IMG/VR virus record: IMGVR_UViG_3300036859_000206
Location: 1-60,276 of that record
DNA: 60,276 nt
Source: a virus
Direction: 5' to 3' (one strand)
In this document: positions 1-60,276 of the stretch, piece after piece
Layout of the letters: each line of letters opens with the position of its first letter
Position numbering within the stretch: the first letter of the stretch is position 1
Position numbers and translations under genes: made by a program
Notes under the pieces: generated by a model
Database searches by the model: none
The model's input: the letters and a program-made list of their open reading frames with translations, nothing else
Told to the model about the DNA's origin: nothing

Positions 1-89
1 TCGACCAACGCCAGCAGCTCCTTGCGATCTTTCTGGACGTCGCTCAGGATGAACTTGCTGTCCGGGAACACGCGACCGACGAGACCTCG
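1..89. repeat. Terminal direct overlap, left copy
   Basis: These 89 bases are identical to 60188-60276. A leftward gene runs coherently from 239 through base 1 into 60276-60148, so this is best read as circular-assembly overlap. A third copy of the same sequence lies at 59824-59912, inside a longer 140-bp duplication, so the contig was broken within a repeat. Confidence 0.9.
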
Positions 90-239
90 TGCAATTCGCG
101 CCTGTAGCGCCTCGATGTAGGCGAGCACGTCGTCTACTTGCAGGTCAGACAGCCAGCCGTCCTCGATCAGAGCGTTCTCGTGATGCTCGCGCACCTTGTC
201 GAGCCCGTCGTCATCGTCGCCCCATGCTTCGTAGCTCAT
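1..239 (-). CDS. Hypothetical protein spanning the contig join (N-terminal part)
   Basis: ATG at 239-237, preceded by GAGGGAC about 6 bases upstream. It reads leftward off base 1 and continues at 60276 to a TGA at 60150-60148, giving about 92 residues once the 89-base overlap is collapsed. The N-terminus is acidic (MSYEAWGDDDDG). The C-terminal 46 residues, from ARIARGLVG onward, are identical to the end of the protein at 59784-60143. Function not recognised. The start overlaps the upstream stop as TGATG. Confidence 0.75.
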   Translation of the reverse strand, partial: MSYEAWGDDDDGLDKVREHHENALIEDGWLSDLQVDDVLAYIEALQARIARGLVGRVFPDSKFILSDVQKDRKELLALV

Positions 240-390
240 CAGTACGTCCCTCGCGGCTCGTCCGGATAGCGCTCGTGGTGAGCGGCTTCGGCGGCGGCAT
301 CGCGTAACGCTTCACGCGCATCGCGCTCGATATCCTTGATTTCCTGCCGAAGCTCGTCGTTCCGCTTCAGCAGCCCATCCCGCTATTCAT
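239..390 (-). pseudogene. Probable frameshifted small gene
   Basis: A coding-like frame (RNDELRQEIKDIERDAR..., ending HERYPDEPRGTY) stops with a TGA overlapping the next ATG, as is usual here, but has no start codon because an in-frame TAG lies at 385-383. An ATG at 390-388, two bases after the preceding stop, is in a different frame and ends after seven codons. One extra G in the GGG run near 376-378 would join the two into a roughly 50-residue charged helical protein. Either a sequencing indel, a true mutation, or non-ATG initiation. Confidence 0.4.
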
Positions 391-392
391 GG

Positions 393-773
393 TCAGCCCG
401 GAGCCGTTTTGTACTTGTCAAACGTGCCGTCGTCGGTATCCACGCCGAACGCATGCCGCATGAAGTCAGCCGTTCGTACGTTGGCCTCGTACGCGGGCGC
501 ACCAGCATCACGCGCGACCATCGCGATGTTGCAGTGCCACGCCCACGCAAATGACGGGTCGTCCTTCATGGCTTGTGACAGGACCGACAAACCATGCGCA
601 GCGTCCTTCGCATTCGCATCCGTCTCGCTTGGCGGAGCGGGGGCGGCGGAGAGCATGGCGGCGTAGATTCTTCCGGACTCTGCCTGATATGGAAGCTCGC
701 GCGTTGGCTCGCCGTGCAGTTCTAAGTGTCGGCCAGCTAGCAGCATTTCGCGTGTCGGATTTTTCGGCACCAA
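393..773 (-). CDS. Conserved phage protein, unknown function
   Basis: 126 residues from TTG at 773 (GTG at 770 is an alternative), with AAGG about 9 bases upstream. It contains the AMLSAAPAPP-type segment frequent in small proteobacterial phage proteins, followed by a helical domain with WAWHCNIAMVARD and ADFMRHAFGVD. It overlaps the ORF at 508-969 in another frame by 266 bases, which is far more than the 4-base overlaps elsewhere and suggests the upstream gene really ends near here or that a frameshift joins them. No enzymatic motif seen. Confidence 0.55.
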   Translation of the reverse strand: MVPKNPTREMLLAGRHLELHGEPTRELPYQAESGRIYAAMLSAAPAPPSETDANAKDAAHGLSVLSQAMKDDPSFAWAWHCNIAMVARDAGAPAYEANVRTADFMRHAFGVDTDDGTFDKYKTAPG

Positions 774-969
774 CGGCGGCTGCCTTCACGCTCTCGTAAA
801 AACCGAACGGCATCGTCGCGTCGATCATCGCGTCGAGCGCCGGGCCGGTCGGACATTCGGATCCTGCGATGACCGCGCGCTTCGGATTGACCACAACGCA
901 CATGCGCGCGAACGTACAGTGCTGTTCGCGCAGCCAGCGGTAACGCGCGGCGTCGAGTTCGTTGCTCAT
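508..969 (-). CDS. Hypothetical protein with frayed C-terminus
   Basis: Starts at an ATG about 5 bases before the TAG of the preceding gene. The first 65 or so residues (MSNELDAARYRWLREQ... ALDAMIDATMPFG) match a recurrent class of small phage proteins that normally end near the DAMIDA-like segment. Beyond about residue 68 the sequence becomes Arg-rich and looks like an out-of-frame reading of the next gene, so the annotated C-terminal half is doubtful. Function unknown. Confidence 0.5.
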   Translation of the reverse strand: MSNELDAARYRWLREQHCTFARMCVVVNPKRAVIAGSECPTGPALDAMIDATMPFGFYESVKAAAVGAEKSDTRNAASWPTLRTARRANARASISGRVRKNLRRHALRRPRSAKRDGCECEGRCAWFVGPVTSHEGRPVICVGVALQHRDGRA

Positions 970-971
970 GG

Positions 972-1283
972 CTACATATCCACGCCGCGCGAGTCGTCCG
1001 GCTCGTCAGTCACCGGCCCCGGCAACGCCAGCAGCTCCGCCTTCCTCTGCGTAATGTCGTTGAGCTTGTTCGCGCACTCGAGCTTGACCTTATCTTCGAG
1101 GGCGTCTAGGGCGCACAGTTGCGCGTTGATGACGGCTTCGTTCGAGAGCTCGGAGAATTCGACCTCGATCCAGTCGGTGAGGCGGACGTAATCCTCGCTA
1201 TACATTCCGGCGCACATGTCGCTGGACGTGGCGATGGGGTTTCCGTACTTGATCGATTTGAACACGGCGACGCGGTGCTTCAT
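972..1283 (-). CDS. Hypothetical protein
   Basis: 103 residues. Start chosen at the ATG at 1283, which has GAGGAG about 6 bases upstream. The same frame stays open further upstream but is Arg-rich there and lies within the region of the next gene. The N-terminal half is beta-rich (MKHRVAVFKSIKYGNP); the C-terminal half is a helix rich in Lys and Glu. No recognised family. Confidence 0.6.
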   Translation of the reverse strand: MKHRVAVFKSIKYGNPIATSSDMCAGMYSEDYVRLTDWIEVEFSELSNEAVINAQLCALDALEDKVKLECANKLNDITQRKAELLALPGPVTDEPDDSRGVDM

Positions 1284-1323
1284 GGTCTGCTCCTCTGCGT
1301 GGACGACTGCTACACCGCGTAAC

Positions 1324-1740
1324 CTACTCCGGGGGAAACCAATCGTCAAGCCCCTTGGCAGCCTCGTCCGACGAACGGGCGACGATGGCGATTCCTCCAG
1401 CCTCCGAGACCACGCGGAGGAAGTTTTTCTGCTCAGCCGATGGACGTCCGCGCGGCGCCTTGACCTCAAGCGCGATGTACACGGCGATTCTGCGGCCGAC
1501 CATCTCGGGGGTGATCTGGACGGTGCGCCAGCCGCCGAGATCGGAGAGGCCCTCGACGGCGGCGCGAAATGGGCGCGCGTTGTAGATGATGACCGAGCCG
1601 GCGGGAGCGTGAATCGTGGTATCGCGGTCGATGCGGCGGGAATCGCCGATCCAGCCTTGGCCGGCGTTCTGGCGCAATAAACGAATCGGGCCGCGGCAGA
1701 CTGCCCGTAGAATTTCGCGCAGAATATTCGACTCGCTCAA
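1324..1740 (-). CDS. VRR-NUC domain nuclease
   Basis: 138 residues, small stand-alone VRR-NUC (PD-(D/E)xK fold) endonuclease, a type often found as a Holliday-junction or flap nuclease in phages. The core runs from about residue 70: VGRRIAVYIALEVKAP gives the E-x-K catalytic pair, followed by the family-typical EQKNFLRVVSEAGGIAIV. The N-terminal half has an Arg-rich segment with a GWIGDSRRID motif. It overlaps the next gene by ATGA-type coupling. Likely acts in replication or recombination with the helicase and methylase upstream. Family call is from motif recognition only. Confidence 0.8.
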   Translation of the reverse strand: MSESNILREILRAVCRGPIRLLRQNAGQGWIGDSRRIDRDTTIHAPAGSVIIYNARPFRAAVEGLSDLGGWRTVQITPEMVGRRIAVYIALEVKAPRGRPSAEQKNFLRVVSEAGGIAIVARSSDEAAKGLDDWFPPE

Positions 1741-1961
1741 GGATTCGCCTCCTTATGAGACTGGCACACGGCCTTCAACGCGGCTATGGCATCCGCCGCC
1801 TGATCCAGCGATCCATCGGTTGTGCGAGTGGCGAGCGCTATGGGCGGGCGGAGGCAGCGCCACGCGGTGTACACAGCCGAGCTGCCGACGTTCGCGCGGC
1901 TGATCGAGTAACGGCCGGTCTCATCTTCCACGTGGAGTTTGGAGCGCTTGAGCCAGTTCAT
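1737..1961 (-). CDS. Small hypothetical protein
   Basis: 74 residues from the ATG at 1961, which overlaps the TGA of the methylase gene as ATGA. The N-terminus MNWLKRSKLHVEDETGRYSI resembles short phage accessory proteins that read 'row context'; an ALxxR-type helix follows. No catalytic motif. The longer reading upstream is out of frame with the methylase and was rejected. Confidence 0.6.
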   Translation of the reverse strand: MNWLKRSKLHVEDETGRYSISRANVGSSAVYTAWRCLRPPIALATRTTDGSLDQAADAIAALKAVCQSHKEANP

Positions 1962-2671
1962 GGCGCGTTGAACGCCCACAGAACTTCCTTCGATCCGCGC
2001 CCGTTCACGCCCGGTTTGAATGTGGCGAACGTCTCGAACGGCGCCCAAGTCGCGCCTTCGTTCTCGCAGACCATGACTTGCCCTCGACGTAGGCCGCACC
2101 AATCTCGCAACGCAGAGCGATCGACTTTGGAATGCACGTAGTAGCGCCCGGCCGCGTTATCGTACGGCGGATCGATGAACCACATCGCCGCCATATCGGG
2201 CGCCGCCGTGTACTCGTCTTCGATGATGCGCCAGTGCCTAATCGCGCCAACTTGCGATGCGACACGCTCGCGCATGCTCGGCGTCCAGCCCTCGAACTGC
2301 CTATGCAGAGCGCGCAGCTTTCGCCGGCCGCTTGAGAGCGTTCGGCGCGGCGTCGAGCACGCGGAATTCATGCTGAACCCAACAAGATAGCGTGCGCCGA
2401 GCGGCACCCAATCCGGCAGTTCGTCAACGTCGTCTACTTCAGGTATGCGCCTGATCTCGTCCGGCGTGGCGCAGATCAGGAACCGCCACATCTCACAGAT
2501 CGTCGGATATTTCTCGACGAGGATGATGCGGCGATCCGGATAACGCAGGCTGTAGCCAGCAGCGCCAGCGAACGGTTCAATGATTGTATCGTAGGCCGGC
2601 GCAGGATAACGCGGAGCCGCGCGCCACTTGCCGCCGTAGTATCGCCAGAACGGCTTCAGGCTCACGCTCAC
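1958..2671 (-). CDS. dam: D12-class adenine-N6 DNA methyltransferase (Dam-like)
   Basis: 237 residues from GTG 2671, which overlaps the upstream TGA as GTGA. Class D12/alpha layout: an N-terminal PFWRYYGGKW segment, AdoMet-binding motif I IEPFAGAAGYSLRYP at about 32-45, and the catalytic FIDPPYDN (motif IV DPPY) near residue 167. It would methylate adenine N6 in host or phage DNA, commonly protecting phage DNA from restriction. It sits in a chain of ATGA/GTGA-coupled small genes of the leftward early operon. The target site cannot be read from sequence. Confidence 0.88.
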   Translation of the reverse strand: MSVSLKPFWRYYGGKWRAAPRYPAPAYDTIIEPFAGAAGYSLRYPDRRIILVEKYPTICEMWRFLICATPDEIRRIPEVDDVDELPDWVPLGARYLVGFSMNSACSTPRRTLSSGRRKLRALHRQFEGWTPSMRERVASQVGAIRHWRIIEDEYTAAPDMAAMWFIDPPYDNAAGRYYVHSKVDRSALRDWCGLRRGQVMVCENEGATWAPFETFATFKPGVNGRGSKEVLWAFNAP

Positions 2672-2916
2672 CCCGCATCCCTCGCCGCCCGAATCGCGTT
2701 GCAGAACACGTCCGCGATCTCGGGCGCGCGAATACGAGCCGGAATCTCCAGCATATCGACGCCGTGCCGATGGAACCAAGTCGCCGAATACCTGCCGTCG
2801 CCGACCGTGAACGTGAATCCTTGCGGGAATCGCTCGCGGTAGCCCGCCTCGAATACCACCTCGCCGATCGCGACGGAATCTTTGTCGACGACGGTGACGG
2901 CTACGGGCTCGTTCAT
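2668..2916 (-). CDS. Small hypothetical protein
   Basis: 82 residues from the ATG at 2916 (ATGA overlap with the upstream gene). Beta-rich: EPVAVTVVDKDSVAIGEV and FTFTVGDGRYSATWFHR, then a helix. The pattern suggests a small all-beta domain but no known family is recognised. Coupled to the methylase gene by GTGA. Confidence 0.6.
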   Translation of the reverse strand: MNEPVAVTVVDKDSVAIGEVVFEAGYRERFPQGFTFTVGDGRYSATWFHRHGVDMLEIPARIRAPEIADVFCNAIRAARDAG

Positions 2917-3131
2917 CGCTCGTCCTCCCAATGCCCGCCATTCTTATCGCGAATGCGCAGCTCCTTCTCGCATCCCGCGATGATCGCCTTGTTGTTGCCC
3001 TGCCACTGGCCCGGTTTCTCGGACAGATTGCCGGCGAGCCATCGAAGGTATCCACTCGGACACTCCTCGATACTCTTCCCGCGATGCTTGCCGAACGGGA
3101 TCACGATCGTGACGTCTGCTTGGTGGGTCAT
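2913..3131 (-). CDS. DUF3820-like small protein
   Basis: 72 residues. The N-terminus IVIPFGKHRGKSIEECPSGY followed by LRWL matches the DUF3820 family (short 'PFGKHKGK.. PxxYLxWL' proteins, also found as the C-terminal domain of some exonuclease X-like proteins), thought to contact nucleic acid. Start and stop overlap both neighbours by ATGA. Biochemical role not known. Confidence 0.75.
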   Translation of the reverse strand: MTHQADVTIVIPFGKHRGKSIEECPSGYLRWLAGNLSEKPGQWQGNNKAIIAGCEKELRIRDKNGGHWEDER

Positions 3132-3478
3132 ATCAGTCCCCTCTCTCGTGCTTCCCGCTCTGCCTTGATAAGCGCGTCTTCCAGATACCGCGCCACCAGC
3201 GTATTCAGCGTCAAGTCCTGCGCCGCTGCCATGTAGGTCAACCGCTTGTGAACATGCGGCTTCACGCGCACGTTGAACACGCCTCTGAATTGCTTTTCGA
3301 CCGTGCCATCAGGCATGCAGTCGTCGATCGCTGTCTCGAAGTCGCGTCGCAGTGCCGCCAGCGTCTTGCCTTCGTAGAGGATTTTCGATTGGATGTGCAG
3401 CACGTGGCCGTAGAGCACGCCGCGATCGACGTCGGCTTCGATCGATCCTTGGAATCCCCGATACGTCAGGACGCTCAC
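3128..3478 (-). CDS. hicB: HicB-like antitoxin, orphan
   Basis: 116 residues. Residues 1-55 (YRGFQGSIEADVDRGVLYGH... LRRDFETAIDDC) form the partial RNase H-like HicB domain. Residues 65-105 (FNVRVKPHVHKRLTYMAAAQ... LNTLVARYLEDAL) form a ribbon-helix-helix DNA-binding domain. HicB normally neutralises the mRNA interferase HicA, but the neighbours are a helicase and a DUF3820 protein and no HicA-like ORF is visible. It may counter host HicA or act as a transcriptional regulator. Linked to both neighbours by ATGA overlaps. Confidence 0.85.
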   Translation of the reverse strand: MSVLTYRGFQGSIEADVDRGVLYGHVLHIQSKILYEGKTLAALRRDFETAIDDCMPDGTVEKQFRGVFNVRVKPHVHKRLTYMAAAQDLTLNTLVARYLEDALIKAEREARERGLI

Positions 3479-4935
3479 ACCAACCCCCTTTCACGCGCCT
3501 CGCGCTCCATCTTAGCCTTCCTCCCTTCATTTACGTACGTTGCCCACCGACGCGCTTTCTCGACGTCCCGCTCGGTGAACGGTCTCCCCTCAGCCGCCGC
3601 CTTCTTCCGCGCTCGAGCGATCCCTACCTGTATCAGCTGATCCAGCCCCTTCGCCATGCCTTGCTCGCGACGTACGGCCAGCTGCTCAGGGGTTAGTTCG
3701 CGGCGCTTCGATGTGTCTACTTCGGCGAGTTCGCCTTCGATTTCTTCGATGGTGCGTGGTTTGGCCTCGAAGATGTGGCCGCATTCCGCGCACCGTACGG
3801 CCCCACCTGGCATCGCGGCATAACAGGCCGGACATTGCCTGACCGTCACCGATGCTTCTTTCTTCTTGCCGCGCGGCGCGTAGTCGAGCGCCCAGCTTCG
3901 TTCGTCATCAGGCAGGCCGAAGCGCAGAAAATTCGACGCCTGATCGATCAGAATGCAGTCGGCATCGCCGTTCGATTTCGCGAGCCCGCGACCCTTCTGC
4001 TGGAGGTCGAGCGTCAGCGATTCGGTGGGTCGCAACTGCACCACGCAGCTCACGCCTGGGCAGTGAATTCCTTCGCCGTAGAGGGAAACGTTGGTCATGT
4101 ACTGCACCACGCCGCGCTCGAAGTCGCGCACTATCTGAACGCGCAACGAATCGTCGGTCTTGCCATCCACATGAACGCAGACGATCCCAGCCTGCCGAAA
4201 CGATTCGGCCGTGCGCTGCGACGCCTCGATCGAGTGGCAGAAGATGATCCCCTTGCGGTCGTGCGCGTACCTCTTCACGGCGGCCACCGCATCGCCGACG
4301 ATCTGCGGCTTCGACATGATCTCGTCGAGCTCGGCCGGCACGTAGTCGCCGTTGCGCACGTGCAGGTTCGAGACATCGATATGCTTCGCCGGGCCGAACA
4401 GCCGATATTTCTTCAGGTATCCGCGCTCGATCAGCTCGCGCATCGGAGGCCCGCAGACGATGGCGGAGAAGTGCTTGCCCAAACCTTCGCCGGAAGTTCT
4501 CCTGGGCGTCGCGGAGAGGCCGATCTTCGCAGCATTCGGGATCGACTCGAACACCTCGGACCACGTGTTCGCCAGCACGTGATGGCACTCGTCTAGCACC
4601 AGCAAACTCGGCTTCCTCAGCTTCGTCAGCCTGCGCCGCAACGTATCGATCGAGCAGACGTGAACGAGCTTGCGTGGATCGTAGTGCGCGCCCGCCATGA
4701 TGAACCCGTGGTCGACGCCGGCAGCTTTCAGCGCAGCTGAGACCTGAGTCGCTATCTCACGCCTGTGGCAGCAGAACCATGATGGCTTGCCGCGCTCGGC
4801 CGCCTTGCCCAACATGTAGGACGAGCCATAGCTCTTGCCAGCGCCGGTGCTGAGCTGCCAAACGATCGCTCGATGCGTGCGCAGGAGCGACCGGATCTCG
4901 GCGATGTTGGTCTCTTGGTAGTCGCGGAGCTGCAC
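3475..4935 (-). CDS. SF2 DEAD/H-type helicase with C-terminal zinc finger
   Basis: 486 residues from GTG 4935. Superfamily 2 motifs: Walker A STGAGKS at 29-35, motif II DECH at 115-118, motif III SATP at 141-144, and a helicase C domain ending QQKGRGLAK with the ILIDQ strand, close to the RecG/UvsW/SSL2-like phage helicases. A C4 zinc ribbon (CPAC... CAEC) follows at about 368-387, then a basic coiled tail. Expected to unwind or remodel DNA in phage replication or recombination. First enzyme after the repressor in the leftward operon. Confidence 0.9.
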   Translation of the reverse strand: MQLRDYQETNIAEIRSLLRTHRAIVWQLSTGAGKSYGSSYMLGKAAERGKPSWFCCHRREIATQVSAALKAAGVDHGFIMAGAHYDPRKLVHVCSIDTLRRRLTKLRKPSLLVLDECHHVLANTWSEVFESIPNAAKIGLSATPRRTSGEGLGKHFSAIVCGPPMRELIERGYLKKYRLFGPAKHIDVSNLHVRNGDYVPAELDEIMSKPQIVGDAVAAVKRYAHDRKGIIFCHSIEASQRTAESFRQAGIVCVHVDGKTDDSLRVQIVRDFERGVVQYMTNVSLYGEGIHCPGVSCVVQLRPTESLTLDLQQKGRGLAKSNGDADCILIDQASNFLRFGLPDDERSWALDYAPRGKKKEASVTVRQCPACYAAMPGGAVRCAECGHIFEAKPRTIEEIEGELAEVDTSKRRELTPEQLAVRREQGMAKGLDQLIQVGIARARKKAAAEGRPFTERDVEKARRWATYVNEGRKAKMEREARERGLV

Positions 4936-4949
4936 GACCGCAACACCAG

Positions 4950-5168
4950 CTACTTCCGGCCGTTACGCCGGATGATCTTCGGATTGATGATCTCTTCGAC
5001 CGGCAGGCGTAGCAGCTCAGCCAGCGGAAGGATGTAGTCGCGCTGGACGTTGCGGCGCGGCGGGCAGGTTTCCCAATGTGCGACCAGCGATCGTTTGCAT
5101 CCGACCGCGTGAGCGACTTGCTCTTGGGTCAGGCCGAGTTTCGCGCGGGCGTTGCCGATCGAGTTCAT
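4950..5168 (-). CDS. Xre/Cro-family repressor
   Basis: 72 residues from ATG 5168; ATG 5186 would add six residues. A helix-turn-helix spans about residues 10-40 (LGLTQEQVAHAVGCKRSLVA followed by HWE), then a short hydrophobic tail (LAELLRLPVEEII). It is too short for a CI-type repressor with a dimerisation/cleavage domain, so more like Cro or a small Xre regulator. It is divergently placed from the rightward early genes, with paired operator-like repeats between them. Confidence 0.8.
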   Translation of the reverse strand: MNSIGNARAKLGLTQEQVAHAVGCKRSLVAHWETCPPRRNVQRDYILPLAELLRLPVEEIINPKIIRRNGRK

Positions 5169-5196
5169 GAGGGCGGACGCTACCATGGCACCGGGC

Positions 5197-5245
5197 GTAA
5201 CACAAGGTGCTTGACACGGCCGCCACGGCGTGTAACATCGGTGCT
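5197..5245 (+). promoter_or_regulatory. Rightward early promoter with two operator-like direct repeats
   Basis: A perfect -35 TTGACA (5211-5216), 16-base spacer and -10 TAACAT (5233-5238) drive the genes from 5267. Two near-identical direct repeats, GTAACACAAGGTGCT (5197-5211) and GTAACATCGGTGCT (5232-5245), sit on the -35 edge and over the -10. Bound protein there would block RNA polymerase, so the adjacent Xre protein is the likely ligand (inference). Confidence 0.75.
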
Positions 5246-5266
5246 CCAACGGAAGAGGAACCAGCA

Positions 5267-5458
5267 ATGTCGCCTGACCAGTGGGACCGCATGAAGAACA
5301 CCACCGCAAGCCCCGGCCGCTTCATCTCCGTCAACGGCGAGCCGCGCGCGAGCACCAGCGAATTCCGCAATCGCGAGCGCGCTGCACGACGCAGCGGACG
5401 GATGAGCGCGCGGCAGCAACGCAAGCTGCGCAAGATGGTTCGGAGGGACGTGGGATGA
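5267..5458 (+). CDS. Small basic hypothetical protein
   Basis: 63 residues. ATG 5267 is preceded by GAAGAGGAA, a strong ribosome-binding site, about 30 bases after the promoter -10. The C-terminal half is strongly basic (RERAARRSGRMSARQQRKLR), suggesting nucleic-acid contact. First gene of the rightward early operon. It overlaps the next gene as ATGA. Confidence 0.7.
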   Translation: MSPDQWDRMKNTTASPGRFISVNGEPRASTSEFRNRERAARRSGRMSARQQRKLRKMVRRDVG

Positions 5459-5673
5459 CACGCGAAGAACATCTCCAGTGGTGCAAGGACCGCGCGCTCG
5501 CGTACTGCGAGAAGGGCGAGACCATGAACGCGATCTCGTCCATGACGAGCGATCTCGGGAAGCATCCGGATACCGCCAACCATGCCGGGATCAAGCTCGG
5601 CGCGATGCTGATGTTCGGCGGCCATCTGTCCACGGCGCACGAGTGCCGCAAATTCATCGAGGGGTTCAACTGA
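5455..5673 (+). CDS. Conserved phage hypothetical protein
   Basis: 72 residues, MTREEHLQWCKDRALAYCEK... ending GGHLSTAHECRKFIEGFN. This pattern (REEHLxWCKxRAL, SDLxKHPxTANH, GGHLST, WIEGFN-type end) recurs in small proteins of proteobacterial phages. Helical, no catalytic motif, function unknown. Coupled by ATGA to the gene before it. Confidence 0.75.
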   Translation: MTREEHLQWCKDRALAYCEKGETMNAISSMTSDLGKHPDTANHAGIKLGAMLMFGGHLSTAHECRKFIEGFN

Positions 5674-5674
5674 C

Positions 5675-5899
5675 ATGAGCATCTACCGCGTCGATTTCGC
5701 CGTCACCTTCCCGCTCACGCCAGACACTGCGGAGACGCGCCACTACTTCCGTCTCGTCCAGGCCAAGACCAAGGCCGGCGCCATCGCGCACGTGGCGAAG
5801 AAATTGCTGCACGCGAGACTCGCTACGTTCGAGGATGGACGCGAGGGCGAGCGGAGTGGGGTGCGGGTGGAGGATGCTGGCGAGGAGGAAGCCGCATGA
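5675..5899 (+). CDS. Small hypothetical protein
   Basis: 74 residues. The N-terminal half is a beta-alpha unit (YRVDFAVTFPLTPDTAETRH, then a helix AKTKAGAIAHVAKKLLHARL), followed by an acidic low-complexity tail. ATG 5675 lies one base after the preceding TGA. Overlaps the ligase gene as ATGA. No family recognised. Confidence 0.65.
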   Translation: MSIYRVDFAVTFPLTPDTAETRHYFRLVQAKTKAGAIAHVAKKLLHARLATFEDGREGERSGVRVEDAGEEEAA

Positions 5900-6492
5900 G
5901 CATGGAGGCATTCACCGAGTTTGCGAAAATCGCGCGACTGTCGCGCGACATCGTGATAACGGAGAAGATCGACGGCACGAACGCGCAGGTTTACATACGC
6001 GAACTGCCTGACGACGAGGTGATGCCGACCGATACGCCGATCGTCGCTGTGCGTGGCAAGCTGCTGCTCTACGCCGGATCTCGTAGCCGTTGGATCACGC
6101 CAACCGAAGACAACTTCGGATTCGCTGCGTTTGTTCGCGACTGCGCCGACGAATTGTCCATGCTCGGACCCGGCCGTCATTACGGCGAATGGTGGGGAGC
6201 CGGCATCCAGCGTCGCTACGGGCTCAGCGAGAAGCGGTTCAGTCTGTTCAACACGCACCGATGGGCCATGGGCGCTCCTGATTGCTGCCGCGTCGTTCCA
6301 GTGTTGTACAGAGGCCCATTCTCCGAGGCAAAGATCACGGAGGCGCTTGCGCAGCTATCCGAGAATGGTTCGTGCGCCGCGCCAGGCTTCATGAAGCCGG
6401 AAGGCATCATCATCTACCACACGGCGGCCAACATGTACTTCAAGAAAACGATCTTGAAGGACGACGAGCCGAAATCGGTGTCGAAGCCATGA
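5896..6492 (+). CDS. ATP-dependent RNA ligase (Rnl2-like nucleotidyltransferase)
   Basis: 198 residues. Ligase motifs: I EKIDGTNA with the nucleotidyl-acceptor Lys24; III-like YGEWWG at 96-101; IV PEGIII at 168-173; V YFKKTI with Lys183/184. The size corresponds to a minimal nucleotidyltransferase domain; T4 Rnl2 is much longer and carries an extra C-terminal domain. Expected to seal nicked RNA or RNA/DNA. Its place directly before exonuclease and annealing genes suggests a part in repair or recombination (inference). A short DNA ligase is the alternative. Confidence 0.85.
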   Translation: MSMEAFTEFAKIARLSRDIVITEKIDGTNAQVYIRELPDDEVMPTDTPIVAVRGKLLLYAGSRSRWITPTEDNFGFAAFVRDCADELSMLGPGRHYGEWWGAGIQRRYGLSEKRFSLFNTHRWAMGAPDCCRVVPVLYRGPFSEAKITEALAQLSENGSCAAPGFMKPEGIIIYHTAANMYFKKTILKDDEPKSVSKP

Positions 6493-7481
6493 TCGACCGC
6501 CCCGGCCTCCTTTCCATCAAGCCAGCCGGCTACCCCACGCCAGCCGATTGGGAGTCCGCGTGGCACGCCGTACGCGCGCGCGTCGTGACGTCAACCGACT
6601 GCGCCGCGCTATTCGGCCTGAGCCCCTACGCGACGGCCTTCGAGCTGTGGCATATCAAGGCCGGGAATTTCCTGCCGGAGTTCGAGGAGAATGAGCGCAC
6701 TGGATGGGGCAAGGCGCTTCAAGATGCCATCGCGCACAAGCTAGCCGATGACAACAGATGGCTAGTCTATCCGTTCGACCAATTCATGTACTCCGACGCC
6801 GAACGCATCGGATCATCGTTCGATTTCCGCGGCATGTTCACATCGCCGACTGACGCCCCGGCCGTCCATTTCATCCTCGAAATCAAAAACGTCGACAGCC
6901 TCGCCTTCAAGCGCGGTTGGCAGGAAACAGACTTCGGCCTCGAGGCCCCGGCGCACATCGAGCTCCAGGTGCAGCACCAGATGGAGGTCTCCGGCATCGA
7001 CCTCGCGTACATCGGCGCACTCGTCGGTGGCAATACCGTCAAACTCCTGCGCCGCGAGCGTGATCGTGCTGTCGGCCGTGCGATCCGCGCCAAGGTCGCA
7101 GAGTTCTGGGCGAGCATCGATGCGGGGACGCCACCACCGCCGCTCATGCCGATCGACGCGCAGATCGTTTGCGCGCTCCACGGGTACTCTGACGGCTCGG
7201 TCATCAACGCCGATAAGGAGACCGCCGAACTGATGGCTCAGTACGATGCACGACGCGCTGAGGCCAAGGCTGCCGAGACCGCGAGCGAGGTGCTCAAGGC
7301 GCAGATTCTCGAACGCGTGGGACCGGCCGCGAAGGTGCTGGCCGATGGCTACACGTTGTCCGCGACTCAGGTCAAGGAGACGCCGCCGACCGTCATCACA
7401 GAGGCGATGGTGGGGAAGACGTACGGGGGCAGGAAGGGTTATCGGTTGTTCCGTGTCACTCATAAGGAAGCAGCAGAATGA
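6489..7481 (+). CDS. YqaJ-type viral recombinase (lambda-Exo-like nuclease)
   Basis: 330 residues from ATG 6489 (ATGA overlap). YqaJ/PD-(D/E)xK exonuclease features: the N-terminal TSTDCAALFGLSPYATAFEL, the ERTGWGKALQDAIA helix with a metal-binding Glu, HFILEIKNVDS giving the E-x-K pair, and HIELQVQHQMEVSG with conserved Gln/His. It should digest one strand of dsDNA ends to load the annealing protein encoded next. The C-terminal third is a coiled, Ala/Glu-rich region. Confidence 0.92.
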   Translation: MIDRPGLLSIKPAGYPTPADWESAWHAVRARVVTSTDCAALFGLSPYATAFELWHIKAGNFLPEFEENERTGWGKALQDAIAHKLADDNRWLVYPFDQFMYSDAERIGSSFDFRGMFTSPTDAPAVHFILEIKNVDSLAFKRGWQETDFGLEAPAHIELQVQHQMEVSGIDLAYIGALVGGNTVKLLRRERDRAVGRAIRAKVAEFWASIDAGTPPPPLMPIDAQIVCALHGYSDGSVINADKETAELMAQYDARRAEAKAAETASEVLKAQILERVGPAAKVLADGYTLSATQVKETPPTVITEAMVGKTYGGRKGYRLFRVTHKEAAE

Positions 7482-8308
7482 GCACTCAAGTCGCCACCGC
7501 AGGATTCGAGCGCATCGATGTCGCGTTCGCCGATCCGCGCATGCGGACCCAGCTCGCGCAAGCGATGGGCGTCAAGGTCGAGGATCCGACGCTGGATCGG
7601 TTCACGCGCGTCGTGCTGCGGGCGGTGCAGGAAAACCCTGCGTTGCTCGCGCCGTCCGTGGATCGGACCAGCATGTTCCTCGCCTGCCAGCGCGCGGCGC
7701 AGGACAAGCTCTTGCCAGATGGCCGCGATGGAAGTCTCGTGCTCTACGGCAACAAGGTGCAGTGGATGCCACAAATCCACGGCATCAGAAAGCGCGCCGC
7801 CGAGTACGGCTATTCGATCGACGCCCAGGTCGTGCACGAGAACGACGAGTTCGAGCAGATTCAGGGCGACGATCCGAAGATCGTTCATCGCGCGCCGGGG
7901 TTGGGCAAGGACCGCGGCCAGATGATCGGTGCCTACGCGATCTTCCGCGAGATCAAGACCGGCACGATCGTCCACCGCGAGGTCATGACCGCAGACCAGA
8001 TCGAATCCGTGCGCGCGTGCAGCCGCTCGAAGGACAAGGGGCCGTGGCTGTCGTTCCCGTCCGAGATGTGGCGCAAGACGGTCGCCAAGCGCGGGTTCAA
8101 GTCGGTGCCGATCTACGCGGAGGAGTTTCAGGAGATTCTCCGGCGCGGGGACGATGACTACGAATTCGTTGGGTCTGCGGTCACGGCGGGGCCGGCGGCG
8201 AAACCGACACGGCCGGCTGCCCTCGCTGCTGTCGCTGCGCAGGCGCCGGATGAGATCGAGCCGGAGCCGCCTAGCGACGTCGTGGACGATGATCCGAATT
8301 CGTTTTGA
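7478..8308 (+). CDS. recT: RecT-family single-strand annealing protein
   Basis: 276 residues. RecT features: ALLAPSVDRTSMFLACQRAA, the KVQWMPQIHGIRKRAAEYG core, and PWLSFPSEMWRKTVAKRGFK near the C-terminus of the domain, followed by an acidic Pro/Ala tail ending in DDDPNSF that resembles protein-partner tails. Forms an exonuclease-annealing pair with the YqaJ protein; the genes overlap by ATGA. Expected to anneal or recombine phage DNA. Confidence 0.93.
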   Translation: MSTQVATAGFERIDVAFADPRMRTQLAQAMGVKVEDPTLDRFTRVVLRAVQENPALLAPSVDRTSMFLACQRAAQDKLLPDGRDGSLVLYGNKVQWMPQIHGIRKRAAEYGYSIDAQVVHENDEFEQIQGDDPKIVHRAPGLGKDRGQMIGAYAIFREIKTGTIVHREVMTADQIESVRACSRSKDKGPWLSFPSEMWRKTVAKRGFKSVPIYAEEFQEILRRGDDDYEFVGSAVTAGPAAKPTRPAALAAVAAQAPDEIEPEPPSDVVDDDPNSF

Positions 8309-8490
8309 ACCCCAGAGCGTCCGAAAGGACGGGACGACCGATAGCCGACCCATCGCGGCTGCGGGAGTCCGGAGTAGCGGTGGGTACGTCGGTAATGCCG
8401 ATTGACTTCGCGGAAAGACGCGGCACCCGTGGTCAGCGAAGAGCCACGCCGGACGATGGTAACCGGCACTCACTCAACCGGAGACCCGCA
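8309..8490. other. Structure-rich intergenic segment
   Basis: 182 bases without a credible ORF in an otherwise packed operon. Predicted pairings: CGTCC-GAAA-GGACG (8318-8331, GNRA-type tetraloop), CCGAC (8345-8349) with GTCGG (8388-8392), and CGTGG (8428-8432) with CCACG (8444-8448). It would be the leader of the gene at 8491 or a small RNA. No T-run terminator follows any stem. Confidence 0.45.
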
Positions 8491-8736
8491 ATGCCCAAGC
8501 AAAAATTCACCCGCGCGAAGAAGCCGGGCTGGCCGAAAGGGAAGAAACGTGGCCCGCGTACGGCGAAGGCGGTCGCGCCGCTGTGGAAGCAGTCCGTCCA
8601 GGCGGTCGTCAAGGAGGCGGTGGCGCCTGCCGGCCGAACTGTCGACGAACTGCTCGCCGACGCAGATGCCCGTATCGCCAGCCTCACCGCCGCGCGGAAT
8701 CAGTTGGCTGAGGTGGCGAAAATTCTCGGGCTCTGA
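8491..8736 (+). CDS. Small basic protein with Gly/Lys-rich nucleic-acid-binding N-terminus
   Basis: 81 residues from ATG 8491 with GGAG 8 bases upstream. The N-terminus KKPGWPKGKKRGPRTAK resembles AT-hook-like or H-NS-family basic linkers; the C-terminal half is a coiled helix (VDELLADADARIASLTAARN). Could bind DNA as an oligomer. The longer reading from 8305 lacks a start signal and was not used. Confidence 0.65.
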   Translation: MPKQKFTRAKKPGWPKGKKRGPRTAKAVAPLWKQSVQAVVKEAVAPAGRTVDELLADADARIASLTAARNQLAEVAKILGL

Positions 8737-8738
8737 AT

Positions 8739-8921
8739 ATGACCCTCACCCTCCGCATCCAATCCGGCAGCCCGACCGACCTCTCGATCTGGCTGCGCGA
8801 GTTCGCCCAGACCATCGAGCTTCGCGGCAAGCTACTCGTCGAGCGGACGGAACCGATGCAGATTCGCAGCTCCAACGGATTGGTCGGAGTCGTGGTGGTG
8901 AAGGCGGAGGATGAGACGTGA
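8739..8921 (+). CDS. Small hypothetical protein
   Basis: 60 residues, ATG two bases after the preceding stop. Beta-helix pattern with LRIQSGSPTDLSIWLREFAQ and a Val-rich end (GLVGVVVVKAED). No family recognised. Its stop overlaps a downstream GTG as GTGA. Confidence 0.55.
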   Translation: MTLTLRIQSGSPTDLSIWLREFAQTIELRGKLLVERTEPMQIRSSNGLVGVVVVKAEDET

Positions 8922-9028
8922 GGCAGATTGGGTTGTTCGAATACGTGGACTGGCAGCCGGTGGGAGTCCGGCGAACCCTGAACGCGGTGTCCGAGTCATG
9001 CTGCAATACATCAACTCGCCGGCGCTAG
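8918..9028 (+). CDS. Tiny ORF coupled by GTGA
   Basis: 36 residues from GTG 8918, overlapping the preceding TGA: RQIGLFEYVDWQPVGVRRTL followed by a Ser/Cys/Arg-rich end. The first half looks protein-like, the second half does not and overlaps the next ORF by 31 bases. It may be a real micro-protein or chance. Confidence 0.35.
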   Translation: MRQIGLFEYVDWQPVGVRRTLNAVSESCCNTSTRRR

Positions 9029-9204
9029 AACAACAACTTCTCGCGCTCGCCAACGGCAAGCCAGGCGAACGTTACTGCATCGACGGATGCTGGTTTGAGG
9101 TCAATCCTGACGGCGAGACGTGTCGCATCATTGGGTCGCTAGGGTTTCTCTTACACGGCGAACCCGCTCCATCATCTCCGGACGATCCTCCACCGGAATG
9201 TTAG
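8998..9204 (+). CDS. Small hypothetical protein
   Basis: 68 residues from ATG 8998: MLQYINSPALEQQLLALANG, then CIDGCWFEVNPDGETCRI, a likely beta hairpin with three Cys. Last gene of the rightward early operon. Its final 77 bases overlap the 3' end of the convergent 1921-residue gene, so the Pro-rich C-terminus may be less constrained. No terminator is visible between the two. Confidence 0.55.
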   Translation: MLQYINSPALEQQLLALANGKPGERYCIDGCWFEVNPDGETCRIIGSLGFLLHGEPAPSSPDDPPPEC

Positions 9205-12200
9205 GCAGCGCCGAGCGCACTGATCGCAGCAAGGCTGGTCCGAGCTTGTACTGCTTGCGCTCTTGCTCGCTGGCCATGTCCCACGCCTTGATCTTCTGGT
9301 TCAACGGAAGACGAGCAAAGCGGATCGCAGGAACATCTTGATGGGCCTCTGTCCGCAGGTTTTTCACCTGACGTGGCGACAATCCATTGAGGTCTGGAAC
9401 CTCTCCAGCCTTCACCTTCGCCAATTCTTCCTTGAAGCGGTCAGACCGCTCGGCCATCTCCGCGGTACGAGCGCCTTGCGGAAGGGTGTCGAAGTAGCGC
9501 TCAGCGACGTAATCCTGGAAGGCCGTGCGCGACACGTTAGCCGGCGCCGGCGTAATCCCAACGAACGGTGCGACCTTGGCGGCCAACCCTTCGCCAGCCT
9601 TGGCGTTCTTCGCCGCACCCTGCACTGAGTACGGAAGGAACGACTTCGCCATGTACGTGAGGAATTGCTGCACCTCGCGCGGAATTGGATCTTCCGGATT
9701 GAAAATCTGGTTCCCGTAGAAGTCCTTGTTCGACAGCATTTCCGACATCATGGAGAGCGTCGGGTGAAGTTTGTGCTTTAGCGTCTCCACCGGATGCCGC
9801 GAGAACTGCCACTCGTCCTTGACGTATGACGGGAAGGACACACGCTCAGGTGAGCCGTCAGGATTGGTTCGCCCGGTCTTGGGGAAGAAATAATCCTTTG
9901 GCTCCTCTGGGCCTTTGCCAGTGAGAAGCTGCTGTGTCATCGCGCCCATGATGGCCACGGTCGCGTTCAGCGTGATGAGATACGACAGCCGGTTCGACAT
10001 GCGCGCCATGCGCTCATTCGTGACTGTTCCTGCCTTGCCCAAAGGACCGAGATATTCCTCCGGTTTTGCGATACCTTTGACGTCGCTGAGTGAGCCGAAA
10101 ATCAGGCGCAGCGTACCAGCGTTCCAGCCGACCGACTGCACTGACGTATGCAGTGCATCGCGCACCGTCCGATGCCAGAACAGGTTGTCATACGTGAACT
10201 GCCCCAACCGATCGTCGACGTCGGCATTCACCTTGGCGGCGATCTGTCGCATCACATCCGGATTCAGCGCATCGACCGTGCCAGCGTAGTCGCTGGCCTC
10301 CTCGCCGAGCTTCGGCGCGAGCCGTTCGAGTTCGAACTTTGCCAGCATCACGCGAGCCATCATCTTCTGCGCCGGGACCAACCGATGCGCGATCAGCCGC
10401 GTGGTCGACTCGATCAGCGCCGGGAGCGCCTTGCGCGTGGCTGCCGCGGTATCGCCCTGCCGGTACGCGCGGATCGCGGACGTGAAGTCGTTGTTGTACT
10501 CGGTCGACGACATGCGCGCTCTGGCGCCACCTTGGTCGAGGAAGTGGAAGATCGCCTGCATTTGCGGATCGCTGGCTTCCTCGCCGAGATACTGCTTGAG
10601 CAGCGACGCTCCCTTGCCCTTGCCGGCGATCGCCTGCAACGTGTGCGGGATCGCGAGCGCGGCGTCGGCGAACGACTTCATCGACGAGCCGAGATCACCC
10701 TTCGCGAGATAGCGCCAGCCGAGATCTAGGTTCGAGGCCGCCGAGTCGAGCGTGGTCATGCCCGCGTGGAACGCCGAGAGGCCGAGCCGCGCGCTCAGCA
10801 TCATGTTCTGGAACCAGCGGAACGAACGCCACGCCTGGAACTGCCCGAGGCCCTGCGCGAGATGGTTGTTCAGGTCGCGCGCCACGAGGTCCGGTGCGAG
10901 CACGCCGCGGAAGGTCGGATCGTTGACGCGCGAGTAGCCTTGAGGGATCCGCGCGTCGGGGTCGTCCTTGCGGAGCCAGCCGCGCTGCTCGAGCTCGTTG
11001 CGCCAGCGAAGTGAGGCGATCAGCTTCTCGCCGGACTGGTAGCGCGCCATGAAGGCGTCCATCGGGTTCAGCGACGCCGGTTCGAGCCCGGCTTTGATGC
11101 CTTCCTCGTAGTCCTCGTAGAACCTTTGCCTGGTGAACGCCTTGTCGCCAGCGAGGGGGCGCTTGCCGGCGATAGTCTCGAACACGGAGGCCACGCGCTC
11201 GACGGGATCCTTCCACAGCTGGTGCCAGTAGTTCTCGCGCAGGTTCGGCAGATACTTGCCGGCCGGATCCTGCTTGCGGAGATCGTCGTACTGACGGTCG
11301 AGCAAACGGTCGCCGAGATCGATCGCCTGACGAGATACTGGATCGGTGACGGCCTCCTTGCCGCCGCGCTGGAACGCGATGATGTCCTTGTAGGCCGCGA
11401 GCGCCAAACCCTGCCCTTCGAGCCCCTGCTTGCGGAGCTCGCCGACGCGCTTGTCCAGGTGGGTGCGGAAGTCGTCGACCGCAGAGTCCGCCTTCGCGAC
11501 GTTGCGCGCTTGCTCCGCCATCGTGGCCCGGCCGATACCGCGGCCAATCTCGCGCTGGCGCTCGGCGGTCACGGCATCGATCGCGGCAGCGGCCTGGCGC
11601 ACGTCGGCGACGCTGTACAGCGGGCCAACGCGATCCACGCCAGCCATGCTGAGCTTGCTGCCATCGGCGCGCTTCACATGCCGCGCCGCTCGAGCGACCA
11701 GCGCACGAGCCTCAGCCTGCGTGAACTGGATATCCAGCCCCAGCGTCTCGCGCGCGAACCGACGCATCGCGGCGACCACGCGATCGAGCACTGAGGCGTC
11801 GACACCGCGCTCGGCCATGACCGCGAGCGCCTCGCGCGCGAACAGCGCATCGTTGGCGCCGCGATAGCGCTCACTGGCTGAGGCTACGGCGTCGCGGATG
11901 GCGGGTGCGAGTCGTTCCGGGTGCGTGCGCCAGTCGGCGAGCTGGGTCTCGATCGCGGCCCAGGTCTTCTCGCCCGTGATCGCCTCGACCCCGAAGTGGC
12001 CGACTTGCTCGTGCGCGATGATGGACTGTGCGTGGCGCGCGTCGCGAATGTTGTCGCTGACGAGATAGACCTTGCCGTTGTCGAGGTCGGCGTAGCCAGC
12101 GGCGTCAGCGCGGTGCGGCGTGCCGTCAGGTAGCGCGGGAAGATCAGCGGCGGACTTGACGACGACGGTCTCGAGCGCGCCTGGGCGGGCGGCAGCGTAT

Positions 12201-14893
12201 TTCTCGATCGCTGCGTGGTGCTCTGGGGGGCGCTCGGCCTTTGGCTGTTCGCCGGCGTGGTACAGCGGCTCGCCCTTGGCCTTCGCGAACGCAGCCTGCA
12301 TCGCTGTCGGCGGCGGCTCCTCGACACCGGCTGCCTTGCCCTTCGCGATCTCGGTAGCAACGCGCTCGTCCTGCGCGGCTGACTCCAGCGCAGCGAACTG
12401 CTCCGGCGTCTTCGCGCGGTCGGCCTTCTCCTGCGCCGCGAGCTCGGCCTGCCGCTTCTCGAATGCAGCGTCGGTCTCGCCCTTCTTGCGGACGGCCGCG
12501 ACTTGCTTCTCGAAAACTTTGTTGGCGAGGCCGGTGATCTCGGGGTCGGCTGGCTTGGCCGGCGCCGGCGCGGTTACGCGTGCTTCTGGGGCTGCGGCTT
12601 GGACTGGACGGGACTCTGCTCGTCGTTCACCACTTCCAGCTTCGACCCCGGCGGCAGCGTTGCCGCCCAATCCCCGAACGTCATCCCCTGCATGTCCCGA
12701 ACGGGGGTTGACCCCGAGCTTGGCGGCTTTGTTGGCCTTGGCTGCGGCGTTGGCTTCGGGGACGTCTTTGCCGATTCCATAGCTCAGTCCTAGGTTGGTG
12801 ACTTGCTCCACGCGCCCATCGGGCAGCGTGACCTTGATCTTGAGGCTCCCAATTGCAGTTTGGAGCGCCTTTCCGGCCTTTTCAAGCTCAACCGGATCAG
12901 CGGCATTCGTAGCGTGAACGATCTCGTCGCCACCGATCCCGTAGACCTTGCCGGGCAGATGCTCAGCGGCCACCGACATGATGCGGTGGAGCACCTGATC
13001 GCCGCCCTCCTGCCCGAGTCGGTCGTTGACGTTCTTGAAGCGGTCCAAGTCCATGAACAGCATCGGCCCAGAGACATTGCCGCTCTCGACGTCCTTCTTC
13101 AGGCCGCGCAGGTTCCGCATACCATCGATCGGCTCGCCCATCACTTGATGGGTCGTGAGCGCGTTCTCGATGGCCGCTGCGTGGGCCTCCGGCGTGATCG
13201 GCTCTACCGGCCGCGCCCCGACCTCCGGCTGCGCTCCGGCCCGCTCACCGGCGCCTGCCCCGGCTTGCGCTGGCTGTTGTAGATCTTGGCGACCGACGTC
13301 TTGGCCTGCTTCGCTGGGACGCCCTTGGACTCCAGCTTGTCGCGGATTTTCTCGTACTTGATCGATGGCATTCGTGGTCTCCTTCGTGATGGACGGAGAT
13401 GCCGGCGGCTCATTCGCCGGCACCCCCTCGCCTGTGGTCAGCCCTTCAGCCCCACGTACGGGCGCTGGCTCCGTTTGGGCGGCGCCCTGCGTCCATTCGC
13501 CGGTGCCTTGGACTTTTTCGCCTTCACGGATCACCTCCTTCGGTTGTGCGGCGCCCGGCTCGCTGGCTGGCGTGACCTTGGCCGCGTTGGGATTACGCAA
13601 CACCCACTGATCCTTGCCGACGCTGACGACATCGTAGCCGGGGTTCTTCGCTGCGGCCTTGTTCGCGGCTTCGACGTTCCTGAACGGGTTTCCGTTCTTG
13701 TTCAGGATGTCGTTCTGGCTGGCGAGTAGTTCGTCGGCGTCGCGGCGGAGCGCTTCGTAGGAGTTCGGACCGCCAGGCTCAGCCTTCGCGTGGAGCGCTT
13801 CCTGCGTGACCGCCGCGACGTTCGCCGCCTCGGACATGGAGCCTGGAGTCGCCTCGGGATGTGGAACATTAGCCGGAGGTTTCACAGGCGCGGCGCGTCC
13901 GTGGAACAGTGAACCGAACCCGCCGGCGAGCCCGCCGAACGCCGCGCCGGCCGCTGCTGCGCCGCCAGATCCTTCACCGATGTCGCGCGTCTCGCCGGTC
14001 GCCCTGTTGGCCGCCGCGATCTCAGCTGCGTTCTGGCCGACGCCGACGCCAGCGTTCAGCGCCGCATCGGTCATGCCGCCGGCCAGCGCGCGCGGAAGGA
14101 GGCCCTCGCCGACGACCTTCGCCAGCGCCGATTGGACAGGGCGAGCGAATGGTAGGCCGAGAACCATACCGCCGACGCCGCCAGCGATCGACCCTGGAAC
14201 GAACGACCCCTCACCCGCTGCCTTGGCCACGGTCTCGCGAGCGGCGCCTGGAGAGGCTCCTGCTGCGATCTCGGCGGTATAGGCCGGAACCTTCTGGAGC
14301 TCGTCGAACGGCATCGAGCGGATTCGCTCGCCCTCGTGCTCGAGCGCGGCACCGCCGCCGGTTGCGGCCCCGACCGCGCCCATCGTCGCCAGCTGGGTCG
14401 GGACAGACGCGCCGCGCGTTAGGACTGCGGCGCCAATGAACGGGGCCGCGCCGCCAAGAATCTGAGCCGCCTGACCCGCCGCACCCCGCAACGACGGATC
14501 GCCGCGGAAGTGGAGCGACTCGCCCTTGAGGATGTTGCCCTCAACGCCGGTATCGGCAGTGGCCTGAGAGAACTCCGGGCTGACCGACTCGGCGAGTCCG
14601 GCACCCTTGGCCTGGAGCCAGTCTGCCGGCGTGTTCAGGAAGTTGCCGGCGCGCAGGCCCACCGCGGCGGCGATCGGTGCGGCGACCATCTTGGACGCTT
14701 CGCCGAAACCGCGCAGCGCCGAGCCGGTCCCGCTGACGAGCGCTGATCCGGCAGTCTTGGCTACGTCAGCGAGGTCGTCGGTCACGCCGCGTGGCTGGTC
14801 TGAGATGACGGGACCACTGTACGGCTCCAGCTTAGGCCGCGCGAACGTCGCGGTGTCCGGCACCACTTCACCGTCGTATGGCTTAAATTCCAT
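9128..14893 (-). CDS. Giant virion (polyvalent-type) protein with GGDEF-like and HExxH motifs
   Basis: 1921 residues. Order: N-terminal Ala/Gly-rich hydrophobic segments to about 330; Gln/Pro linker; a GGDEF-like domain from about 570 with MDLDRFKNVND (about 613-623), GDQVLHR, GIGGDEI (about 652-658) and a late AAAKANKAAKLG helix; a second charged linker; a zincin motif HEQVGH at 961-966; then a long helical C-terminal half (from about 1100 to 1921) of the kind seen in large polyvalent or ejection proteins of podoviruses. Last gene of the late operon. Likely packaged and injected. The GGDEF signature has Ile for Phe and lacks the usual preceding Arg. Enzymatic activity is unproven. Confidence 0.75.
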   Translation of the reverse strand: MEFKPYDGEVVPDTATFARPKLEPYSGPVISDQPRGVTDDLADVAKTAGSALVSGTGSALRGFGEASKMVAAPIAAAVGLRAGNFLNTPADWLQAKGAGLAESVSPEFSQATADTGVEGNILKGESLHFRGDPSLRGAAGQAAQILGGAAPFIGAAVLTRGASVPTQLATMGAVGAATGGGAALEHEGERIRSMPFDELQKVPAYTAEIAAGASPGAARETVAKAAGEGSFVPGSIAGGVGGMVLGLPFARPVQSALAKVVGEGLLPRALAGGMTDAALNAGVGVGQNAAEIAAANRATGETRDIGEGSGGAAAAGAAFGGLAGGFGSLFHGRAAPVKPPANVPHPEATPGSMSEAANVAAVTQEALHAKAEPGGPNSYEALRRDADELLASQNDILNKNGNPFRNVEAANKAAAKNPGYDVVSVGKDQWVLRNPNAAKVTPASEPGAAQPKEVIREGEKVQGTGEWTQGAAQTEPAPVRGAEGLTTGEGVPANEPPASPSITKETTNAIDQVRENPRQAGVQGRPSEAGQDVGRQDLQQPAQAGAGAGERAGAQPEVGARPVEPITPEAHAAAIENALTTHQVMGEPIDGMRNLRGLKKDVESGNVSGPMLFMDLDRFKNVNDRLGQEGGDQVLHRIMSVAAEHLPGKVYGIGGDEIVHATNAADPVELEKAGKALQTAIGSLKIKVTLPDGRVEQVTNLGLSYGIGKDVPEANAAAKANKAAKLGVNPRSGHAGDDVRGLGGNAAAGVEAGSGERRAESRPVQAAAPEARVTAPAPAKPADPEITGLANKVFEKQVAAVRKKGETDAAFEKRQAELAAQEKADRAKTPEQFAALESAAQDERVATEIAKGKAAGVEEPPPTAMQAAFAKAKGEPLYHAGEQPKAERPPEHHAAIEKYAAARPGALETVVVKSAADLPALPDGTPHRADAAGYADLDNGKVYLVSDNIRDARHAQSIIAHEQVGHFGVEAITGEKTWAAIETQLADWRTHPERLAPAIRDAVASASERYRGANDALFAREALAVMAERGVDASVLDRVVAAMRRFARETLGLDIQFTQAEARALVARAARHVKRADGSKLSMAGVDRVGPLYSVADVRQAAAAIDAVTAERQREIGRGIGRATMAEQARNVAKADSAVDDFRTHLDKRVGELRKQGLEGQGLALAAYKDIIAFQRGGKEAVTDPVSRQAIDLGDRLLDRQYDDLRKQDPAGKYLPNLRENYWHQLWKDPVERVASVFETIAGKRPLAGDKAFTRQRFYEDYEEGIKAGLEPASLNPMDAFMARYQSGEKLIASLRWRNELEQRGWLRKDDPDARIPQGYSRVNDPTFRGVLAPDLVARDLNNHLAQGLGQFQAWRSFRWFQNMMLSARLGLSAFHAGMTTLDSAASNLDLGWRYLAKGDLGSSMKSFADAALAIPHTLQAIAGKGKGASLLKQYLGEEASDPQMQAIFHFLDQGGARARMSSTEYNNDFTSAIRAYRQGDTAAATRKALPALIESTTRLIAHRLVPAQKMMARVMLAKFELERLAPKLGEEASDYAGTVDALNPDVMRQIAAKVNADVDDRLGQFTYDNLFWHRTVRDALHTSVQSVGWNAGTLRLIFGSLSDVKGIAKPEEYLGPLGKAGTVTNERMARMSNRLSYLITLNATVAIMGAMTQQLLTGKGPEEPKDYFFPKTGRTNPDGSPERVSFPSYVKDEWQFSRHPVETLKHKLHPTLSMMSEMLSNKDFYGNQIFNPEDPIPREVQQFLTYMAKSFLPYSVQGAAKNAKAGEGLAAKVAPFVGITPAPANVSRTAFQDYVAERYFDTLPQGARTAEMAERSDRFKEELAKVKAGEVPDLNGLSPRQVKNLRTEAHQDVPAIRFARLPLNQKIKAWDMASEQERKQYKLGPALLRSVRSALPNIPVEDRPEMMERVRRVRETLATQ
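13204..13371 (-). CDS. Small gene nested out of frame in the giant virion gene
   Basis: 55 residues. ATG 13371 has AAGGAG about 8 bases upstream. MPSIKYEKIRDKLESKGVPA plus KQAKTSVAKIYNSQRKPGQ looks like a natural basic helical protein, while the main frame here encodes only a Gln/Ala/Gly linker. Ends RSRRSGRGR. Nested placement inside a linker and the strong ribosome-binding site argue that it is real, but no homologue is recognised with certainty. Confidence 0.5.
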   Translation of the reverse strand: MPSIKYEKIRDKLESKGVPAKQAKTSVAKIYNSQRKPGQAPVSGPERSRRSGRGR

Positions 14894-14896
14894 TGC

Positions 14897-16444
14897 TCAG
14901 CCGCCGACTACCTGCTTGCCGTTCTTGTCCTTGTAGACCGGCTTGCCGTCCGGCGTCGATCCCACGCGCGTATAGCCCTCTGGCACGCTCTTGCTGGCCG
15001 CAGCCTCTGCCAGACCGCTGAGCTGCCGCGCGAGCGCGTGTTCCTCCTCACTGGGTGCCTGCAACGGATCGTACTGGCCGAGCTTAAGTTTCTCCTGATA
15101 GATCTTCAGGAAGTTATTCTGCGACTCGGTGTTCTTGGTCGACTTGAGCGGCTGGCCCTTCTCGTCCTTGATGAGCGAGGTGGCCCCGCCGCGGAGGAAA
15201 TACTGGTTGCCCTCGGAGTCGGCGACGACCTGACCGCGGTTGCGCGCCTCTTGCTCCGCGAGCGAGGTCCGCTCGGCACGGTTGAGCGCGCCCTCGCTGA
15301 CGTCCACGCCGAGCCTCTCGCCCAGTCGGCTGGTATCGCCCGCCTGTCGCAGCTGCTCGCCGGTGAGCCCGAGGCGTCCGGCGAAATCCTGGGATCCCTG
15401 GTTGATATGTTCGTGCAGGAATTGTGCTGCTAGGGTCTTGCCCGTGCGCGTAGTGTCCTTGCGGAGTTCGGCGTAGATCGAACCGGCAGCGCTGCGCGGG
15501 TCCTGAATCTCTGACAGCCTCGAATCGCGCAGACGTGCGGCATTGGCGACATCGGCATTCGGGTCGTAGGTGGGACGCTGGAATGACGCCGCGCGCTCAG
15601 CCGGTACCCGATTTGCCGCCGCGGTGTATTCCGGACTACCCAGCGGAATGCCTGCCGCGCCGGACGCCGCAGCATCGGACGGCACATAGCTCACCGCGCC
15701 ATTGTTCTGAAGGGCAGCAATGTCTGACCCGCTCATGGTTTGCGGAATGCCGCCACGCGCGAAGTCGGAGAATACGCGTACGCCGTTGATGGTCTGGCCA
15801 TAGCCCAAGTCTCGGCCTGACACCGATGTCGCGTTCGCCGACGGAATGGCTGGAGCCGGAGCGCCGTAACCACCGCGCAGGTTGATCGGCGGGCCCGCAA
15901 ACTGGTCCGGCGCAACCGCTGGCTTTACCGGGCTTACAGGCGCTGGAGCGGCCGGCATTACGCCACCACCGCCTCCGCCGGACACGGCGCCTACAGCGGC
16001 GGGCGCAGCTCCGTTACCTCCTCCGCCGGACACTCCGAAAAGACCCCTAGCGACATCCGCCGCAGTACGTGCCACCATTTTCCCTGGAGCGCTGGCCAAA
16101 TCGTTCACGGCTCCGATGGACCGCCCCAGCAATGGGACGCTGGCTCGCACATCTGCGCCTAAGCGATAGGCCGGTGATCCAGTCGGCGATGCTCCCGCCG
16201 TTACCGGACCCGGTGCGTCGATAATCGTAGCTGGGCGCGCAAGCGATGCTGCTCGAGCTTCAGGCGATGACAAGCCACCAGGAGGGGCAGTCCGCTGGAA
16301 TTGCGGCATCGGGATGGCAGCGTCGGCGCCAATGGCGGTCGCTGGAATCCCCGATGCAACGCCACCGCGATAGTCGGGGCGAGAGAATTCGGCAAGCCGC
16401 CCGGCTGAACGGCGCCTGCGATCCTCATCGGTCATCGTCGCCAT
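14897..16444 (-). CDS. Ala/Gly-rich virion protein, probable ejection protein
   Basis: 515 residues. ATG 16444 overlaps the preceding TAA as TAATG and has GGGGAG upstream. The N-terminal half is low complexity with runs of Gly (SGGGGNG, SGGGGGGV), Ala and Pro. The C-terminal half is helical and charged, with LHEHINQGSQDFAGRLGLTG and a Lys-rich end (YKDKNGKQVVGG). Sits between a coiled-coil virion protein and the giant protein, the usual place of podovirus internal or ejection proteins. No specific family recognised. Confidence 0.5.
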   Translation of the reverse strand: MATMTDEDRRRRSAGRLAEFSRPDYRGGVASGIPATAIGADAAIPMPQFQRTAPPGGLSSPEARAASLARPATIIDAPGPVTAGASPTGSPAYRLGADVRASVPLLGRSIGAVNDLASAPGKMVARTAADVARGLFGVSGGGGNGAAPAAVGAVSGGGGGGVMPAAPAPVSPVKPAVAPDQFAGPPINLRGGYGAPAPAIPSANATSVSGRDLGYGQTINGVRVFSDFARGGIPQTMSGSDIAALQNNGAVSYVPSDAAASGAAGIPLGSPEYTAAANRVPAERAASFQRPTYDPNADVANAARLRDSRLSEIQDPRSAAGSIYAELRKDTTRTGKTLAAQFLHEHINQGSQDFAGRLGLTGEQLRQAGDTSRLGERLGVDVSEGALNRAERTSLAEQEARNRGQVVADSEGNQYFLRGGATSLIKDEKGQPLKSTKNTESQNNFLKIYQEKLKLGQYDPLQAPSEEEHALARQLSGLAEAAASKSVPEGYTRVGSTPDGKPVYKDKNGKQVVGG

Positions 16445-18330
16445 TAGGACAACTCCCCTGTTAGCGTGTACTGAGTCTCGCAGCTCTGCTGGTCGCTTCG
16501 CGTCGATCCAACACTAGCAGATGCATGCATGGCGGACAACGCAGCCGCGGCGAGGTTTGAGCTTACCTGCGCCAGCGTCTCCTTGTCGCGCAAGAGCAGG
16601 TTGGCAATCTGGATCGCTTGCTGCACATTGATTTCAGCGGACTTGAGCGCCCCGTCTACCTTCGCGCGCTCTTTTTCGACCAAGAGCTGGAATTGACGGT
16701 TGTCCGTCTCGGCGCTGGCCTGGGCAATTTGGCCGTCAGCCACATAAAGCTGGGTTAGCCCCTGGAAGATCTGGACTTGTGCATTGACCCGATCACGCTC
16801 GGCTTGGATGTCGGCAATCAAGCGTTGGACTTTGCCGAGCCAGATGCGCAGCGCCTGGTCTTGCTCATCGATGAGGAGACGTTTTTGAGCGATCAACGAA
16901 GCGTTGGTTTCAGACCACGCGGCGACTCGCCCACGGAAGGCGTTGACGGCGGATTCGTAGATACGTGCCTTGATCTCCTCGATGGTCGCCTTGGCCTTGA
17001 ACCCTTCCCACTCGGCGACGTAAGCGCGAACGCGCTCGCCGTATGCCTCCACCTTGTACTTGTACCCTTGGAGGATCGTGGCGTTCGCCTCGGCCTCAAT
17101 CTTCCTCGCATTCACCCGTTCGCCGTAATACTCGATCAGCGCCTTCACGGCTTCGGTCTGAGCCTTGTAGCGTTCCACGAGGTCTTTGTTGATCTCACCG
17201 ATCAGCCGCTGCGCGTCAATCTGCGCTTTCAACACCTCGACCTTGGCGAGTTCACCACGGATACGGATTTCGTATACCTGTGCCTGCACTGCGAAAGCGC
17301 GATTCTGCGCATCGAACAGCGCGACACGCGCCTCGAAGATCCGGACGGAGACATCAAACGTGACCTTGGCCGCATCAAGCAACCGCTGTTGCCTGGAATT
17401 GAACAGCTGAATCAGCTGGCCTTCGAGACTGATCCCTTGCGTCACCGCGAACTTGACGTTCTCGATCGCGATCTTGCGCACTTCGATCAGGTTCTCGCGC
17501 AGGAGACTCGAACGCTTGTTCTGCCCGTCCTGCCGAATCGTGGCAAGGCGCTTGGCTAGGATGCCGCTTGGCTCGCTGAACCCGCGCGCGGCGTATTCCT
17601 CGGTGGTCTCGTCGAGTGCTCGGTTGATGCCCTCTTCCTCGCGCGCGGCGGCGCGGTCGTACAAGGCTTGCTCAATCGCTGCTGGCAACCCCGTCGTCCC
17701 GCCGATCATCTCCGTAATCTTTGACTGGAGCGTGGTCAGCATCGTCGTGGTGTATTCACCCTCCTGATAGTTGAACGTCTGCCCAGGCGCAGTGAAATCC
17801 ACGGTCGGTGCTACGGCCGTGAACGTCGGCAACGTGATCGTTGGGAAATCCGGCAGGGTGATCGGCAGGAAGATCGGTGATTCCGGCAGAACGACGTCCG
17901 GCTCATCTGGCATGATCGGCACACTGATGATCGGCGGATCGCCGGGGTCCGTGGCGGTCAGATTCCCAGGCTGACCGCTGATGTTGACCGATGGCACCGG
18001 AGGCAGGTTATCCGGAGGCGCTGGCCCGAAGTTCACTTGCCCAACCGGATTGAACGCCAAATCTCCTGGGTCGTTCAGATTTCCACTGTCGTAGTGGATT
18101 TTCGGCTCGTCAGGGCGATTCGGCGTATTGAATCCGCCCAAATCAGGATTGATGTCAAACGATGCGTTGAAGTTGAACGGCTGGATCGTGAAAGCCGATA
18201 GATCGGTGATCGCGGCCTGCGCCATTGCGAACATCGACGAGCCATACGTCTGGAATGTGCCCCATGCGTTGGCTGCCAGGATGACGGCCGGATCGCCGAT
18301 CAGATTAGGACAACTCGGTGCGGTAGCCAC
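16444..18330 (-). CDS. Long coiled-coil virion protein
   Basis: 628 residues from GTG 18330, chosen because AGGAG lies 6-7 bases upstream; the longer reading from TTG 18357 lacks a site. Residues 1-170 are Pro/Asp-rich and beta-like (PDEPDVVLPESPIFLPITLP). Residues 190-600 are almost continuous helix and coiled coil (for example YGERVNARKIEAEANATILQ). Likely a virion rod, tail-associated or ejection protein. Next to the terminal structural genes of the late operon. Not assigned to a named family. Confidence 0.55.
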   Translation of the reverse strand: MATAPSCPNLIGDPAVILAANAWGTFQTYGSSMFAMAQAAITDLSAFTIQPFNFNASFDINPDLGGFNTPNRPDEPKIHYDSGNLNDPGDLAFNPVGQVNFGPAPPDNLPPVPSVNISGQPGNLTATDPGDPPIISVPIMPDEPDVVLPESPIFLPITLPDFPTITLPTFTAVAPTVDFTAPGQTFNYQEGEYTTTMLTTLQSKITEMIGGTTGLPAAIEQALYDRAAAREEEGINRALDETTEEYAARGFSEPSGILAKRLATIRQDGQNKRSSLLRENLIEVRKIAIENVKFAVTQGISLEGQLIQLFNSRQQRLLDAAKVTFDVSVRIFEARVALFDAQNRAFAVQAQVYEIRIRGELAKVEVLKAQIDAQRLIGEINKDLVERYKAQTEAVKALIEYYGERVNARKIEAEANATILQGYKYKVEAYGERVRAYVAEWEGFKAKATIEEIKARIYESAVNAFRGRVAAWSETNASLIAQKRLLIDEQDQALRIWLGKVQRLIADIQAERDRVNAQVQIFQGLTQLYVADGQIAQASAETDNRQFQLLVEKERAKVDGALKSAEINVQQAIQIANLLLRDKETLAQVSSNLAAAALSAMHASASVGSTRSDQQSCETQYTLTGELS

Positions 18331-18340
18331 GGGATTCTCC

Positions 18341-19570
18341 TCAGAGCCTGCGCTCAAGAACCATTGGGTACAACTCTACGACATCGAGCTCGAAATCGGC
18401 CCCATCCTTGTTGCTAATCTCGAAGGCCCAGTACACCGACTTCAATCCTCTGCCCACCTTGATCCGGCCGCTGCGCATGGCTGGCGCGTCTTGATCGACT
18501 TGCTCGTACCACCATTCGATTTTTTGGCCAGCTTCGTTGACGCTAACGACCTTGAGTACCATCTGGCCATCGGATCGGTAGCCGAGATAGGCCGAGGTGA
18601 TGCGCTTTTGCAACCCAGTCCCAAGATTTGTCATTCCGGTTCGCAGGCTGCTCGATATCGCTGTGCCAGCGTCGTCATCGCCCTCAAGAAGGTAGATTCC
18701 GGTCTCTGCGCAGCCGTAATATTTGCCCTCGAATTCGGCGAACGAGTTGAAGTTGAAGTTGCTATACTGGTACGCGGCAGCGGTCTGCGTGTTAAGAACC
18801 CAAGCGTCGTAGACATCACCCTCAGTTTCCAGCGTAAGCGCAACGTTGATGCCCTCTGACAGTGCCACCGTGAGCGCCTGGAACACGCCAGCCACATCGT
18901 TGACGTTGACCGTTTCGAGATTCAGGACTGTCATTGTCCCTAGGTCGCCAACAACGTCTGCCAGAGCCGCTGCTGCCGCAACCGCCTGAACCGCCAGAAG
19001 CACATGAGTCGGGGTGCCGGTGACGGCCGCAGAATCGCTGGTCAGGACAAAATACCCGGCCTCGATGCTGTCGCCGGTGATCGCCGTTGCTGCAACGCTT
19101 TGCAGATAGTTGCCGGTCATCGCCAGTGCGTCAGCCAGCGCGGCAGAATCGGCGACCTCCTGAAGCGCCGTTACGATGGACGAGAGCGATGCGGACCAGT
19201 CAGCCGTCGCGCTCGTCGACACCGTGATCTCTATGGCCACGCTTTCTCCGGCAGCTGCTGTGTCGGTCAATGGATAAGATTGCGTTGCGGTATGAACCAG
19301 CGCTGCGGTCAGTGCAATGGCATCTGTCAGCAATGCCGCCATGATGGTCGATACGGAAGCCACAACGGCAACCGACTCAGAAACCGGAACGGAAATCTCA
19401 GCTGCAAGCCCGTCTGATGTGCCGGCGGCCGTACTGCTGAGCAACGCAGCCCAATCGATCAACATGCCTGTGGTGCTGGCCGCGCTGGACGATAGCTGCG
19501 TGGCGAGCACGATAGTCATGCTGTCGGAGCCATCCGCAGCGTCGTTCAGATCTTCGTCGTACGAAGGCAT
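18341..19570 (-). CDS. Phage structural protein with Ala/Ser-rich repeats
   Basis: 409 residues. The N-terminal 220 residues are low-complexity helical repeats built of Ala, Ser, Thr and Val. The C-terminal 170 residues form a compact domain: YQYSNFNFNSFAEFEGKYYG, ETGIYLLEGDDD, SAYLGYRSDGQMVLKV, EWWYEQ, VGRGLKSVYWAFEISN, a block recurring in uncharacterised phage virion proteins. Probably tail or baseplate-like. Stop is 10 bases before the next GTG start. Confidence 0.6.
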   Translation of the reverse strand: MPSYDEDLNDAADGSDSMTIVLATQLSSSAASTTGMLIDWAALLSSTAAGTSDGLAAEISVPVSESVAVVASVSTIMAALLTDAIALTAALVHTATQSYPLTDTAAAGESVAIEITVSTSATADWSASLSSIVTALQEVADSAALADALAMTGNYLQSVAATAITGDSIEAGYFVLTSDSAAVTGTPTHVLLAVQAVAAAAALADVVGDLGTMTVLNLETVNVNDVAGVFQALTVALSEGINVALTLETEGDVYDAWVLNTQTAAAYQYSNFNFNSFAEFEGKYYGCAETGIYLLEGDDDAGTAISSSLRTGMTNLGTGLQKRITSAYLGYRSDGQMVLKVVSVNEAGQKIEWWYEQVDQDAPAMRSGRIKVGRGLKSVYWAFEISNKDGADFELDVVELYPMVLERRL

Positions 19571-19573
19571 TTG

Positions 19574-19855
19574 TCACCACCTCGACTGCGGGCATTGGCT
19601 CTTGGCTAGCCACGTCTTAACCGACATCTTACATCCGCATCCACCTTGCTTGCGGTCGCACATCCCGGCATCCGTAAGCAAAGGACAGGCTTGGCAGATG
19701 CTTAGCCTTCGGTCCCGTTCCGCCGCAGGAACCATGATTGCCGATGGGCGCGAGCGTGCCTTAGCGATGCTGGCAGCATGACGGAGCCTGTGCAGGCGCC
19801 GGTTGAGGCCCTTCCACTGCCATTCTGTCCAGCGCAAAAGAAGCGTGCTCAGCAC
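19574..19855 (-). CDS. Small Cys-rich zinc-binding protein, paralogue A
   Basis: 93 residues from GTG 19855. An N-terminal Trp/Arg helix precedes RRLSICQACPLLTDAGMCDR and GGCGCKMSVKTWLAKSQCP, six Cys arranged as a zinc knuckle. The last 47 residues match the 48-residue protein at 23035-23181 in spacing and sequence (ERxRRLxIC, GCGC/CGC, CPxxxW). Such small proteins interspersed with tail genes have unknown roles, possibly assembly factors. Confidence 0.65.
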   Translation of the reverse strand: MLSTLLLRWTEWQWKGLNRRLHRLRHAASIAKARSRPSAIMVPAAERDRRLSICQACPLLTDAGMCDRKQGGCGCKMSVKTWLAKSQCPQSRW

Positions 19856-19858
19856 GGG

Positions 19859-22441
19859 TCAGATTCCAGTCGGTCGATACAGATCGTACAATGGCCAGAT
19901 CGGGTAGAACGAGAGGTCGGTGTCGCCGGCCCCTAGCGCTGGATCATCCCATCCAACCAGAACGCCAGGCTCTTGGCCATTGGACAAAACGTTTTTGTAC
20001 GCCTGCTCGGTTTCCGAGAAGCCCCACGGGATGCTCACGAAGTGAGCCTTGTTGTAGAACATCGAGGTTGCGCCAGCGTAGTTGACAATCTGCACTTGCG
20101 GATGGACCCGCAACATCCATGTGATTGGACCAGCGCCTGGCTTTGGTAGTCCAATGCCGTTGTTGCTCCAAAAATCACCGACCGCAGTCTCGGTTGGGTT
20201 GGAGACCGGCGAGGGCACGAAAAAGTCGTACAGATCCAGGTCTGGTGTCTGGTGTGATTCGTCATACGCATCGCCAGGATCGCAATACGTTGTCGGCTCT
20301 GATCCATCCGAGAATCGAATCGTGGTCAACCAATTCTCAGGATACGTGTGGCTCGATCCGCTGATCGGTGTGGTATCAGAATCCGTCACCGTGTCCACGG
20401 CTGACTCATACGAGATATCGCCTACGAGCAAAACGTATTTGCGGTCAGCCGATTGGCTTATGGACGAAGATCCAGTTGATGTTGTCTGAAACCCATCGGT
20501 ATCGAAATCGTCGCCAGACCCGGATGTTTCAACCGACAGACCATCTGTTCTAGTATGGACCTCCTCAATGTAGGCGTAGACCCGGTTTCTCGGATCGATA
20601 TGTATGGTCGGTCTTCGCGTGGTCGTCACGGTCGATGATCGTTCTTGCGTCGAGTCATAATCGTACGCGGTCTCGAAATCATCACCAGGGCGTAACGTGC
20701 AGGTCGGTGCGAATGCCGTACCCACAACGCTGGGCAGAGCATTGTTATCCAGCGTGAATGTGGTCGTGATGGTTTCACTGCCGGTTTCGGTGCGTTGATA
20801 CAGCAAGATCTCGTCGGTGCACGCTCCGCTGAAGGATAGATAATGCCGTTCGAGTTTGGTCGTGTCGATCTGAGTACCAAGATTGTTTGCGACGTTTAGA
20901 TGGTAGTTAACCTCCACCATTGGAAAATTGTCGCCGCCATCTATTGTGGCTTGGCAGGTGGCCGGCAGGTCGCACAATGACGATTGATCGCCGCTTTGCG
21001 TGAATGTTGGAATGCCGTCGGTTATCGTGGTCACGATGTCCGCAGATGCTTCGATCCGCAGATGGGCCTTTATCAGCACGTCTTCCTTGTAATCGTAACC
21101 GACTAGGTAGGTCTCCTGCGCCGCGTAATAATCGTGCCCGTTTCCGTGTGATATCACGTTTCCTAATGGAATGCCGAAGGCGCACACGCAACCATCACGA
21201 CAATCCTCACCGCCTTGGATGCTGTGGAATATAGTTACCGGCATGCATTCCTGCTGGGCTATCGGCAGGTAGTCGACGTATTCCGTGTCCGTAGGAGCCA
21301 CATCCAGATCAACCTCCTCGAACACTACCGCATCGACGGTACTGAGATGCGCTCTAACGCCGTAGGGCTGATTTCCGCGCGCCGCTTGGCCATCGATGAC
21401 GCAAAAATGCGCCTCCGTACATGAGGCATTGAACGCCGCGTGATGGATCGGATTACCGGCCTCGCTATCGTAGGTGCCTAAGTCAATGCGATTGCGCGCT
21501 ACGTATTTGCGTTTCCCGCCAGCTATTTCGGCGGCCGTCGGCGGCCCTAACTCCCAGCGGAACATATGCACTTGACTTGAGCCGTACCAATCGCAGGCCA
21601 GTACGAAAAGGTAGGACTCACTGGAGCTGATCCTACGAACGGCGGCGCCCATTACCAGAAAGCCGGAACCACTTGCAGGCGTTCCACCGTCACTCGGTGG
21701 ATATGATGTGTCATCCAGAACGGCTATGCCGCGGAACCAAACGGCCGCAGTGTTGTATCCGCTCGCAATGTTGTAATTGTCGCCGTCGATGGTGACGATT
21801 AAGCTGTCCCCACCCCAGCCTTTGTTGCCGAAGTAGCGGGTCGACGCTACCCCATACCAAGTGCAACCAAGGTGCTCGCGTTGCTTGCCGACCCAGTCTT
21901 TGTTCCCGCCCTGAAGATACGGGTATTCCAGCTTCCTGCGGCCACAACCAGGGTCAACCGTCTTGTATTCGCCAAGCGTAAAGCCTTCTGGCGGTGAAAG
22001 ATTGAGCGTTGCGGCTGACCAAAAGTATGGCTTGTAACTGGGGCCTTGCGTCGTTGTACCGGAACCTTTGATTCGCAGCAATACTTCAACCCGCCTTAGC
22101 GGATCATCCGGGTGGTAATCAGGCCAGTCCGCTTGGAATAAACCAAGGCTGGTGCTGTTCTCCATTGGCACGCACACGAACCCCTCGAGAGCTTGCGGCG
22201 CGCACTCCTCGGCCGCTTGCAGCGCAGTCACGTCGATTTGGATGATCGGTATGCCACCGGCCACCCGTACAGTGTACGTAACCCCGTACGATGTCTCTAT
22301 CGTGCGACTGCCAAAGCCGAGTCGGCCCAGGCGCATGCGCTGCACCAATTCGCCCAAGTAACCGCGCGCTTCCGGAATGAACCGTTCCGCCAGCGCGCGG
22401 TCGCCAACAAAACGTTTGGCGACCCAGCCGGTGTAGCGCAT
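19859..22441 (-). CDS. Large phage structural protein, unknown
   Basis: 860 residues. ATG 22441 with GGTGAAGC just upstream. A short helical N-terminus (MRYTGWVAKRFVGDRALAER) is followed by an all-beta, Gly/Asp/Thr/Tyr-rich sequence with repeated Ser/Thr stretches (ERSSTVTTTRR, STGSSSISQ) and scattered Cys. Composition and position between tail genes suggest a tail hub, tail spike or propeller-type protein. No catalytic motif or family recognised. Confidence 0.5.
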   Translation of the reverse strand: MRYTGWVAKRFVGDRALAERFIPEARGYLGELVQRMRLGRLGFGSRTIETSYGVTYTVRVAGGIPIIQIDVTALQAAEECAPQALEGFVCVPMENSTSLGLFQADWPDYHPDDPLRRVEVLLRIKGSGTTTQGPSYKPYFWSAATLNLSPPEGFTLGEYKTVDPGCGRRKLEYPYLQGGNKDWVGKQREHLGCTWYGVASTRYFGNKGWGGDSLIVTIDGDNYNIASGYNTAAVWFRGIAVLDDTSYPPSDGGTPASGSGFLVMGAAVRRISSSESYLFVLACDWYGSSQVHMFRWELGPPTAAEIAGGKRKYVARNRIDLGTYDSEAGNPIHHAAFNASCTEAHFCVIDGQAARGNQPYGVRAHLSTVDAVVFEEVDLDVAPTDTEYVDYLPIAQQECMPVTIFHSIQGGEDCRDGCVCAFGIPLGNVISHGNGHDYYAAQETYLVGYDYKEDVLIKAHLRIEASADIVTTITDGIPTFTQSGDQSSLCDLPATCQATIDGGDNFPMVEVNYHLNVANNLGTQIDTTKLERHYLSFSGACTDEILLYQRTETGSETITTTFTLDNNALPSVVGTAFAPTCTLRPGDDFETAYDYDSTQERSSTVTTTRRPTIHIDPRNRVYAYIEEVHTRTDGLSVETSGSGDDFDTDGFQTTSTGSSSISQSADRKYVLLVGDISYESAVDTVTDSDTTPISGSSHTYPENWLTTIRFSDGSEPTTYCDPGDAYDESHQTPDLDLYDFFVPSPVSNPTETAVGDFWSNNGIGLPKPGAGPITWMLRVHPQVQIVNYAGATSMFYNKAHFVSIPWGFSETEQAYKNVLSNGQEPGVLVGWDDPALGAGDTDLSFYPIWPLYDLYRPTGI

Positions 22442-22451
22442 GCTTCACCGA

Positions 22452-23024
22452 TCAACTGCTCGTCAGTGAGACCGTATAGGCGATGGAGAGCACGTCGGTC
22501 GCCACCAAGGTCCGGACCGCTGAGAACTTCGCCGCGCAGAACAGCGTTCCGGTCGTGCCGGATTTGGTACTTACCGACTGGATCGCGGCACCCCAAACGG
22601 AGCCGCCGCCGGTGTCAATCGTGAACGCTGCCTTGGACGCGGAATTCGTCGTCGACTGCGAGCTCGCCGCGGCCTCGACGTAGGTTTGCCGAACCGTCTC
22701 GGTGTAGGTCGTGAACTCGGTCGCGTTTGCGACGTAATTCGCTGCCGTCCAGGTCGCGGCCGGCGAGACATTGCCACTGGAGAGCGACACGTACCACGTC
22801 GTGATCTGCGTCGATGCGTGGAGCATGATGTCGAGCATCGCGTTCAGGCCCTCGTTCACGACGAGGTTTGGATCCTCGCGAACGTCGCGGCCGTTGACGT
22901 CGGTCACGAACAAACCCGAGGCGACGAGCTTGGATGCCGGAAACACGATCCCGCTCGCACTGCGCTCCCAATGGTGGTTGCGGAGTGCTCGACGGAGCTC
23001 GGAAAACAGTCGGTAGCCTTTCAT
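22452..23024 (-). CDS. Phage tail-type structural protein
   Basis: 190 residues from ATG 23024, preceded by GAGGAGAG. An N-terminal basic helix (LFSELRRALRNHHWERSASG), then a VVNEGLNAMLDIMLHAST segment and a beta-rich C-terminus (TYVEAAASSQSTTNSASKAA, SIAYTVSLTSS). This 'NEGLNxxLD... WYVSL' layout is found in short structural proteins near tail genes. Function inferred from location. Confidence 0.6.
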   Translation of the reverse strand: MKGYRLFSELRRALRNHHWERSASGIVFPASKLVASGLFVTDVNGRDVREDPNLVVNEGLNAMLDIMLHASTQITTWYVSLSSGNVSPAATWTAANYVANATEFTTYTETVRQTYVEAAASSQSTTNSASKAAFTIDTGGGSVWGAAIQSVSTKSGTTGTLFCAAKFSAVRTLVATDVLSIAYTVSLTSS

Positions 23025-23034
23025 GTTTCTCTCC

Positions 23035-23181
23035 TCACCACTTGTTGATAGGGCAATGCAGTACGCGCACACGCGTTCGCAGATTGATCGAACAACCGCA
23101 CTTCAGACACACGTTCACCGCGCCGCGCCGCAGGAACTCACAGCTCTCGCAGATCGCCAGCCGTCGCTCGCGCTCGGTCAC
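23035..23181 (-). CDS. Small Cys-rich zinc-binding protein, paralogue B
   Basis: 48 residues from GTG 23181, which overlaps the upstream TGA as GTGA. ERERRLAICESCEFL, NVCLKCGCSINLRTR, VLHCPINKW: six Cys in the same arrangement as the C-terminus of the 93-residue protein at 19574-19855. The pair probably arose by duplication or both belong to one phage family. Function unknown. Confidence 0.7.
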   Translation of the reverse strand: MTERERRLAICESCEFLRRGAVNVCLKCGCSINLRTRVRVLHCPINKW

Positions 23182-24491
23182 GGGATTTCCACTCCGTTGC
23201 GGTAGATCGTCGCCACGGCCGAATCGCTGGCCTTTAGACTGGCCTGCGTGCCAGCGTTGTTGAGCGTGGCGATCAGCTGCTTGATGCCGCGGTTCTCGCG
23301 GTAGAGCGCCGCGCCGCGCTCGTACTCCGGCAACGCCACGCGGTTCTCGGTGAGCGGCTGGATCGAGCCGCGCATCCCGACAACGAACGATCCGTTGGTG
23401 GCGACCCACACCGGGTACTCCTCAGCGGTCGCTTTCAGGAACGCCGGCAGGGACGAACCGCGCACGTAGCGCAGCGTCCCGGCGACGGCGCCATGCGGGT
23501 AGGCGACCACGCGCTGCCATGTCTTGGGCGAGGCTCCGGAGAGGTAGTAGGTCTGGTGGCCGGCAGCGACGTAGAGACCGGCATCGGCGCCTATTCCGAT
23601 CGGCGCGAGCATCGTGCCGCGGTCATGGAAGCGCAGGTAGTTCTCGAACGGCGTGGTCAGCCCAGGCAGCAGCGGGTGCGACCAGTACAACACCCGGTCT
23701 ACCATCACCAGCGACATGCCGTTGAACCACGCGACGCATTGGCCGGCCGGCATCGGCTCCATGAACTGCGTGCCGAGAGGCGCGGTGACATCGGTACGGC
23801 CGATGATGTAGCTGGTCACGCCGACCGGCAGATCATGCGCCCAGAACAACACGTCACCGTTGGCCTTCGAGCGGTAGATGCGAACCGTGTCCACGGCGGC
23901 GTCGACCGGCTGCGGGATGTACGTAAGCTGGATGCCTTTGCCATCCGTGATGTCGACCAGCGCTGCTAGGGTCGATCCGCCTTCCTCCCCGGCCCGCAGG
24001 TACGTGATTGCGACCTGATAGGTGCCGCCGTCAAGGCCGCCGCTCGCGTACGCTGCAAGGGCGGGCACACCGCTTGGCGACTCGACGCCCCAGGTGGAGA
24101 CCGCGCCGGTGTAGCTCACGCGGCCGGTCAGCTGGCTGTTACTCCAGTAGATCATGCGGTCGGAGGCGGTGTAGGTCAGCGGCAGACCGGCGTTGAGCCC
24201 GGACTTGAGCGTAGTCGGCGCCATCTCGCCCGTGACCGACTTCAGCGCCCCGTTGTCGACGTAGAGCATGAATGGACAGTCGGGCGCGCGGTACAGCGAG
24301 TGCGAGCGCGTGGTCGTCAGCGACTTCGTATACCCGTCGCGACGCCGCAGCTTGCCCGTGTCCGGATACAGGTCGCAGTCTACGATCAAGCGCGCGGACC
24401 CGGCCTTGAGAGCGAACTCCGGCGTGATGTTGTCGACGCCGAGCGGCCAACCCTTGAGTGCGACCAGCGACTTGTCCTGGACGCCGGCCAT
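23178..24491 (-). CDS. Tail nozzle/stabilisation-type protein
   Basis: 437 residues from ATG 24491, overlapping the preceding stop as TGATG. It begins DKSLVALKGWPLGVDN, then a beta-propeller-like repeat series (LYVAAGHQTYYLSGASPKTW, WVATNGSFVVGMRGSIQPLT) and a conserved end (PEYERGAALYRENRGIKQLI). Matches the role of P22 gp10-like tail nozzle or DNA-stabilisation proteins by fold pattern and by position directly after the head-tail adaptor. The specific family is inferred. Confidence 0.6.
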   Translation of the reverse strand: MAGVQDKSLVALKGWPLGVDNITPEFALKAGSARLIVDCDLYPDTGKLRRRDGYTKSLTTTRSHSLYRAPDCPFMLYVDNGALKSVTGEMAPTTLKSGLNAGLPLTYTASDRMIYWSNSQLTGRVSYTGAVSTWGVESPSGVPALAAYASGGLDGGTYQVAITYLRAGEEGGSTLAALVDITDGKGIQLTYIPQPVDAAVDTVRIYRSKANGDVLFWAHDLPVGVTSYIIGRTDVTAPLGTQFMEPMPAGQCVAWFNGMSLVMVDRVLYWSHPLLPGLTTPFENYLRFHDRGTMLAPIGIGADAGLYVAAGHQTYYLSGASPKTWQRVVAYPHGAVAGTLRYVRGSSLPAFLKATAEEYPVWVATNGSFVVGMRGSIQPLTENRVALPEYERGAALYRENRGIKQLIATLNNAGTQASLKASDSAVATIYRNGVEIP

Positions 24492-25174
24492 CAGATGAAC
24501 CTCGGGATCGAGCCGCGGATCGCCGCGGTGGCCCATAGCTTGATCTCGTGCGCGGACGGACGCTCGCCGAAATACGCGGTGAACTTCGCATCAGCCACCG
24601 CGGCGCGCGCAGGGTCGTGCGTTTCGGCGTCCTTGACGTTGTAGGCCAAGTGCTCGGCCCAATCGACTAGGTGCCGGTGACCGCCGTTGTCGACGATGAC
24701 CGGCTCGCCGTCAGGATTCGACTCGCGCAGGAGTTCGTTGTCGAGCGGCGCGCGCCACGCCGCGATGACCAGCGTGCCATCTTCGTCCGGCAGTGGGCTG
24801 AACGCGACGTTGCCGTCCTGGTAGTCCATCACGAGGTACTTCGGCGTCCCCGTGTTGGTGTCGACATCCCAGCTCTCGCGGATGCGCAGCAGACGCTTGG
24901 TGGCGATGCGTTCGAGCGTGCTGTTCTGGCCGTCGATCTTCGCCGTGCGGACGATCAAGGTCTTCGGGTGCAGCTTGACCAGCCGATCGCCAGCCTCGTA
25001 CTCGAGCCGGCACATCGGGTCGTACTGCGACTCCATCAGCAGCCGCGAGCGGAGGCATGCCTCGGTCACGGCCTCGTTCAAGTAGCCGGTGACGGTCTCA
25101 TCCGACCACAGCGGCGGGTCGGCCCCATCGTCCGTGTTGATCCTGAACAGAGCGATGAGGTCGTCCAGCGTCAT
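24491..25174 (-). CDS. Head-tail adaptor (P22 gp4-like position)
   Basis: 227 residues. MTLDDLIALFRINTDDGADP followed by LWSDETVTGYLNEAVTEACL is the typical start of phage head-tail connector/adaptor proteins (short N-terminal helix, then a 'lines of YLNEA' helix). The C-terminus holds VDWAEHLAYNVKDAETHDP and YFGERPS. It would attach to the portal ring and close the head. Order coat, small protein, adaptor, nozzle fits podoviruses. Confidence 0.7.
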   Translation of the reverse strand: MTLDDLIALFRINTDDGADPPLWSDETVTGYLNEAVTEACLRSRLLMESQYDPMCRLEYEAGDRLVKLHPKTLIVRTAKIDGQNSTLERIATKRLLRIRESWDVDTNTGTPKYLVMDYQDGNVAFSPLPDEDGTLVIAAWRAPLDNELLRESNPDGEPVIVDNGGHRHLVDWAEHLAYNVKDAETHDPARAAVADAKFTAYFGERPSAHEIKLWATAAIRGSIPRFI

Positions 25175-25180
25175 GCGGGA

Positions 25181-25510
25181 TCAGAACTCGTTCGGCGGCG
25201 CGCTCGACGCGCCGGCGTCCGTGGGCGCGTCGGCCTGAGCGGTGACGACGACGGGCGGTTTCTCGGCAGCCTTCTTCGGCGCAGTGGTCGCGACAGCCTT
25301 CTTCTGCGCCGGACCTTGGTAGACGCGGTAGCCCTCGACGATCGAAAGCAGTCTACCGATGTGCGCCGGATCCTCAACCTCAGCGACGTGCGCGCTGGTC
25401 GGATCGGCCGGATCGACCGGCGTGAAGTAGTACGTGCCCTTCGGCCACTGGTCGTTCGCGTCGAACGTGATGGGGGCCTTGGGTCGCTTGTTGAGGGATT
25501 CGATCAACAT
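25181..25510 (-). CDS. Small structural protein
   Basis: 109 residues from ATG 25510, which has GGAGATC upstream. The N-terminal half is folded-looking (PITFDANDQWPKGTYYFTP, then AHIGRLLSIVEGYRVY); the C-terminal half is Lys/Ala/Pro-rich and disordered. First gene after the coat-cluster terminator. Function unknown; probably a minor head or neck protein. Confidence 0.6.
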   Translation of the reverse strand: MLIESLNKRPKAPITFDANDQWPKGTYYFTPVDPADPTSAHVAEVEDPAHIGRLLSIVEGYRVYQGPAQKKAVATTAPKKAAEKPPVVVTAQADAPTDAGASSAPPNEF

Positions 25511-25535
25511 GTTGATCTCCAGTCGGTTGAAGAAA

Positions 25536-25562
25536 AGCCCCGGCACACTAGGCACCGGGGCT
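25536..25562 (-). terminator. Rho-independent terminator after the coat cluster
   Basis: Stem AGCCCCGG / CCGGGGCT (8 bp) with an 11-base loop. In the leftward direction it is followed directly by TTTTCTTC. It lies between the decoration gene and the next tail gene, so it probably gives partial termination that keeps coat message abundant. The rightward side (CTATTTCT) is weaker. Confidence 0.85.
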
Positions 25563-25590
25563 CTATTTCTAGCACGCCAACCGATGCGGA

Positions 25591-26079
25591 TCAGGTGATA
25601 TCGGCGTCGTCGTCGGTGTACGGCCGGAAAAAAGCGTCGAGGTAGATGACGCCAGTCTTCGGATTCGTGGCCGATGCGTTCACCGCCTTGATGTAGATCG
25701 GCACGTTGGCTTCCTTGGCCCCAAGTTCAGCCGTGCCGGCGACAATCAGAAAGTCCTCGCCGGTCATCACGACCGCCGTCTCGGACGCTTGGTTGCCCTT
25801 GAGCGCATCGGGGTCGGTCGCCGAACCGATCGCAAAGTCGCCAGTCGGGGTCCCGTTGCTGTCGAGCTGAGGGACTTCAGCGTGGCCCAGGTGCGGCACC
25901 AGTTTCATGCCGGCCGGCACCACACCGATTTCGAGCAGGTCGTTGGCCACGATCGTGGCCGTCGTCGGCGCGTAATTCGCGTCCGAGAGGTCAAACTTGA
26001 ATCGCCGGAACGTGATCTCGCCAGCCGACATCGGGCTCGGGAGCTTGTGGCTGTTGGCCGGGTTTGCGTAGGTCGTCAT
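25591..26079 (-). CDS. Capsid decoration/stabilisation-type protein
   Basis: 162 residues from ATG 26079 with AGGAG about 7 bases upstream. Beta-rich, with ITFRRFKFDLSDANYAPTTA, GMKLVPHLGHAEV and DFLIVAGTAELGAKEANVPI. Immediately downstream of the coat gene and before a strong terminator, where head-decoration or head-stabilisation proteins usually lie. Family not certain. Confidence 0.6.
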   Translation of the reverse strand: MTTYANPANSHKLPSPMSAGEITFRRFKFDLSDANYAPTTATIVANDLLEIGVVPAGMKLVPHLGHAEVPQLDSNGTPTGDFAIGSATDPDALKGNQASETAVVMTGEDFLIVAGTAELGAKEANVPIYIKAVNASATNPKTGVIYLDAFFRPYTDDDADIT

Positions 26080-26092
26080 GTCATTCGCTCCT

Positions 26093-27199
26093 TTAGGCGT
26101 TCGGGTCGACTGCGGCCGTGTCGAGCGAAACGACACCGAAGTCGGCGCTGTTGAACTGCACCTTTTTGTCGCCGCGGATGCACGACAGGCCGATGATGAG
26201 GCGGTTCTCCAGGTCGACCAGCTTCTCGACCCACTTCATGCGCAGGCCGTTGCCCGGCGAGCCGAATGCCGTGACGAGCGCCTGCCGCCCGAGAAACAGC
26301 GCGCGCGCGGCCTTGACGTTGCTGCCGGAGCCGTAGTCGCTGAACCGGATCACGCGCGGGTGGGCCTGCAAGACCGTGTTGCCGATCATGCCAAGACCGC
26401 CCTTGAAGATCGGGTTCTTCTGGCCTTCTGCCGCCGCCGCCGCCTTCTGGATTTCCATCCAGCCGGAGGTGCCGGCGTCGAGGCGGAGGTCGTACTCCTG
26501 GAACGTGTGCATGACGACCACGTAGCGCTCCTCGCCATCCCAGATCAGCGGGCGAATCTGCGGCGTGCCGCTGCCATCGCCGCCAAGTGTTGCGGCCTTG
26601 GTATTGGCCTTCTCGATGACCTGACGGGTCATCTTGCCGGAGCTCGTCAGCGTCGCCTTGGTCGTGCCGTCGCCGTAGATGATGTGGCCAGAGTCCGGCG
26701 CATTCAGTGCGTTGTTCGCGTAGCCGGTGAACCCGAGCGGGCAGATGAAGCCGGTGTTGATGCCGCGGGCGCCGGAGCCGTAGATGAAGTGGTACTCGTC
26801 ATCCAGGCGCATCCAGTAGTCGGCGGCGAGTTCCTTCGCGCGCATACGCAGATCGTGCAGCGTGCGCTTGCGGGTCATCGCGCCGCCGGTGTCGACCGAG
26901 TAGCGGACCTGATCGATGCTGATCGAGTCGGACTTGGTGTTGAGCGCCTCCTCGTTGCCCTCGCGCACGATGTCGCCGTAGGTCGGCTCACCGTTGAGCT
27001 GGAGGAAGAGATCGAAGTGGATCGTGTCGCCAGCGTCGTTTTCCAGTTCGGTGAGAACCTGGATCGGGGCCATGGCCTGTTTGCCCTTGGCCATCATGCG
27101 GGACGACCACCAGCCAGCGCGGGCGGTGTCGTAGAACAGCGCGGCGGACCAGCGCTTTACTGCTTTCGCGTCGTTGAGGCCGACGATCGTCGTTGCCAT
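26093..27199 (-). CDS. Major capsid protein (N4 gp56/DUF4043-like)
   Basis: 368 residues. ATG 27199 preceded by CGGAG. Features of the N4-gp56/DUF4043 coat group: WSAALFYDTARAGWWSSRMM, MAPIQVLTELENDAGDTIHF, GDIVREGNEEAL, YSVDTGGAMTRKRTLHDLR, PLIWDGEERYVVVMH. HK97-fold coat expected. Preceded by scaffold and a CsrA-like ORF, followed by the decoration gene and a terminator, a classic head gene order. Confidence 0.85.
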   Translation of the reverse strand: MATTIVGLNDAKAVKRWSAALFYDTARAGWWSSRMMAKGKQAMAPIQVLTELENDAGDTIHFDLFLQLNGEPTYGDIVREGNEEALNTKSDSISIDQVRYSVDTGGAMTRKRTLHDLRMRAKELAADYWMRLDDEYHFIYGSGARGINTGFICPLGFTGYANNALNAPDSGHIIYGDGTTKATLTSSGKMTRQVIEKANTKAATLGGDGSGTPQIRPLIWDGEERYVVVMHTFQEYDLRLDAGTSGWMEIQKAAAAAEGQKNPIFKGGLGMIGNTVLQAHPRVIRFSDYGSGSNVKAARALFLGRQALVTAFGSPGNGLRMKWVEKLVDLENRLIIGLSCIRGDKKVQFNSADFGVVSLDTAAVDPNA

Positions 27200-27297
27200 G
27201 AATGCGATCTCCGTGGAAACATGGGATCGGCACTCATGCGCCTGGGTGGGCAGCGCTTATGCGCTGGTGAAGCGGCCTTGCCCGCGGTCACGCGGTC
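27200..27297 (-). promoter_or_regulatory. Leader of the coat gene
   Basis: The 98 bases between the CsrA-like ORF and the coat start are unusually long for this operon. They hold a 6-bp hairpin CAGCGC-TTAT-GCGCTG (27251-27266) and the coat ribosome-binding site within ACGGAGATC. A translational control site is possible; no promoter hexamers are evident. Confidence 0.35.
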
Positions 27298-27552
27298 TTA
27301 CGCGAAGACAGGGCGCCTGAAGAACCCCGCAGCCGGTTCCGGCTGTTTGACCTCTGGCGCCTTCATCATCGTCTCGCTGGGTGCGGAGTCTTGATCGATC
27401 TTCCGCACCCGTTGCGCGGATTTAACTCTGAGACGGGTTCGTTGTCCAGTCTTTTTCTCGACTGTGATCGTGGTGTGGTCGCCGATGCGAATCGACTCGT
27501 CCGGCGAAAGTTCGATGTAGAGGGCCACAAATGCCGGTCTCAGCCGCCTCAC
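27298..27552 (-). CDS. CsrA-like small protein
   Basis: 84 residues from GTG 27552, which overlaps the scaffold TGA as GTGA; GTG 27528 is a plausible alternative that places the domain at the N-terminus. The core ALYIELSPDESIRIGD, TTITVEKKTGQRTRLRV and KSAQRVRKI follows the CsrA pattern (L-x-L-T-R-x-x-G-E-x-I-x-IGD, ITV..., VRIGI-x-AP...), then a Pro/Lys tail. CsrA binds GGA motifs in mRNA leaders. Placed between scaffold and coat. The strand pattern fits but the typical GIxAPxxVxVxRxE end is only partly kept. Confidence 0.45.
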   Translation of the reverse strand: MRRLRPAFVALYIELSPDESIRIGDHTTITVEKKTGQRTRLRVKSAQRVRKIDQDSAPSETMMKAPEVKQPEPAAGFFRRPVFA

Positions 27553-28610
27553 TCTTCCATATCGCGGATGGTGGAATTTCCGCCCGGCGCGCGCTGGAGG
27601 TACTGGTTGATCTTCTGCTGTCCGGCATCGGTGCGCCCGAGACGGCCCATAAGGTCTTCGAGATCGGAGATGGGCATCTTATCCCACTCGTCAAACTCGG
27701 CGACGCCGGATTCGTTGCCGGCGGACGGAAGGCTGGCGACTGTCACGGGCGGGGTGTCCTTGTTCTGCTGTACTTCGCGGGCGGCGATGGCCGCTTTCTC
27801 TTTCGCGATGTCTTCGGCGGACTTGACCGGCGCTGCCGCGGCCGGCTTCGTGCGCCCGAGATCGGTATCGACCTTGGTCTTGGCCGCCGCCAGGATCTCG
27901 GCGAACCCCATCGCGCCATTCTCCTGCGCGGTCTGAAGCAACGCGGCCTCGAACGCCGCGCGCACGGTCTTGTTCGAGACGTAGAACTTGTTCTCTTCGG
28001 CCGCGAAGAATCGTTGCTGTTCGGAGAGCCACTGGCGATCCAGTTCGGCCGCGCTCTCGGACGCGCGCGCTTCCCGCGCAGCCTTGTCCGATTCGAAGCG
28101 CGACTGCTCGATCGTGATCTTGCGGCTCTCGTCGTTGTACGCCTTGGTCGCCTCGCGAGCGGCCTTCGAGTATTCGCTCTGCGTGATCTCGCCCTCCTCG
28201 TACTTGGCGTCCAGCTCGTTGATCTTCGTGTCGTACGCGGTCTGCGCGGTCGCTGCCTCCGTGTTGAAGTCGCGCGGCTTGGCCGGTTCGGCCTTCGGCG
28301 GCGGCGCTGGCTCCACGGCCTTGGCGGTCGCGGCAGCGAGGCGCTCGTTCGATTCCGCGAGACGCAGCATGGCGTCTGCGGTCTTGGCGCTCGTGTCCTC
28401 GTCGGCGACGACGGCCGCGGCATCCTTCGGGTCGACCTTTGGTGGTTCGTCCGCCTTGGGCGCGGCCTCGACGGACTTCGCTGGTTCCGGCGCATTGTCC
28501 GGATCGGCATCAAAGTGGCCGAGCTGTTCGAGCTCGCCGGCAGTCATGTCGATCGGCGCTGGATGCTTCTCGGTCGTGATAATCGGATCGGTGGTCGGGT
28601 TTTCGGCCAT
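27549..28610 (-). CDS. Scaffolding protein
   Basis: 353 residues. Highly charged and Ala-rich, with an acidic N-terminus (FDADPDNAPEPAKSVEAAPK), long coiled helices (NELDAKYEEGEITQSEYSKA) and a compact C-terminus (WDKMPISDLEDLMGRLGRTD). This composition and the position between portal and coat are those of phage scaffolds, which assemble the procapsid and leave before packaging. No protease motif seen. Confidence 0.8.
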   Translation of the reverse strand: MAENPTTDPIITTEKHPAPIDMTAGELEQLGHFDADPDNAPEPAKSVEAAPKADEPPKVDPKDAAAVVADEDTSAKTADAMLRLAESNERLAAATAKAVEPAPPPKAEPAKPRDFNTEAATAQTAYDTKINELDAKYEEGEITQSEYSKAAREATKAYNDESRKITIEQSRFESDKAAREARASESAAELDRQWLSEQQRFFAAEENKFYVSNKTVRAAFEAALLQTAQENGAMGFAEILAAAKTKVDTDLGRTKPAAAAPVKSAEDIAKEKAAIAAREVQQNKDTPPVTVASLPSAGNESGVAEFDEWDKMPISDLEDLMGRLGRTDAGQQKINQYLQRAPGGNSTIRDMEE

Positions 28611-28613
28611 GGC

Positions 28614-28802
28614 TCAGTCCTTGGTTTTGTCGTCGCCGGCTACGGCGGCATGCGTTTCGCGCGAGAGTTTCACCGCTGCGGCGTATCTGGTCTTGTCCTT
28701 ACGGATTTCGGCTGCGCGCGCGAGGGTCCGCACGTCATCCTCGATCTGGTAGCGGTCCATGCCCTTGTCTTTGGCGGGGATCGTCATCGGTGCGTTTTTC
28801 AC
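28614..28802 (-). CDS. Small hypothetical protein
   Basis: 62 residues, charged and helical (MDRYQIEDDVRTLARAAEIR). Overlaps the preceding gene by ATGA. Similar short helical ORFs often lie between portal and scaffold genes; role unknown. Confidence 0.55.
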   Translation of the reverse strand: MKNAPMTIPAKDKGMDRYQIEDDVRTLARAAEIRKDKTRYAAAVKLSRETHAAVAGDDKTKD

Positions 28803-28981
28803 GTTGTACCTCCAGAGAGGTTGGCGGTGGCGTCGCGATATTCGCGTACACGATCCGCGTAGTAACGAATCTTAGCGTCGTAGTCTGTATGCTGCGGCGG
28901 CTTCGGTTCAGGCAGAAACGGGAGCGCAAGGCCGCCCGTCGCGACGACCAACGCTAGCTCGAACACCTCTCGTCGGTTCAT
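28799..28981 (-). CDS. Small membrane or exported protein
   Basis: 60 residues, starting MNRREVFELALVVATGGLAL followed by PFLPEP: a twin-Arg, a hydrophobic stretch and a Pro-rich turn, resembling a short export signal or membrane anchor. The rest is a helix (YDAKIRYYADRVREYRDATA). Overlaps portal and downstream gene by ATGA. Role unknown. Confidence 0.5.
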   Translation of the reverse strand: MNRREVFELALVVATGGLALPFLPEPKPPQHTDYDAKIRYYADRVREYRDATANLSGGTT

Positions 28982-31215
28982 GGCCCCTCCTCCGGCGGCT
29001 GCTGCGCCAGCGCTGGCGGCGAGTTGTACGTCTGCGGCGGCTGCGGGCGCGCGAACAGCATGTCGGCCGTGGGCGCCAGCGGAATCGCGTTGTGGATCGT
29101 GCCAGCGAGATTGAATGCGAGCTGCTTGGCGTCGAGCGTGTGCTCGTGCTCCTTGGCCAAGAACTCCGCCGCGCGCGCCTTCGCCAGATCAGCATCGGCC
29201 GCGAGCTTCGCGTCATGCAAATCCTTGGTCTTCTGCGCTTCGGCCTGCTGCGCCTGCTGCGCGGCCTGCTGCTGAGCGGCGGCCTGCGGATCGTTCTCGG
29301 CCGCAGCGCCGTTGAGGCGACGGATGCGCGCGATGAGCTCGTCCTTCTTCGGAAGGTCGGTCAGGTCGATCGCGAGATCGAGCAATTGGATCTGGACTTC
29401 CGGCGGCAACGTGCGGATGGTCTCGAGGAGCATCTCGGCCATCGCCATCCGCATCGTCTCGCGGTAGTCCTGCTGATCGACAACGAAATCGGCCTCGCTC
29501 TCGGTGACGTCGTTGACGAACGTGATCTGGCCGGTGTCAGGGTCGATCTGCGGCTTGTTGATCGAGAGGAATACGAGCTGGCCCTTTTCCGCGCCTTCGA
29601 TTCGAATCGTCATAGGGAGCGTGAGGTACTGCTCGGTGTTCGATAGCGTCTTCTGGCCCGAGAGCTTGATCGACAGCCGGTACAGGTCGAACACCTCTGC
29701 GGTGCCGACCGCGCCCTGCTGCTGCTTGGCGAGGATCGCGCGTCCGGAGATCGCGTTCGAGTTGAGCCCCTGGTTGTCGCGCGTAACCCCGGAACCTTCG
29801 TTGATGTGGATCTTCGCCTCGTTCATCAGCTGCACATGTGCGAGGCTGACGTCGAGGTTGTTCTCCCACATGATGCGCTTGTCTTTCAGCGCCCCGGTCG
29901 CGACCGGGATGATCCCGTTCGGCCGGTTGACCTGATCCTCGAAGACATCCTGATCGTCCTCGTCGACCGCGCCGTTCTCGACCCAGACCTTGTTCGCGGA
30001 GGCGGCTAGCAGCGCCTTCGAGCGGCGGACGTTGTACTCCTCCTGCGGATCGCGCAGGCCGCGCACGTAGCCATATGGCTGCCCGTCGCGATGACGACGG
30101 AACGCCCAGACCGGCGTGAACGGGAACCGCTTGTGCTTGTACGGCGACTTCTTCAGCGAGCAGAGAAATCCTGGGTGAAACACCGCCATCCACATCTGGT
30201 CGGCCACCGCGTCAATTAGCCCGATCTTATCGGTCTTGACCAGCGCGGCCAGCACCGGATCGCCCTCGACGTACGCGGTATGGTTGAGCTCCGTGTACTC
30301 CTCGGTCAGCGCCATGATCTTCTTGCTGGCGACCGGGCGGCGGAACCAGATTTCGCACAGGCGCACGCGGTAGCGCGAGCCGCGGCGCCACAGGCCAGAG
30401 CTCGAATATCGGATGATCGACGCGCTCTCATCGTTACCGCGGTTCGAACCCCAGAGCACGGACGGGATGTCCCAGCCGTCCTCGTCGCCAAACTCCCACT
30501 CGGGCTCGGTATAGCCGGCGGCAGCACGACGCAGTTCGTCGGCGCGCTCCGGGTACATCGCGATGGCGTATTCGAAGTCGACCCAGCGGTGGCGTACGAG
30601 GTACCGGCAGTCGGTGAGATCGTTGGCCCGCGAATACGGGTCCATGTGGATCTCTTTCCAGTCCTGGTGCCGATACCCGATCGGCAGATCCTCGCCATCG
30701 GTGCGCGCGTACTCCTCCAGCCAGCCGAGCCCAGAGATCACGGCATCCTTGAACGCCTGCGAGCGGTGCCAACCGGAGTTGGTGACGTCAGAGACGAATT
30801 TCATCAGGTCTGTCTTGATCTCCGCGAGCTTGGTGTCCTCCTCACCGCGCGGCAGGATGCGCCAGTCGATGCGCGTGCGCCGCTCCGTGCCGGTGATCCA
30901 GTCGACGACCGGGCGGATCAGGTTGAACACCAACGGGGCCTGCCCGCGCTCCATCAGGGTCGCGCGCTTCTCGGTGTCCCATTGGTCTGAATCGTAGAAG
31001 TCGTGGTCGATGTAGCGCTCGCGGCGGTTCATCGCTTCGAGATCGCGCGCCTCGCGCCACCACTCTTCGAGCCGGCGCAGGAGCTTGATGTTGTCTTCGC
31101 TGTCGAGGTTGATCCGCTTCGGTGCAGCGCGCAGGACTGGCAGCGGCGGTCCACCGATCCGGCCGCTCGACTCGCCGGCTCTCGTGGTGCGGATGTTGTC
31201 GAAGACGGCGGCCAC
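28978..31215 (-). CDS. Portal protein (P22-type)
   Basis: 745 residues from GTG 31215, chosen because it overlaps the previous TAG as TAGTG and has AAGG upstream; the reading further upstream belongs to another frame. Features: YIDHDFYDSDQWDTEKRATL, APLVFNLIRPVVDWITGTER, EEYARTDGEDLPIGYRHQDW, PFTPVWAFRRHRDGQPYGYV, and a C-terminal Gln/Ala coiled region of the kind forming a portal barrel. Length matches the long P22-like portals (about 700-750). Forms the dodecameric DNA entry ring. Confidence 0.9.
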   Translation of the reverse strand: MAAVFDNIRTTRAGESSGRIGGPPLPVLRAAPKRINLDSEDNIKLLRRLEEWWREARDLEAMNRRERYIDHDFYDSDQWDTEKRATLMERGQAPLVFNLIRPVVDWITGTERRTRIDWRILPRGEEDTKLAEIKTDLMKFVSDVTNSGWHRSQAFKDAVISGLGWLEEYARTDGEDLPIGYRHQDWKEIHMDPYSRANDLTDCRYLVRHRWVDFEYAIAMYPERADELRRAAAGYTEPEWEFGDEDGWDIPSVLWGSNRGNDESASIIRYSSSGLWRRGSRYRVRLCEIWFRRPVASKKIMALTEEYTELNHTAYVEGDPVLAALVKTDKIGLIDAVADQMWMAVFHPGFLCSLKKSPYKHKRFPFTPVWAFRRHRDGQPYGYVRGLRDPQEEYNVRRSKALLAASANKVWVENGAVDEDDQDVFEDQVNRPNGIIPVATGALKDKRIMWENNLDVSLAHVQLMNEAKIHINEGSGVTRDNQGLNSNAISGRAILAKQQQGAVGTAEVFDLYRLSIKLSGQKTLSNTEQYLTLPMTIRIEGAEKGQLVFLSINKPQIDPDTGQITFVNDVTESEADFVVDQQDYRETMRMAMAEMLLETIRTLPPEVQIQLLDLAIDLTDLPKKDELIARIRRLNGAAAENDPQAAAQQQAAQQAQQAEAQKTKDLHDAKLAADADLAKARAAEFLAKEHEHTLDAKQLAFNLAGTIHNAIPLAPTADMLFARPQPPQTYNSPPALAQQPPEEGP

Positions 31216-31409
31216 TAGTCGGCAGCCTTGGCACGCTCGCGGCGGAGTGCCGCTGTCGACCGTTTGTTGCGGGCCGCCTTGAACTGCACGCGGCCCTTGT
31301 AGACGCGGAAATCCATGCTGTGCACGAGACCACAATCGCAGCACGCCATCTTGTAGCCACACTTCACCGGCTGCACCCACTCGCCTTCTGCTGGCCGTGT
31401 GTACCGCAT
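31215..31409 (-). CDS. Small Cys-rich basic protein
   Basis: 64 residues from ATG 31409 (TGATG overlap). CGYKMACCDCGLVHSMDFRV is a zinc-binding knuckle, followed by a basic helix RSTAALRRERAKAA. Phage genomes often have such a short gene between terminase and portal. Function unknown. Confidence 0.65.
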   Translation of the reverse strand: MRYTRPAEGEWVQPVKCGYKMACCDCGLVHSMDFRVYKGRVQFKAARNKRSTAALRRERAKAAD

Positions 31410-31888
31410 CAGTTGATCGCCTCGCCGTTGTACCGCAGCGTGAATCCGTCGCGCGCCACGGCCTCGAGCCATGCCTGGCCGTCGACTTCGGTCGGAGGCA
31501 TCGCTTTCACCAGATCGTCGGCGAAATCGAACATCGCGTCGATGACCTTGAAGGTGTCGCCCCTGCTCGGCGTCGCGTTTGCCGGATAGCCGTACAGGAT
31601 CACCGCCATCTGGCTCGCGATCTGGTTGAACGACTTGTGTTCCAGGATGCGCCACACGTCCTCCAGCCCGTAGAACACCTTGCGCTTGGTGTTGTTCTTA
31701 TGGCAGATCATCAGGCATGGGCGCTTGCCGCGGTCCTGGCCCAAATCAGCCTCGGTCAGCGTGACGATCAGATCGCCCTTATGCCCGATTCGCTTGCTCA
31801 GCGTGTTCTCGCGGAACAGCTTCGCGGTATTTTCGCCCGCCGCAGCTGACTTCGGCGCGATAGGCGTGCGTTTCGGAATGGCGGTCAT
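31409..31888 (-). CDS. Hypothetical protein between terminase and portal
   Basis: 159 residues from ATG 31888 (ATGA overlap). Charged N-terminus, then a domain with GDLIVTLTEADLGQDRGKRP, MICHKNNTKRKVFYGLEDVW and WLEAVARDGFTLRYNGE. Looks like a single alpha/beta domain. No family recognised. Confidence 0.55.
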   Translation of the reverse strand: MTAIPKRTPIAPKSAAAGENTAKLFRENTLSKRIGHKGDLIVTLTEADLGQDRGKRPCLMICHKNNTKRKVFYGLEDVWRILEHKSFNQIASQMAVILYGYPANATPSRGDTFKVIDAMFDFADDLVKAMPPTEVDGQAWLEAVARDGFTLRYNGEAIN

Positions 31889-32106
31889 GGCGAGGTCGGC
31901 GCGCTGTAATCGATGAACTGTTCGGGCGCCGGCTCGGCCATCTCGAACGTGGGCGGCTTGCCGGCCGCAGCGGATCGCCCGCATGACGCACAGAACATCG
32001 GCGGCGCCTCGTGACCTGACCAAGTCGGCGGTGCCATCACGTCCCCGCCGCATGAGCCGCACAGGCCCATCATCACCATGTCCATCGGAGCCGGTGTGCG
32101 TCTCAT
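31885..32106 (-). CDS. Small zinc-ribbon protein
   Basis: 73 residues from ATG 32106 (TGATG overlap with the terminase stop). Two CxxC pairs, GLCGSCGGD and FCASCGRS, flank a short loop: a zinc ribbon. The C-terminus is acidic and Pro-rich. Function unknown; co-translated with the terminase. Confidence 0.65.
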   Translation of the reverse strand: MRRTPAPMDMVMMGLCGSCGGDVMAPPTWSGHEAPPMFCASCGRSAAAGKPPTFEMAEPAPEQFIDYSAPTSP

Positions 32107-33746
32107 CAAGCCGTCCTCCAGTCGCCTCGCGCGAGTCGTCGCGATCTTACCCCATCTTTGGCGCCGGGGCGAAACTTGGAGCTGCGGTAGCCTTGCGCAC
32201 ACTGACGAAACGCGTCGGCCCCGTGGTTGGCCCACGTTTTCAGCGGCCGATCCGACCACGACTCGGTACGCTCGTTGTACTCCTTGCGGTAGCACTTGAG
32301 CGCGTTGATGAGCCCGTCGCCTTCGCCGGGCTTGGTCTCGCCGCACTTCGTCTTGTCGAACCGGCTGCGGTTGAGGAGCTGCCGAACCATTTCTATGCCG
32401 TCCGACAGTTCTCCGATCTTTGCGACCTCGACCAAGCGCCGAGCGCCGAGCGCCTCCAAAACCTGGGTGCGCGTCATGTTCTCGCTCTGCGTCCACTCGT
32501 GAACTTTGGCGTCGTGCGGGACGTGATGCTTGCCGTAGATGTAGCCGCGTTCCGCCATCACGCGCGCGTAATGCGCGGCGTTCTCGCCCGATGCCTCGTA
32601 GTAGTCGATCCAGTTGTAGAAGCCGTCGTACTCCTGCATGAAGCAGATCGCGGTCGCGTCGTCGCGCCCGATGTCCCAGAACGTGTGGACCGGCAGATTC
32701 TCGTTGTAGACGAGGTTGCAGACGCGGCCCTGCGATTCAGCCTTCGCCATCTCCTTCGCGTAGTACGCGCCTTCGACGGCTACCTTGAACGGTTCCTCCG
32801 GCGTCGACGGGAACTGGCTGAACATGGCATCGCCTTGCTCTTCCAGCTTCTTCACGTACCACGCGCGCTGCTCCGGCGAGAGCTTGCATCCCATCTCGTG
32901 CTCGACGCTCGCGAAATATTTCTCCATCTCCGGCGTGATGATGATGCCGGTCGGATCGGTCGAATACTTCGAGTCGATCCACCACGGCAGGAAGTGGAAC
33001 CGATAGTCCATCATCGTGAGCTTCTCGGTCCCAGCCGCGATCATGCGATGGAGGCGCAGCGCCTTCTGGCAGCGCATGTAGAAATCGCCGCCGGGGCCTT
33101 CCGCCGTTGACTCGATGATGACCATGTTGCCGGGCGCGATCTTGATGGTGTTAAGCGCACCGCGTTTAACTTCCTCAGCGCGAACTGGATCGCGTGCGCA
33201 AATCTTGCCGTACTCTGAAATGTGCAAAAACTGCAAAGTCGAGCCCACATGTGAAACGGCAACTTCGATCTTCGAGTCATTCTGAAAAACGAGGATTCCG
33301 CCCTCGCTGAAATCGCGCCGCTTGATCGCAATTCCTGGCGCGCACTCGGTCAGCCAATCAGGAAGGTTCTCATGCGCGAACATGATCTTCTCGCGCACGA
33401 ACTTCGCTGCGTTCTGTTTCGAGTCAGCGACGATGCCGCAGTTGACGCCCTTGCGGAATAGCGCCGTGTCCAGTGCGAGGATGCACGCGTAAGTGCTGAT
33501 CCCCTCCTGCCGCGCCTTCTCCACCAGATTCAGGTTGTGGAGATTCTTGTGTAGCTCGGCTTGCGCGACGTTGAACTTGAAGGTGACGACGATGCCATCG
33601 GCGTCGCGGATCTTGTACAGATTGTTCAACCGCCAGTCGCGACTCTTGAGGTTTTGCAGGAACCCACGCAACTTCGCCAATTCAGCCTTCGTCGGCTGCT
33701 CGTGCTTGAGCGCCATTCGCTCCTCGGTAGCGCGCTGCATTTCCAT
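32106..33746 (-). CDS. terL: Terminase large subunit
   Basis: 546 residues. ATPase: deviant Walker A in EKARQEGIST at about 76-85, Walker B HISEYG at 175-180, coupling motif IIESTAEG at about 210-217. Nuclease: acidic WDIGRDD with Asp358 and C-terminal HGADAFR with Asp511. Packages DNA into the procapsid with the small subunit. The KARQxGxST form of Walker A is usual for a subgroup of phage terminases. Overlaps the next gene by TGATG. Confidence 0.95.
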   Translation of the reverse strand: MEMQRATEERMALKHEQPTKAELAKLRGFLQNLKSRDWRLNNLYKIRDADGIVVTFKFNVAQAELHKNLHNLNLVEKARQEGISTYACILALDTALFRKGVNCGIVADSKQNAAKFVREKIMFAHENLPDWLTECAPGIAIKRRDFSEGGILVFQNDSKIEVAVSHVGSTLQFLHISEYGKICARDPVRAEEVKRGALNTIKIAPGNMVIIESTAEGPGGDFYMRCQKALRLHRMIAAGTEKLTMMDYRFHFLPWWIDSKYSTDPTGIIITPEMEKYFASVEHEMGCKLSPEQRAWYVKKLEEQGDAMFSQFPSTPEEPFKVAVEGAYYAKEMAKAESQGRVCNLVYNENLPVHTFWDIGRDDATAICFMQEYDGFYNWIDYYEASGENAAHYARVMAERGYIYGKHHVPHDAKVHEWTQSENMTRTQVLEALGARRLVEVAKIGELSDGIEMVRQLLNRSRFDKTKCGETKPGEGDGLINALKCYRKEYNERTESWSDRPLKTWANHGADAFRQCAQGYRSSKFRPGAKDGVRSRRLARGDWRTA

Positions 33747-33749
33747 GGA

Positions 33750-34262
33750 TCAATGCTTCTTGGCAGCCGCATCGCCCCCGGACTTGTGAATGTCGTCCAT
33801 CACCTCGCCGATCAGGTCGCGGAAGGCGCCACCAAGCAGCGGACGGTCCTTGCTGCCCTCGACCACGACAGGAGGCCGTGCCATCCCGCCAAGCCGTTCG
33901 AGGAAGAACGTCAGGGCCGCGTCCTGCTTCGGGTTATTGTCGTCCAGCGCGATGCGCGCCTTCTTCGAGCGCATGATGAGCAGCAGTTCGTCCTTGGCGT
34001 GCGCGAGCTCGTCGGCGTAGACCTTCTCCAGCGTCTTGCGCGTGATCCCAAGCGCTTTGGCGATCCGGTCACGCGGCACGTCGCAGGCTTCGGCCACCGA
34101 AACGATGTCGCGGTGCGCCTGAGTCGGCTTGTGCGCCTCACCATCGCCCACGCGAGGAATGCGGCACGAGTCGATCGGTTTCTCGACGTGTTGCTGCGTC
34201 GGCGAGCGCGAGAGCAGTTCGCGGAGTTGTTCGTGGTCGATGCCGGATTTTTGCTTCGTCAT
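33750..34262 (-). CDS. terS: Terminase small subunit (probable)
   Basis: 170 residues immediately before terL. Contains a helix-turn-helix-like segment VSVAEACDVPRDRIAKALGI plus TRKTLEKVYADEL and a coiled region, as in DNA-recognition small subunits. The C-terminus (FRDLIGEVMDDIHKSG) could contact TerL. Identified from position and helix pattern. Confidence 0.7.
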   Translation of the reverse strand: MTKQKSGIDHEQLRELLSRSPTQQHVEKPIDSCRIPRVGDGEAHKPTQAHRDIVSVAEACDVPRDRIAKALGITRKTLEKVYADELAHAKDELLLIMRSKKARIALDDNNPKQDAALTFFLERLGGMARPPVVVEGSKDRPLLGGAFRDLIGEVMDDIHKSGGDAAAKKH

Positions 34263-34618
34263 CGCATTGCCTCCTCAAGCCGACACACGCCACCGCAGAG
34301 CGGCAGCGCTCGGTTGTCTATCGCCCATTCGCGCCCATCGATTGTTGCGACTGCGAAAGAGTGAACGCGACCGCCATGCAAATCGGACAGCCGCAGCGTA
34401 ACAATGCGGCTACGAATACCTCTCGCGCTGAGCTGGCCCACAATGGCAGCCGCATAGCCGGAACAGCTTGGGTCTGCGCTGTGCGCCTGGAGTAGCGCGG
34501 GCGGGCGGTCGTCGATGACGATGCGGCAGAGTGAGCTGGCATAGCAGCGCTCCTGCTCGGTAGCGAGTTCGGCGGCCGTGGGCGGGTCGAACAGAGCGAG
34601 GACTGCGGCGAGGATCAT
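34259..34618 (-). CDS. Secreted transglutaminase-like cysteine protein
   Basis: 119 residues from ATG 34618 (ATGA overlap). MILAAVLALFDPP is a short export signal. Catalytic pattern of the transglutaminase/BTLCP superfamily: Cys52 in DPSCSGYAAAIVGQL followed by ARGIRSRIVT, His86 in RVHSFAVATIDG, Asp101 in WAIDNR. Five further Cys suggest disulphides, fitting an exported enzyme. It could cleave or crosslink proteins outside the cytoplasm. Lies between the trypsin-like protease and terS. Smaller than most family members. Confidence 0.65.
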   Translation of the reverse strand: MILAAVLALFDPPTAAELATEQERCYASSLCRIVIDDRPPALLQAHSADPSCSGYAAAIVGQLSARGIRSRIVTLRLSDLHGGRVHSFAVATIDGREWAIDNRALPLCGGVCRLEEAMR

Positions 34619-35511
34619 GGCAGCACCACGAACTGCCCGAGAAACGCCCGAGCCGCAGGCGTGCCCAGCTGTTGCAGCGTCGTGTGGTCCGAGCAATGCT
34701 CGTCCACGCTGACGATCACACCAACGACCGTGTTGCCATCCAGTACCGGGCCACCACTGTCCTGCCAGCAGGCGTTGCTCGCACCGCTGACCCGAATCTC
34801 CTCGCCGCGACCTGAACGGTAGTGCGCTGTGCCTGCCTGCCTGACCTTGGCGTAGACGTTGGGGTCCTCGCGATACTCAGTGACCCCGTAACCAACCAGC
34901 GTCAGCGTAGGACCGCTAGTGAGCGCTGCGTACTGATTGAGGCGCGGCAGTTCGGGGTACGTGATGCGCCATGTTTGCGGCATCTGCCTATGCGGGAACG
35001 CACCCACGTCGACCACAATCGCGGCAAGGTCCAGGCCACTGGCTGGGTAGAGCGTTGCGTTAGCCCGGCGCGGTATCGCATCTGTTATCACCGGCTCGAA
35101 TGTGACCGTCACCCGCTCGATGCCACCGGACCACGAGCAGTGCGCGGCGCTCGCCATGACGTTACGCGATACCAACACAGCCGAGCAACGGGCGTACATG
35201 TGGCCGGTGTTGCCCGGTGCGACGACGGCACCAACAAGAGAATGCGCGTTGCCGTCGGGGTAGCCGTGCGTAATCTTTGACTCGCAACCGGACGGGATGC
35301 CTGTCGAGCAGCCGATGGATTCCGCACGCACCGCTCCAGCGACAGCCAGTGCACTTAGGAACAGGAACAATTGTAGATGATGCCCACCTGGATACCGATC
35401 AGACATGTGCTTGGACAATGGCTTACGCAGCTGCCTGTACAGATAGATACAGACGCCCATGAGAAATAGTCCGGCGAGGACGAGAAGCGAGATGGCAAGT
35501 AGGCGGATCAA
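34615..35511 (-). CDS. Trypsin-like serine protease, membrane-anchored or secreted
   Basis: 298 residues from TTG 35511, which overlaps the previous TGA as TTGA; ATG 35406 would give 263 residues beginning at a signal peptide (LQLFLFLSALAVAGAVRAES). Chymotrypsin-fold triad in TTG numbering: His124 in VMASAAHCSW, Asp161 in GLDLAAIVVD, Ser252 in CWQDSGGPV. An N-terminal membrane helix (LLAISLLVLAGLFLMGVCIY) precedes the signal-like segment if the TTG start is used. Cys pairs around His and Ser fit extracellular disulphides. Confidence 0.85.
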   Translation of the reverse strand: MIRLLAISLLVLAGLFLMGVCIYLYRQLRKPLSKHMSDRYPGGHHLQLFLFLSALAVAGAVRAESIGCSTGIPSGCESKITHGYPDGNAHSLVGAVVAPGNTGHMYARCSAVLVSRNVMASAAHCSWSGGIERVTVTFEPVITDAIPRRANATLYPASGLDLAAIVVDVGAFPHRQMPQTWRITYPELPRLNQYAALTSGPTLTLVGYGVTEYREDPNVYAKVRQAGTAHYRSGRGEEIRVSGASNACWQDSGGPVLDGNTVVGVIVSVDEHCSDHTTLQQLGTPAARAFLGQFVVLP

Positions 35512-36044
35512 TGCAGCGTCCCCAACCACTGTGCCGCGCAGGCTGCCTCACCAGCTACGCTGTAGTGCACGCCGTCCGTCGTCATCGTGTTACCGTCATC
35601 CGATCCCTTAAGCCATACGCGCTCATCGGGGCCCGAGCGCAGGAACGAGCGTCCCGCGATCAGCATGTCGATCCATCCCACGAACTCGTCGGCCTTGGCG
35701 TCGTAACCGCGCTTCCACGGCCGCATCAAGTACAGGGTCGCCTGCGGCCACTTCGAATGGATGGCGTCCAGCATCGTGCCCATGTCCGCAACCCACTGCA
35801 CTTGTGTGGCCGATACGAAGTCATTAACTCCGATATTGATTAGAACTACGCCATGGTAGTCCGGTTGCGCCGCGAGCTTGGCGCCGATATTCGCAGCCCA
35901 GTAGCTCGCACCACTTGCGGCCGCACCGATGTTGTCCGAGCGCCACGTCGCAACGCCGGCGTCCGCCGCATTGAGGTCGGCGGTCAGCGTCGCGGGCCAG
36001 GTATTGCCGGCCGTGTAGGTTTTGCTGTCGCCTATCTCAAGCAT
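35508..36044 (-). CDS. SGNH/GDSL hydrolase
   Basis: 178 residues from ATG 36044 with GGAA about 6 bases upstream. Block I LEIGDSKTYTAGNTW with Ser7, block III INIGVNDF with Asn74, block V TDGVHYS with Asp157 and His160. SGNH enzymes in phages are mostly esterases or deacetylases acting on cell-surface polysaccharides or on capsule. Between the tail-tip/adhesin genes and the protease, so probably acts on the cell surface. No signal peptide seen. Confidence 0.85.
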   Translation of the reverse strand: MLEIGDSKTYTAGNTWPATLTADLNAADAGVATWRSDNIGAAASGASYWAANIGAKLAAQPDYHGVVLINIGVNDFVSATQVQWVADMGTMLDAIHSKWPQATLYLMRPWKRGYDAKADEFVGWIDMLIAGRSFLRSGPDERVWLKGSDDGNTMTTDGVHYSVAGEAACAAQWLGTLH

Positions 36045-36063
36045 CGCGATTCCAATGGTCGGA

Positions 36064-36960
36064 TCAAAAGGAGCCGCACACCACGTGCAGGACCTCCCCA
36101 TCGGCGAAGCTGCCGCTCGGAGCGCTGAAGGTCGCGCTGGTCGTCGTGGTCGCGGGCTTCGTGTCCCCGCTCACCGAGCCCTGCGCGTTGCAGGCCGGGG
36201 CCGTGGCGTAGGCGCTGCCAAACGTCAACGTGCAGGAGGCTGGTGAGCCAGTCCCAACTGTGATGCGCGCGAACGCGCCCTTGCCGCTCACACTCGGTGA
36301 CGCGCCGCAGTTGCCAACACTGTGCGAGATACCGCCGCCGATCAGATGCTTCGTCGTTGCGTCCGCCGCAATGACGTTGCCGCTCGCATCCGTCGTGAAC
36401 AATCCGCCAGCGCCGTTATAGGTCGTCGCGATGAGGTTGCCGTTGTACTGGAATTGGAACTTGGTCACGCCCAGATACTGGAGACGCAAGATATCGGCGT
36501 ACGTCGCGCCGCTGGTCTGGTTGATGATGAGCCCGCCGTCCGACTGCACGTTGAGGTTGCAAGTGCTACCCGTCATCGCCAAGCACTGCGGTGGAGTGAC
36601 CGGGAGCGTCGAACCACCCCCACTAGGCGGCGTAGCGCAGATCGCAGCACCTGTCGCCGCGACGTTGCCGACCATGAACTGACCAGCGCTGCACGACGTG
36701 AATGAATAGACCGGCCCGAGTTGATCGGCGACGCAAAGGACAGAGCCGTTGCTCGCAATGCCATAAACGACTTGCCCTGGCGGGCACTGGCCACCGAAAC
36801 TACCGGCAGTGCCAGTTATTGCCACTTGCGCCGTTGAGTTATCGGCGTGGGTGACCGTTAGCGAGCCAGCGATGGTGTCGGCGAGCGCCGCTGCCGACCA
36901 TAGAGCGATAATCAGCCAAACTACCGTGGTGGAAAACCTAAATATGCCCGTGCTTTTCAT
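36064..36960 (-). CDS. Tail-tip/adhesin-like protein with signal peptide
   Basis: 298 residues. Starts with a classic signal peptide: basic MKSTGIFRFSTT, hydrophobic VVWLIIALWSAAAL, then ADT cleavage. The rest is Gly/Ser/Thr/Ala-rich beta sequence, with GGLIINQTSGATYADILRLQ and GGLFTTDASGNVIAADATTK, like fibre or autotransporter passenger repeats, and a Cys-poor immunoglobulin-like end. Export of a fibre-like protein is odd for a tail protein and may indicate a host-surface or lipid-coat role. Confidence 0.5.
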   Translation of the reverse strand: MKSTGIFRFSTTVVWLIIALWSAAALADTIAGSLTVTHADNSTAQVAITGTAGSFGGQCPPGQVVYGIASNGSVLCVADQLGPVYSFTSCSAGQFMVGNVAATGAAICATPPSGGGSTLPVTPPQCLAMTGSTCNLNVQSDGGLIINQTSGATYADILRLQYLGVTKFQFQYNGNLIATTYNGAGGLFTTDASGNVIAADATTKHLIGGGISHSVGNCGASPSVSGKGAFARITVGTGSPASCTLTFGSAYATAPACNAQGSVSGDTKPATTTTSATFSAPSGSFADGEVLHVVCGSF

Positions 36961-36963
36961 AGT

Positions 36964-37845
36964 TCACCAGCAAGCGATAATGATGAGACCATCCCCTCCG
37001 GGACCTCCGGGACCTCCGGTGACTCCGGCGCCGCCACCTCCACCTCCACAGCACTGAGCGGCACTACCACCACTACCACCAGTACCAGATGCGCCGATTG
37101 CCCCGCCGCCGCCGCCGCCAAGCCCGAACAATGGGTTCCAGACAAAATAACCGTGAGCCCCAGCATTTCCGCCGAGCGCCCCGCCAAGCGCGGATGGAAA
37201 GGTGTTGTAAATAGGTGTGGAATTGCCGCCGGCGCCAGCGACGTCACTGGTATTGGAGCCGCCACCTCCGCCTCCACCAAGAAATAGTCCCACAGTCGCG
37301 TTGCTGCCTCCTGCCGAGGCCCCACCGGCTCCGCCGTTCGATCCGGCAGATGCTATGACTATACCGCTTTGCAAGAACGCGCCCGTAACTGCTGTTGCGG
37401 CCGCTGCTCCTGAAGACGCGCCACCGGCAGCCCCGGTTCCGGCACCGCCGCCGCCACCGGGGCCACAACTAGCGAGTGTGGTGTTTAGGTTCGGCCAATA
37501 CAAGATCGTAGCCGTGCCATCCGTTCCGGCCACCCCAGAACCAGCGCTGCCAGCCCCGCCGATGCCGACTTTGAAAGCGAGGTAATCCGGGCAACGGTGC
37601 GCTGGTAGCAGAAGACGCAAAATGGCGCCCGTGCATCCGCCGCCACCGCCGCCCTTCTGGCTACCCGATGCAGCACTAAAACCACCTCCGCCGCCGCCTG
37701 CGGCCCCGGCCATGAAGATATCAACCCATGATATGCCCTCCGGCCTTATCCATGTGCCACTCGGTATTGCGGCACTGCCAGTTTTGAATATCTGATAGCG
37801 CTCATTCTCGGCGCCGGGCGGATAAAATGGCAGGACCGGCAGCAT
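36964..37845 (-). CDS. Glycine-rich tail-tip adhesin
   Basis: 293 residues. A non-repetitive N-terminus (GTWIRPEGISWVDIFMAGAA) leads into many poly-Gly blocks (GGGGGGF, GGGGGGCTG, GPGGGGGAG, GGGGGGSN), ending GGPGGPGGDGLIIIACW. This is the pattern of receptor-binding adhesins with polyglycine-II sandwiches, as in T-even gp38-like tips. Likely binds the host receptor. Immediately downstream of the fibre genes. Confidence 0.7.
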   Translation of the reverse strand: MLPVLPFYPPGAENERYQIFKTGSAAIPSGTWIRPEGISWVDIFMAGAAGGGGGGFSAASGSQKGGGGGGCTGAILRLLLPAHRCPDYLAFKVGIGGAGSAGSGVAGTDGTATILYWPNLNTTLASCGPGGGGGAGTGAAGGASSGAAAATAVTGAFLQSGIVIASAGSNGGAGGASAGGSNATVGLFLGGGGGGGSNTSDVAGAGGNSTPIYNTFPSALGGALGGNAGAHGYFVWNPLFGLGGGGGGAIGASGTGGSGGSAAQCCGGGGGGAGVTGGPGGPGGDGLIIIACW

Positions 37846-37848
37846 GGC

Positions 37849-38277
37849 TTAGTAGTCCTTGCCCTCACCAATCGCAAACCATCCGCTCGCGACGGCGGTC
37901 CCTAGAACGACGAGAATCTTCCACCCAGCCGGGATCGGACGGTTATAGCCCCAGAAGAGGTCAGGCGATGCCGCCGTGGCGCTCCCTGTCGTCGCTGGCA
38001 ACGTGTACTCTCCGATCAATTGATTGTTCGCCGCCGATGTGTTTGTGCTGCCGTTGTTGAGGAAGAAGCGCGCCACGGTTGCTACGTTGTTATTTCCGGA
38101 GCCGCCAGATGCGCGTAGGCGAACGCCGCTCAACCATGATCCATTCGCTCCGGCCGTGAAGCATGTCGTTACCGTACCTGTGCCGTCCTGCGCGGTGTTT
38201 GCCGCAGTGATCGCGGCGTTGCCAAGACCGCCTATATTAGACGTCAGTCCCCAAATTGGTGTCGTATTGGCAGGCAT
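37849..38277 (-). CDS. Small tail-fibre-associated protein
   Basis: 142 residues, beta-rich: TPIWGLTSNIGGLGNAAITA, GANGSWLSGVRLRASGGSGN, NNQLIGEYTLPATTGS, then SPDLFWGYNRPIPAGWKIL. Resembles short fibre-tip or chaperone-type proteins. Cotranslated between the large fibre and the glycine-rich adhesin. Confidence 0.6.
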   Translation of the reverse strand: MPANTTPIWGLTSNIGGLGNAAITAANTAQDGTGTVTTCFTAGANGSWLSGVRLRASGGSGNNNVATVARFFLNNGSTNTSAANNQLIGEYTLPATTGSATAASPDLFWGYNRPIPAGWKILVVLGTAVASGWFAIGEGKDY

Positions 38278-38279
38278 GG

Positions 38280-40652
38280 TCAGAAGGTCGCAAGGTTAAG
38301 GGAGAGCGCCCGGACGAGTCCGAGCGATATCGATGCGGTTATTCCAAGCGTAGTACGTGCGGTAGCGGCATCAGCGTCGTCTAGCAGTGACAGGCCGAAA
38401 TCCGTTATCGCTTTGGCGGCCAAATCGCCGCTCGAAGCGCGCGCTGGGAAGGTGTTTGCAGCGAACGCGACCTGAGCGACGGTATCGGCGCCGCTGCCAA
38501 TAGGCAACGCATTCGCGGCCCAATTCTGCGCAGCGAGTGCAGCCAGCGTTGCATCGGAGGCTTGCACGTCCGTACCGATGACTACACCGAGTGTCGTGCG
38601 GGCAGCGCTGGCGTCGGTGTCGTCAATCAGCGACAGCCCGAAATCGGTGATGGTCTTCGCGACCAGATTCCCACTCGCCGCTCGAGCCGGGAAGGTGTTC
38701 GCCGCGAACGTTACCTGGGACAACGTGTCGGTACCGCTGCCTATTGGCAATGCATTCGCGACCCAATCAGCGGCCGCAAGGGCAGTCAAGGTCGGGTCGA
38801 GCGACTGTGCGTCGGTTATCCCATAACCGGACAGCGTGGTAGGCGCGCTAGTGACTTTTGACCACGCGAGTGACGTAATCCAACTCGGGTTCGCATAGGA
38901 TCCACTCGTCAATACCAATGTTGACGATGGAATACTCGTGTCCTTAATGAGCTTACCAGTTGAACCGTCATAGACGGCTACATCACCATCGGTAGCCGAG
39001 GCGGGCCCACTCACCGCACCAACGATGTTGGTCTGGATCACGTTCCAGTTAGCGCCGACAGCGGCTTGGTCGCCGCTTGCGCTGCCATCGATCTTGCAGA
39101 GGAAATAATCCCCGGCCTCTACAGTGATCCCGCTGGCGCCACCGATCTTGCCGGCGACGCTCGCGACGTATAGGTGACCGGCATCTGCGGCTGGGTAATT
39201 CGGGTTCCCAGAGCAGTCCGTCGCCCCTTTGTACACCACCGCATCGGATGCGGCGATCAGGGCATCGACATACGCCTTAACGGCTTTTTGCGTCGCGATC
39301 CTGGCGTCCGAGTTAGCGGTGAGTGCGGTATCAGTGTCGCTTGCAAGCAGCGCGGCGCTGCCGAGACCGAGAGTCGCTCGAAAGGTCGCTGCGTCCGTAT
39401 CGTCAAGCAGGCTGCGGCAGAATGCGGTCAGGTCCGCCAGCGCGGCGGTCTCTGCCGCAGTGAAGTAGGGAAATTTATCTGCTGCGCTTGATAGCGCTGC
39501 CAGCGCTTGGAGCTCCGGATCTAGTCGAGCATTGGCTAACGTGCCGGAGGAAATGTTGCTGGCGCTGGTGGTGTCGACCCACGCTGACTGCACCAGTGTA
39601 TTGCCGTTGATCGAAACCGTACGTGCGGAGAAGTCGCCACCGATCAGCGGCGTTGCCGTGTTGGTGACATCGATGAACAGTCCGTTTGAGCCTGTCCATA
39701 GTCCTCCGGCGTTATAGCCTAGGAAAACGTTACTGGACCCGGTTGTCGTTCCGCCGCCACCAGATGCTGACCCCAGGGCTGTGTTCTTTGAGCCTGAGGT
39801 CATTCCGTTCATCGACTGCCGACCGATTGCGACGTTATCGAATCCGGTCGTTATCTTATCCATCGCTCGGAAGCCAACGGCGACGCAATTCTGCGCGGTG
39901 CTGCCGCTCACAACACCGTTGAGCGCCTTGCCACCAATAGCTACGTTAGCGAACCCCGTCGTGTTGTAGACCATCGCGTAAGTGCCGACGGCGACGTTCT
40001 CGTAACCTGTGGTGTTGGCATATAGAGCCCCGGCACCAAAAGCGCTGTTGTCTATCCCCGTGGTCAGGCCGGTAAGCGTCAGCGTCCCAAAACCGGCATT
40101 AGCGGTGCCCGTCGGAGCGGGCGGAAAACCGAATCCGGCGAATGTATTGCCCTCTGGATAATCTCTGGTTCGAAAAGCGGGAAGATCCACGATGCCGCCA
40201 TTGAAGGTTAGCGTGAACCCAGCCAGATTAAAGCTCGTGGTCTCTATCAGCGCCCCACCAAAACGTACGTCGTCCCCGATCCTAGTGATGCCATTGTCGA
40301 ACGTGAGACTAGAGCCGGCGGCGCCTAGAACCCACGAACTCGATCCGGCGTCCCACTTCCACACGTCGCCGTCATTGGCGCCGGTCGACACCATGTAGAC
40401 CGTCTGCGTGCCTGAGTTGTAGCCGATCGGGCTCGTAGCGGCGACGACGCCCGGAGCGCCGTCAGCACCGGGCGCACCAGCCGCGCCATCCAGACCACGC
40501 GGCCCTTGCTGCCCAACCGTGAGAACCAAAGGCGTCGCCGCATCGGCGATCACTGTCGCTTGGTTCACACCAGAAGACAGAACGCCGCTATCGCCATCAT
40601 CGATGCTCAGCACCGTAGTCTGGCCGCCGACGAATAGCACTCCTGGCTTCAC
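38280..40652 (-). CDS. Tail fibre with collagen-like and YadA-head-like repeats
   Basis: 790 residues from GTG 40652 (GTGA overlap). A collagen-like Gly-x-y stretch (GPRGLDGAAGAPGADGAPG) near residue 50-70; then a series of NxAxG head repeats (NVAVGTYAM, NVAIGGKAL, NVAIGRQSM, NTALGS), as in YadA-type trimeric adhesins; then a Lys/Asp-rich connector and two 70-residue repeats at the C-terminal end (ALPIGSGTDTLSQV / ALPIGSGADTVAQV). Expected trimeric receptor-binding fibre. Confidence 0.8.
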   Translation of the reverse strand: MKPGVLFVGGQTTVLSIDDGDSGVLSSGVNQATVIADAATPLVLTVGQQGPRGLDGAAGAPGADGAPGVVAATSPIGYNSGTQTVYMVSTGANDGDVWKWDAGSSSWVLGAAGSSLTFDNGITRIGDDVRFGGALIETTSFNLAGFTLTFNGGIVDLPAFRTRDYPEGNTFAGFGFPPAPTGTANAGFGTLTLTGLTTGIDNSAFGAGALYANTTGYENVAVGTYAMVYNTTGFANVAIGGKALNGVVSGSTAQNCVAVGFRAMDKITTGFDNVAIGRQSMNGMTSGSKNTALGSASGGGGTTTGSSNVFLGYNAGGLWTGSNGLFIDVTNTATPLIGGDFSARTVSINGNTLVQSAWVDTTSASNISSGTLANARLDPELQALAALSSAADKFPYFTAAETAALADLTAFCRSLLDDTDAATFRATLGLGSAALLASDTDTALTANSDARIATQKAVKAYVDALIAASDAVVYKGATDCSGNPNYPAADAGHLYVASVAGKIGGASGITVEAGDYFLCKIDGSASGDQAAVGANWNVIQTNIVGAVSGPASATDGDVAVYDGSTGKLIKDTSIPSSTLVLTSGSYANPSWITSLAWSKVTSAPTTLSGYGITDAQSLDPTLTALAAADWVANALPIGSGTDTLSQVTFAANTFPARAASGNLVAKTITDFGLSLIDDTDASAARTTLGVVIGTDVQASDATLAALAAQNWAANALPIGSGADTVAQVAFAANTFPARASSGDLAAKAITDFGLSLLDDADAATARTTLGITASISLGLVRALSLNLATF

Positions 40653-41254
40653 CGCGTGACCTCCGGGCTCACCGTGATGTCGCCACCAACCAGCCGGTAC
40701 ACCGTTGACCCGTTGACAAGCTCGAGATCGTAGACACCCTTCGTAAACGTCAGCGCAGCGGTCGCCGTGGACGAGATCAGCAGCGCGATTCCGCCACCGG
40801 AGTCGAGGGTCATGCCGCCGTTCTCGGTCGTCAGCGAAACCAGCGTGGTATCCGACTTGACCGATGGCCTGATCTGCATGCGGCCGGTGAACCCGGTGAG
40901 GTCGAGCGGCGCGTTGTAGTAGAACACCCCGCCGCCGCCGTAGGTCTCGCCCGTGGTGTTTACCACCGCGGAGAACGTGTTCGAGCTGACCTTGGTGATC
41001 GCGACCGCACTGCGCCGCTTGCCGATCTCGTTGGCGCGCGCGTCAAGCTCCGACATACCCGACATGCCCTGGAACCACGCGAGTACCCTCTGCGTCGGCA
41101 ATCCATGCGCCGCAGAGGTGAACACGGTCGGGATCCCGGCCGTCACCGCGCTGATCGCCTTGCCTACGAGATCGGTCGACCAATAGATCGTCTTGGTAAA
41201 TGTGGCGCCCTGGATGATCTCAAGTCCTAGTTTGGCTGGCTGGATGTCGGTCAT
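40649..41254 (-). CDS. Phage tail-type structural protein
   Basis: 201 residues from ATG 41254. Begins IQPAKLGLEIIQGATFTKTI, a start common to small phage proteins with an immunoglobulin-like fold next to fibre genes, then DLTGFTGRMQIRPSVKSD and SSTATAALTFTKGVYDLELV. Ends by GTGA overlap with the fibre gene. Probable fibre adaptor or baseplate-like protein. Confidence 0.6.
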   Translation of the reverse strand: MTDIQPAKLGLEIIQGATFTKTIYWSTDLVGKAISAVTAGIPTVFTSAAHGLPTQRVLAWFQGMSGMSELDARANEIGKRRSAVAITKVSSNTFSAVVNTTGETYGGGGVFYYNAPLDLTGFTGRMQIRPSVKSDTTLVSLTTENGGMTLDSGGGIALLISSTATAALTFTKGVYDLELVNGSTVYRLVGGDITVSPEVTR

Positions 41255-41264
41255 GGCGCGGAGT

Positions 41265-41603
41265 CTACTTGATGACGCCGTTTTTCCGTAGGTTTTCGAT
41301 GCACAGCACGCACGCGTCGCCACGCTTTTCGCAAGCCTGGAGGATCGCATCATTGACGCTCGGCTCGAGCTTGCCATCGCGCATGACCGGCTTGCCGCAG
41401 ATTACCGCGTCCATTTCGTAGGCGGCCTTGAGCTGGTCGCAGGTTCCATCCGTCCAGCGCGGAAGCGGGACCAGTTTTCCGCACGGGACGAAGCACTCCT
41501 TCGGGCAATCGGCCGGAACCGGCTCCGGCTTTCCGATGATGCGACGTGCCGTCTCGCAGCCCGACAACAATACGAGCACGGCGAGGATCAGGGCGAGGCG
41601 CAT
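41265..41603 (-). CDS. Lipoprotein, probable outer spanin (Rz1-like)
   Basis: 112 residues from ATG 41603, with GGGAGA upstream. A lipoprotein signal, MRLALILAVLVLLSGCETAR, with lipobox LSGC and mature Cys. The mature part is Cys- and Pro-rich (PADCPKECFVPCGKLVPLPR). Follows the inner-spanin-like gene, so an outer-membrane lipoprotein partner is the best guess. Longer than typical Rz1. Confidence 0.65.
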   Translation of the reverse strand: MRLALILAVLVLLSGCETARRIIGKPEPVPADCPKECFVPCGKLVPLPRWTDGTCDQLKAAYEMDAVICGKPVMRDGKLEPSVNDAILQACEKRGDACVLCIENLRKNGVIK

Positions 41604-41605
41604 GT

Positions 41606-41956
41606 CTATCTCCCGGCGTTGCTGGCGTCGACTACCGTCGCGCCAACCTTGCACTTCGGGTCGAAAACGACGCTGACCTTGAGCGGTTGCTGCGCGCGAG
41701 CGGTTCCACTGCGCACAATCGCCAGGAGCGGCCCCATCGCCGCGGTAACGGCTGCCGCGTCGGCGGCGGCCTGGTCGGCGACTGCCGTAACCTGCGCGTC
41801 CTTGGCCGCCTTGTTCTTGGCGTTCTCGCGCTCCCAACGACTATTTTCGTCGGTCTTGCCTTCGACGTACCCTTGGTGGTGCTGCCAAACTCCCCAGCCC
41901 CATCCGCTGCCGATGGCGAGTACGCCGATCAGCAGATAGACGCCGAGAACGTTCAC
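41606..41956 (-). CDS. Inner spanin-like membrane protein (Rz-like)
   Basis: 116 residues from GTG 41956, which overlaps the upstream TGA as GTGA. One N-terminal membrane helix (VLGVYLLIGVLAIGSGWGWG) then a periplasmic helical region rich in Ala, Lys and Glu (RWERENAKNKAAKDAQVTAV) and a small C-terminal domain with FDPKCKVGATVVD. Type-II topology with periplasmic coiled coil fits an inner-membrane spanin. Confidence 0.65.
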   Translation of the reverse strand: MNVLGVYLLIGVLAIGSGWGWGVWQHHQGYVEGKTDENSRWERENAKNKAAKDAQVTAVADQAAADAAAVTAAMGPLLAIVRSGTARAQQPLKVSVVFDPKCKVGATVVDASNAGR

Positions 41957-42093
41957 GGCAGCAGCAGCAGCGCGGCGAGCTGCCCTCGAGTCCAAGTATA
42001 GGGCTTGCGCCATTTCTCCGGCAGCCAGGACGGGCGGACGAATAACACGCTCAAGCCGGAAGCCCACGTGACGATCAAAAGGAACGTGCTCAT
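41953..42093 (-). CDS. Small membrane protein in the lysis cluster
   Basis: 46 residues from ATG 42093, with AGAGAGG upstream. One membrane helix (FLLIVTWASGLSVLFVR) then a Trp-rich basic stretch. GTGA overlap to the spanin and ATGA overlap from the gene before. Could be an antiholin, pinholin or spanin accessory; no family recognised. Confidence 0.55.
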   Translation of the reverse strand: MSTFLLIVTWASGLSVLFVRPSWLPEKWRKPYTWTRGQLAALLLLP

Positions 42094-42179
42094 CTGGAAT
42101 ACCTCTCTGCGATCCAATCCCACAGCAGTATCAGCGCCATCGCGAGGCCGAACAGGAAGCGGAGTGCGCGATCCATCAT
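42090..42179 (-). CDS. 29-residue membrane micro-protein
   Basis: MMDRALRFLFGLAMALILLW then DWIAERYSR. ATG 42179 overlaps the holin-like stop by ATGA and its own stop overlaps the next start by ATGA, so it is bracketed by coupled genes on both sides. One transmembrane helix with a charged C-terminal end. Perhaps a holin regulator or second holin. Confidence 0.55.
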   Translation of the reverse strand: MMDRALRFLFGLAMALILLWDWIAERYSR

Positions 42180-42685
42180 GGTGCTGCCGGCGTCGACGTG
42201 ACCTTGGTCGTCGATGTCCCGTCAGCCGCCTGCTCAATTTCGACCACTTGAGACGGCGGAGCTGCCGGCGCCTGCGGAGGCGGCGGCGCACCAGCCCAAC
42301 GCGGGATCACGAAGGTGATAATCGCATCGATCAATTTGTTAATGACCGGCGAGCCTATGCCCACCAGGATCAGCAGGAACCACCAGATACCCAACTCCTT
42401 GAGCTTGATCTGGACGGCGTACAAGAGGAATGCCCACAGCGCGACCTCGAGGCAGGCCATCTGCACGATGTACTGCGAGCGCACCTTGCCGTCCGGACCA
42501 CGCAAGGTATCGAGGAGATCGAACGCTTTGCTCTCGTCCCGAGACGCCCGCATCAGCATCAGGATTTGGAACGACACCAGCATGAACAGGATCAGCCCGA
42601 GGGCCGACCGCTCGGTCGACAGTGCGTTGGCGAGCCCTGTGAGGAGCCCACCCATGTGATCGAATAGGGCGAGGAAAAATTCCAT
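42176..42685 (-). CDS. Putative holin
   Basis: 169 residues with three membrane helices: ALGLILFMLVSFQILMLM, then VQMACLEVALWAFLLYAV, then GIWWFLLILVGIGSPVINKL, followed by a soluble Pro/Ala-rich tail ending TKVTSTPAAP. Directly follows the endolysin (TGATG overlap) and precedes the spanin-type genes, so a holin is the natural role. No family recognised with certainty. Confidence 0.6.
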   Translation of the reverse strand: MEFFLALFDHMGGLLTGLANALSTERSALGLILFMLVSFQILMLMRASRDESKAFDLLDTLRGPDGKVRSQYIVQMACLEVALWAFLLYAVQIKLKELGIWWFLLILVGIGSPVINKLIDAIITFVIPRWAGAPPPPQAPAAPPSQVVEIEQAADGTSTTKVTSTPAAP

Positions 42686-43239
42686 CAGTTCAGGCCCAGG
42701 CGAGCCTTCGCTCGCTCATAGAATATTTCGCGGCGCGCGATGTTGGTCAGCCCGCCGTTGACCAGCCGCGTCACGCGTCTGAAATCGCGACGATCTGCCG
42801 CATCATCGATGCGCCGGTCCCACCAGAACGCGCAGGCGGCGAACGCGCCCCAGGTTGGCGACTTCAGTTCATCCGGATGCGCGACCAGATCCACCCCTAC
42901 CCGCTTGGTGTCGAGCAGGGTATTGAGGCGTTCGTATGCCCCGCGACCGGTGTGCTCGATCGGCCCGCGGCCACGATAACGATAACCGTCTCCCGCCCTG
43001 ACATTCCCTAGGTCGTGCCGCCCCTCATAGCTCAGCTGCGTCTTCGTCGGGCCCCAGATCTCTTCCACAAAGTGCAGCTCGCCGCTCTCTTCCGCGATGG
43101 TCGCCAGGAAGGCGGCGTATTCGATCGGCTGGTCTACCTCGTAGCGCTTCATCGATGACGTGAGCGGGACATACCACGCGTCGATGACCTTCGCGCAGTT
43201 TGGCATGACGTAGACGAAGTCCTCCTTGGTGAGGATCAC
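42685..43239 (-). CDS. Endolysin, GH19 chitinase/muramidase-like
   Basis: 184 residues from GTG 43239 (GTGA overlap). GH19-type glycosidase motifs: AFLATIAEESGELHFVEEIW with the presumed catalytic Glu at 51 (the usual HES is EES here), then YEGRHDLGNVRAGDGYRYRG and RGPIEHTGRGAYERLN, the substrate-binding loop. It hydrolyses peptidoglycan. No signal peptide, so release depends on a holin. Next to the holin-like gene. Confidence 0.85.
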   Translation of the reverse strand: MILTKEDFVYVMPNCAKVIDAWYVPLTSSMKRYEVDQPIEYAAFLATIAEESGELHFVEEIWGPTKTQLSYEGRHDLGNVRAGDGYRYRGRGPIEHTGRGAYERLNTLLDTKRVGVDLVAHPDELKSPTWGAFAACAFWWDRRIDDAADRRDFRRVTRLVNGGLTNIARREIFYERAKARLGLN

Positions 43240-43511
43240 AGGCACAGCGCCTCCAGCGCGTCGTCGTATTGGGTCGTCGCTTGCTCCTTGCACGCCGGCA
43301 CATCATGGGCTGTATCGCACTTGCGGTACTCGACGTTGAATGTCGCCCGCGCCTCCTGCTGCTTGAGGATCAGCTGCTCACCCTGCGGGCATTGCGCGTG
43401 CGTGGCGACCGGCTGTTCCGGCGGTGCTGGCTTCGTGCAGCCATGCGCGAGGATGATGGCGCTCAAAACTGCGCCGGCGAACAGGACCCCAATGGCGGCG
43501 CGTGTGCTCAT
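43236..43511 (-). CDS. Small lipoprotein-like protein
   Basis: 91 residues from ATG 43511 (TGATG overlap). MSTRAAIGVLFAGAVLSAII followed by LAHGCTKPAPPEQPV is a membrane segment with a possible lipobox (LAHGC). The mature region has four more Cys and a long helix (LILKQQEARATFNVEYRKC). A second outer-spanin candidate or other envelope protein. Confidence 0.55.
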   Translation of the reverse strand: MSTRAAIGVLFAGAVLSAIILAHGCTKPAPPEQPVATHAQCPQGEQLILKQQEARATFNVEYRKCDTAHDVPACKEQATTQYDDALEALCL

Positions 43512-43723
43512 CAACAGTCCCCGTGATTCTCATCATCTGGCTTCGCCGACGGCCATGGCGTTCTGCGGCCAATGGGCCCAGGCGAGTTCCACGATTCGGG
43601 GAACCGGACGGCGCCCAAGCGCTGTTGGCGTTTTTCCTCCGGTTTGTGGATGCGCCACGCAGCGAAGCCCGATAGCGCAGCGAGGAGCACGCCGGCGACT
43701 ACGATCCACAATCCTGCGCTCAT
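43511..43723 (-). CDS. Small membrane protein
   Basis: 70 residues; N-terminal membrane helix LWIVVAGVLLAALSGFAAWR then a basic, Pro-rich tail (FPESWNSPGPIGRRTPWPSA). ATGA coupling to the previous gene. Role unknown, probably within the lysis/envelope set. Confidence 0.55.
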   Translation of the reverse strand: MSAGLWIVVAGVLLAALSGFAAWRIHKPEEKRQQRLGAVRFPESWNSPGPIGRRTPWPSAKPDDENHGDC

Positions 43724-44166
43724 TCGATTCTCCGCACGAAACCGAAAAACCCCTGGTCGTCCACGCGCAACGTCAGCTCACAGCGTACTCCGGATAGGTA
43801 GATCACGGCGTCCATTTCGCGCCGGTCGCTGATCGCGCTGACGTATATCTCGACGTCGCCACGGCGCAAACAATCGAAAAACCCGAATCCTTCCAGGTGT
43901 TCGGGCGAGCGCATGGCAATGTGCCGGAGTCGCCGGTTGGTCGTGAGCCAGCGGCCGGCTGGATCGGCGGTAAACATGCCGATGTGCAGCACGTAGAGCA
44001 GCCCGGCGCTGACCCGCTCAGCTCGGTCAATACTACGTTGCTTGGCCCATTGGTTTTCGCGCCACCAGGGTCGGATGCGCAGCTGCCACAGCGCCCATGC
44101 GGCGCCGGCCGTGGCGCCGACTGCGGAGAGTTTCCCGGCTGCACTGGCGATCTCCCCGAGGTCCAC
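43720..44166 (-). CDS. Membrane-anchored PAS-like protein
   Basis: 148 residues from GTG 44166. A possible membrane or amphipathic helix at the N-terminus (LSAVGATAGAAWALWQLRIR), basic linker, then a PAS-like core: LLYVLHIGMFTADPAGRWLT, TNRRLRHI, LEGFGFFDCLRRGDVEIY, and AVIYLSGVRCELTLRVDDQG, following the GxFxTDxxGRxxxxNxxL pattern. PAS domains sense small molecules or mediate dimerisation. No kinase or cyclase output is attached. Found before the lysis genes. Confidence 0.5.
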   Translation of the reverse strand: MDLGEIASAAGKLSAVGATAGAAWALWQLRIRPWWRENQWAKQRSIDRAERVSAGLLYVLHIGMFTADPAGRWLTTNRRLRHIAMRSPEHLEGFGFFDCLRRGDVEIYVSAISDRREMDAVIYLSGVRCELTLRVDDQGFFGFVRRIE

Positions 44167-44295
44167 TCAGCCGCCCCAATGCGCCGGAAATATCGACTTT
44201 GGCCGCATTGGATCCGCTGGCAACGTCCGACGACACGCGACGTAAAAGGCCAAGGTCATCGATCCGATCCCGATCCCGAGCAGCATCCAGGGCAT
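44167..44295 (-). CDS. Small membrane protein
   Basis: 42 residues from ATG 44295 with AGGAG about 8 bases upstream: MPWMLLGIGIGSMTLAFYVA then CRRTLPADPMRPKS. One membrane helix plus a basic tail. Its TGA is immediately followed by the GTG of the PAS-like gene. Confidence 0.55.
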   Translation of the reverse strand: MPWMLLGIGIGSMTLAFYVACRRTLPADPMRPKSIFPAHWGG

Positions 44296-44337
44296 GGCAC
44301 GGCTCCTGCGCGTGGTGGCGCCGAGCGTATCCTGTGG

Positions 44338-44709
44338 TCAAGCGTGCCGCAAGTCCGCTGGTTTTACCGGCGAGAACATCGCTTCGGCTTGCTCCAGCGC
44401 CCAGGTTTGCAGATCGCGATCAACCACCATCCAGATACCGCCATCGCCACGTTTCATCGACTGGCGCAATGCCGCCAAGATGAACAGCGCGCGGTTGATC
44501 CGGCGGTCTGGGTGTTCCAGATACTCAAGGGCGCGTTCGAGGCCGGCGACAATGGCCTTGGTTTCACGGTCACGGTCGAATTGCACGGTGGATTTTCGGC
44601 CACGATACCAACGCAACAATTCGCGTAATTCACGGATATCGTCTGGGGTCGCCGGCATGGCTATGACCGGCTCGTTCGTGGGGGCGCTGGCAGGCGCATG
44701 GGCTTGCAT
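44338..44709 (-). CDS. Hypothetical helical protein
   Basis: 123 residues from ATG 44709. Mainly charged helices: DDIRELRELLRWYRGRKST, KAIVAGLERALEYLEHPDRR, AALRQSMKRGDGG, and an amphipathic end. Function unknown. Longer reading upstream overlaps another gene and was trimmed. Confidence 0.55.
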   Translation of the reverse strand: MQAHAPASAPTNEPVIAMPATPDDIRELRELLRWYRGRKSTVQFDRDRETKAIVAGLERALEYLEHPDRRINRALFILAALRQSMKRGDGGIWMVVDRDLQTWALEQAEAMFSPVKPADLRHA

Positions 44710-44713
44710 ATCA

Positions 44714-44905
44714 TCACGGCTTGCCCGGCTTGCCGACCGCCGGTGCGTGTAGCTCCAAACGCTCCACGCGCCATTCCAAGCCGCGCAGCCGTGTCTCATT
44801 GCCCTGCACCCAGTGCACCACGCTATTGACCACCAGCATGGTCAGGGAGACGCCGAGGCCAGCCCAGAACTGGGGGCGTACGTCGTGTGGTGTTCTTTTG
44901 GCCAC
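44714..44905 (-). CDS. XhlA-like small membrane protein
   Basis: 63 residues from GTG 44905. One membrane helix (FWAGLGVSLTMLVVNSVVHW) followed by a heptad-like helix RLRGLEWRVERLEL. The arrangement resembles haemolysin XhlA-type phage lysis accessory proteins in mirror order; assignment is tentative. Confidence 0.45.
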   Translation of the reverse strand: MAKRTPHDVRPQFWAGLGVSLTMLVVNSVVHWVQGNETRLRGLEWRVERLELHAPAVGKPGKP

Positions 44906-45181
44906 CTAGACCACCGGCGCGTCAAGGTGGTCGGCGCAGCGATGTTCGGATATTCGCGGCCTGATCCAGCGCGATAAAAATGCTTCCGTGGCGTCCATGG
45001 AGTCGAGCCCGACGCAGCGCTGGCAGTCGCAACACACCGGATTAAGGCTTGGAGTCGCCGTCCCATCCGGCTGCGCGATCCACGCCACATCCCCAAGGCA
45101 GCGACGTGGCCCAGTCGCTGCCCCGACGTCGGAGCCGGCGGCTGGGATCGCATACAACGCCGGTCGCGACCTCTTGTTCAT
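44906..45181 (-). CDS. Small Cys-rich hypothetical protein
   Basis: 91 residues from ATG 45181. PVCCDCQRCVGLDSMDATEA is a possible metal-binding Cys cluster. The remainder is Arg/Pro/Ala-rich. Its TAG is followed directly by the next GTG. No family recognised. Confidence 0.5.
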   Translation of the reverse strand: MNKRSRPALYAIPAAGSDVGAATGPRRCLGDVAWIAQPDGTATPSLNPVCCDCQRCVGLDSMDATEAFLSRWIRPRISEHRCADHLDAPVV

Positions 45182-45187
45182 TGGCGC

Positions 45188-45700
45188 TCAGCCACCGGAC
45201 ACGAAGCGCGGATCGTTCGGGTCGGCGCCGATCGACTCGTCGTAGCGCAATGCCTCGAGTTTGGCGCTGATGACCGCCGCCACGGTCTCTTCCTTGCCAA
45301 TTGCGGTAACGCGCGGCAATTTCTCGTCGCTGGTCGCGTCGGCATAGGCCCAGCGCGGCTGATTCAGCGATGAGCCGGCGATTTCTGTGCTGCGGTGGAT
45401 GACGTAGGCGTCGTCCTCATTCAGCCCGAAGGTCGTAATGGCATCGTTGACCACGAATCGTTCGCCGAGCACAGGGATGACGACGCCAGCACGCTGTTCG
45501 CGTTCCCGCTGCCGTTGCAACAGCTCTCGATCTTCCGGTCCCAATTCGTCGTATTCGCGCCGACGCACACTGCGGGTGACCGGATCGTAGTCGGCCATGT
45601 CGTTGACGTAGACCCGGCCACCACCGAAGCCCGTGTGCGCCGCGCCGCCGAAGACCACGGCCTCGAGGGCCGCCAGTCGAGTTTCGATCTGCGATTTCAT
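45188..45700 (-). CDS. Hypothetical protein, late operon
   Basis: 170 residues. The second of two ATGs (45700) is chosen because AAGGAGGG ends 3 bases before the first and 6 before the second. An N-terminal coiled segment (SQIETRLAALEAVVF), then RVYVNDMADYDPVTRSVRRR, a charged helix and a PVLGERFVVNDAITTFGL beta segment. Unknown function; probably structural. Confidence 0.6.
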   Translation of the reverse strand: MKSQIETRLAALEAVVFGGAAHTGFGGGRVYVNDMADYDPVTRSVRRREYDELGPEDRELLQRQREREQRAGVVIPVLGERFVVNDAITTFGLNEDDAYVIHRSTEIAGSSLNQPRWAYADATSDEKLPRVTAIGKEETVAAVISAKLEALRYDESIGADPNDPRFVSGG

Positions 45701-45709
45701 CATCCCTCC

Positions 45710-46360
45710 TTACGCCAAGGTTGCGGTGGCAGCCACGTAGATCCATTTACCAGCCGCGCCGCCGACGAGCACGAGGTTGTCGCCCACGTCGTTGAAGGTC
45801 GCGGTCTCGGTCGTGTGGCCGGTGACGTTGGTCAGCGCCAGCGTGCAGTCGCCGTTGTCGGTGGTCATCTCGATCACCTTCACCGCCCCGACCATGGAGG
45901 CATCTGGCGCCGCGAGCGTGTAGGCCCCGGTGCCGGTATCGGCGAGCTTGGTGAACCGCTTGACTACCGAGATCGCGCCGTCGGCGGTCAGCGTCTCGGT
46001 CTGCGCGGAGACATCGGCCGCGAGGTTGATCTCCGCCGCGGTCGCCCCGAGCGTGGTGCCCGCCGGATCCTTCAGGACGCCGTAGGTGAGGACGCCGGTC
46101 GCTGGGAGCACGAGGTCTTCGCCGGCGTCCAGGACGAGCGCCTTCGATGCCTCGCCGGTGCCGGCGGTGACGTCGAGCGCGTTGAGGACCGTGGGCGTGC
46201 CGGCCGGGGTGCCGGTGCCGACGATGCACGCGTACTCGGCGCCGTTCTCGCCCGTGCGGATAGGCGGGCCGATTGGTTCGGCCGGGAGCGCGGCCTCGAG
46301 CGCTACGGCTAGATTCTCGATCGAGTTCGCCGTGACCGGCGTGAACGCGGTAAATGCCAT
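45710..46360 (-). CDS. Phage structural protein (tail or fibre-related)
   Basis: 216 residues from ATG 46360, with GGAGGG 10 bases upstream. N-terminal FTPVTANSIENLAVALEAAL then a Gly/Thr/Ala-rich beta region (ATAAEINLAADVSAQTETLT; YTLAAPDASMVGAVKVIEMT), ending GGAAGKWIYVAATATLA. Resembles receptor-binding or decoration proteins built of beta repeats. First gene after a structured leader. Confidence 0.6.
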   Translation of the reverse strand: MAFTAFTPVTANSIENLAVALEAALPAEPIGPPIRTGENGAEYACIVGTGTPAGTPTVLNALDVTAGTGEASKALVLDAGEDLVLPATGVLTYGVLKDPAGTTLGATAAEINLAADVSAQTETLTADGAISVVKRFTKLADTGTGAYTLAAPDASMVGAVKVIEMTTDNGDCTLALTNVTGHTTETATFNDVGDNLVLVGGAAGKWIYVAATATLA

Positions 46361-46433
46361 GACTGTCCCTCCAGCCACGACGGCGTGGCGGCTGCGCGGA
46401 GGCTACAGTCAAAGCGCCTGCGGTGCAAATTGG

Positions 46434-46497
46434 TCGTAGCGGCCTGATCGGCTGACGATGGCTGACCTACCGTGGGTAGGAGGCTCAGCCGCTACGA
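46434..46497 (-). ncRNA. Candidate structured RNA element (possible alternating pairing)
   Basis: TCGTAGCGGC (46434-46443) pairs exactly with GCCGCTACGA (46488-46497). A second stem, GGCTGA (46460-46465) with TCAGCC (46485-46490), stacks on CCTACC-GTG-GGTAGG (46466-46480). The two pairings share 46488-46490, so they compete. Lies in the 5' leader of the gene at 45710-46360. No known riboswitch class recognised. Confidence 0.45.
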
Positions 46498-46647
46498 GAT
46501 AGGTCACGCACTTGTGAGCAGGCGCACTCCACACGACTAGCGTAGGTCGCAACCCGCACACGCAGCTTACCACCGCGAGAAAATGGCCGTATCTGGCACC
46601 GTACGGCCCGACGGTGGAGGGTGCGATGTACCGCACCGCCAGACGAT

Positions 46648-46734
46648 CCGCCTCACACCTTCCGCATCGGGCGGCCCGCATGCGGTGTCAGCAATCCCGA
46701 ACCCCTTTAGCTCTGGATTTTTGGTGTGAGGCGG
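46648..46734. repeat. 12-bp inverted repeat with inner hairpin
   Basis: CCGCCTCACACC (46648-46659) and GGTGTGAGGCGG (46723-46734) are perfect complements around 63 bases. Inside, CCGCAT (about 46662-46667) pairs with ATGCGG, around CGGG/CCCG. A protein site or RNA structure; no ORF crosses it. Confidence 0.6.
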
Positions 46735-46954
46735 GTCGTGTTCAGTGGCTCGTGAGGCTATTCAGTGTTGACCATCTCTGGCCGGCATGAGCAGGCTGCC
46801 CCTAGGCGCCGCTTGGCCGCTTACGCAACACCGCTGTCCACCGCAGGATAGTGAGCCAATCTCCCTACGCGCGTCGTTCAAGGCCGGCGCCATCCCGAGG
46901 TGGCCGGCTCACCTGTGCACTCGCTGTGGGGAGCAGCGATCGGGATTTTCGGTG

Positions 46955-47025
46955 AGCGGACTACAGGAATCGAACCCGTCTGAGTGGGTTGGAAGCCCAC
47001 CGCCTAACCTCTCGGCCAAGCCCGC
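46955..47025 (-). tRNA. tRNA-Gly (anticodon UCC)
   Basis: Leftward cloverleaf: acceptor GCGGGCT / AGTCCGC (7 bp, one G-U), D-arm with GAGAGGTTA loop, anticodon stem GTGGG / CCCAC enclosing loop CTTCCAA (anticodon TCC), T-arm with loop TTCGATT. The 3' CCA is not encoded. It would read GGA/GGG glycine codons. Only tRNA in the window; its variable loop is short. Confidence 0.93.
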
Positions 47026-47032
47026 GTATTCG

Positions 47033-47170
47033 TCAGTCGGTCCGCTTCCCCTGCGCCTCCAGAAACGCCCCGAGCTTACTCTCGATCGCGCGCAGTTTGG
47101 AGTGGTGCATGTGGAGGTAGACCAGGCCGGCAGCGATGGCGATCAACACCACGACGTCGAAGATGCTCAT
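47033..47170 (-). CDS. 45-residue membrane protein
   Basis: From ATG 47170 with GGAGG 7 bases upstream: MSIFDVVVLIAIAAGLVYLH then a helical charged segment (SKLRAIESKLGAFLEAQGKR). One membrane helix plus a coiled tail. Sits between the tRNA and a basic protein. Role unknown, perhaps lysis- or envelope-related. Confidence 0.6.
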   Translation of the reverse strand: MSIFDVVVLIAIAAGLVYLHMHHSKLRAIESKLGAFLEAQGKRTD

Positions 47171-47191
47171 GTGTTGCCTCCAGTGGCGACT

Positions 47192-47434
47192 TCATCGATT
47201 CTTCGCGCGAGACTTTGATGCCATCTTGTTGCGTTTGCGGTTCTTCTCTTTCTTGCGGACGCCAGCCGCCCAACGCGCTAGCTTGCCGCCAGACTTCAGG
47301 CTCAGCATAGCCGATTTCTCCCCGCGGAGCTTCTTGACGGCGGCCGATCGCAGTTCTGCCGGAAGCGGCAGGAAACCGCTGCGATCCGTGAGCGTGGTGA
47401 TGTCCGCAACAACTTCGCCACTATGCGGGTTCAT
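47192..47434 (-). CDS. Small basic hypothetical protein
   Basis: 80 residues from ATG 47434 (ATGA overlap). N-terminal MNPHSGEVVADITTLTDRSG, C-terminal strongly basic (ARWAAGVRKKEKNRKRNKM) ending KSRAKNR. A nucleic-acid-binding role is likely from charge alone. No family recognised. Confidence 0.6.
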   Translation of the reverse strand: MNPHSGEVVADITTLTDRSGFLPLPAELRSAAVKKLRGEKSAMLSLKSGGKLARWAAGVRKKEKNRKRNKMASKSRAKNR

Positions 47435-47820
47435 GCCGGCGTCGTCCCGCGCGCCAACCGCTCCTTCAACGCGTACCCGAGCAAGCTCCAGCACTTCCCC
47501 ACCGCATTCTGCCGCGCAATCTTCCGCCCGAGCTCCGCGTCGAAATTCTCGGGCGATGCACAGGCGGATTCGCCGGTGACCGTGAAGCCGTTGGTCAGCA
47601 CCAGCACACAGAACGTCAGCAGAGACAGTGGTCCCTCCACCTCGTCGTCCGTGTGGCGCACGATCCGGTATCCGCCGGTGATCTCCTTCACGCGACGCAC
47701 GGCCTCGTCCGCGGTGAAATACACCTCTGCGCAGATCGCCGCCTCGATGTCCGCCACCGTCACCCGCGGCGCCACCAGCCCCTTCGCCACGATTTCCTCT
47801 TCGATGCTTACGTGGGTCAT
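47431..47820 (-). CDS. Gp49-family phage protein
   Basis: 129 residues from ATG 47820 with GGAGA upstream. THVSIEEEIVAKGLVAPRVT, then VADIEAAICAEVYFTADEAV and PLSLLTFCVLVLTNGFTVTG, with ENFDAELGRKIARQNAVGKC, matches the phage Gp49-like family of unknown function (small proteins that often occur near lysis or early genes). Confidence 0.65.
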   Translation of the reverse strand: MTHVSIEEEIVAKGLVAPRVTVADIEAAICAEVYFTADEAVRRVKEITGGYRIVRHTDDEVEGPLSLLTFCVLVLTNGFTVTGESACASPENFDAELGRKIARQNAVGKCWSLLGYALKERLARGTTPA

Positions 47821-47833
47821 TTCTGGTCTCCGT

Positions 47834-48013
47834 TTATGCCACGAATTTACGCGCCGCCTTCCCAGCCGTACCCAACATCTGATCGAACGCCTCGTGCACA
47901 GCGCGCCCGACGATCTGCTCAGAGTCAGCGCGTCGCATCGCGCGCGCAATCACCGCATGATCCGACAGCGCGTACGTGTGCCGCACTTCCTCGGTGAAAT
48001 CCGTCCGGATCAT
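47834..48013 (-). CDS. Small helical hypothetical protein
   Basis: 59 residues from ATG 48013: MIRTDFTEEVRHTYALSDHA, then IARAMRRADSEQIVGRAVHE. Coding potential in this frame is clear, and it continues upstream without ATG up to the previous stop (48047), while an ATGA-coupled start at 48050 opens a different, Arg-poor frame. No good ribosome-binding site precedes 48013, so the start is uncertain. Confidence 0.45.
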   Translation of the reverse strand: MIRTDFTEEVRHTYALSDHAVIARAMRRADSEQIVGRAVHEAFDQMLGTAGKAARKFVA

Positions 48014-48046
48014 CCGCAGATGGATCAGCGTGCGCGAACCGGCGGC

Positions 48047-48370
48047 TCATGTCGCGCCTCCCGGCCCGACGCGCTTCGGCCACGTCCGCAACTCCTCGTC
48101 GCGCGCCGCGGCCAGTGCAGGCAGCGCATCTCGGAACGCTGTCCATCGCTCGATCATGAACTGCGCCAACTCCTGGGTCTCAGCCAGCGAGAGATATTCT
48201 TCTGGCTCACTGTACGGGCCTCGATCAACGATCGTCGAAATCCTGCCGTCCGTGCCGTAGCCAACTGGCGAGTACGAGAAATCATCCACGTCCAGTCCGA
48301 CGGTCGGCCCGAACGCATACACCCGCTTCCCGGTGCTGAACACCAGTTCGTCGCCGACTACGCTAACCAT
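48047..48370 (-). CDS. Hypothetical protein
   Basis: 107 residues from ATG 48370, preceded by GGAGGGAG. Beta-rich N-terminus (MVSVVGDELVFSTGKRVYAF then DVDDFSYSPVGYGTDGR), then helices with SLAETQELAQFMIERWTAFR. No recognised family. Overlaps the next upstream gene by 8 bases. Confidence 0.55.
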   Translation of the reverse strand: MVSVVGDELVFSTGKRVYAFGPTVGLDVDDFSYSPVGYGTDGRISTIVDRGPYSEPEEYLSLAETQELAQFMIERWTAFRDALPALAAARDEELRTWPKRVGPGGAT

Positions 48371-48599
48371 GCCGCTCCCTCCCCAATCTCTGCGCCGACA
48401 ACCCGATCGCAGCGACCGTCTCCATCTCCAGCGCGTACCACCACGGGCAGATCCACATCCACCACGGACGGCGCTTCGCGATCCAGTCGAGCGTTCGGTC
48501 CAGCTCCCGGTCGAACTCATCATCGGGCGGCCACAGCGGCCCCAACCGAGTCAGGCCGTCATCACGGGCGAGCCTGCCGCGGTCACTCACGTCACGCAT
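48363..48599 (-). CDS. Hypothetical Trp-rich protein
   Basis: 78 residues from ATG 48599. LARDDGLTRLGPLWPPDDEF, RTLDWIAKRRPWWMWICPWW and YALEMETVAAIGLSAQ. The Trp-rich central part is hydrophobic but too charged for a clear membrane helix. Overlaps its neighbours by 8 bases on each side. Function unknown. Confidence 0.5.
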   Translation of the reverse strand: MRDVSDRGRLARDDGLTRLGPLWPPDDEFDRELDRTLDWIAKRRPWWMWICPWWYALEMETVAAIGLSAQRLGRERHG

Positions 48600-48807
48600 C
48601 GTCCTCTCCCGCACTCACCCGCCGCCTCATCTCCGCCTCCACCGCGCGCCGCAACGTCGCGACATACCGCTTGCACGTCCGGTAATCCATCGCCGGGAAT
48701 TCCTCCCACACGGCAGCCGCCTTCACCGGGGACATCCCGTACCGTAGGGCTATGGCCATGGCGAGCTCGGTGGGGGATCTCCCGTCCTGACGGCGGCCGA
48801 CCGTCAC
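48592..48807 (-). CDS. Small DNA-binding-like protein
   Basis: 71 residues from GTG 48807, with GGAG 9 bases upstream and the promoter about 70 bases away. SPTELAMAIALRYGMSPVKA followed by AAVWEEFPAMDYRTCKRYVA suggests a helix-turn-helix; the C-terminus is basic and helical. First gene of the leftward transcript, so possibly an autoregulator. Confidence 0.55.
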   Translation of the reverse strand: MTVGRRQDGRSPTELAMAIALRYGMSPVKAAAVWEEFPAMDYRTCKRYVATLRRAVEAEMRRRVSAGEDDA

Positions 48808-48860
48808 GCGCGACGCTCCAACTCACCACCGCGCTGACCGACCTGCGTGACCATCGGACG

Positions 48861-48911
48861 TGTCCCCCAACGTGAGGGACGGATATTATCCTTGGGGACA
48901 GAGACTGTCAA
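48861..48911 (-). promoter_or_regulatory. Strong leftward promoter with inverted-repeat operator
   Basis: Leftward TTGACA (48911-48906), 17-base spacer, TAATAT (48888-48883), close to consensus. Arms TGTCCCC and GGGGACA (48861-48868 and 48894-48900) flank the -10, with a further GGGAC between. A dimeric regulator bound there would occlude RNA polymerase. Likely start of the late leftward transcript. Confidence 0.8.
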
Positions 48912-49049
48912 CTACCGGGGAACCTTCGAGACCGGTATGTGGAGTCCGTTTTGGGGCACACCCGCCCAGCAGGAGGTAATTTCCCTTGCAACGTATCCCC
49001 CCGGGGGTGGTGGTCCGGATTTTCAGGCCCCCTCATCGTGGCACCGCGG

Positions 49050-49217
49050 TCAGCGCAGCACGGGACCGCCAAGGATCACGTAGCCACCGCACAGCATGGC
49101 GAGGCCAACGAATACCCAGCCTTGCGGCCACCAGGCGAGTGCACCAGGCACGCGGGCAGCCTCGAGCTGCGAGCACACGACGGCGAGGATGATGAACACT
49201 GCGGACACGGTAAGCAT
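49050..49217 (-). CDS. Small membrane protein
   Basis: 55 residues from ATG 49217 with GAGGG upstream: MLTVSAVFIILAVVCSQLEA then WWPQGWVFVGLAMLCGGYVI. Two hydrophobic helices with a short loop. Upstream of the leftward promoter, so possibly on a separate short transcript. Role unknown. Confidence 0.5.
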   Translation of the reverse strand: MLTVSAVFIILAVVCSQLEAARVPGALAWWPQGWVFVGLAMLCGGYVILGGPVLR

Positions 49218-49504
49218 GGTGGCGCCCTCGAATCGATCGGGAGCACAGCGTGCGCGTGGCTGGCTGAACGATCGGGATGTGGGGTGCGGGGTAGGTAGTG
49301 GGCGTCGTCCGCGTGAGCTATAGGGCCGCCGGTTCGGCCGATAGTCAAACGAACGTTTAACCTGAACGACGCATCAATCGGATGGCCATCAAACCCGCAT
49401 GGCGACTACGTTTGCGGCATGTTTGGCGCGCGAAAAGACATAATAAAGGTTATGCGCACAGCCTTACGAATCAATGGCTTGCAGCACCGGAAACGGAAAT
49501 TCGC
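49218..49504. other. Intergenic segment
   Basis: 287 bases. A near-palindrome AAACGAACGTTT (about 49347-49359) and a GC-rich block are visible; overlapping rightward frames in 49382-49777 run antisense to a better gene and have no convincing start. No clear gene. Confidence 0.4.
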
Positions 49505-49855
49505 CTATCGTGGCGGCAACGTGCTCGGCGCGAGTTCGGGCGCGGCTCGAGCCCGCAACCCCATCTGCATCGCGTCTGGGAGCCACGGCCCCGTCATGGG
49601 CGGGTCGCCTATCCAGTCAATCGAGCCATCGGCCGCCATAACTACCACGTGCTGGACGTGACTAAGATCCGCCCAGCGCTCGGGCGGGACCGGATGCAGC
49701 GCCGAATGGCGCCAGTAGAGCCGGGCGCGCTTGTAGACGTACCGCATCCCGAGCTCTACACCCTCTGGCTTGATTAGGCGCGTGATCTTCCGCTGGCGCC
49801 CACCGTGCACCACGTCAATCACGCGCTGCTCCGTCCATGCCATTCGTCCTGCCAT
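49505..49855 (-). CDS. Conserved phage hypothetical protein
   Basis: 116 residues from ATG 49855; ATG 49843, which has AGGA just before it, is an alternative. MAWTEQRVIDVVHGGRQRKI, then TRLIKPEGVELGMRYVYKRA and DGSIDWIGDPPMTGPWLPDA. Alpha/beta pattern. Unknown function. Oriented away from the AT-rich region. Confidence 0.55.
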   Translation of the reverse strand: MAGRMAWTEQRVIDVVHGGRQRKITRLIKPEGVELGMRYVYKRARLYWRHSALHPVPPERWADLSHVQHVVVMAADGSIDWIGDPPMTGPWLPDAMQMGLRARAAPELAPSTLPPR

Positions 49856-50000
49856 GCGGCGAGCGTACCGCACGTGCGCATGCGTGCGTAACCCCCGGTT
49901 GGGAGGGGTGGGCGATTGGGGATAGGAAACCGTCTCTTTTCCCCCACAATCGCCGCATAGTCACCTTACATCACATCATTTTCGCCCATCACATGACTCA

Positions 50001-50023
50001 CACAACCTAAAATCACAACCTAA
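50001..50023. repeat. Iteron-like repeat CACAACCTAA, two direct copies
   Basis: Identical CACAACCTAA at 50001-50010 and 50014-50023, 13 bases apart in register. Two inverted relatives (AGGTTGT at 50145-50151 and TAAGGTTGTG at 50151-50160) lie 120 bases downstream. Such arrays bind replication initiators or repressors. Confidence 0.6.
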
Positions 50024-50144
50024 GTGTATGTTCTCACTAACATTACATCTTATTAGTCTCACGTATATATAGGAAAACAGTAAGAGTAGGTATCAGCCGC
50101 ATACGCACTCACTGTAATCAGGGGGTTTATCATCACGACCTCCG

Positions 50145-50160
50145 AGGTTGTAAGGTTGTG
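50145..50160. repeat. Iteron-like repeat, two inverted copies
   Basis: AGGTTGT (50145-50151) and AGGTTGTG (50153-50160), inverse of the copies at 50001-50023. Together they make a symmetric set of four sites around the TATATATAGG stretch. Confidence 0.55.
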
Positions 50161-50212
50161 AGGAATGGCGACGAACGGCATGTTTGCCCAGACAAACGGT
50201 AAGATGGCGTAG

Positions 50213-50241
50213 TTGACTTACAATCATCGCACGCTGATACT
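50213..50241 (+). promoter_or_regulatory. Rightward promoter upstream of the RHH gene
   Basis: TTGACT (50213-50218), 17-base spacer, GATACT (50236-50241). Positioned about 31 bases before ATG 50273, which has GGAAAGG 7-10 bases upstream. The motif GTTTG/CAAAC (around 50183-50197) just upstream could be an operator. Confidence 0.6.
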
Positions 50242-50272
50242 GTGTCCATAGCACGAACGGAAAGGACACAAC

Positions 50273-50716
50273 ATGGCACGCCCGAAGTCATCGTTAGAGC
50301 GCATAGTGCTCCGCTTGGCGCCTGATCTGTGCACTGAAATGCGCGCGGAATCGGCTCGTTTGTCGCTCACATTGAGCGCCTATGTCTCGCTGCGGTTGCG
50401 TGAAGAGATAAAACCGCCGCGCGTTGCGAAGCCTGAGAAGGTCAAGGTGACACCATATCGGCCGGTCGTCGGCGAGCGCGTCAACGAGCTGATACATGGG
50501 TTTGGCACCGTCGTGAAGCTCTCGAACACGGCCATGCTCGTCGATTTTGACCGGCATGGGACCGTGAGCTACCGGTTAGGCGACAGGCGGATTGAAGCCG
50601 CTCCAGACGCGCCCCCGGTTCCTGTTCGCGCACCGTTGCCAGGCGATCCGCCGAGCGTAACGGCAGCGCGCGCAGCTCTCGCGCAGGGCCAGTGCAACAG
50701 CGATACCCAGCCATAA
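50273..50716 (+). CDS. Ribbon-helix-helix plus Tudor-like-domain regulator
   Basis: 147 residues. The N-terminus (SSLERIVLRLAPDLCTEMRA then SARLSLTLSAYVSLRLREE) is a ribbon-helix-helix DNA-binding domain. Residues 65-105 (YRPVVGERVNELIHGFGTVV, then AMLVDFDRHGTVSYRLGDRR) follow a small Tudor/SH3-like barrel pattern. The tail is Pro-rich. First gene after the control region; likely a regulator or origin-binding protein. Function inferred. Confidence 0.55.
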   Translation: MARPKSSLERIVLRLAPDLCTEMRAESARLSLTLSAYVSLRLREEIKPPRVAKPEKVKVTPYRPVVGERVNELIHGFGTVVKLSNTAMLVDFDRHGTVSYRLGDRRIEAAPDAPPVPVRAPLPGDPPSVTAARAALAQGQCNSDTQP

Positions 50717-50732
50717 CCCGCTGTAGCTCGTC

Positions 50733-50773
50733 CCAGCCGCTTCACGTAGGCGGCTGGAGCGAGCGACCGCTCG
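50733..50773. other. Double hairpin in the 50717-50794 gap
   Basis: CCAGCCGC (50733-50740) with GCGGCTGG (50750-50757), then CGAGCG-AC-CGCTCG (50760-50773). No T-run follows, so probably a processing or attenuation structure rather than a terminator. Confidence 0.4.
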
Positions 50774-50794
50774 ATAACAGGATAGGGGAACACC

Positions 50795-51175
50795 ATGGCA
50801 ATGAAGCGTAATAACTCCCGCCCGGTCATCGTCTGCACCGAGCACCTATGCGGCGGCGATACCGACCAACCGGCGCCTCCCGGCCATGAGGGGCAGGACA
50901 AGACGATGACCGCGACGATCAACTACACGACCAAGTACGGCAATTTCACACTGGCCGATGGTCGCATCGTGACGCTCACGCAGCAGGCATGGCGCGACAA
51001 CAACGCCTCAGGCGAGGCAGCGTGGTTCGCCAACGGCTACCTCGGCGACGACGAGGATGAGTCCGTAGTCGTGCAGTGGGAGAGCTTGGGCACCGATACC
51101 GGGGACGACTCCGACGATGCGGATTGGACGCTCCCCGTGTCGATCAAGCACTACGCCCTCGGGGAGTTGCTGTGA
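50795..51175 (+). CDS. Hypothetical acidic protein
   Basis: 126 residues, ATG 50795 with GGGGAA upstream. A basic N-terminus, then TATINYTTKYGNFTLADGRI and VTLTQQAWRDNNASGEAAWF, followed by an acidic Asp-rich stretch (DTGDDSDDADW). No family recognised. Ends by TGATG overlap with the next ORF. Confidence 0.6.
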   Translation: MAMKRNNSRPVIVCTEHLCGGDTDQPAPPGHEGQDKTMTATINYTTKYGNFTLADGRIVTLTQQAWRDNNASGEAAWFANGYLGDDEDESVVVQWESLGTDTGDDSDDADWTLPVSIKHYALGELL

Positions 51176-51333
51176 TGACCTACACCTATCGGACCGACGC
51201 CGCCCACAGCGAGCAATCAACGCAGCTGTCGCCGATCACGAATGGGGGCATGAGCCCCGCTCTGCTACGGGCTAGCGCGCACGATGCTGCGCAGCTGGAC
51301 GGTTCAGTGCGGCAGCGATACCGAGAGGGATGA
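51175..51333 (+). CDS. Small hypothetical protein
   Basis: 52 residues from ATG 51175 (TGATG overlap). TYTYRTDAAHSEQSTQLSPI then AQLDGSVRQRYREG. Polar, mostly disordered-looking. Placed between two better-supported genes of the same strand. Confidence 0.5.
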   Translation: MTYTYRTDAAHSEQSTQLSPITNGGMSPALLRASAHDAAQLDGSVRQRYREG

Positions 51334-51336
51334 GAA

Positions 51337-51801
51337 ATGACACATCAATCGCAGCTCCCGCCGCGCGAGAACAAGTTCCACTCCGGCAACGGCGCAGACG
51401 GCAAGCATTATTGGATCACGCCGCCAGAAGTGTACGCGGCGCTCAACGCAGAATTCTCGTTCGACTTCGATCCGTGCCCATATCCGTTGCCGCAAGGATT
51501 CGACGGGCTTACGTGCGCGTGTGGCGCGTCGTCTTACGTCAATCCGCCGTTCGGTTCGATCATCCATGAGGGACGCAAGAAAGGCCCGACAGCATGGGCG
51601 CGCAAGGCCATCGCCGAATTCAAGCAAGGCAAGCGCGTCGTGCTGGTCTACCCGATCGACAAGTGGGTTCTCATGCTGCTCGACGCCGGCGCCACTGTGC
51701 GCAATCTCGGCAACGTGCGATGGCTCGCGACCGAAGACGGATCAGCGGGCAAGGGAACCGGCCGGCACATCGCCTGCTTCATTCTGGACCCGCAGTCATG
51801 A
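51337..51801 (+). CDS. Phage adenine-N6 DNA methyltransferase (Dam, phage N-6 type)
   Basis: 154 residues, ATG 51337 preceded by GAGAGGG. The phage 'DNA N-6-adenine methyltransferase' layout: HYWITPPEVYAALNAEFSFD, DPCPYPLPQG, a Cys-rich CACGASSYVNPPFGS carrying the NPPF catalytic motif (IV), then RVVLVYPIDKWVLMLLDAGA. Short single-domain form. It probably modifies adenine in phage or host DNA. Confidence 0.85.
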   Translation: MTHQSQLPPRENKFHSGNGADGKHYWITPPEVYAALNAEFSFDFDPCPYPLPQGFDGLTCACGASSYVNPPFGSIIHEGRKKGPTAWARKAIAEFKQGKRVVLVYPIDKWVLMLLDAGATVRNLGNVRWLATEDGSAGKGTGRHIACFILDPQS

Positions 51802-52007
51802 CCACCACAGCCAACGTCAAACGCTACCGCGAACGCCACGACCTGGTGCCCGTAACCCTATGGTGGCCGCGCGAACTGGTCGCCGAGCTTGATGCTGCGC
51901 TCGCGAAGTTCAACGTCACCCGCACGAAGGGGCTGCGCACGATGGTCGAGCGGCGGCTGCGGGAGCTGCGGGCCAGTGCGGCAGCGATACCGCCGTCAGA
52001 AGGGTAG
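51798..52007 (+). CDS. Small ribbon-helix-helix regulator
   Basis: 69 residues from ATG 51798 (ATGA overlap). VPVTLWWPRELVAELDAALA then RTKGLRTMVERRLRELRASA, a short beta strand followed by two helices, as in ribbon-helix-helix (CopG-like) regulators. Its last 12 bases overlap the convergent VirE-like gene. Confidence 0.65.
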   Translation: MTTTANVKRYRERHDLVPVTLWWPRELVAELDAALAKFNVTRTKGLRTMVERRLRELRASAAAIPPSEG

Positions 52008-53645
52008 ATCGCCGTCGTCCGCCGCCGGCTGCACGAGCGCGAGCTGGTCCTCGGGCACCCAGAACCGTTCGCTGCGGCCGTCCTTCCACACGGTCTCGCT
52101 GCGCCATCCCAGCGCACGCAGGCAGCGACCGGCGCGCATCTGCTCGGCGCGGCCCTGCTTAGCGAAGTCCATCTCGAGCGCGTTCCTGAGCATCTCCCCG
52201 ATCCGTACAGACGTGCGGCCGGCGAGGTAGGACGTTATGGGCCCCTCCCAAGAGTCGTGCGCTCGGCGGGATTCTTGCTCGCGCTTGGCGTCCTCCTTCG
52301 GCACGACCCACCAGAGCTTGTTCACACGCAGCTCGGCGATAGCCTCCGCGAACAACTGGTCGCGATTGGCGCGGATCCAATGAAGGTCGATCGTCCCGCA
52401 CTTGATCGGGTAGAACCGCCGGGCCCCCGTCTCGTCGCGGTTCCAATCGTCGTGATTGGTCGACCCGGAGAAGACGCACATGCGCGGATGGTCGTTCGTG
52501 TGGCGCCCGTAGGGGGAGCGATACCGATCCGAGCAGCACGAGATCTTCCCCTTGATCTGCGTGACCTCCGCGGCGCTGAAAGCGTGCATCTCGCCGATCT
52601 CGACGAGCATCTTCCCGCCCAGCACTTCGTAGAAGTCCTTGCCGCGAATCTCGTCGTGGAACTCAGCGAACCACTTGCCGCCGATGATCGAGAGCGCGGT
52701 CGACTTGAAGATGCCCTGCGCGCCCTCGAACACCGGCATGTTGTCGGCCTTGCACCCAGGCTTCAGCACGCGCTTGCACATAGCGCACAGCCAGTACACG
52801 GCCACGGCTTGCGTGTAGGCGTTGGAGACCGAGCCGAACCCGCGGCTCATGAGCTCTCGTAGGCGCTTGGTGCCATCCCACTTGAGCGACAGCATCCACT
52901 CGCGGCACTCGTTGCGCTTGCGACCGAAGGCGACAGCGATAACACCGTGGCGCATGGACTCGACGGACATCTTCCCGATCGCGAGCGCGCGCTGCACGAA
53001 CAGCGCCAGGCGGATGTCGTCGTCGTCACGCCACTCGCGCGGCTGGTCGGAGTCCCACGTCGTGAGGATCCGCTGGAGAAACTCGTCGTACCAAATCTTT
53101 CCGGCCAGCGCCGGATGGTTCTCGATGATCGCGGCGGCGTTGTTGAGGTTGGGCAGCGGGATGCCGGCGTTGTTGAGCTTCAGGCCCAGCGACTCCCAGC
53201 CGACGTACCCGAGGCCGGTGTTCTCCGTACTCGGTATTAAGTCAACTGACCCATCAGCGCATGCCTCGTCGTGCGAACTGACAGGCGGTAGCGGTTCGTT
53301 GACCGGCGGCTTGCGTGAGCGGCGTGCGCGAGGCTGCCTAGGAGGCCCTGTGGGCGCCGCTGGTTCCGGCGTGGCCGCAGGTATGGCCGGCTGCGAGATC
53401 GCTTGCTGGGCGGCTGGAGCGGCGGGCGGCGGATGGTGTTGGCCGTTGGCCTTGCCGTTGGGTTTCGGCGGCCGATAGTCCGGATGCGTCGGATCGTCGA
53501 GCGGTGGGGCAACGTAGAGGCGCACTCGAGCGCGATACCAGGCAATGATCGCCGCCGTGTCGCCCTTGAGCTCGGCCACGAGGTCCGCGGCGTCGTAGCC
53601 TGGGGGGAGGCCGGAGGTGTCTATCCACCTGATTTCAGTGGTCAC
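51996..53645 (-). CDS. VirE-type (SF3-like) primase-helicase
   Basis: 549 residues from GTG 53645, which overlaps the methylase stop as GTGA. The N-terminal third is a Pro/Ala-rich linker after a short domain. The ATPase core carries FEGAQGIFKST (Walker A, about 305-315), MLVEIGEMHAF (Walker B, about 343-352), CVFSGSTNHDDWNRDETGA (sensor/arginine finger) and RRFYPIKC, as in VirE/phage SF3-like helicases. It would unwind the origin with the DnaG-like primase encoded upstream. Terminal gene of the leftward replication operon. Confidence 0.85.
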   Translation of the reverse strand: MTTEIRWIDTSGLPPGYDAADLVAELKGDTAAIIAWYRARVRLYVAPPLDDPTHPDYRPPKPNGKANGQHHPPPAAPAAQQAISQPAIPAATPEPAAPTGPPRQPRARRSRKPPVNEPLPPVSSHDEACADGSVDLIPSTENTGLGYVGWESLGLKLNNAGIPLPNLNNAAAIIENHPALAGKIWYDEFLQRILTTWDSDQPREWRDDDDIRLALFVQRALAIGKMSVESMRHGVIAVAFGRKRNECREWMLSLKWDGTKRLRELMSRGFGSVSNAYTQAVAVYWLCAMCKRVLKPGCKADNMPVFEGAQGIFKSTALSIIGGKWFAEFHDEIRGKDFYEVLGGKMLVEIGEMHAFSAAEVTQIKGKISCCSDRYRSPYGRHTNDHPRMCVFSGSTNHDDWNRDETGARRFYPIKCGTIDLHWIRANRDQLFAEAIAELRVNKLWWVVPKEDAKREQESRRAHDSWEGPITSYLAGRTSVRIGEMLRNALEMDFAKQGRAEQMRAGRCLRALGWRSETVWKDGRSERFWVPEDQLALVQPAADDGDLPF

Positions 53646-54277
53646 GCGCAGGCGCCCCACTGCTCGGCCATCGCGTCGGCGATGCCTTGGAACGTGCGCG
53701 AACGCTCACGCTGGCGATTTGGACCGGGCGCCAGCCGATGAAGGCGGCTGCTGATCCGGCCAGGCTTCTTGCCACCCCCGCGCGTCTGGTCTGGAACAAC
53801 GACGTTCGTCGGTTGCAGCGGCGGCAGGCCGCGCAGCCACAGGCACGTGCTTTTCCACTCCGGCTCGCCGAACTGCCACGGCTGGATGATCTGGTCCGGC
53901 TTGCGCCACGCGCTCGAGAGATGGCCGATAGGGTTCTCGATCGCGACGCGCGGTATACGCGCGGCCCACAGGTCGAGAACGAAATGGACGGCCAGATAGC
54001 GCGCTTGCTGCCGCGTCGGATTGCCCTTCAGCCAGCGTTCGCCGCTGTTCGCGAGATACGTGCAAGGCGGATGGGCGATCATCAGGTCGAACTCGTACGC
54101 TGGATCGCGCAGGAGCTCGAGGACATCGCCTTGGTAGTGCCCATCCCAGCCATCCGGCCGTTCAGTCTCTGACGGCTCGAGGTCGCAGCTGATCGCATCG
54201 TGGCCAGCGCGCACGAAAGCGTTGCGCACCACGCCCGAGAATTCGCAGGCGACTAGGACTCTGAGAGATTTCGGCAC
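53642..54277 (-). CDS. C5-cytosine DNA methyltransferase-like protein
   Basis: 211 residues from GTG 54277 with GGAGG upstream. RVLVACEFSGVVRNAFVRAG is the AdoMet motif I region, AHPPCTYLANSGERW the catalytic motif IV (PPC), about residue 70, and AIENPIGH motif VI (ENP) at about 113. Compact version of the family, without a recognisable target-recognition domain. Probably methylates cytosine; a phage anti-restriction role is likely. Confidence 0.8.
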   Translation of the reverse strand: MPKSLRVLVACEFSGVVRNAFVRAGHDAISCDLEPSETERPDGWDGHYQGDVLELLRDPAYEFDLMIAHPPCTYLANSGERWLKGNPTRQQARYLAVHFVLDLWAARIPRVAIENPIGHLSSAWRKPDQIIQPWQFGEPEWKSTCLWLRGLPPLQPTNVVVPDQTRGGGKKPGRISSRLHRLAPGPNRQRERSRTFQGIADAMAEQWGACA

Positions 54278-54376
54278 GTCGCCTCCGCAGGCGGGTTTAG
54301 GTGCGGCCGACCGAGCGGGTTGCGGACCCCACTCGGCCGACCGCGGTTGTTGCCGACTCGGCGCCGGCGACCTGAA
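54278..54376. other. Structured gap between primase and methylase genes
   Basis: 99 bases. CCGAG (54311-54315) / CTCGG (54332-54336) and inner GGGT (54317-54320) / ACCC (54326-54329) form a hairpin. CGGCCGACCG is repeated directly at 54304-54313 and 54334-54343. In a leftward operon with otherwise overlapping genes, this is a candidate regulatory or processing site. Confidence 0.5.
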
Positions 54377-55222
54377 CTATACCTGAGCGACCGCCCCGTG
54401 GATCAACCTCGCAATCAAATGCCCAGCCCGAAACCCCGCCCCATCCTTATCCGCATGGATCGTCACGCGCCGCCCACGCAACGGCGCCCAATCGGTCTTC
54501 GTGACCGCGTTGGAGCCACCCGCCCAGGTGACGACGCAGAACGAGGTGAGCTGTCCGGCGATCTCAGCTCGAGTTCGTTCGCCCTCGACGACGAGCACCT
54601 GTGCCGCCGGTCGTTCCGCGAGCTCGCGCAATCCCAGCAGCGGACGCGGTGCTGGCATCGTTACCCCGACGCACCACAGCTCGCGCCCGTCGGCATGTCG
54701 CGCGAACGTAACCTGTGGCGTGTACTTGCCGCCATCCTCGAACTTCCAGCGGATCACATACCCGTGGATCGCGCCGGCCGCATCGGTGTAGGCGTCGACG
54801 CGCTCGGGTTTCGATCGCATCTTCAGCCAGTCGTTGCGCTTGGCGTTCCAGAGTTTCGCCGGGTCCATCGGGATCGCTGGCGCCGGGATGATCGGCGTCC
54901 AGTCGGATGAGGTATCGGGCGGCAGTGGCGGGAGGATCGCGCGCGTGCGTTCGGGGAGTTCGTGGGCGCCTAGGCGGCGGCAGGCTTCGCGGAAGTCGAT
55001 CGACTCGACGTGCTGGAGGAAGCCCACGGCATCTTCCTGAAAACCGCATGAAAAACATCGCACGAACCCCTTGTGCGGCACGACGTAGAAACTCGGGTGA
55101 TGATCGGCGTGCGCTGGACACAGACCGACGTACTCGCGGCCGGACTTCTTCAGGTCGACATAGCGGCCGACGAGATCAGCGAGATCGACTTCGGCTAGCA
55201 GCGCATCCATATCGACGGCCAT
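54377..55222 (-). CDS. DnaG-like primase (CHC2 zinc finger plus Toprim)
   Basis: 281 residues from ATG 55222 with GAGG upstream. CHC2 zinc motif: Cys35, His38, Cys56, Cys59 in YVGLCPAHADHHPSFY and RCFSCGFQEDAVGF. Toprim: VLVVEGERTRAE at about 207-218 and THADKDGAG-like IHADKDGAGF near 255-262. Synthesises RNA primers for replication. Shorter than bacterial DnaG because it lacks the helicase-binding C-terminal domain, consistent with a separate VirE-type helicase. Confidence 0.9.
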   Translation of the reverse strand: MAVDMDALLAEVDLADLVGRYVDLKKSGREYVGLCPAHADHHPSFYVVPHKGFVRCFSCGFQEDAVGFLQHVESIDFREACRRLGAHELPERTRAILPPLPPDTSSDWTPIIPAPAIPMDPAKLWNAKRNDWLKMRSKPERVDAYTDAAGAIHGYVIRWKFEDGGKYTPQVTFARHADGRELWCVGVTMPAPRPLLGLRELAERPAAQVLVVEGERTRAEIAGQLTSFCVVTWAGGSNAVTKTDWAPLRGRRVTIHADKDGAGFRAGHLIARLIHGAVAQV

Positions 55223-55241
55223 CACGCACCTCGCATCGCGA

Positions 55242-55415
55242 TCAGCGCCGAGAGGTCGTCAGGAAGCGGCGTAGATTGCGCCCACGACTACCGCGCACGG
55301 TACCGCCTTCGTTGACGTACACGACGCGTACGCCGTCTCCGAATACGGACCTTAGGTCGTCGGTCAGCCGCGCCGTAATCGGACACGCTGCACGGAGTAG
55401 GTCGCGTTCGGTCAT
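55242..55415 (-). CDS. Small hypothetical protein
   Basis: 57 residues from ATG 55415 (ATGA overlap). ERDLLRAACPITARLTDDLR then SVFGDGVRVVYVNEGGTVRG, a helix followed by a beta hairpin, and a basic end. Its stop falls 19 bases before the primase start. Confidence 0.55.
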   Translation of the reverse strand: MTERDLLRAACPITARLTDDLRSVFGDGVRVVYVNEGGTVRGSRGRNLRRFLTTSRR

Positions 55416-55606
55416 CGCTTGAGTTCCTTTAGCAGATGGTACGGATTCTTGCCGCATTCGCCTGTCGGTCTGACCCATCGCGTGCGAGGCGTGCAGTACT
55501 TCTCCGCGCCGTTCATCAGGCGGATAGCGCCGCACCGATAGCACCACTCGGCATATGCGCCACAGATAAGCCACGACGAATAATGACGGCACCGCTTAGC
55601 AGTCAC
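55412..55606 (-). CDS. Small Cys-rich zinc-binding protein
   Basis: 64 residues from GTG 55606 (GTGA overlap), with GGGAGAAGG upstream; ATG 55621 is an alternative. KRCRHYSSWLICGAYAEWCY, then CGAIRLMNGAEKYCTPRTRW: two CxxC-like pairs typical of phage zinc-finger micro-proteins. Function unknown. Confidence 0.6.
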   Translation of the reverse strand: MTAKRCRHYSSWLICGAYAEWCYRCGAIRLMNGAEKYCTPRTRWVRPTGECGKNPYHLLKELKR

Positions 55607-55815
55607 CACACCTTCTCCCATACAGTCACGCGTCGATACCCCAGCTCAGCCCCAACGCTCTTAGCAATTGGCTTATGTCCAGCACGCATCCCGGAGACAT
55701 AAGCCTCACTGATCCCAGCTCGCTCGGCAATACGGCGCGCTTGGCCTCGCACGCGGCAACGCTTTTGCAAAATGGCTCGCAAAATATCCCCGGTGATGTA
55801 TTGGCGACGTGCCAT
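55603..55815 (-). CDS. Helix-turn-helix regulator
   Basis: 70 residues. DILRAILQKRCRVRGQARRI then AERAGISEAYVSGMRAGHKP is a clear Xre/Cro-type helix-turn-helix in the second half, and the first half could be a winged or dimerisation region. Coupled by stop overlap to the next gene. It may control the replication operon. Confidence 0.7.
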   Translation of the reverse strand: MARRQYITGDILRAILQKRCRVRGQARRIAERAGISEAYVSGMRAGHKPIAKSVGAELGYRRVTVWEKVW

Positions 55816-55817
55816 AA

Positions 55818-55991
55818 CTAGGTCCTCTTATTCCGCTCGAACGTCTCGCGTGCCCGGTTGGTGGCGCAGAATGGGAGGCCATTCCAGCCCGATTTCTTGC
55901 GCCCGATCCGGCCAGCTTTTTGGCGATGCCAAAGGTCGGCGTTGTCGTTGACGTGGCGCGGTGGGCGGGGGTCGAGTTTTGGTGTCATCAT
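55818..55991 (-). CDS. Small hypothetical protein
   Basis: 57 residues from ATG 55991, directly before the ATG of the preceding gene. PKLDPRPPRHVNDNADLWHR then QKAGRIGRKKSGWNGLPF and a basic helical end. Its TAG is two bases before the next ATG, with AGAGG as that gene's ribosome-binding site. Confidence 0.5.
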   Translation of the reverse strand: MMTPKLDPRPPRHVNDNADLWHRQKAGRIGRKKSGWNGLPFCATNRARETFERNKRT

Positions 55992-56038
55992 GTCATCGTG
56001 GGCGGCGCGCCAGCCTCATCACTAGCGCGCGGTTGTTA

Positions 56039-57553
56039 TCACGCCTGCACTTCCGGGCGGTAATGTTCGCCGTACAGGCCAAACGTCGATGCGACTGCAT
56101 TTCGTGCCGTCAGCTTCTGCGCCCGCGCCTTCTCGTACCATTCCCGCCGCTGCTTCGCATTCAAAGACGGATGCGGAATCGGCTTCAACCCCGAATGCAG
56201 CCGCGAGAAGAATTCGCGCACGGTTCCATCCGGTTCAACGGTCGAATTGCGCATATGCAGCATCAGAATTGCTTCGTCGCCGATTTGCTTGCGCAGCAGC
56301 CGTACGCCGTACTCCTCGGCTTCGTCGATACACTCCGCGCCGGTATCCTTGACGTAGCGGGCCAGCCCGTAGCGCTCGACCATGATGCGGCGAATCTCCG
56401 CATTCGGCTCCGCATCTATCAGTGCCGGCGTAATCAGTTCCGGTTGTTCGATAATCCACTGCTCGACGCGAATACCGTGCCAGTGGTACAGCGACCAGCC
56501 GTCACGCCACCGATGCGATGGGCCATCTTCGCAGTGGGGCCGCGCGCGGTTATCCGTCTTGATGAACTCCGGGAAGTCGCTGACCATGCAGAAACGCTCA
56601 TGGACGATACGCCAGCTTCCGTTGATCGCGCAGGCTTCCCATGCCGCGTACTTATCGTGACACGGCAACGATAGTCCGAGAATGTCGCGCGCCGCAGTAA
56701 GGTACGCATCGTAGTCGGCGTAGTGGTTACCGCCGGTAGACATGTTCATGACGTTACCGACGCACGACAAAAGGAACGGCGCGTTGGCGGCGTCAATATC
56801 ACCAGCCATTAGCCGAACCCAAGCCAACGCCCCTTTCGCATCCCCTTTCGCATCCCCTTTCGCATCCCCGGTCGCATCCCTGGTCGCATCCCTGGTCGCA
56901 GCCCCGGTCGCAGCCACGGTCGCAGCCCCGGTCGCATCCCAGGTCGCAGCCACGGTCGCATCCCCGGTCGCATCCCCGGTCGCATCCCTGGTCGCATCCC
57001 TGGTCGCAGCCCTGGTCGCAGCCACGGTCGCATCCCTGGTCGCAGCCCAGGTCGCAGCCCTGGTCGCAGCCCCGGTCGCAGCCACGGTCGCATCCCCGGT
57101 CGCATCCCAGGTCGCAGCCACGGTCGCATCCCCGGTCGCATCCCCGGTCGCATTCCAGGTCGCATCCCCGGTCGCATCCCTGGTCGCATCCCTGGTCGCA
57201 GCCCTGGTCGCAGCCACGGTCGCATCCCCGGTCGCAGCCCCGGTCGCAGCCACGGTCGCAGCCCAGTTACCCATCGCCGAACTGCTCTTAGCCCGAAGAT
57301 GCCAGATAGCAGCAGCAAACCCGCTAGCAATCGCCATCACAAGCGGGCTCGGGACGACGACTACAATCGGCTCTTTCAGATTCGCAGCCGCGTATAGCGA
57401 CTTGATCGCCGGCACGATCTTGTCGGGTTCAATCGGATCGGTACGAAAGGCACGCCGAACCCACAGTTCGACATGCTCCTTCATACGCTGCTTCTCATCC
57501 TCTGTCAGCGGACCGCCGGCATAGGTCGGTGTGCGGATGAATTTCTCGGTCAT
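56039..57553 (-). CDS. DUF6745-like protein with 36 tetrapeptide repeats
   Basis: 504 residues. Unique N-terminus (residues 1-95) with a Val/Pro membrane-like segment (PIVVVVPSPLVMAIASGFAA); then 36 repeats of a four-residue unit (AATx/DATx, x mostly Gly, Val, Arg, Trp) over about 145 residues; then a C-terminal part from about 245 (FLLSCVGNVMNMSTGGNHYA, then CEDGPSHRWRDGWSLYHWHG) of the DUF6745 kind. Paired with the downstream gene. Role unknown. Confidence 0.65.
   Translation of the reverse strand: MTEKFIRTPTYAGGPLTEDEKQRMKEHVELWVRRAFRTDPIEPDKIVPAIKSLYAAANLKEPIVVVVPSPLVMAIASGFAAAIWHLRAKSSSAMGNWAATVAATGAATGDATVAATRAATRDATRDATGDATWNATGDATGDATVAATWDATGDATVAATGAATRAATWAATRDATVAATRAATRDATRDATGDATGDATVAATWDATGAATVAATGAATRDATRDATGDAKGDAKGDAKGALAWVRLMAGDIDAANAPFLLSCVGNVMNMSTGGNHYADYDAYLTAARDILGLSLPCHDKYAAWEACAINGSWRIVHERFCMVSDFPEFIKTDNRARPHCEDGPSHRWRDGWSLYHWHGIRVEQWIIEQPELITPALIDAEPNAEIRRIMVERYGLARYVKDTGAECIDEAEEYGVRLLRKQIGDEAILMLHMRNSTVEPDGTVREFFSRLHSGLKPIPHPSLNAKQRREWYEKARAQKLTARNAVASTFGLYGEHYRPEVQA
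56831..57264 (-). repeat. 12-bp minisatellite, 36 units
   Basis: Tandem units of a 12-base core built on GCATCC/GCAGCC plus CCGGTC or CTGGTC (as read on the plus strand), covering about 432 bases without a single-base frame change. Two versions of the unit alternate and a block of 6 units recurs at 16-unit spacing. It codes for the tetrapeptide repeat of the protein above. Expansion and contraction by slippage or recombination is expected. Confidence 0.9.
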
Positions 57554-57559
57554 GGCGGC

Positions 57560-57928
57560 TTAGTCCTGAACTAGGCGCACTTCGTCGTCGGCCAGTGCTT
57601 CACGCTGGATGATGACGAGGTAGTTGCCGGGGGGCACCGCGATATCGTGATGGTCGCCGGTCGGGCGGCCATCGTGCTCGATGTGCTTGAGGCTGGTCTC
57701 GCGGATGACCTTGAGCGCGCGCTCGACGACGTTGTTGGCGTCGGTCATGGTGAACTCGGTGACGTCGGCGGCGTCCATGCAATGACTGTGCCCGCTGCTT
57801 TCGCCAAGCGCTAGCGTAATGCGTTTGCCGGTTGGCTTGACCTTCTGCGCGTTGGTCAGTGCGGACAACGGCAGGAGCATAACGTCTCCTTGACGGACCA
57901 TCTTCGACTCGACTTTCTTACGTGCCAT
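57560..57928 (-). CDS. Conserved phage protein, QGDV family
   Basis: 122 residues with AGGAG upstream. QGDVMLLPLSALTNAQKVKP, ALGESSGHSHCMDAADVTEF, then HHDIAVPPGNYLVIIQREAL: the pattern QGDV... GExTGHxH... PPGxYxVxxQRE recurs in small proteins encoded beside DUF6745-like genes. Fold resembles a beta-barrel; biochemical role unknown. Overlaps the HAD gene stop by 11 bases. Confidence 0.7.
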   Translation of the reverse strand: MARKKVESKMVRQGDVMLLPLSALTNAQKVKPTGKRITLALGESSGHSHCMDAADVTEFTMTDANNVVERALKVIRETSLKHIEHDGRPTGDHHDIAVPPGNYLVIIQREALADDEVRLVQD

Positions 57929-58469
57929 TTCGTACTCCTAGGTGCCGCGCTTGCGGCGTTGGTTTAGGACATCGCTTGCCTGCTAGGCGCGTGGCGTATG
58001 CTTTGACACGCGACCAGTCCAGCGGATGCACCCACAGTTGGCGGAGGACGCACCCGAGAGCGCGCATCGGCCTGTCGTCTTTGTTCCATGGCCGGAAGGC
58101 GCGCAGAGCGTCAACATCCGGCCATGTGCCGGTAAACGTGATTGCGCGATCGTCGATCGAAATGAGCGCGGGAGGCTTCGTGAGTGGGAATTCGATTGCG
58201 GCTATGAGGGTACTCGGCCACTGCGGTTCGCTGCCATTCGACTGTGCCTCAATCTCGCGTTCCATCCATGTGCGCATCGCGTCAATGCCGCCGTCTTGGT
58301 TCGATCGTGTGCTGAACACCATAATGCGAAAATGTTTTACGGCCTCACGTAAGAACGTAGCCGCACCAGGAACCATCGGGTCCGGTATTACGTCCGCGCC
58401 CTTCCATCTGCTCGTGTAGCTGTGCAAAACGCCGTCGAAGTCTAGGCACAGGATCGGCTTGTCGCTCAT
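57918..58469 (-). CDS. HAD-superfamily phosphatase-like protein
   Basis: 183 residues from ATG 58469, preceded by GGAGGAAGG. HAD motif I LCLDFDGVLHSY with the nucleophile Asp and acid/base Asp; motif II FRIMVFSTRS; motif III-IV ALISIDDRAITFTG. The C-terminal 50 residues are Lys/Arg-rich. Could be a 5'-nucleotidase or polynucleotide 3'-phosphatase; substrate not readable. Confidence 0.8.
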   Translation of the reverse strand: MSDKPILCLDFDGVLHSYTSRWKGADVIPDPMVPGAATFLREAVKHFRIMVFSTRSNQDGGIDAMRTWMEREIEAQSNGSEPQWPSTLIAAIEFPLTKPPALISIDDRAITFTGTWPDVDALRAFRPWNKDDRPMRALGCVLRQLWVHPLDWSRVKAYATRLAGKRCPKPTPQARHLGVRNGT

Positions 58470-58491
58470 ACCTTCCTCCAATTTTACAGGC

Positions 58492-58692
58492 TCACAGATC
58501 GAACCCATCGCGGAATAACTGATCCGGACGACAATCCACCACCCCGCTAAGCTGATTCCCAGGGACACTCAGCGCCACCCCAGACACCGAGCACCCCGCC
58601 GTCCCAACCGTCGTGCCGTCGAGTAGGCGGATGGTGATATTCGAGGTCGTGGCCGGCGTGTATAGCGCCAGCAGGATCACGAGAAGGTTCAT
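58492..58692 (-). CDS. Small secreted protein
   Basis: 66 residues from ATG 58692 (ATGA overlap). MNLLVILLALYTPATTSNIT is a short signal sequence; the rest is beta-like with Thr/Val/Gly and two Cys, ending RDGFDL. Followed by the HAD gene. Function unknown. Confidence 0.55.
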   Translation of the reverse strand: MNLLVILLALYTPATTSNITIRLLDGTTVGTAGCSVSGVALSVPGNQLSGVVDCRPDQLFRDGFDL

Positions 58693-59153
58693 GATGCCCT
58701 GATTTCCCAAAGGGTGCGCGCGACTCCTCCGCTTCCGACAGGATCGCGGAGTTCCTTTAGCTTGACGCTCGATCCGTGCCACGAACCGCGTGCCGGCAAA
58801 TCCTTGACCTTGACGAAGCCGGCGGCGCGCAACGATGCGCCACTTTCACCGGCCTCCGTGTAGGTGATCGCGCGCACGTAACCCATCGCTTTCGCCGCGC
58901 GCCAGCTGGCGCCATAGAGCATGGAGTTCGCGTTGCGGCTGCCGTCCGTGCACGTGCGGTTTATCTCGACCGTGAACCCGTCATCGAAAGCGCGCGCGAT
59001 CGGCCGCCCTGACGATGCTACGCCGACGATCACGCCATCGATCGCGACTGCAATGCTGAACTTGTGCCCACGCGGCGGCTTGCTGTGCCGGTGATGCTGC
59101 GCGACGAAAGCGCAAGCGGCCCGGAACGTGATCGGTTGGATTCGCAGCGACAT
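58689..59153 (-). CDS. XF1762-family GNAT-like protein
   Basis: 154 residues. RIQPITFRAACAFVAQHHRH, GVASSGRPIARAFDDGFTVE, INRTCTDGSRNANSMLYGAS, WRAAKAMGYVRAITYTEAGE matches the XF1762 family of small phage and plasmid proteins with an acetyltransferase-like core. It could acylate a small substrate or protein; the target is unknown. Confidence 0.85.
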   Translation of the reverse strand: MSLRIQPITFRAACAFVAQHHRHSKPPRGHKFSIAVAIDGVIVGVASSGRPIARAFDDGFTVEINRTCTDGSRNANSMLYGASWRAAKAMGYVRAITYTEAGESGASLRAAGFVKVKDLPARGSWHGSSVKLKELRDPVGSGGVARTLWEIRAS

Positions 59154-59155
59154 GA

Positions 59156-59281
59156 TTAGGCGAATGCGCGGCCGGCGAGTAGGGCTATGGCGGTGACGAG
59201 GATTGCGGCGGCGATAAACGCGAGCCGCTTCCTACGCTCGTTCTGACGCACGATGGCGGCCATGGTGAAGTAGTCGCTCAT
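59156..59281 (-). CDS. Membrane micro-protein
   Basis: 41 residues from ATG 59281 (ATGA overlap): MSDYFTMAAIVRQNERRKRL then AFIAAAILVTAIALLAGRAF. Positive-inside N-terminus and one C-terminal membrane helix, stop TAA two bases before the next ATG. Unknown function; other small membrane proteins occur in this unit. Confidence 0.5.
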   Translation of the reverse strand: MSDYFTMAAIVRQNERRKRLAFIAAAILVTAIALLAGRAFA

Positions 59282-59610
59282 GTGCGGCTGATCCGCTCGT
59301 ATTCGGCAAGCAGCAACGCGCCAGCCTTAGCGATTTCACGCAGGCGCCCTTCCTTCGTTCCGGCGCTCGGCTTGTAGCTAGACGCGGACCATGGCCACCA
59401 CCAGAGCGCGCCTTTCGGATGGACCATCGACATGAGCAGTTCTCGGCTGTCCGGCGGCATCGCGTAGCAAACGGCCGCCATCGCGATTTCACCCTGGGTA
59501 TGCGTGTCGTCGTGTTCGGGGTCGTAACCTTCAACGCACACTTGCCGGTGGCGCTCGACGCGGAACGCGAGGACCGCGCCTGCCATCTCTGATTCTTGCT
59601 TCGGTGTCAT
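59278..59610 (-). CDS. Conserved phage hypothetical protein
   Basis: 110 residues from ATG 59610. VERHRQVCVEGYDPEHDDTH, TQGEIAMAAVCYAMPPDSRE and WWWPWSASSYKPSA, then EGRLREIAKAGALLLAEYER. The 'ERxRQ..EGxxPEHDD.H..GE' and 'WPW....YKP' segments occur in a large family of phage small proteins of unknown role. ATGA overlaps on both sides. Confidence 0.7.
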   Translation of the reverse strand: MTPKQESEMAGAVLAFRVERHRQVCVEGYDPEHDDTHTQGEIAMAAVCYAMPPDSRELLMSMVHPKGALWWWPWSASSYKPSAGTKEGRLREIAKAGALLLAEYERISRT

Positions 59611-59611
59611 G

Positions 59612-59779
59612 TCAGTCAATCCAATACGCATCATCAATCGCGTGATGCCCGCATTTCGAGCACACGGCCGTACCGTAGCTGCCGTCTTCCGGCGCGTACC
59701 ACTCCGAGTAATCGTGGTCGGTGCCGTCTGGGCATTTTAGGCGTGGGCCGCATGTGTGGATGGTTATGGGATCGGTCAT
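59612..59779 (-). CDS. Small zinc-binding protein
   Basis: 55 residues from ATG 59779. HTCGPRLKCPDGTDHDYSEW, then TAVCSKCGHHAIDDAYW: a C..C..C..C zinc-finger arrangement common in phage genes. Its ribosome-binding site GGAGG is the end of the upstream coding sequence. Confidence 0.6.
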   Translation of the reverse strand: MTDPITIHTCGPRLKCPDGTDHDYSEWYAPEDGSYGTAVCSKCGHHAIDDAYWID

Positions 59780-59783
59780 TGGA

Positions 59784-60143
59784 TTAGTCCTCCAACACGA
59801 CAAGCGCGACACGTTTGCGGGCTTCGACCAACGCCAGCAGCTCCTTGCGATCTTTCTGGACGTCGCTCAGGATGAACTTGCTGTCCGGGAACACGCGACC
59901 GACGAGACCTCGTGCAATTCGCGCCTCGCACGCCTGATGCGCCGTGACGGCCTCGTACTCGACGCAATACTTGGCCGCTTCCTCCAACTCCGCGACGCGG
60001 GCCTTGAGCGCTTCGTAATCCTGCCGAGTCATGATCGCAATCTGCGTTGTACCGGGTAGTGGCGTACGCGAATCCCAATCGGCGACCGCAATGTCGTCAC
60101 CGCTTCTCGGTGGCCAAAAGACAGCCCAGGCTTCGGTAATCAT
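59784..60143 (-). CDS. Hypothetical protein with duplicated C-terminus
   Basis: 119 residues. Residues 1-70 are unique (MITEAWAVFWPPRSGDDIAV; coiled YEALKARVAELEEAAKYCVE). The last 47, from EARIARGLVG on, are identical at the base level to the end of the join-spanning gene. The stop TAA is preceded by TTGGAGGAC, which doubles as the ribosome-binding site for the following gene. Confidence 0.65.
   Translation of the reverse strand: MITEAWAVFWPPRSGDDIAVADWDSRTPLPGTTQIAIMTRQDYEALKARVAELEEAAKYCVEYEAVTAHQACEARIARGLVGRVFPDSKFILSDVQKDRKELLALVEARKRVALVVLED
59786..59926. repeat. 140-bp perfect duplication, copy A
   Basis: About 140 bases identical to 60150-60276 continuing at 90-103 across the join. 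They encode the shared C-terminal residues and the GGAGG ribosome-binding site of the next gene. Divergence is abrupt at both ends, as after a recent copying event. Confidence 0.9.
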
Positions 60144-60147
60144 TTAC

Positions 60148-60276
60148 TCAGTCCTCCAACACGACAAGCGCGACACGTTTGCGGGCTTCGACCAACGCCA
60201 GCAGCTCCTTGCGATCTTTCTGGACGTCGCTCAGGATGAACTTGCTGTCCGGGAACACGCGACCGACGAGACCTCG
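60148..60276 (-). CDS. Hypothetical protein spanning the contig join (C-terminal part)
   Basis: Continuation of the gene beginning at 239. Ends in ALVEARKRVALVVLED and TGA (60150-60148), the same end as the protein at 59784-60143. The TTGGAGGAC before its stop serves as the ribosome-binding site for the ATG at 60143. The window end 60188-60276 is the terminal overlap. Confidence 0.75.
   Translation of the reverse strand, partial: RGLVGRVFPDSKFILSDVQKDRKELLALVEARKRVALVVLED
60188..60276. repeat. Terminal direct overlap, right copy
   Basis: 89 bases identical to 1-89. Together with the coherent gene across the join, this supports a circular or circularly permuted genome map. Confidence 0.9.

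Follow-up and report, generated by a model that had tools for sequence, protein, structure and literature searches.

The locus studied here, a stretch of viral DNA of 60,276 nucleotides (IMG/VR record IMGVR_UViG_3300036859_000206, positions 1 to 60,276; 'the window' below), raises the question of whether a phage could carry a diguanylate cyclase into its host within a giant virion protein. The original prediction, made from the letters alone, was that a 1921-residue late protein carries GGDEF-like motifs and a zinc-peptidase motif, and that a c-di-GMP-modifying or protease activity could thereby be delivered at infection.

The gene and its GGDEF domain

The gene occupies the minus strand as one uninterrupted frame of 1921 codons, the plus strand of the same interval having stops throughout. 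The gene and the domain of main concern are:

9128-14893, minus strand: gene for the 1921-residue polyvalent protein (ATG-to-stop open frame; end of the virion module)
12689-13186, minus strand: GGDEF domain, residues 570-735 (PF00990 profile, AlphaFold2 model, PDB cyclase matches, alignment)

The cyclase-type motifs first quoted are all present in the translation, MDLDRFKNVND at residues 614-624, GDQVLHR at 631-637, GIGGDEI at 652-658 and ANKAAKLG at 720-727. Residues 608-703 match the Pfam GGDEF profile PF00990 with an E-value of 6.2e-8 (33.0 bits against a curated gathering cut-off of 23.8). PHROG families lacking a functional assignment also hit this segment, NCBIfam cyclase models match the domain (best E 4.7e-10) but under the models' own cut-offs, and the solved cyclases TpbB and DosC match in phmmer at about 1e-6. 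AlphaFold2, run on the alignment of 34 domains described below, gave a model with a pLDDT of 90.7 that matches solved cyclases across residues 574-726, the best PDB match having a Z score of 17.2 (4zmm, rmsd 1.9 over 139 residues), and Foldseek of this model returned GGDEF proteins only among the PDB matches listed. The claim of a GGDEF domain thus came through both a profile search, in which the curated cut-off was exceeded, and structure prediction, in which the fold resembled that of solved diguanylate cyclases; on this profile and model evidence residues 570-735 are a genuine GGDEF-fold domain with the cyclase palm fold. That the motifs are chance matches in an Ala/Gly-rich protein, a reading favoured by the compositional bias of the flanks and by nothing else, can be dismissed given the curated profile match, the confident fold and the 33 relatives that align across the domain.

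Active-site residues

Three segments of the domain carry the residues of interest:

13022-13054, minus strand: MDLDRFKNVND, residues 614-624, with metal-site Asp 615 and guanine-site Asn 623 (alignment)
12920-12940, minus strand: GIGGDEI active-site hairpin, residues 652-658, with metal-site Glu 657, I658 and G652 (alignment)
12701-12730, minus strand: final helix of the GGDEF domain, residues 722-731; K722 is Lys in 34/34 and R731 is Arg in 33/34 (alignment)

By comparison with PleD we take D615 and E657 to bind metal, N623 and D632 to belong to the guanine site and K722 to the phosphate site, and in the alignment all five are kept in the window domain. Relatives were found by scanning IMG/VR with a small GGDEF alignment, and an alignment was built from 33 of them and the window domain. 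As the search pattern was DxDx[FL]Kx[VI]ND, the invariance of DxDxFKxxND in the relatives does not count as evidence; lying outside that pattern are G655, E657, G706 and K722, invariant in all 34 domains, together with R731 and D656 (33/34 each) and D632 (31/34). Fold and catalytic residues are as in PleD, WspR, DgcB and TpbB. In bacterial diguanylate cyclases the usual motif is R-x-GGDEF, the usual partners are receiver or sensory domains, and an inhibitory RxxD site is present in many. No RxxD is found five residues ahead of the GGDEF motif in any of the 34 aligned domains, and the product c-di-GMP would therefore not be expected to shut off a cyclase of the window type.

The two deviations pointed out in the original prediction are real. 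The window copy is without an intact GG(D/E)EF motif, since Ile 658 replaces Phe (GGDEI), and G652 stands at the position of the Arg of bacterial cyclases. The relatives have His or Arg two residues ahead of a motif that is mostly SGDEF (as at loci L067 and L075), where the window has GIGGDEI, so that the window copy deviates at I658 (for Phe), G652 (for the His/Arg of the clade) and Q628 (for His). These substitutions, together with a long branch in the tree described below, suggest that the window copy may have decayed, and the alternative that survives best is that it is degenerate, binding GTP or acting as a folding or packaging module and making no c-di-GMP while its clade relatives are active. 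About a quarter of cyclases carry degenerate motifs and some of these act as receptors, but the bacterial enzymes with AGDEF (VCA0965) and SGDEF (ECA3270) are active despite the altered first motif residue (PMC3974145), and the recognised metal-, guanine- and phosphate-binding residues are all kept in the window copy. No published test of Phe to Ile in the motif was found. We regard degeneracy as possible but rather unlikely; judged from sequence, the chance that the window copy is an active cyclase is about even, and that the phage branch as a whole is active somewhat higher than even.

A further reading accepts catalysis and changes its product: the domain would make another cyclic dinucleotide, or a decoy nucleotide that blunts CBASS/Panoptes-type immunity, and would not act on motility or biofilm. 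The palms of GGDEF, Cas10 and mCpol proteins have a common fold, and phage proteins that sequester Panoptes nucleotides trigger Panoptes (PMC12657218); interference with host nucleotide responses is also proposed by Iyer et al. (2017). However, the guanine-specific Asp 632 is kept in the window domain, where the promiscuous Bdellovibrio enzyme has Ser (PMC10333796). We consider this reading improbable and retain c-di-GMP as the expected product of an active domain.

A phage-specific branch

Almost all of the aligned relatives (31/33) sit in ORFs of 1000-4100 aa. In a tree that included 33 domains from bacterial genomes, these being the best GTDB-genome matches to the phage profile, the phage giants, a solo Yuavirus protein and the window domain split off together with support of 100/99; in an earlier tree with other comparators the phage/bacterial split had support of 99/92. 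In the second tree no phage sequence has a longer branch than the window domain (1.52), whose position inside the phage group is therefore uncertain and which may be evolving faster or decaying. Single-sequence scans of IMG/VR gave no close relatives of the whole protein, of its C-terminal part or of its GGDEF part, and a scan of the same kind with the C-terminal part gave none in GTDB genomes. The Yuavirus protein (gp43 of Pseudomonas phage MP1412) lies on this branch with the window domain, likewise lacks RxxD and has a similarly shortened loop ahead of the last helix; unlike the window domain, gp43 is a free-standing protein of about 156 aa and not part of a virion polypeptide.

Giants with the phage-type GGDEF also bear the polyvalent domains LPD38, LPD22, LPD1, ART-PolyVal or InPase, and among the genes adjoining other GGDEF giants are families of tail, virion and endolysin proteins. 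At two loci (L066, 7711-9705; L070, 7798-9675) the GGDEF lies in frames of 626-665 aa flanked by frames of 800-900 aa, an arrangement that looks like a polyvalent protein split into separate genes. The GGDEF of a further giant (L133, 8914-9483), which has the motif RIGGEEF and a long branch, falls among bacterial-type domains in the first tree, the one of the two in which it was included, and this suggests a second, independent capture.

The HExxxH metallopeptidase domain

The second recognisable domain lies towards the C-terminus from the first:

11654-12226, minus strand: zincin-like metallopeptidase domain, residues 890-1080 (matches to giant proteins, alignments, AlphaFold2 model)
11996-12013, minus strand: HEQVGH, residues 961-966, HExxxH zinc motif (invariant in 26 sequences)

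HEQVGH had been placed correctly at residues 961-966, but its label HExxH was rejected, as three residues separate the Glu from the second His. The domain matches giant proteins of two named phages, and it has matches at 53 viral loci. Across 26 aligned sequences there is no variation at H961, E962, H966, E1021 or E1028, the last two being candidates for the third zinc ligand, and HExxxH followed by a Glu in a later helix is the arrangement seen in the HEXXXH zincin-like peptidases of polyvalent proteins. The AlphaFold2 model is fairly confident (pLDDT 87.1) and zincins (3e11, IrrE/PprI, lethal factor and MATCAP among them) make up most of its nearest PDB neighbours, all of them weak with Z no higher than 6.3; the sequence had no significant match in PDB or Pfam, and Foldseek of the model gave no match with E below 0.001. 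Because the structural matches are of this strength, the zincin assignment comes mainly from the motif and from the HEXXXH peptidases of polyvalent proteins, which Iyer et al. (2017, PMC5512222) propose to cut the polypeptide into units. The domain is better read as a self-processing HExxxH metallopeptidase than as the delivered protease effector first suggested. PF00990 had no match in 50 phage records, nearly all of which carry the same peptidase family, so that the GGDEF domain is dispensable for the peptidase lineage and an interchangeable unit within it.

The rest of the polypeptide and collinear viral giants

Two further regions have homologues among viral giants:

13769-14806, minus strand: Gly/Ala-rich N-terminal region, residues 30-375 (BLASTP to giants with the same peptidase)
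9335-11536, minus strand: C-terminal region, residues 1120-1853 (collinear with other GGDEF giants)

Residues 30-375 match the giant protein of Achromobacter phage CF418P1 (BLASTP E 6e-12) and many viral giants as well. The window protein resembles five IMG/VR giants (L068, L075, L077, L088 and L105) in its GGDEF, peptidase-region and C-terminal homology, residues 530-780, 836-1117 and 1120-1853 being wholly or partly collinear with them; over residues 1120-1853 the identity is 27-31%, with E-values of 1e-54 to 1e-69 computed, as for the other collinear regions, against small sequence sets. These five proteins are larger, at 2631-4023 aa against 1921 aa. All five contain InPase, with RadC in L068 and LPD1 in L077, and Pfam finds none of these three in the window protein. 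InPase as a partner driving the cyclase was considered and rejected as not specific, since it occurs in 11/34 GGDEF giants and in 36/52 peptidase-bearing giants (10/32 and 9/23, respectively, after removal of near-copies).

The virion module and probable packaging

The genes upstream of the giant gene form a virion module:

14897-33746, minus strand: rest of the virion module, ahead of the giant gene (PHROGs, Pfam, homology to Burkholderia phage JC1)
32106-33746, minus strand: TerL (PHROGs/Pfam; JC1 homology)
28978-31380, minus strand: portal, P22-type (PHROGs/Pfam; JC1 homology)
26093-27199, minus strand: major capsid protein, Phage_capsid_3 (PHROGs/Pfam; JC1 homology)
23178-24536, minus strand: head closure (PHROGs/Pfam)
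16444-18357, minus strand: phrog_10969 protein (PHROGs/Pfam)

TerL of this 60 kb record is related to those of Bcep22-like and other podoviruses, and TerL, portal and capsid share 37-49% identity with their JC1 counterparts. The giant gene is the last of the module, and after it comes a frame of 97 codons (8911-9204) on the opposite strand. A like arrangement is found in JC1, in which the last virion gene encodes the 4515-aa DarB-like gp69 and a pair of small, oppositely oriented genes comes next, the Bcep22 homologue being likewise a giant in this position. Mass spectrometry of CsCl-purified JC1 virions detected 51 unique peptides of gp69 and gave it the second-highest score (PMC9144972). BLASTP finds no similarity between gp69 and the window protein, and the JC1 genome has no GGDEF match. 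For this reason packaging is argued from gene position and from one viral giant (L073), which combines a phage-type GGDEF with 37% identity to gp69; the L073 giant, at 6070-18351 of its locus, also carries InPase. At four other loci (L080, L089, L093 and L105) the giant is preceded by homologues of the window genes at 18341-19570 and 16444-18357.

The original prediction is borne out in that a true GGDEF-fold domain lies in a large polyvalent protein encoded where the virion module ends, and this combination, by analogy with JC1 gp69, makes it likely that the protein is packaged and injected. That it is instead a late product acting inside the producing cell alone is, in our view, unlikely: the gene sits at the module's end, gp69 in the same position ranks so high among JC1 virion proteins, and giants of the polyvalent class typically adjoin virion genes.

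Elsewhere in the window, genes for a YqaJ-type recombinase domain (6282-7481, plus strand), RecT (7478-8308, plus strand) and an RNA ligase domain (5896-6492, plus strand) are transcribed away from the virion module, and the genes at 51996-53660 and 56039-57553 (both minus strand) encode proteins with a VapE-like domain and with DUF6745, respectively. Long antisense frames at 26078-27394 and 27531-28862 (both plus strand), opposite the capsid and scaffold-position genes, are probably a by-product of the 63% G+C content. An Rfam search of the window found no c-di-GMP riboswitch, its sole match being a tRNA-Gly (anticodon tcc; 46954-47025, minus strand).

Proposed function

From the fold, clade, residue retention and genomic context established for the window protein we infer packaging, injection, cleavage, catalysis and a host effect in the following way. 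The polyvalent product would be an ejection protein, synthesised late by a Bcep22-like podovirus, packed into its particles and carried into the host along with the phage DNA, as gene position and relatives suggest. The HExxxH domain probably cleaves the polypeptide into units, and the released unit (residues 570-735) would bind GTP and, as a dimer, probably make c-di-GMP. The host would be pushed early in infection toward high c-di-GMP, which could halt motility or change the surface, for instance against competing phages; interference with host nucleotide signalling would be an alternative effect. The whole explanation, in which a polyvalent protein is injected, cleaves itself and through its GGDEF unit synthesises c-di-GMP free of feedback by the product, seems to us evenly balanced between right and wrong.

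Much of this framework is already known. In the 2017 paper GGDEF domains in polyvalent proteins had been proposed as injected cyclic-nucleotide enzymes and polyvalent HEXXXH peptidases had been described, and among its examples a prophage protein of Acetonema longum (WP_004096050.1) combines, like the window protein, GGDEF and a zincin-like metallopeptidase in one giant near virion genes (Iyer et al., 2017, PMC5512222). Phages with a stand-alone GGDEF protein are known as well, the Bordetella Vojvodinavirus phages being further examples; Bordetella lysogens of a phage with such a protein make more biofilm, although causation was not established (PMC8471281). With GGDEF and HExxxH peptidase in one 1921-aa polypeptide beside virion genes, the window protein belongs to the polyvalent class, and differs from the GGDEF polyvalents of the 2017 paper in having far fewer recognisable domains (Pfam finds no SWI2/SNF2, methyltransferase or ART). 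New here is this smaller polyvalent protein with GGDEF and HExxxH domains. We found no description of the phage branch, of its absence of RxxD or of its frequency in viral giants in the literature searched, which was mostly that outside subscription journals, and as far as we could find there, the cyclase activity of the branch has apparently never been assayed. More broadly, there may be a feedback-free branch of phage cyclases packed in the virions of many phages within cleavable polyvalent proteins and delivered before phage gene expression, a generalisation that we put forward tentatively and rate somewhat short of an even chance.

If the domain is active, host c-di-GMP would be changed at phage entry and not after gene expression. 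The receptor glycan of phage N4 in E. coli is under c-di-GMP control (PMC8669472), so that competitor adsorption, motility or biofilm could be influenced by such an enzyme. The conserved phage branch offers a compact domain of about 165 residues, and with it a test of the 2017 proposal on polyvalent GGDEF domains.

Follow-up and report, generated by a model that had tools for sequence, protein, structure and literature searches.

A trypsin-fold protease apparently built for export, with a fibre esterase and a probable small hydrolase, between the fibre cassette and the terminase genes of a podovirus

The locus

The stretch of DNA analysed, here called the window, is a virus record of 60,276 bases (IMG/VR IMGVR_UViG_3300036859_000206). 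Judged by its genes, the phage is a podovirus, distant kin of the Bcep22-like phages (Burkholderia DC1, Erwinia PEp14 and others). It carries a P22-type portal and a Phage_capsid_3 capsid, and its large terminase subunit (TerL) shares no more than about 41% identity with any phage record and 44% with any viral contig (tblastn and TerL alignment search). The late genes, all on the minus strand, follow the order endolysin, spanin genes, fibre cassette (40652 to 36064), SGNH hydrolase, trypsin-like protease, transglutaminase-like (TG-like) protein, putative small terminase, TerL and portal:

42685..43293, minus: endolysin (phrog_181, E=2.8e-46)
41606..42067, minus: inner spanin (Rz-like), a weak match (phrog_2536, E=0.019)
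41265..41603, minus: outer spanin, an Rz1-like lipoprotein (phrog_456, E=1.3e-4)
38280..40652, minus: tail fibre protein (phrog_4636, E=6.5e-16; phrog_2631, E=4e-11)
37849..38277, minus: fibre-cassette protein of 142 aa, without a family match in Pfam or PHROG
36964..37845, minus: glycine-rich minor tail or fibre-type protein (phrog_754, E=1.6e-5)
36064..36960, minus: fibre-cassette protein of 298 aa with a Sec-type signal peptide and 10 Cys (sequence reading)
35508..36044, minus: SGNH/GDSL hydrolase, 178 aa, no signal peptide (PF13472, E=6.3e-11; phrog_13362, E=4e-4)
34615..35511, minus: S1A (trypsin/chymotrypsin-fold) serine protease, 298 aa, export-type and zymogen-like (PF00089, alignment A4, model)
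34259..34618, minus: putative transglutaminase-like cysteine hydrolase, 119 aa, Cys52/His86/Asp101 (PF01841, E=0.0064, below cut-off)
33750..34262, minus: putative small terminase subunit (position, weak HTH matches, ATGA coupling to the TG gene)
32106..33746, minus: large terminase subunit, TerL (phrog_2, E=6.5e-25; tblastn matches in 719 phage records)

An earlier note on this DNA had placed three consecutive coupled genes at 34259-36044, and it had them right: the three ORFs all lie on the minus strand within that interval, and four-base overlaps occur at the three junctions before the small terminase gene (TTGA between SGNH and trypsin-like, ATGA between trypsin-like and TG-like, ATGA between TG-like and putative small terminase), so that these four genes can be read as a translationally coupled run. 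The terminase genes do adjoin the three, as was also claimed, though the direct neighbour is the putative small subunit and the large one comes next. Codon-usage scores (0.18 for SGNH, 0.12 for trypsin-like and 0.13 for TG-like) fall inside the spread of the window core (mean 0.18, sd 0.12), the reference being 15 core ranges of which one, 28978-31300, is out of frame.

The SGNH gene

The SGNH ORF, from an ATG at 36044 to a stop at 35508, has the GDS, GVND and DGVH blocks (Ser, Asn, His) that had been picked out beforehand, and its match to Pfam Lipase_GDSL_2, at 43.5 bits, exceeds the curated cut-off of 32.9, so that its identity as an SGNH hydrolase was well called. The domain begins almost at residue 1, with no signal peptide before it. 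The family phrog_13362 also matches the SGNH-bearing fibre-cassette protein of L039 (E=1e-5). In the relative G012 the gene order is TerL, fibre-type proteins, a 584-aa protein with an SGNH domain and a portal-size gene, the SGNH protein being preceded by a fibre-type protein with a signal peptide; the SGNH proteins of G012 and the window match phrog_13362 in regions that overlap. In Skulduggery the SGNH domain lies within a frame of 1182 aa.

The gene is, as its setting and family matches indicate, the last of the tail-fibre cassette and encodes an ordinary fibre-module esterase; ordinary because phage SGNH fibre enzymes are established acetyl esterases (PMC13123978), and stand-alone SGNH proteins adjoining fibres are described there also. 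It resembles the fibre-module SGNH esterases such as G7C gp63.1 and the receptor-binding proteins (RBPs) of Klebsiella prophages (PMC13123978) in having the SGNH domain beside or within fibre proteins, but differs from them in being a separate 178-aa protein without fibre fusion.

Both the window (36064-36960) and L039 (10310-11362) have a fibre-cassette protein that starts with a Sec-type signal peptide, each beside an SGNH gene; the phages are divergent, and BLASTP found no likeness between these two proteins.

The trypsin-like protease: fold

The ORF of the trypsin-like protease begins with a TTG at 35511, seven bases 3′ of a GGGGA, and ends at 34615. Its match to Pfam Trypsin (E=3.4e-6, 27.5 bits) lies above the curated cut-off of 20.6. 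In alignment A4, which joins it to 19 of 79 bacterial loci encoding secreted S1 peptidases, the catalytic triad His124/Asp161/Ser252 is invariant, as are C109, C125, C248 and C273, which make up both canonical cysteine pairs (C42-C58 and C191-C220 in chymotrypsin numbering). The AlphaFold model, built with the 19 relatives of A4, has a mean pLDDT of 81.7 and aligns with S1A structures (8vis_B) at Z 22.5 and rmsd 2.9 over 198 residues (VIA-align); 1000 of 1000 re-aligned chains were at Z >= 8. The structure prediction that had been proposed as a check thus keeps the S1A fold, and the assignment of the modelled protein as an S1A double beta-barrel protease is solid. A trypsin-like enzyme with intact His/Asp/Ser and a signal or anchor had been claimed, and Pfam, A4, the model, and the helix and signal peptide considered below all agree with it.

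Sequence searches of the PDB with the SGNH, trypsin-like and TG-like proteins gave no match for any of them. In a viral structure library the trypsin-like model matched mostly proteases of eukaryotic viruses, with no named phage protein among the best 50 matches listed, and PADLOC returned only RT-Protease_XI (E=0.0068) over the trypsin part, taken as a fold-level likeness. A prohead maturation protease was considered and rejected because the protein is of exported type and its gene lies outside the portal-capsid stretch. The more general proposal of the earlier note, that the three could mature virion proteins, is unlikely for enzymes of exported type.

The trypsin-like protease: N-terminus and active site

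Four segments of the protein are of note, signal peptides being called here by hydropathy and A-x-A-type reading alone:

35440..35502, minus: first hydrophobic helix, residues 4-24, then RQLRKP (Kyte-Doolittle 19-residue mean up to 2.8; model helix 2-39)
35323..35376, minus: signal-peptide-like segment, residues 46-63, candidate cut after VRA (hydropathy and A-x-A-type reading)
35275..35322, minus: propeptide-like insertion, residues 64-79, ending in Lys79 before Ile80 (absent in 69/72 readable bacterial relatives)
34756..34764, minus: Gln250-Asp251-Ser252, equivalent to chymotrypsin 193-195, with Gln replacing the usual Gly193

With a membrane helix followed by a signal peptide the N-terminus is of export type, and the protein looks built to be exported. 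Between signal peptide and Ile80 lies a stretch of 16 residues, two of them Cys and the last a Lys, which we take to resemble a vertebrate zymogen propeptide; the pLDDT of the model is below 50 at residues 62-79. In chymotrypsin-numbered PDB entries such as 5wi6, chain residue 17 is the partner of model residue 81, from which Ile80 corresponds to position 16 and Lys79 to position 15, and the predicted cleavage site would be directly between them.

The bacterial relatives are arranged otherwise. From a three-sequence start alignment (A2) at least 229 relatives were obtained from 591 stretches in genome contigs, and 80 bacterial loci (L101-L180) were kept; one (L112) failed the motif filter, leaving 79, and the Ile16 motif could not be located in 7. 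Among these matches listed, the Ile16 motif is directly preceded by an A-x-A-type signal-peptidase site in 69 of the 72 readable cases, the 3 failures being due partly to motif mislocation. Such enzymes should be active once exported. For the bacterial secreted S1 peptidases L101-L180 a zymogen stage would, in those 69 of 72 readable cases, be needless. The window protease shares with them the common S1A fold, the triad, both cysteine pairs and a signal peptide, at an identity of 23-34% in A4 and 25-35% in tblastn segments; whereas they appear to be matured by the signal-peptidase cut itself and carry Gly193, the phage form is marked by the extra helix, the propeptide and Gln193, which are, as far as the alignments can tell, new details separating it from its bacterial relatives.

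Position 193 deserves attention on its own account. It is Gly in 79/79 bacterial sequences (among the matches listed) and in 4/4 other viral ones, 83/83 in total, and the window protease, with Gln250, lacks this usual Gly of the oxyanion hole. Gly193 is usual without being strictly required, human mesotrypsin being active with another residue. At position 189 (by manual count) the window protease has Asn, so that trypsin-like cleavage after Lys or Arg is not to be assumed, and Gln193 together with Asn189 makes both activity and specificity uncertain. It could be that the genes are non-catalytic or decaying copies, with the oxyanion hole spoilt by Gln193 and the TG-like gene a remnant. The occurrence of Gln193 in 0/83 other sequences, the long branch of the window protease in the tree (2.22) and the score of the TG-like protein below the PF01841 cut-off all fit that reading; but the triad and both cysteine pairs are intact, codon usage is normal, the frames are open and coupled, and residues other than Gly at 193 do occur in active enzymes, as mesotrypsin illustrates. 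Decay is the least probable of the explanations considered.

Relatives of the protease in bacteria and phages

An export-signal protease of trypsin fold had been supposed rare in phages, and the searches support this. No tblastn match to the trypsin-like protein was found in 50,697 phage records, even at E<=10, and profile searches of viral contigs gave one S1A relative with a first profile (76 stretches) and three with a deeper one (32 stretches). The tblastn search of the phage collection found none either for the trypsin domain, for the relatives L091, L104, L202 and L201, for the TG-like and SGNH proteins or for the C93 protein of the relative phage G005; that nothing appeared at E<=10 suggests that the sensitivity of that search is low. 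Single-protein scans, which need exact 8-residue words and so reach close relatives only, gave no relatives in viral contigs (trypsin-like, TG-like and SGNH) or in genome contigs (trypsin-like). In the parts of the literature consulted, trypsin-like proteases are annotated in Rhizobium and Sinorhizobium T4-like phages (PMC10783043) and PF13365 in staphylococcal phages (PMC6507118); those parts contain none recognised as an exported late phage protease.

Four other viral cases are known from these searches. In L200 the gene of an S1A protease with a signal peptide overlaps that of an SLT lysozyme by four bases; in L201 an S1A protease with a lipoprotein-type signal is encoded between a LamG fibre and TerL; in L202 the neighbourhood of a signal-peptide S1A protease includes a GH108 endolysin and an exported protease of the papain family (PF00112, E=7e-42); and in L092 an exported S1 protease, then an S8 subtilase, lie within the P2-like baseplate genes of a prophage. 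Only L200 of these four is directly coupled to a lysis gene. TerL is present in 4/5 of the S1A-bearing viral records, the window included, and was not found in that of L202. Two details may be recorded separately: the papain-family cysteine protease and the S1A protease of L202, both exported, are close together (3629-4579 and 5836-6753) on a viral contig of 71 kb, and the S1 and S8 genes of L092 (5800-8792) overlap and run against the direction of the baseplate genes.

All four resemble the window protease in being export-type trypsin-fold enzymes encoded in late, lysis or baseplate regions, but their identity to it is 20-23%, they have a C-terminal extension and, in three of four, a GYGC-GGGGGNDG stretch, and they form a separate branch. 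In the tree, where long branches were noted, they group together (100/100) while the window protease falls among the bacterial enzymes (94/96). With the viral four apart from the window, at least two label changes and so at least two captures by phages are called for; the tree implies that phages recruited bacterial secreted S1 peptidases more than once.

The adjacent 298-aa fibre protein, of exported type and with 10 Cys, brings up the possibility that the enzymes process the phage's own exported or fibre-cassette proteins, this one, just upstream, being an example, and L039 too has a signal-peptide fibre-type protein beside its SGNH protein. However, in the neighbourhoods read no comparable partner was seen next to the other exported S1A proteases. 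Fibre proteins normally assemble in the cytoplasm, which is a further count against this reading, and it is considered improbable, though less so than decay.

The closest relatives, among the matches listed, are secreted S1 family peptidases of Chloroflexota, Actinomycetota, Massilia and others. This, and the S1 and S8 pair inside the P2-like prophage of L092, would suit a secreted exoenzyme that is cargo of benefit to the host or lysogen, whether picked up by accident or kept as a conversion gene. Against it, the gene is within a fully coupled late operon with fibre cassette and terminase and is not a separately transcribed moron, promoter and terminator counts being at chance level with no promoter excess; nor was an integrase found among the window ORFs scanned (part of all ORFs). 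Cargo is thought only slightly less improbable than processing of the phage's own proteins.

The small transglutaminase-like gene

The TG-like ORF starts with an ATG at 34618, and its Cys52/His86/Asp101 are numbered exactly as the earlier note had them. The match to Transglut_core (PF01841) covers profile positions 43-103, including Cys, His and Asp, at 17.2 bits against a cut-off of 23. There are four further cysteines besides Cys52, and the signal peptide is weak, with no basic residue and a hydrophobic core of about 10. The small exported transglutaminase-like protein that had been described therefore keeps its three residues and their spacing, while its family match falls short and its export is doubtful. 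Its model has the expected order of secondary structure (helix 52-65 from the Cys, strands 85-93 and 96-101), but the pLDDT is 45, and the structure search, for which such a model is too poor to be meaningful, gave no structural match. That all three are secreted or surface hydrolases holds for the trypsin-like protein, with its membrane helix and signal peptide, weakly for the TG-like one, and not for the SGNH protein, which is without an export signal.

The spacing of Cys, His and Asp, 34/15, is that of HvyA (C192/H226/D241), and the three residues are shared with the bacterial transglutaminase-like cysteine proteinases (BTLCP, peptidase C93; HvyA, LapG), from which the protein differs in its 119 aa, in having no Pfam C93 match and in having no profile support alone. 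The PF06035 (BTLCP) profile had no match in the window. G005 has a true C93 gene (PF06035) next to a fibre gene, and in a single BLASTP comparison its product matched the TG-like protein at E 9e-4. Profile comparison did not support C93 membership: the pair (A5) against C93 (A6, 5 of 14 C93 loci) gave 92%, but this is due to the G005 sequence, which gave 91.9 by itself, and the window protein alone failed, its hhalign score of 12.15 comparing with a median of 11.09 and a maximum of 16.28 for 60 shuffled copies. A match in L185 was due to chance and was set aside. In the relative phage contig L183 a true BTLCP gene (7061-7492) follows closely on a fibre gene and that of a small lipoprotein. The TG-like protein is probably a small hydrolase of the transglutaminase kind.

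The likeness to HvyA bears on superinfection exclusion or receptor removal, whereby protease and cysteine hydrolase would clear proteins from the cell surface or the periplasm and so keep released progeny from being wasted on debris or on cells already infected; an HvyA-like block of capsulation by the small enzyme is possible within it. The export signal of the trypsin-like protein is in keeping with this. HvyA, a periplasmic BTLCP with the same spacing, prevents capsulation and alters phage susceptibility (PMC4241560), and in a set of river viruses BTLCP heads the auxiliary genes in frequency (PMC11283719). However, the score of the TG-like protein within the shuffled range leaves it unsupported as a C93 member, and with HvyA cells become more open to its phage rather than less so. 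Exclusion is unlikely, yet ahead of cargo, own-protein processing and decay.

Conservation of the three genes

That the trio might not be conserved as a unit had been named beforehand as what would count against the idea, and so it turned out: the trypsin-like gene is in 0/42 terminase relatives. The TerL alignment search gave 596 relatives, of which 80 loci were kept (a single-sequence TerL scan of viral contigs gave no relatives). Family searches covered 43 records, 42 of 88 loci and the window; PF00089 was found in 1, the window alone, PF01841 in 3 at E<=0.1 and over cut-off in 0/43, PF13472 in 4 (2 over cut-off) and PF06035 in 1, which was G005 and not the window. With tblastn against the 88 loci there was no match at E<=1 for the trypsin-like and TG-like proteins and one weak match, L034 (E=0.006), for SGNH. 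The conserved trio was rejected; the island is, on present comparisons, one ordinary fibre esterase, one unusual exported-type protease and one probable small hydrolase.

Interpretation

The explanation preferred, to which we give about even credence, is that this stretch closes a late operon in which lysis genes and the fibre cassette are followed by the three genes and then terminase. The SGNH protein would serve the fibre module as an esterase, O-acetyl groups on surface polysaccharide being its most likely substrate. The trypsin-fold protein would be a bacterial secreted S1A protease captured by the phage and remade as a membrane-tethered zymogen which, late in infection, would insert in the inner membrane and be cut by signal peptidase, be kept inactive by its 16-residue propeptide, be activated by a cut after Lys79 and then attack proteins of the envelope or surface at about the time when cells lyse and progeny leave them. 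The TG-like neighbour would probably be a second exported hydrolase, of papain/transglutaminase fold. What the analysis establishes is that the genes exist and are coupled, that the SGNH and trypsin-like proteins have their assigned folds, that the protease has an N-terminus of export type and, by comparison, a propeptide, and that proteases like it recur elsewhere close to lysis or fibre genes. Its timing late in infection, its activation, its targets and its purpose we infer: its place in the operon points to late expression and the signals in its sequence to export, and S1A genes found again in the late regions of viral contigs unrelated to this one suggest that it acts on the envelope at or near lysis or release.

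A broader version is that phages captured exported chymotrypsin-fold proteases on more than one occasion for extra envelope attack during lysis and release, often with a second exported protease class (S1A with papain-fold in L202 and perhaps the window, S1 with S8 in L092), the window form having been remade as a membrane-tethered zymogen, with a propeptide specific to the phage, that would be stored until it is switched on at lysis. This is put forward tentatively, as doubtful though better placed than exclusion.

Phage lysis of Gram-negative hosts is usually described in terms of holin, endolysin and spanin. If the preferred explanation is true, an exported zymogen-type late protease would add to that scheme the proteolysis of envelope or matrix proteins, and the similar settings in unrelated viral contigs hint at a little-studied route of attack on the bacterial envelope. 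Should the protease be ordinary after all, phages would still be seen recruiting bacterial secreted S1 peptidases more than once.

Other features of the window

A virion-type protein of 1921 aa (9128-14893, minus) has a GGDEF domain at residues 608-703 (Pfam E=6.2e-8) with an intact GGDEI motif, and this part matches 7 PHROGs of unknown function; it is possibly an injected diguanylate cyclase. In the early region a 504-aa protein (56039-57553, minus) matches DUF6745 (E=1.5e-30), and near its gene there is a sub-threshold HAD_SAK_2 match at 57918-58568. The window has a single tRNA-Gly (TCC) gene, at 46954-47025 on the minus strand.

What the first reader, a model, noticed from the sequence alone, without database searches (positions are those of the whole stretch)
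56039..57553. 36-unit tetrapeptide repeat gene with 12-bp minisatellite
The repeat is in frame throughout and has higher-order duplications, so it is likely to expand or contract. The (A/D)AT-x period of four does not match pentapeptide repeats and suggests an unusual solenoid or helix. The unit is flanked by a membrane-like N-terminus and a DUF6745-like C-terminus. A phase-variable or length-variable phage protein would be notable.
Basis: partly seen in the sequence, partly recalled or inferred. Interest (0 to 1): 0.75.

Follow-up and report, generated by a model that had tools for sequence, protein, structure and literature searches.

The report
Fast-changing four-residue repeat phage protein
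A phage gene carries a stretch of 36 near-identical four-amino-acid repeats that changes length and sequence much faster than its surroundings in some related phages, sits beside a conserved partner gene, and may be a quickly evolving binding surface of unknown target.

Summary
In detail: a 504-aa gene (56039-57553, minus strand) contains 36 in-frame tetrapeptide units (9 distinct 12-mers) between a conserved N-terminal domain and a Pfam DUF6745 domain. Many relatives carry period-4 arrays at the same place, with other motifs (x-D/A-S-V, x-D/G-Q-L, x-S-Q-V, x-D/A-N-L). Array length is not fixed: two contigs identical over 4,264 bp upstream and 99.8% over 2,127 bp downstream have arrays of 495 and 438 bp. 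Metagenome contigs often end at the array (35/80 and 39/80, against 0/80 and 1/80 on the control sides). In 69 of 69 usable A-T arrays, codon x varies at its first base (mean 1.53 bits) while fourfold synonymous sites hardly vary (0.05-0.09), which points to diversifying selection on x rather than passive slippage. The gene forms a two-gene module with a small, probably all-beta protein that has no Pfam family. No reverse transcriptase (DGR) in 20 of 20 records. Phase variation is unlikely (12-bp unit), though one relative of 15 checked is frameshifted in the array. A membrane anchor is unlikely, not excluded. Best reading: a hypervariable, recombining recognition array in a phage early-region protein; target and fold unknown. 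My paper searches found nothing on this family.

The parts
56039..57553 (-). DUF6745 protein with tetrapeptide array, 504 aa
57266..57553 (-). conserved N-terminal alpha/beta domain (aa 1-96) with [VI]xxSP motif, shared with 11 viral relatives aligned
   Evidence: alignment; 80 viral loci kept; model
56834..57265 (-). array of 36 x 12 bp = 36 tetrapeptides (aa 97-240)
56198..56644 (-). DUF6745 domain, best stretch aa 304-452
   Evidence: Pfam PF20530, E 1.5e-30
57560..57928 (-). partner gene, 122 aa, modelled all-beta, RQGDV...GExxGHxH...HxEH family (phrog_27831, E 3.8e-7), 6 bp upstream of the array gene

Best explanation
The array is a hypervariable, modular binding segment. SHOWN: a tetrapeptide array lies between two conserved domains; in the close pairs and triple examined it changes length and unit order much faster than its flanks, in frame; within arrays residue x (and less strongly residue 2) varies while synonymous sites hardly do; the gene is nearly always beside a small partner gene on the same strand. 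INFERRED: 12-bp slippage or unequal recombination keeps homogenising and re-shuffling units, while selection preserves variety at residue x, so the protein presents a quickly changing series of exposed side chains (D/R/Y/H/S/N or W/R/G/E) that bind a variable target. The gene lies in the window's replication and DNA-modification region, so the target is more likely intracellular (host or rival-phage factor, or nucleic acid) than a cell surface. The DUF6745 domain with its partner would be the constant working part, which also exists without arrays in actinobacterial chromosomes. Likelihoods: rapid, mostly in-frame array change about 0.9; diversifying selection on x about 0.75; recognition role about 0.45.
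For: Array change: L177/L178/L183 (three metagenomes) have arrays of 495/438/378 bp; L177-L178 flanks 100% over 4,264 bp upstream and 99.77% over 2,127 bp downstream; L183 flanks 99.98% upstream, 96.3% over 673 bp downstream. L230/L232 (99.5% upstream) part after 36 bp of array; L021/L022 (98.8% over 4.2 kb downstream) differ inside the array. Selection: in 69 of 69 A-T arrays (>=10 units) entropy at x base 1 (mean 1.53 bits) exceeds that at the fourfold sites of A(3) and T(4) (0.048, 0.086) and at x base 3 (0.229), Wilcoxon p 5e-13 each; 54 of 69 have none at either fourfold site. pN>pS in 129 of 136 distinct arrays. Flavours with different DNA vary at the same residues. Module: partner within about 400 bp, same strand, in 29 of 30 viral array genes of the DUF6745 set, 32 of 36 of the N-terminal set and 65 of 68 bacterial loci, all with both flanks; 76 of 80 loci found from the partner hold DUF6745. 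Position: helicase/primase, methyltransferase and Mom-like genes nearby.
Against: No target, fold or activity is known: no significant PDB match for either protein, and the array is modelled with low confidence. Five copies in one Roseovarius genome have identical arrays, so change is not instantaneous. One of 15 uncut contigs has a frameshift in the array, and L004 has an in-frame stop near its contig end. 7 of 136 arrays have pS>=pN. Unit phase was chosen by variability, which favours high entropy at x (the within-codon comparison of x base 1 with base 3 is free of this). No consistent spacing of x along arrays was found that would mark one binding face. Array-less viral loci have the partner adjacent in only 8 of 14. 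Homologues without arrays exist (Microcystis phage LMM01; most actinobacterial rows), so the array is not essential for the module. Length differences rest on assemblies, without reads.
Confidence: 0.45

Rival explanations
1. Passive elastic linker: a slippage-prone 12-bp minisatellite that the protein tolerates between two domains; residue x is simply unconstrained.
For: Large length range, including homologues with no array; low-complexity composition; low-confidence structure.
Against: Relaxed constraint predicts x base 3 to vary like base 1; it does not (0.229 against 1.53 bits, base 1 higher in 69 of 69 arrays). pN exceeds pS in 129 of 136 arrays. Arrays of different flavours keep period four.
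Confidence: 0.25
2. DNA-level element: the 12-bp repeats act as DNA (iterons, recombination or origin-like sites) and the coding array is a by-product.
For: Near-perfect 12-bp units; the gene lies near replication genes; frozen synonymous sites would fit a DNA constraint.
Against: Unit DNA differs between relatives while the protein period and the codon positions that vary are kept. No Rfam match over gathering score in 55000-60276.
Confidence: 0.1
3. Helical filament or clustering scaffold whose length sets valency rather than specificity.
For: AlphaFold draws long helices; alanine-rich A-T flavour. In one phage arrays occur as separate small ORFs while its DUF6745 gene has none.
Against: Helix confidence at most 61 in any 10-residue block; glycine-rich flavours (GAV, DGV; sequences) should be poor helix formers (general knowledge); no lag-9 signal as a helix face would give; valency alone does not explain variety at x.
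Confidence: 0.15
4. Copy-number differences seen in metagenome contigs are mainly assembly collapse or mis-joining.
For: Contigs break at the array; the window array (432 bp) may exceed a short read.
Against: Complete arrays in a prophage record of an isolate and in one chromosome-level MAG; differences between near-identical contigs are in frame (495/438/378 bp) and include new unit combinations.
Confidence: 0.1

Closest known systems
DUF6745 (PF20530) proteins
   Same: C-terminal domain well over the curated cut-off; N-terminal SP-motif domain and adjacent partner gene shared.
   Different: Most actinobacterial rows carry a non-repeat middle region; 22 of 80 genome loci lie beside STM4011-STM4015 radical SAM cluster genes, against 0 of 160 viral loci.
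TAL effector repeats (recalled, not fetched)
   Same: Near-identical DNA repeats in which variation is concentrated in codons of two residues per unit (the repeat-variable di-residue).
   Different: Unit is 4 residues, not 33-34; no Pfam match to TAL repeats; no DNA binding shown.
Pentapeptide repeat proteins
   Same: Short-period repeats in phage and bacteria; a pentapeptide-like ORF (by eye) lies about 0.2 kb from the array gene in L002 (10366-11034).
   Different: Period four, different motif, no Pfam match in the window protein.
Diversity-generating retroelements
   Same: Variable residues encoded mostly by codons with a fixed third base, often NNC.
   Different: No reverse transcriptase in 20 of 20 records searched; asparagine is rare at x, unlike adenine-templated mutagenesis (recalled).
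Phase-variable contingency loci
   Same: Coding tandem repeat that changes copy number.
   Different: 12-bp unit keeps the frame; 14 of 15 uncut contigs are in frame throughout.

Membership tests
DUF6745 (PF20530) | score over Pfam's gathering cut-off | tested here: met
   106.5 bits against 27
DUF6745 + partner module (defined here) | small RQGDV...HxEH protein adjacent on the same strand | tested here: met
   57560-57928, 6 bp gap; HMM E 2.3e-30, but the window protein was in the seed
Pentapeptide repeat proteins | A(D/N)LXX five-residue period | tested here: not met
   period 4 in 36 units; no Pfam match
TAL effectors | 33-34 residue repeats with Pfam match | tested here: not met
   4-residue unit, no match
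Diversity-generating retroelement target | reverse transcriptase in the element | tested here: not met
   PF00078 in 0 of 20 records, window included; other records may be fragments
Phase-variable gene | unit length that shifts the frame when copy number changes | tested here: not met
   12-bp coding unit; exception among relatives: L181/L057, 1 of 15 uncut contigs, is frameshifted in its array
Anti-phage defence system | match to PADLOC model | tested here: not met
   0 families at E<=1 for both window proteins and one homologous pair; covers only systems described by 2023
T4 gp5-like beta-helical needle | triple-stranded beta-helix repeat | tested here: inconclusive
   weak PHROG match 0.046 and Gp5_trimer_C 0.0013, below its cut-off, in homologue L061; low-complexity bias likely
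Membrane protein | N-terminal transmembrane helix | tested here: inconclusive
   hydrophobic stretch in 24 of 37 proteins inside a confidently modelled alpha/beta domain

The most novel reading that the evidence does not exclude
A tetrapeptide 'code': each four-residue unit exposes a variable pair (x and residue 2), and phages rewrite the order and number of units by in-frame recombination, giving a diversity-generating system for intracellular recognition that needs no reverse transcriptase, with the DUF6745-partner pair as its constant effector part.
Probability: 0.25. Interest if true: 0.88.

Novelty: new variant of a known kind. Interest (0 to 1): 0.62.

Why it matters
If right, this is a widespread phage route to protein diversification without a dedicated mutator, in a gene pair that also exists in bacterial chromosomes, in part beside an uncharacterised radical SAM cluster. 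It also warns that viral metagenome contigs break at this gene, so the family is often seen as two halves: in 6 of 21 contigs found by both scans the two halves lie at opposite contig ends.

Tried and rejected
Close-relative scan with the whole protein: 9 stretches matched a pattern, none confirmed; alignments solved it. Foldseek: no PDB match at E<=0.001 for partner or array protein; VIA-align on the partner: best Z 2.9, none at 5 or more. PDB sequence searches: only weak or low-complexity matches. Periodicity of x along arrays: excess mainly at short lags (1-6), as local duplication predicts; no helix or solenoid period. Literature: 'DUF6745' 0 papers; tetrapeptide/phage/tandem-repeat combinations showed nothing on this family in the listings (listings and abstract starts only); STM401x names in 2 papers, one mention each (listing only). 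PMC6821194 was read in found passages only: a general survey of low-complexity regions in prokaryotes and phages; 'tetrapeptide' does not occur in its main text. Flavour tree (FastTree, 151 rows): 41 changes among 11 labels; the 'none' label also holds rows whose array is cut off by a contig end, so changes of 'none' are overcounted. A resemblance of an alanine-rich ORF in L007 to a 'putative immunity protein' family is recalled only; Pfam gave no match at 0.1. Rows dropped: array analyses kept 136 distinct arrays out of 241 source proteins (the window and three sets of 80), those with a period-4 score of at least 12 and not contained in another; the synonymous-site test kept 69 of these (A and T over 80% at residues 3 and 4, at least 10 units).

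Full report
WHAT IS THERE. The gene at 56039-57553 (minus strand, 504 aa) carries 36 tetrapeptides at aa 97-240 coded by 12-bp units (TRF 35.8 copies, score 564). There are 9 distinct 12-mers. Variation sits in bases 1, 2 and 5 of the unit, apart from one WNAT unit and three terminal GDAK units. A 5-unit block recurs (units 5-9 and 21-25; 0.75% of 2,000 shuffles reach that length). The N-terminal domain and the DUF6745 domain (106.5 bits, cut-off 27) flank the array. The partner gene 57560-57928 lies 6 bp upstream.

RELATIVES. Viral contigs with DUF6745 (best 80 kept of 167 confirmed), viral contigs with the N-terminal domain (best 80 of 107) and bacterial genomes (best 80 of 139) show the same architecture, many with arrays of other flavours: x-[A/D/S/Q/G]-A-T, x-[D/A]-S-V, x-[D/G]-Q-L, x-S-Q-V, x-[D/A]-N-L, x-Q-N-I and others. 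Homologues without arrays include Microcystis phage LMM01 and most actinobacterial rows. The flavours are clustered but scattered on a DUF6745 tree (changes QL 4, QV 4, SV 3, AV 5; forced by well-supported branches 3, 4, 3, 3), so the motif seems to have been replaced repeatedly while period four stayed. DUF6745 is rare in whole genomes: 3 of 299 in the phylum of the Pseudothauera genome and 6 of 198 in that of Nonomuraea, centres included.

ARRAYS BREAK ASSEMBLIES. A contig end lies within 500 bp upstream of the DUF6745 match in 35 of 80 contigs, downstream in 0 of 80, expected about 1.4. From the N-terminal side, 39 of 80 contigs end within 500 bp downstream, 1 of 80 upstream, expected about 2.1. 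In 6 of 21 contigs present in both sets the two halves of the gene lie at opposite ends. L002 and L004, two contigs of one metagenome, also end inside such an array.

ARRAYS CHANGE FAST, MOSTLY IN FRAME. L177, L178 and L183 come from three metagenomes. L177 and L178 are identical over 4,264 bp upstream and differ by 5 bases in 2,127 bp downstream, yet their arrays are 495 and 438 bp; L183 has 378 bp (upstream 99.98%, downstream 96.3% over 673 bp). L230/L232 and L021/L022 differ likewise, as do the cut arrays of L083/L085. Against this, five copies in one Roseovarius genome carry identical arrays. In 14 of 15 uncut contigs found from both ends the N- and C-terminal halves share one open frame; L181/L057 is frameshifted early in its array, by nature or by sequencing error. 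L004 has an in-frame stop near its contig end. These are assemblies; no reads were seen.

SELECTION ON RESIDUE X. In 69 A-T arrays of at least 10 units mean entropy is 1.53, 1.09 and 0.23 bits for the three bases of codon x, 0.72 for the middle base of codon 2, and 0.05-0.09 at fourfold sites; x base 1 exceeds the fourfold sites of A(3) and T(4) in 69 of 69 and x base 3 in 69 of 69; x base 2 exceeds A(3) in 68 of 69. Over 136 distinct arrays pN exceeds pS in 129; the 7 exceptions are L024, L033, L077, L079, L155, L177 and L204; some of these are probably out of phase because of odd-length units. Phase was chosen by variability; the comparison within codon x does not depend on it. x residues with third base C are mainly D, R, Y, A, G, L, S, H; with third base G mainly G, R, W, E (the T counts there probably come from mis-phased arrays). 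No reverse transcriptase was found in 20 of 20 records.

THE MODULE. A partner HMM seeded with four proteins, the window's among them, and rebuilt from its hits finds the partner within about 400 bp of the open frame on the same strand. With both flanks present: 29 of 30 array-bearing and 8 of 14 array-less genes of the viral DUF6745 set; 32 of 36 array-bearing and 1 of 2 array-less of the N-terminal set (in the 4 misses the partner lies elsewhere in the locus by this rule); 65 of 68 bacterial loci (18 of 18 scored as repeat-bearing, 47 of 50 not) (the sets overlap, near-duplicates and the five Roseovarius copies are counted, and L155 is scored as repeat-bearing for a different short repeat). 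Where the gene is cut at its 5' side by the contig end, 22 of 36 viral loci still show the partner downstream. Starting from the partner, 76 of 80 viral loci hold DUF6745, 50 of them with an array in the locus; of the other 4, two show a period-4 signal and two neither. The partner has no Pfam match at 0.1 for the window protein and only sporadic weak ones among 34 members, and no NCBIfam match over cut-off for three members. Its model is all-beta, pLDDT 83; G14, H49, H82, H85 and the C-terminal D122 are invariant in 34 sequences, which hints at a metal site (inference). In 22 of 80 genome loci and 3 of 5 plasmid loci viewed the pair lies beside STM4011-STM4015 genes; in 0 of 160 viral loci. 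The Deinococcus DUF6745 protein has leucine-rich-like repeats, by eye, before its DUF6745 domain (Pfam LRR match only 0.011, under cut-off): possibly another repeat module in that place.

INTERPRETATION. A slippage-prone array whose synonymous sites are homogenised while residue x stays diverse suggests selection for variety, as in repeat proteins that recognise variable targets (the TAL effector comparison is recalled). The window gene lies among helicase-primase, methyltransferase and Mom-like genes, so an intracellular target is more likely. Fold and target remain unknown; the array is modelled as helix with block-mean pLDDT 38-61 and no period of x along arrays marks a face. Linker, scaffold and DNA-element rivals are set out above.

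Noticed in passing
window 58689-59153 (-): Mom-like DNA modification protein (phrog_1384, E 1.8e-36) close to the module.
   Followed up: no
window 1-117 and 59786-60276: The first 89 bases recur exactly at the right end, and a 127-bp stretch occurs twice near the right end (59786-59912 and 60150-60276): a terminal repeat or assembly artefact.
   Followed up: partly
L003 13993-14656, L008 1-260, L020 3108-4223: One 82.5-kb contig has repeat-only small ORFs (MTTVK-DATW...) at both contig ends, while its DUF6745 gene has no array.
   Followed up: partly
L252 5359-6369; L253; L255: DUF6745-partner pair beside the STM4011-STM4015 radical SAM cluster; Deinococcus version has leucine-rich-like repeats.
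   Followed up: partly
L105-L109: Five copies of one DUF6745 gene with identical arrays in one Roseovarius genome, perhaps repeated prophages.
   Followed up: no
L181 / L057: N-terminal domain and DUF6745 lie in different frames because of a shift early in the array.
   Followed up: partly
L007 5300-6200 (-): Unrelated alanine-rich ORF with period-4 AAxx repeats, no Pfam match.
   Followed up: no
window 57918-58568 (-): HAD-like gene (HAD_SAK_2 E 1.7e-4, under cut-off; phrog_23773 E 5e-19) overlapping the partner gene by 11 bp.
   Followed up: no
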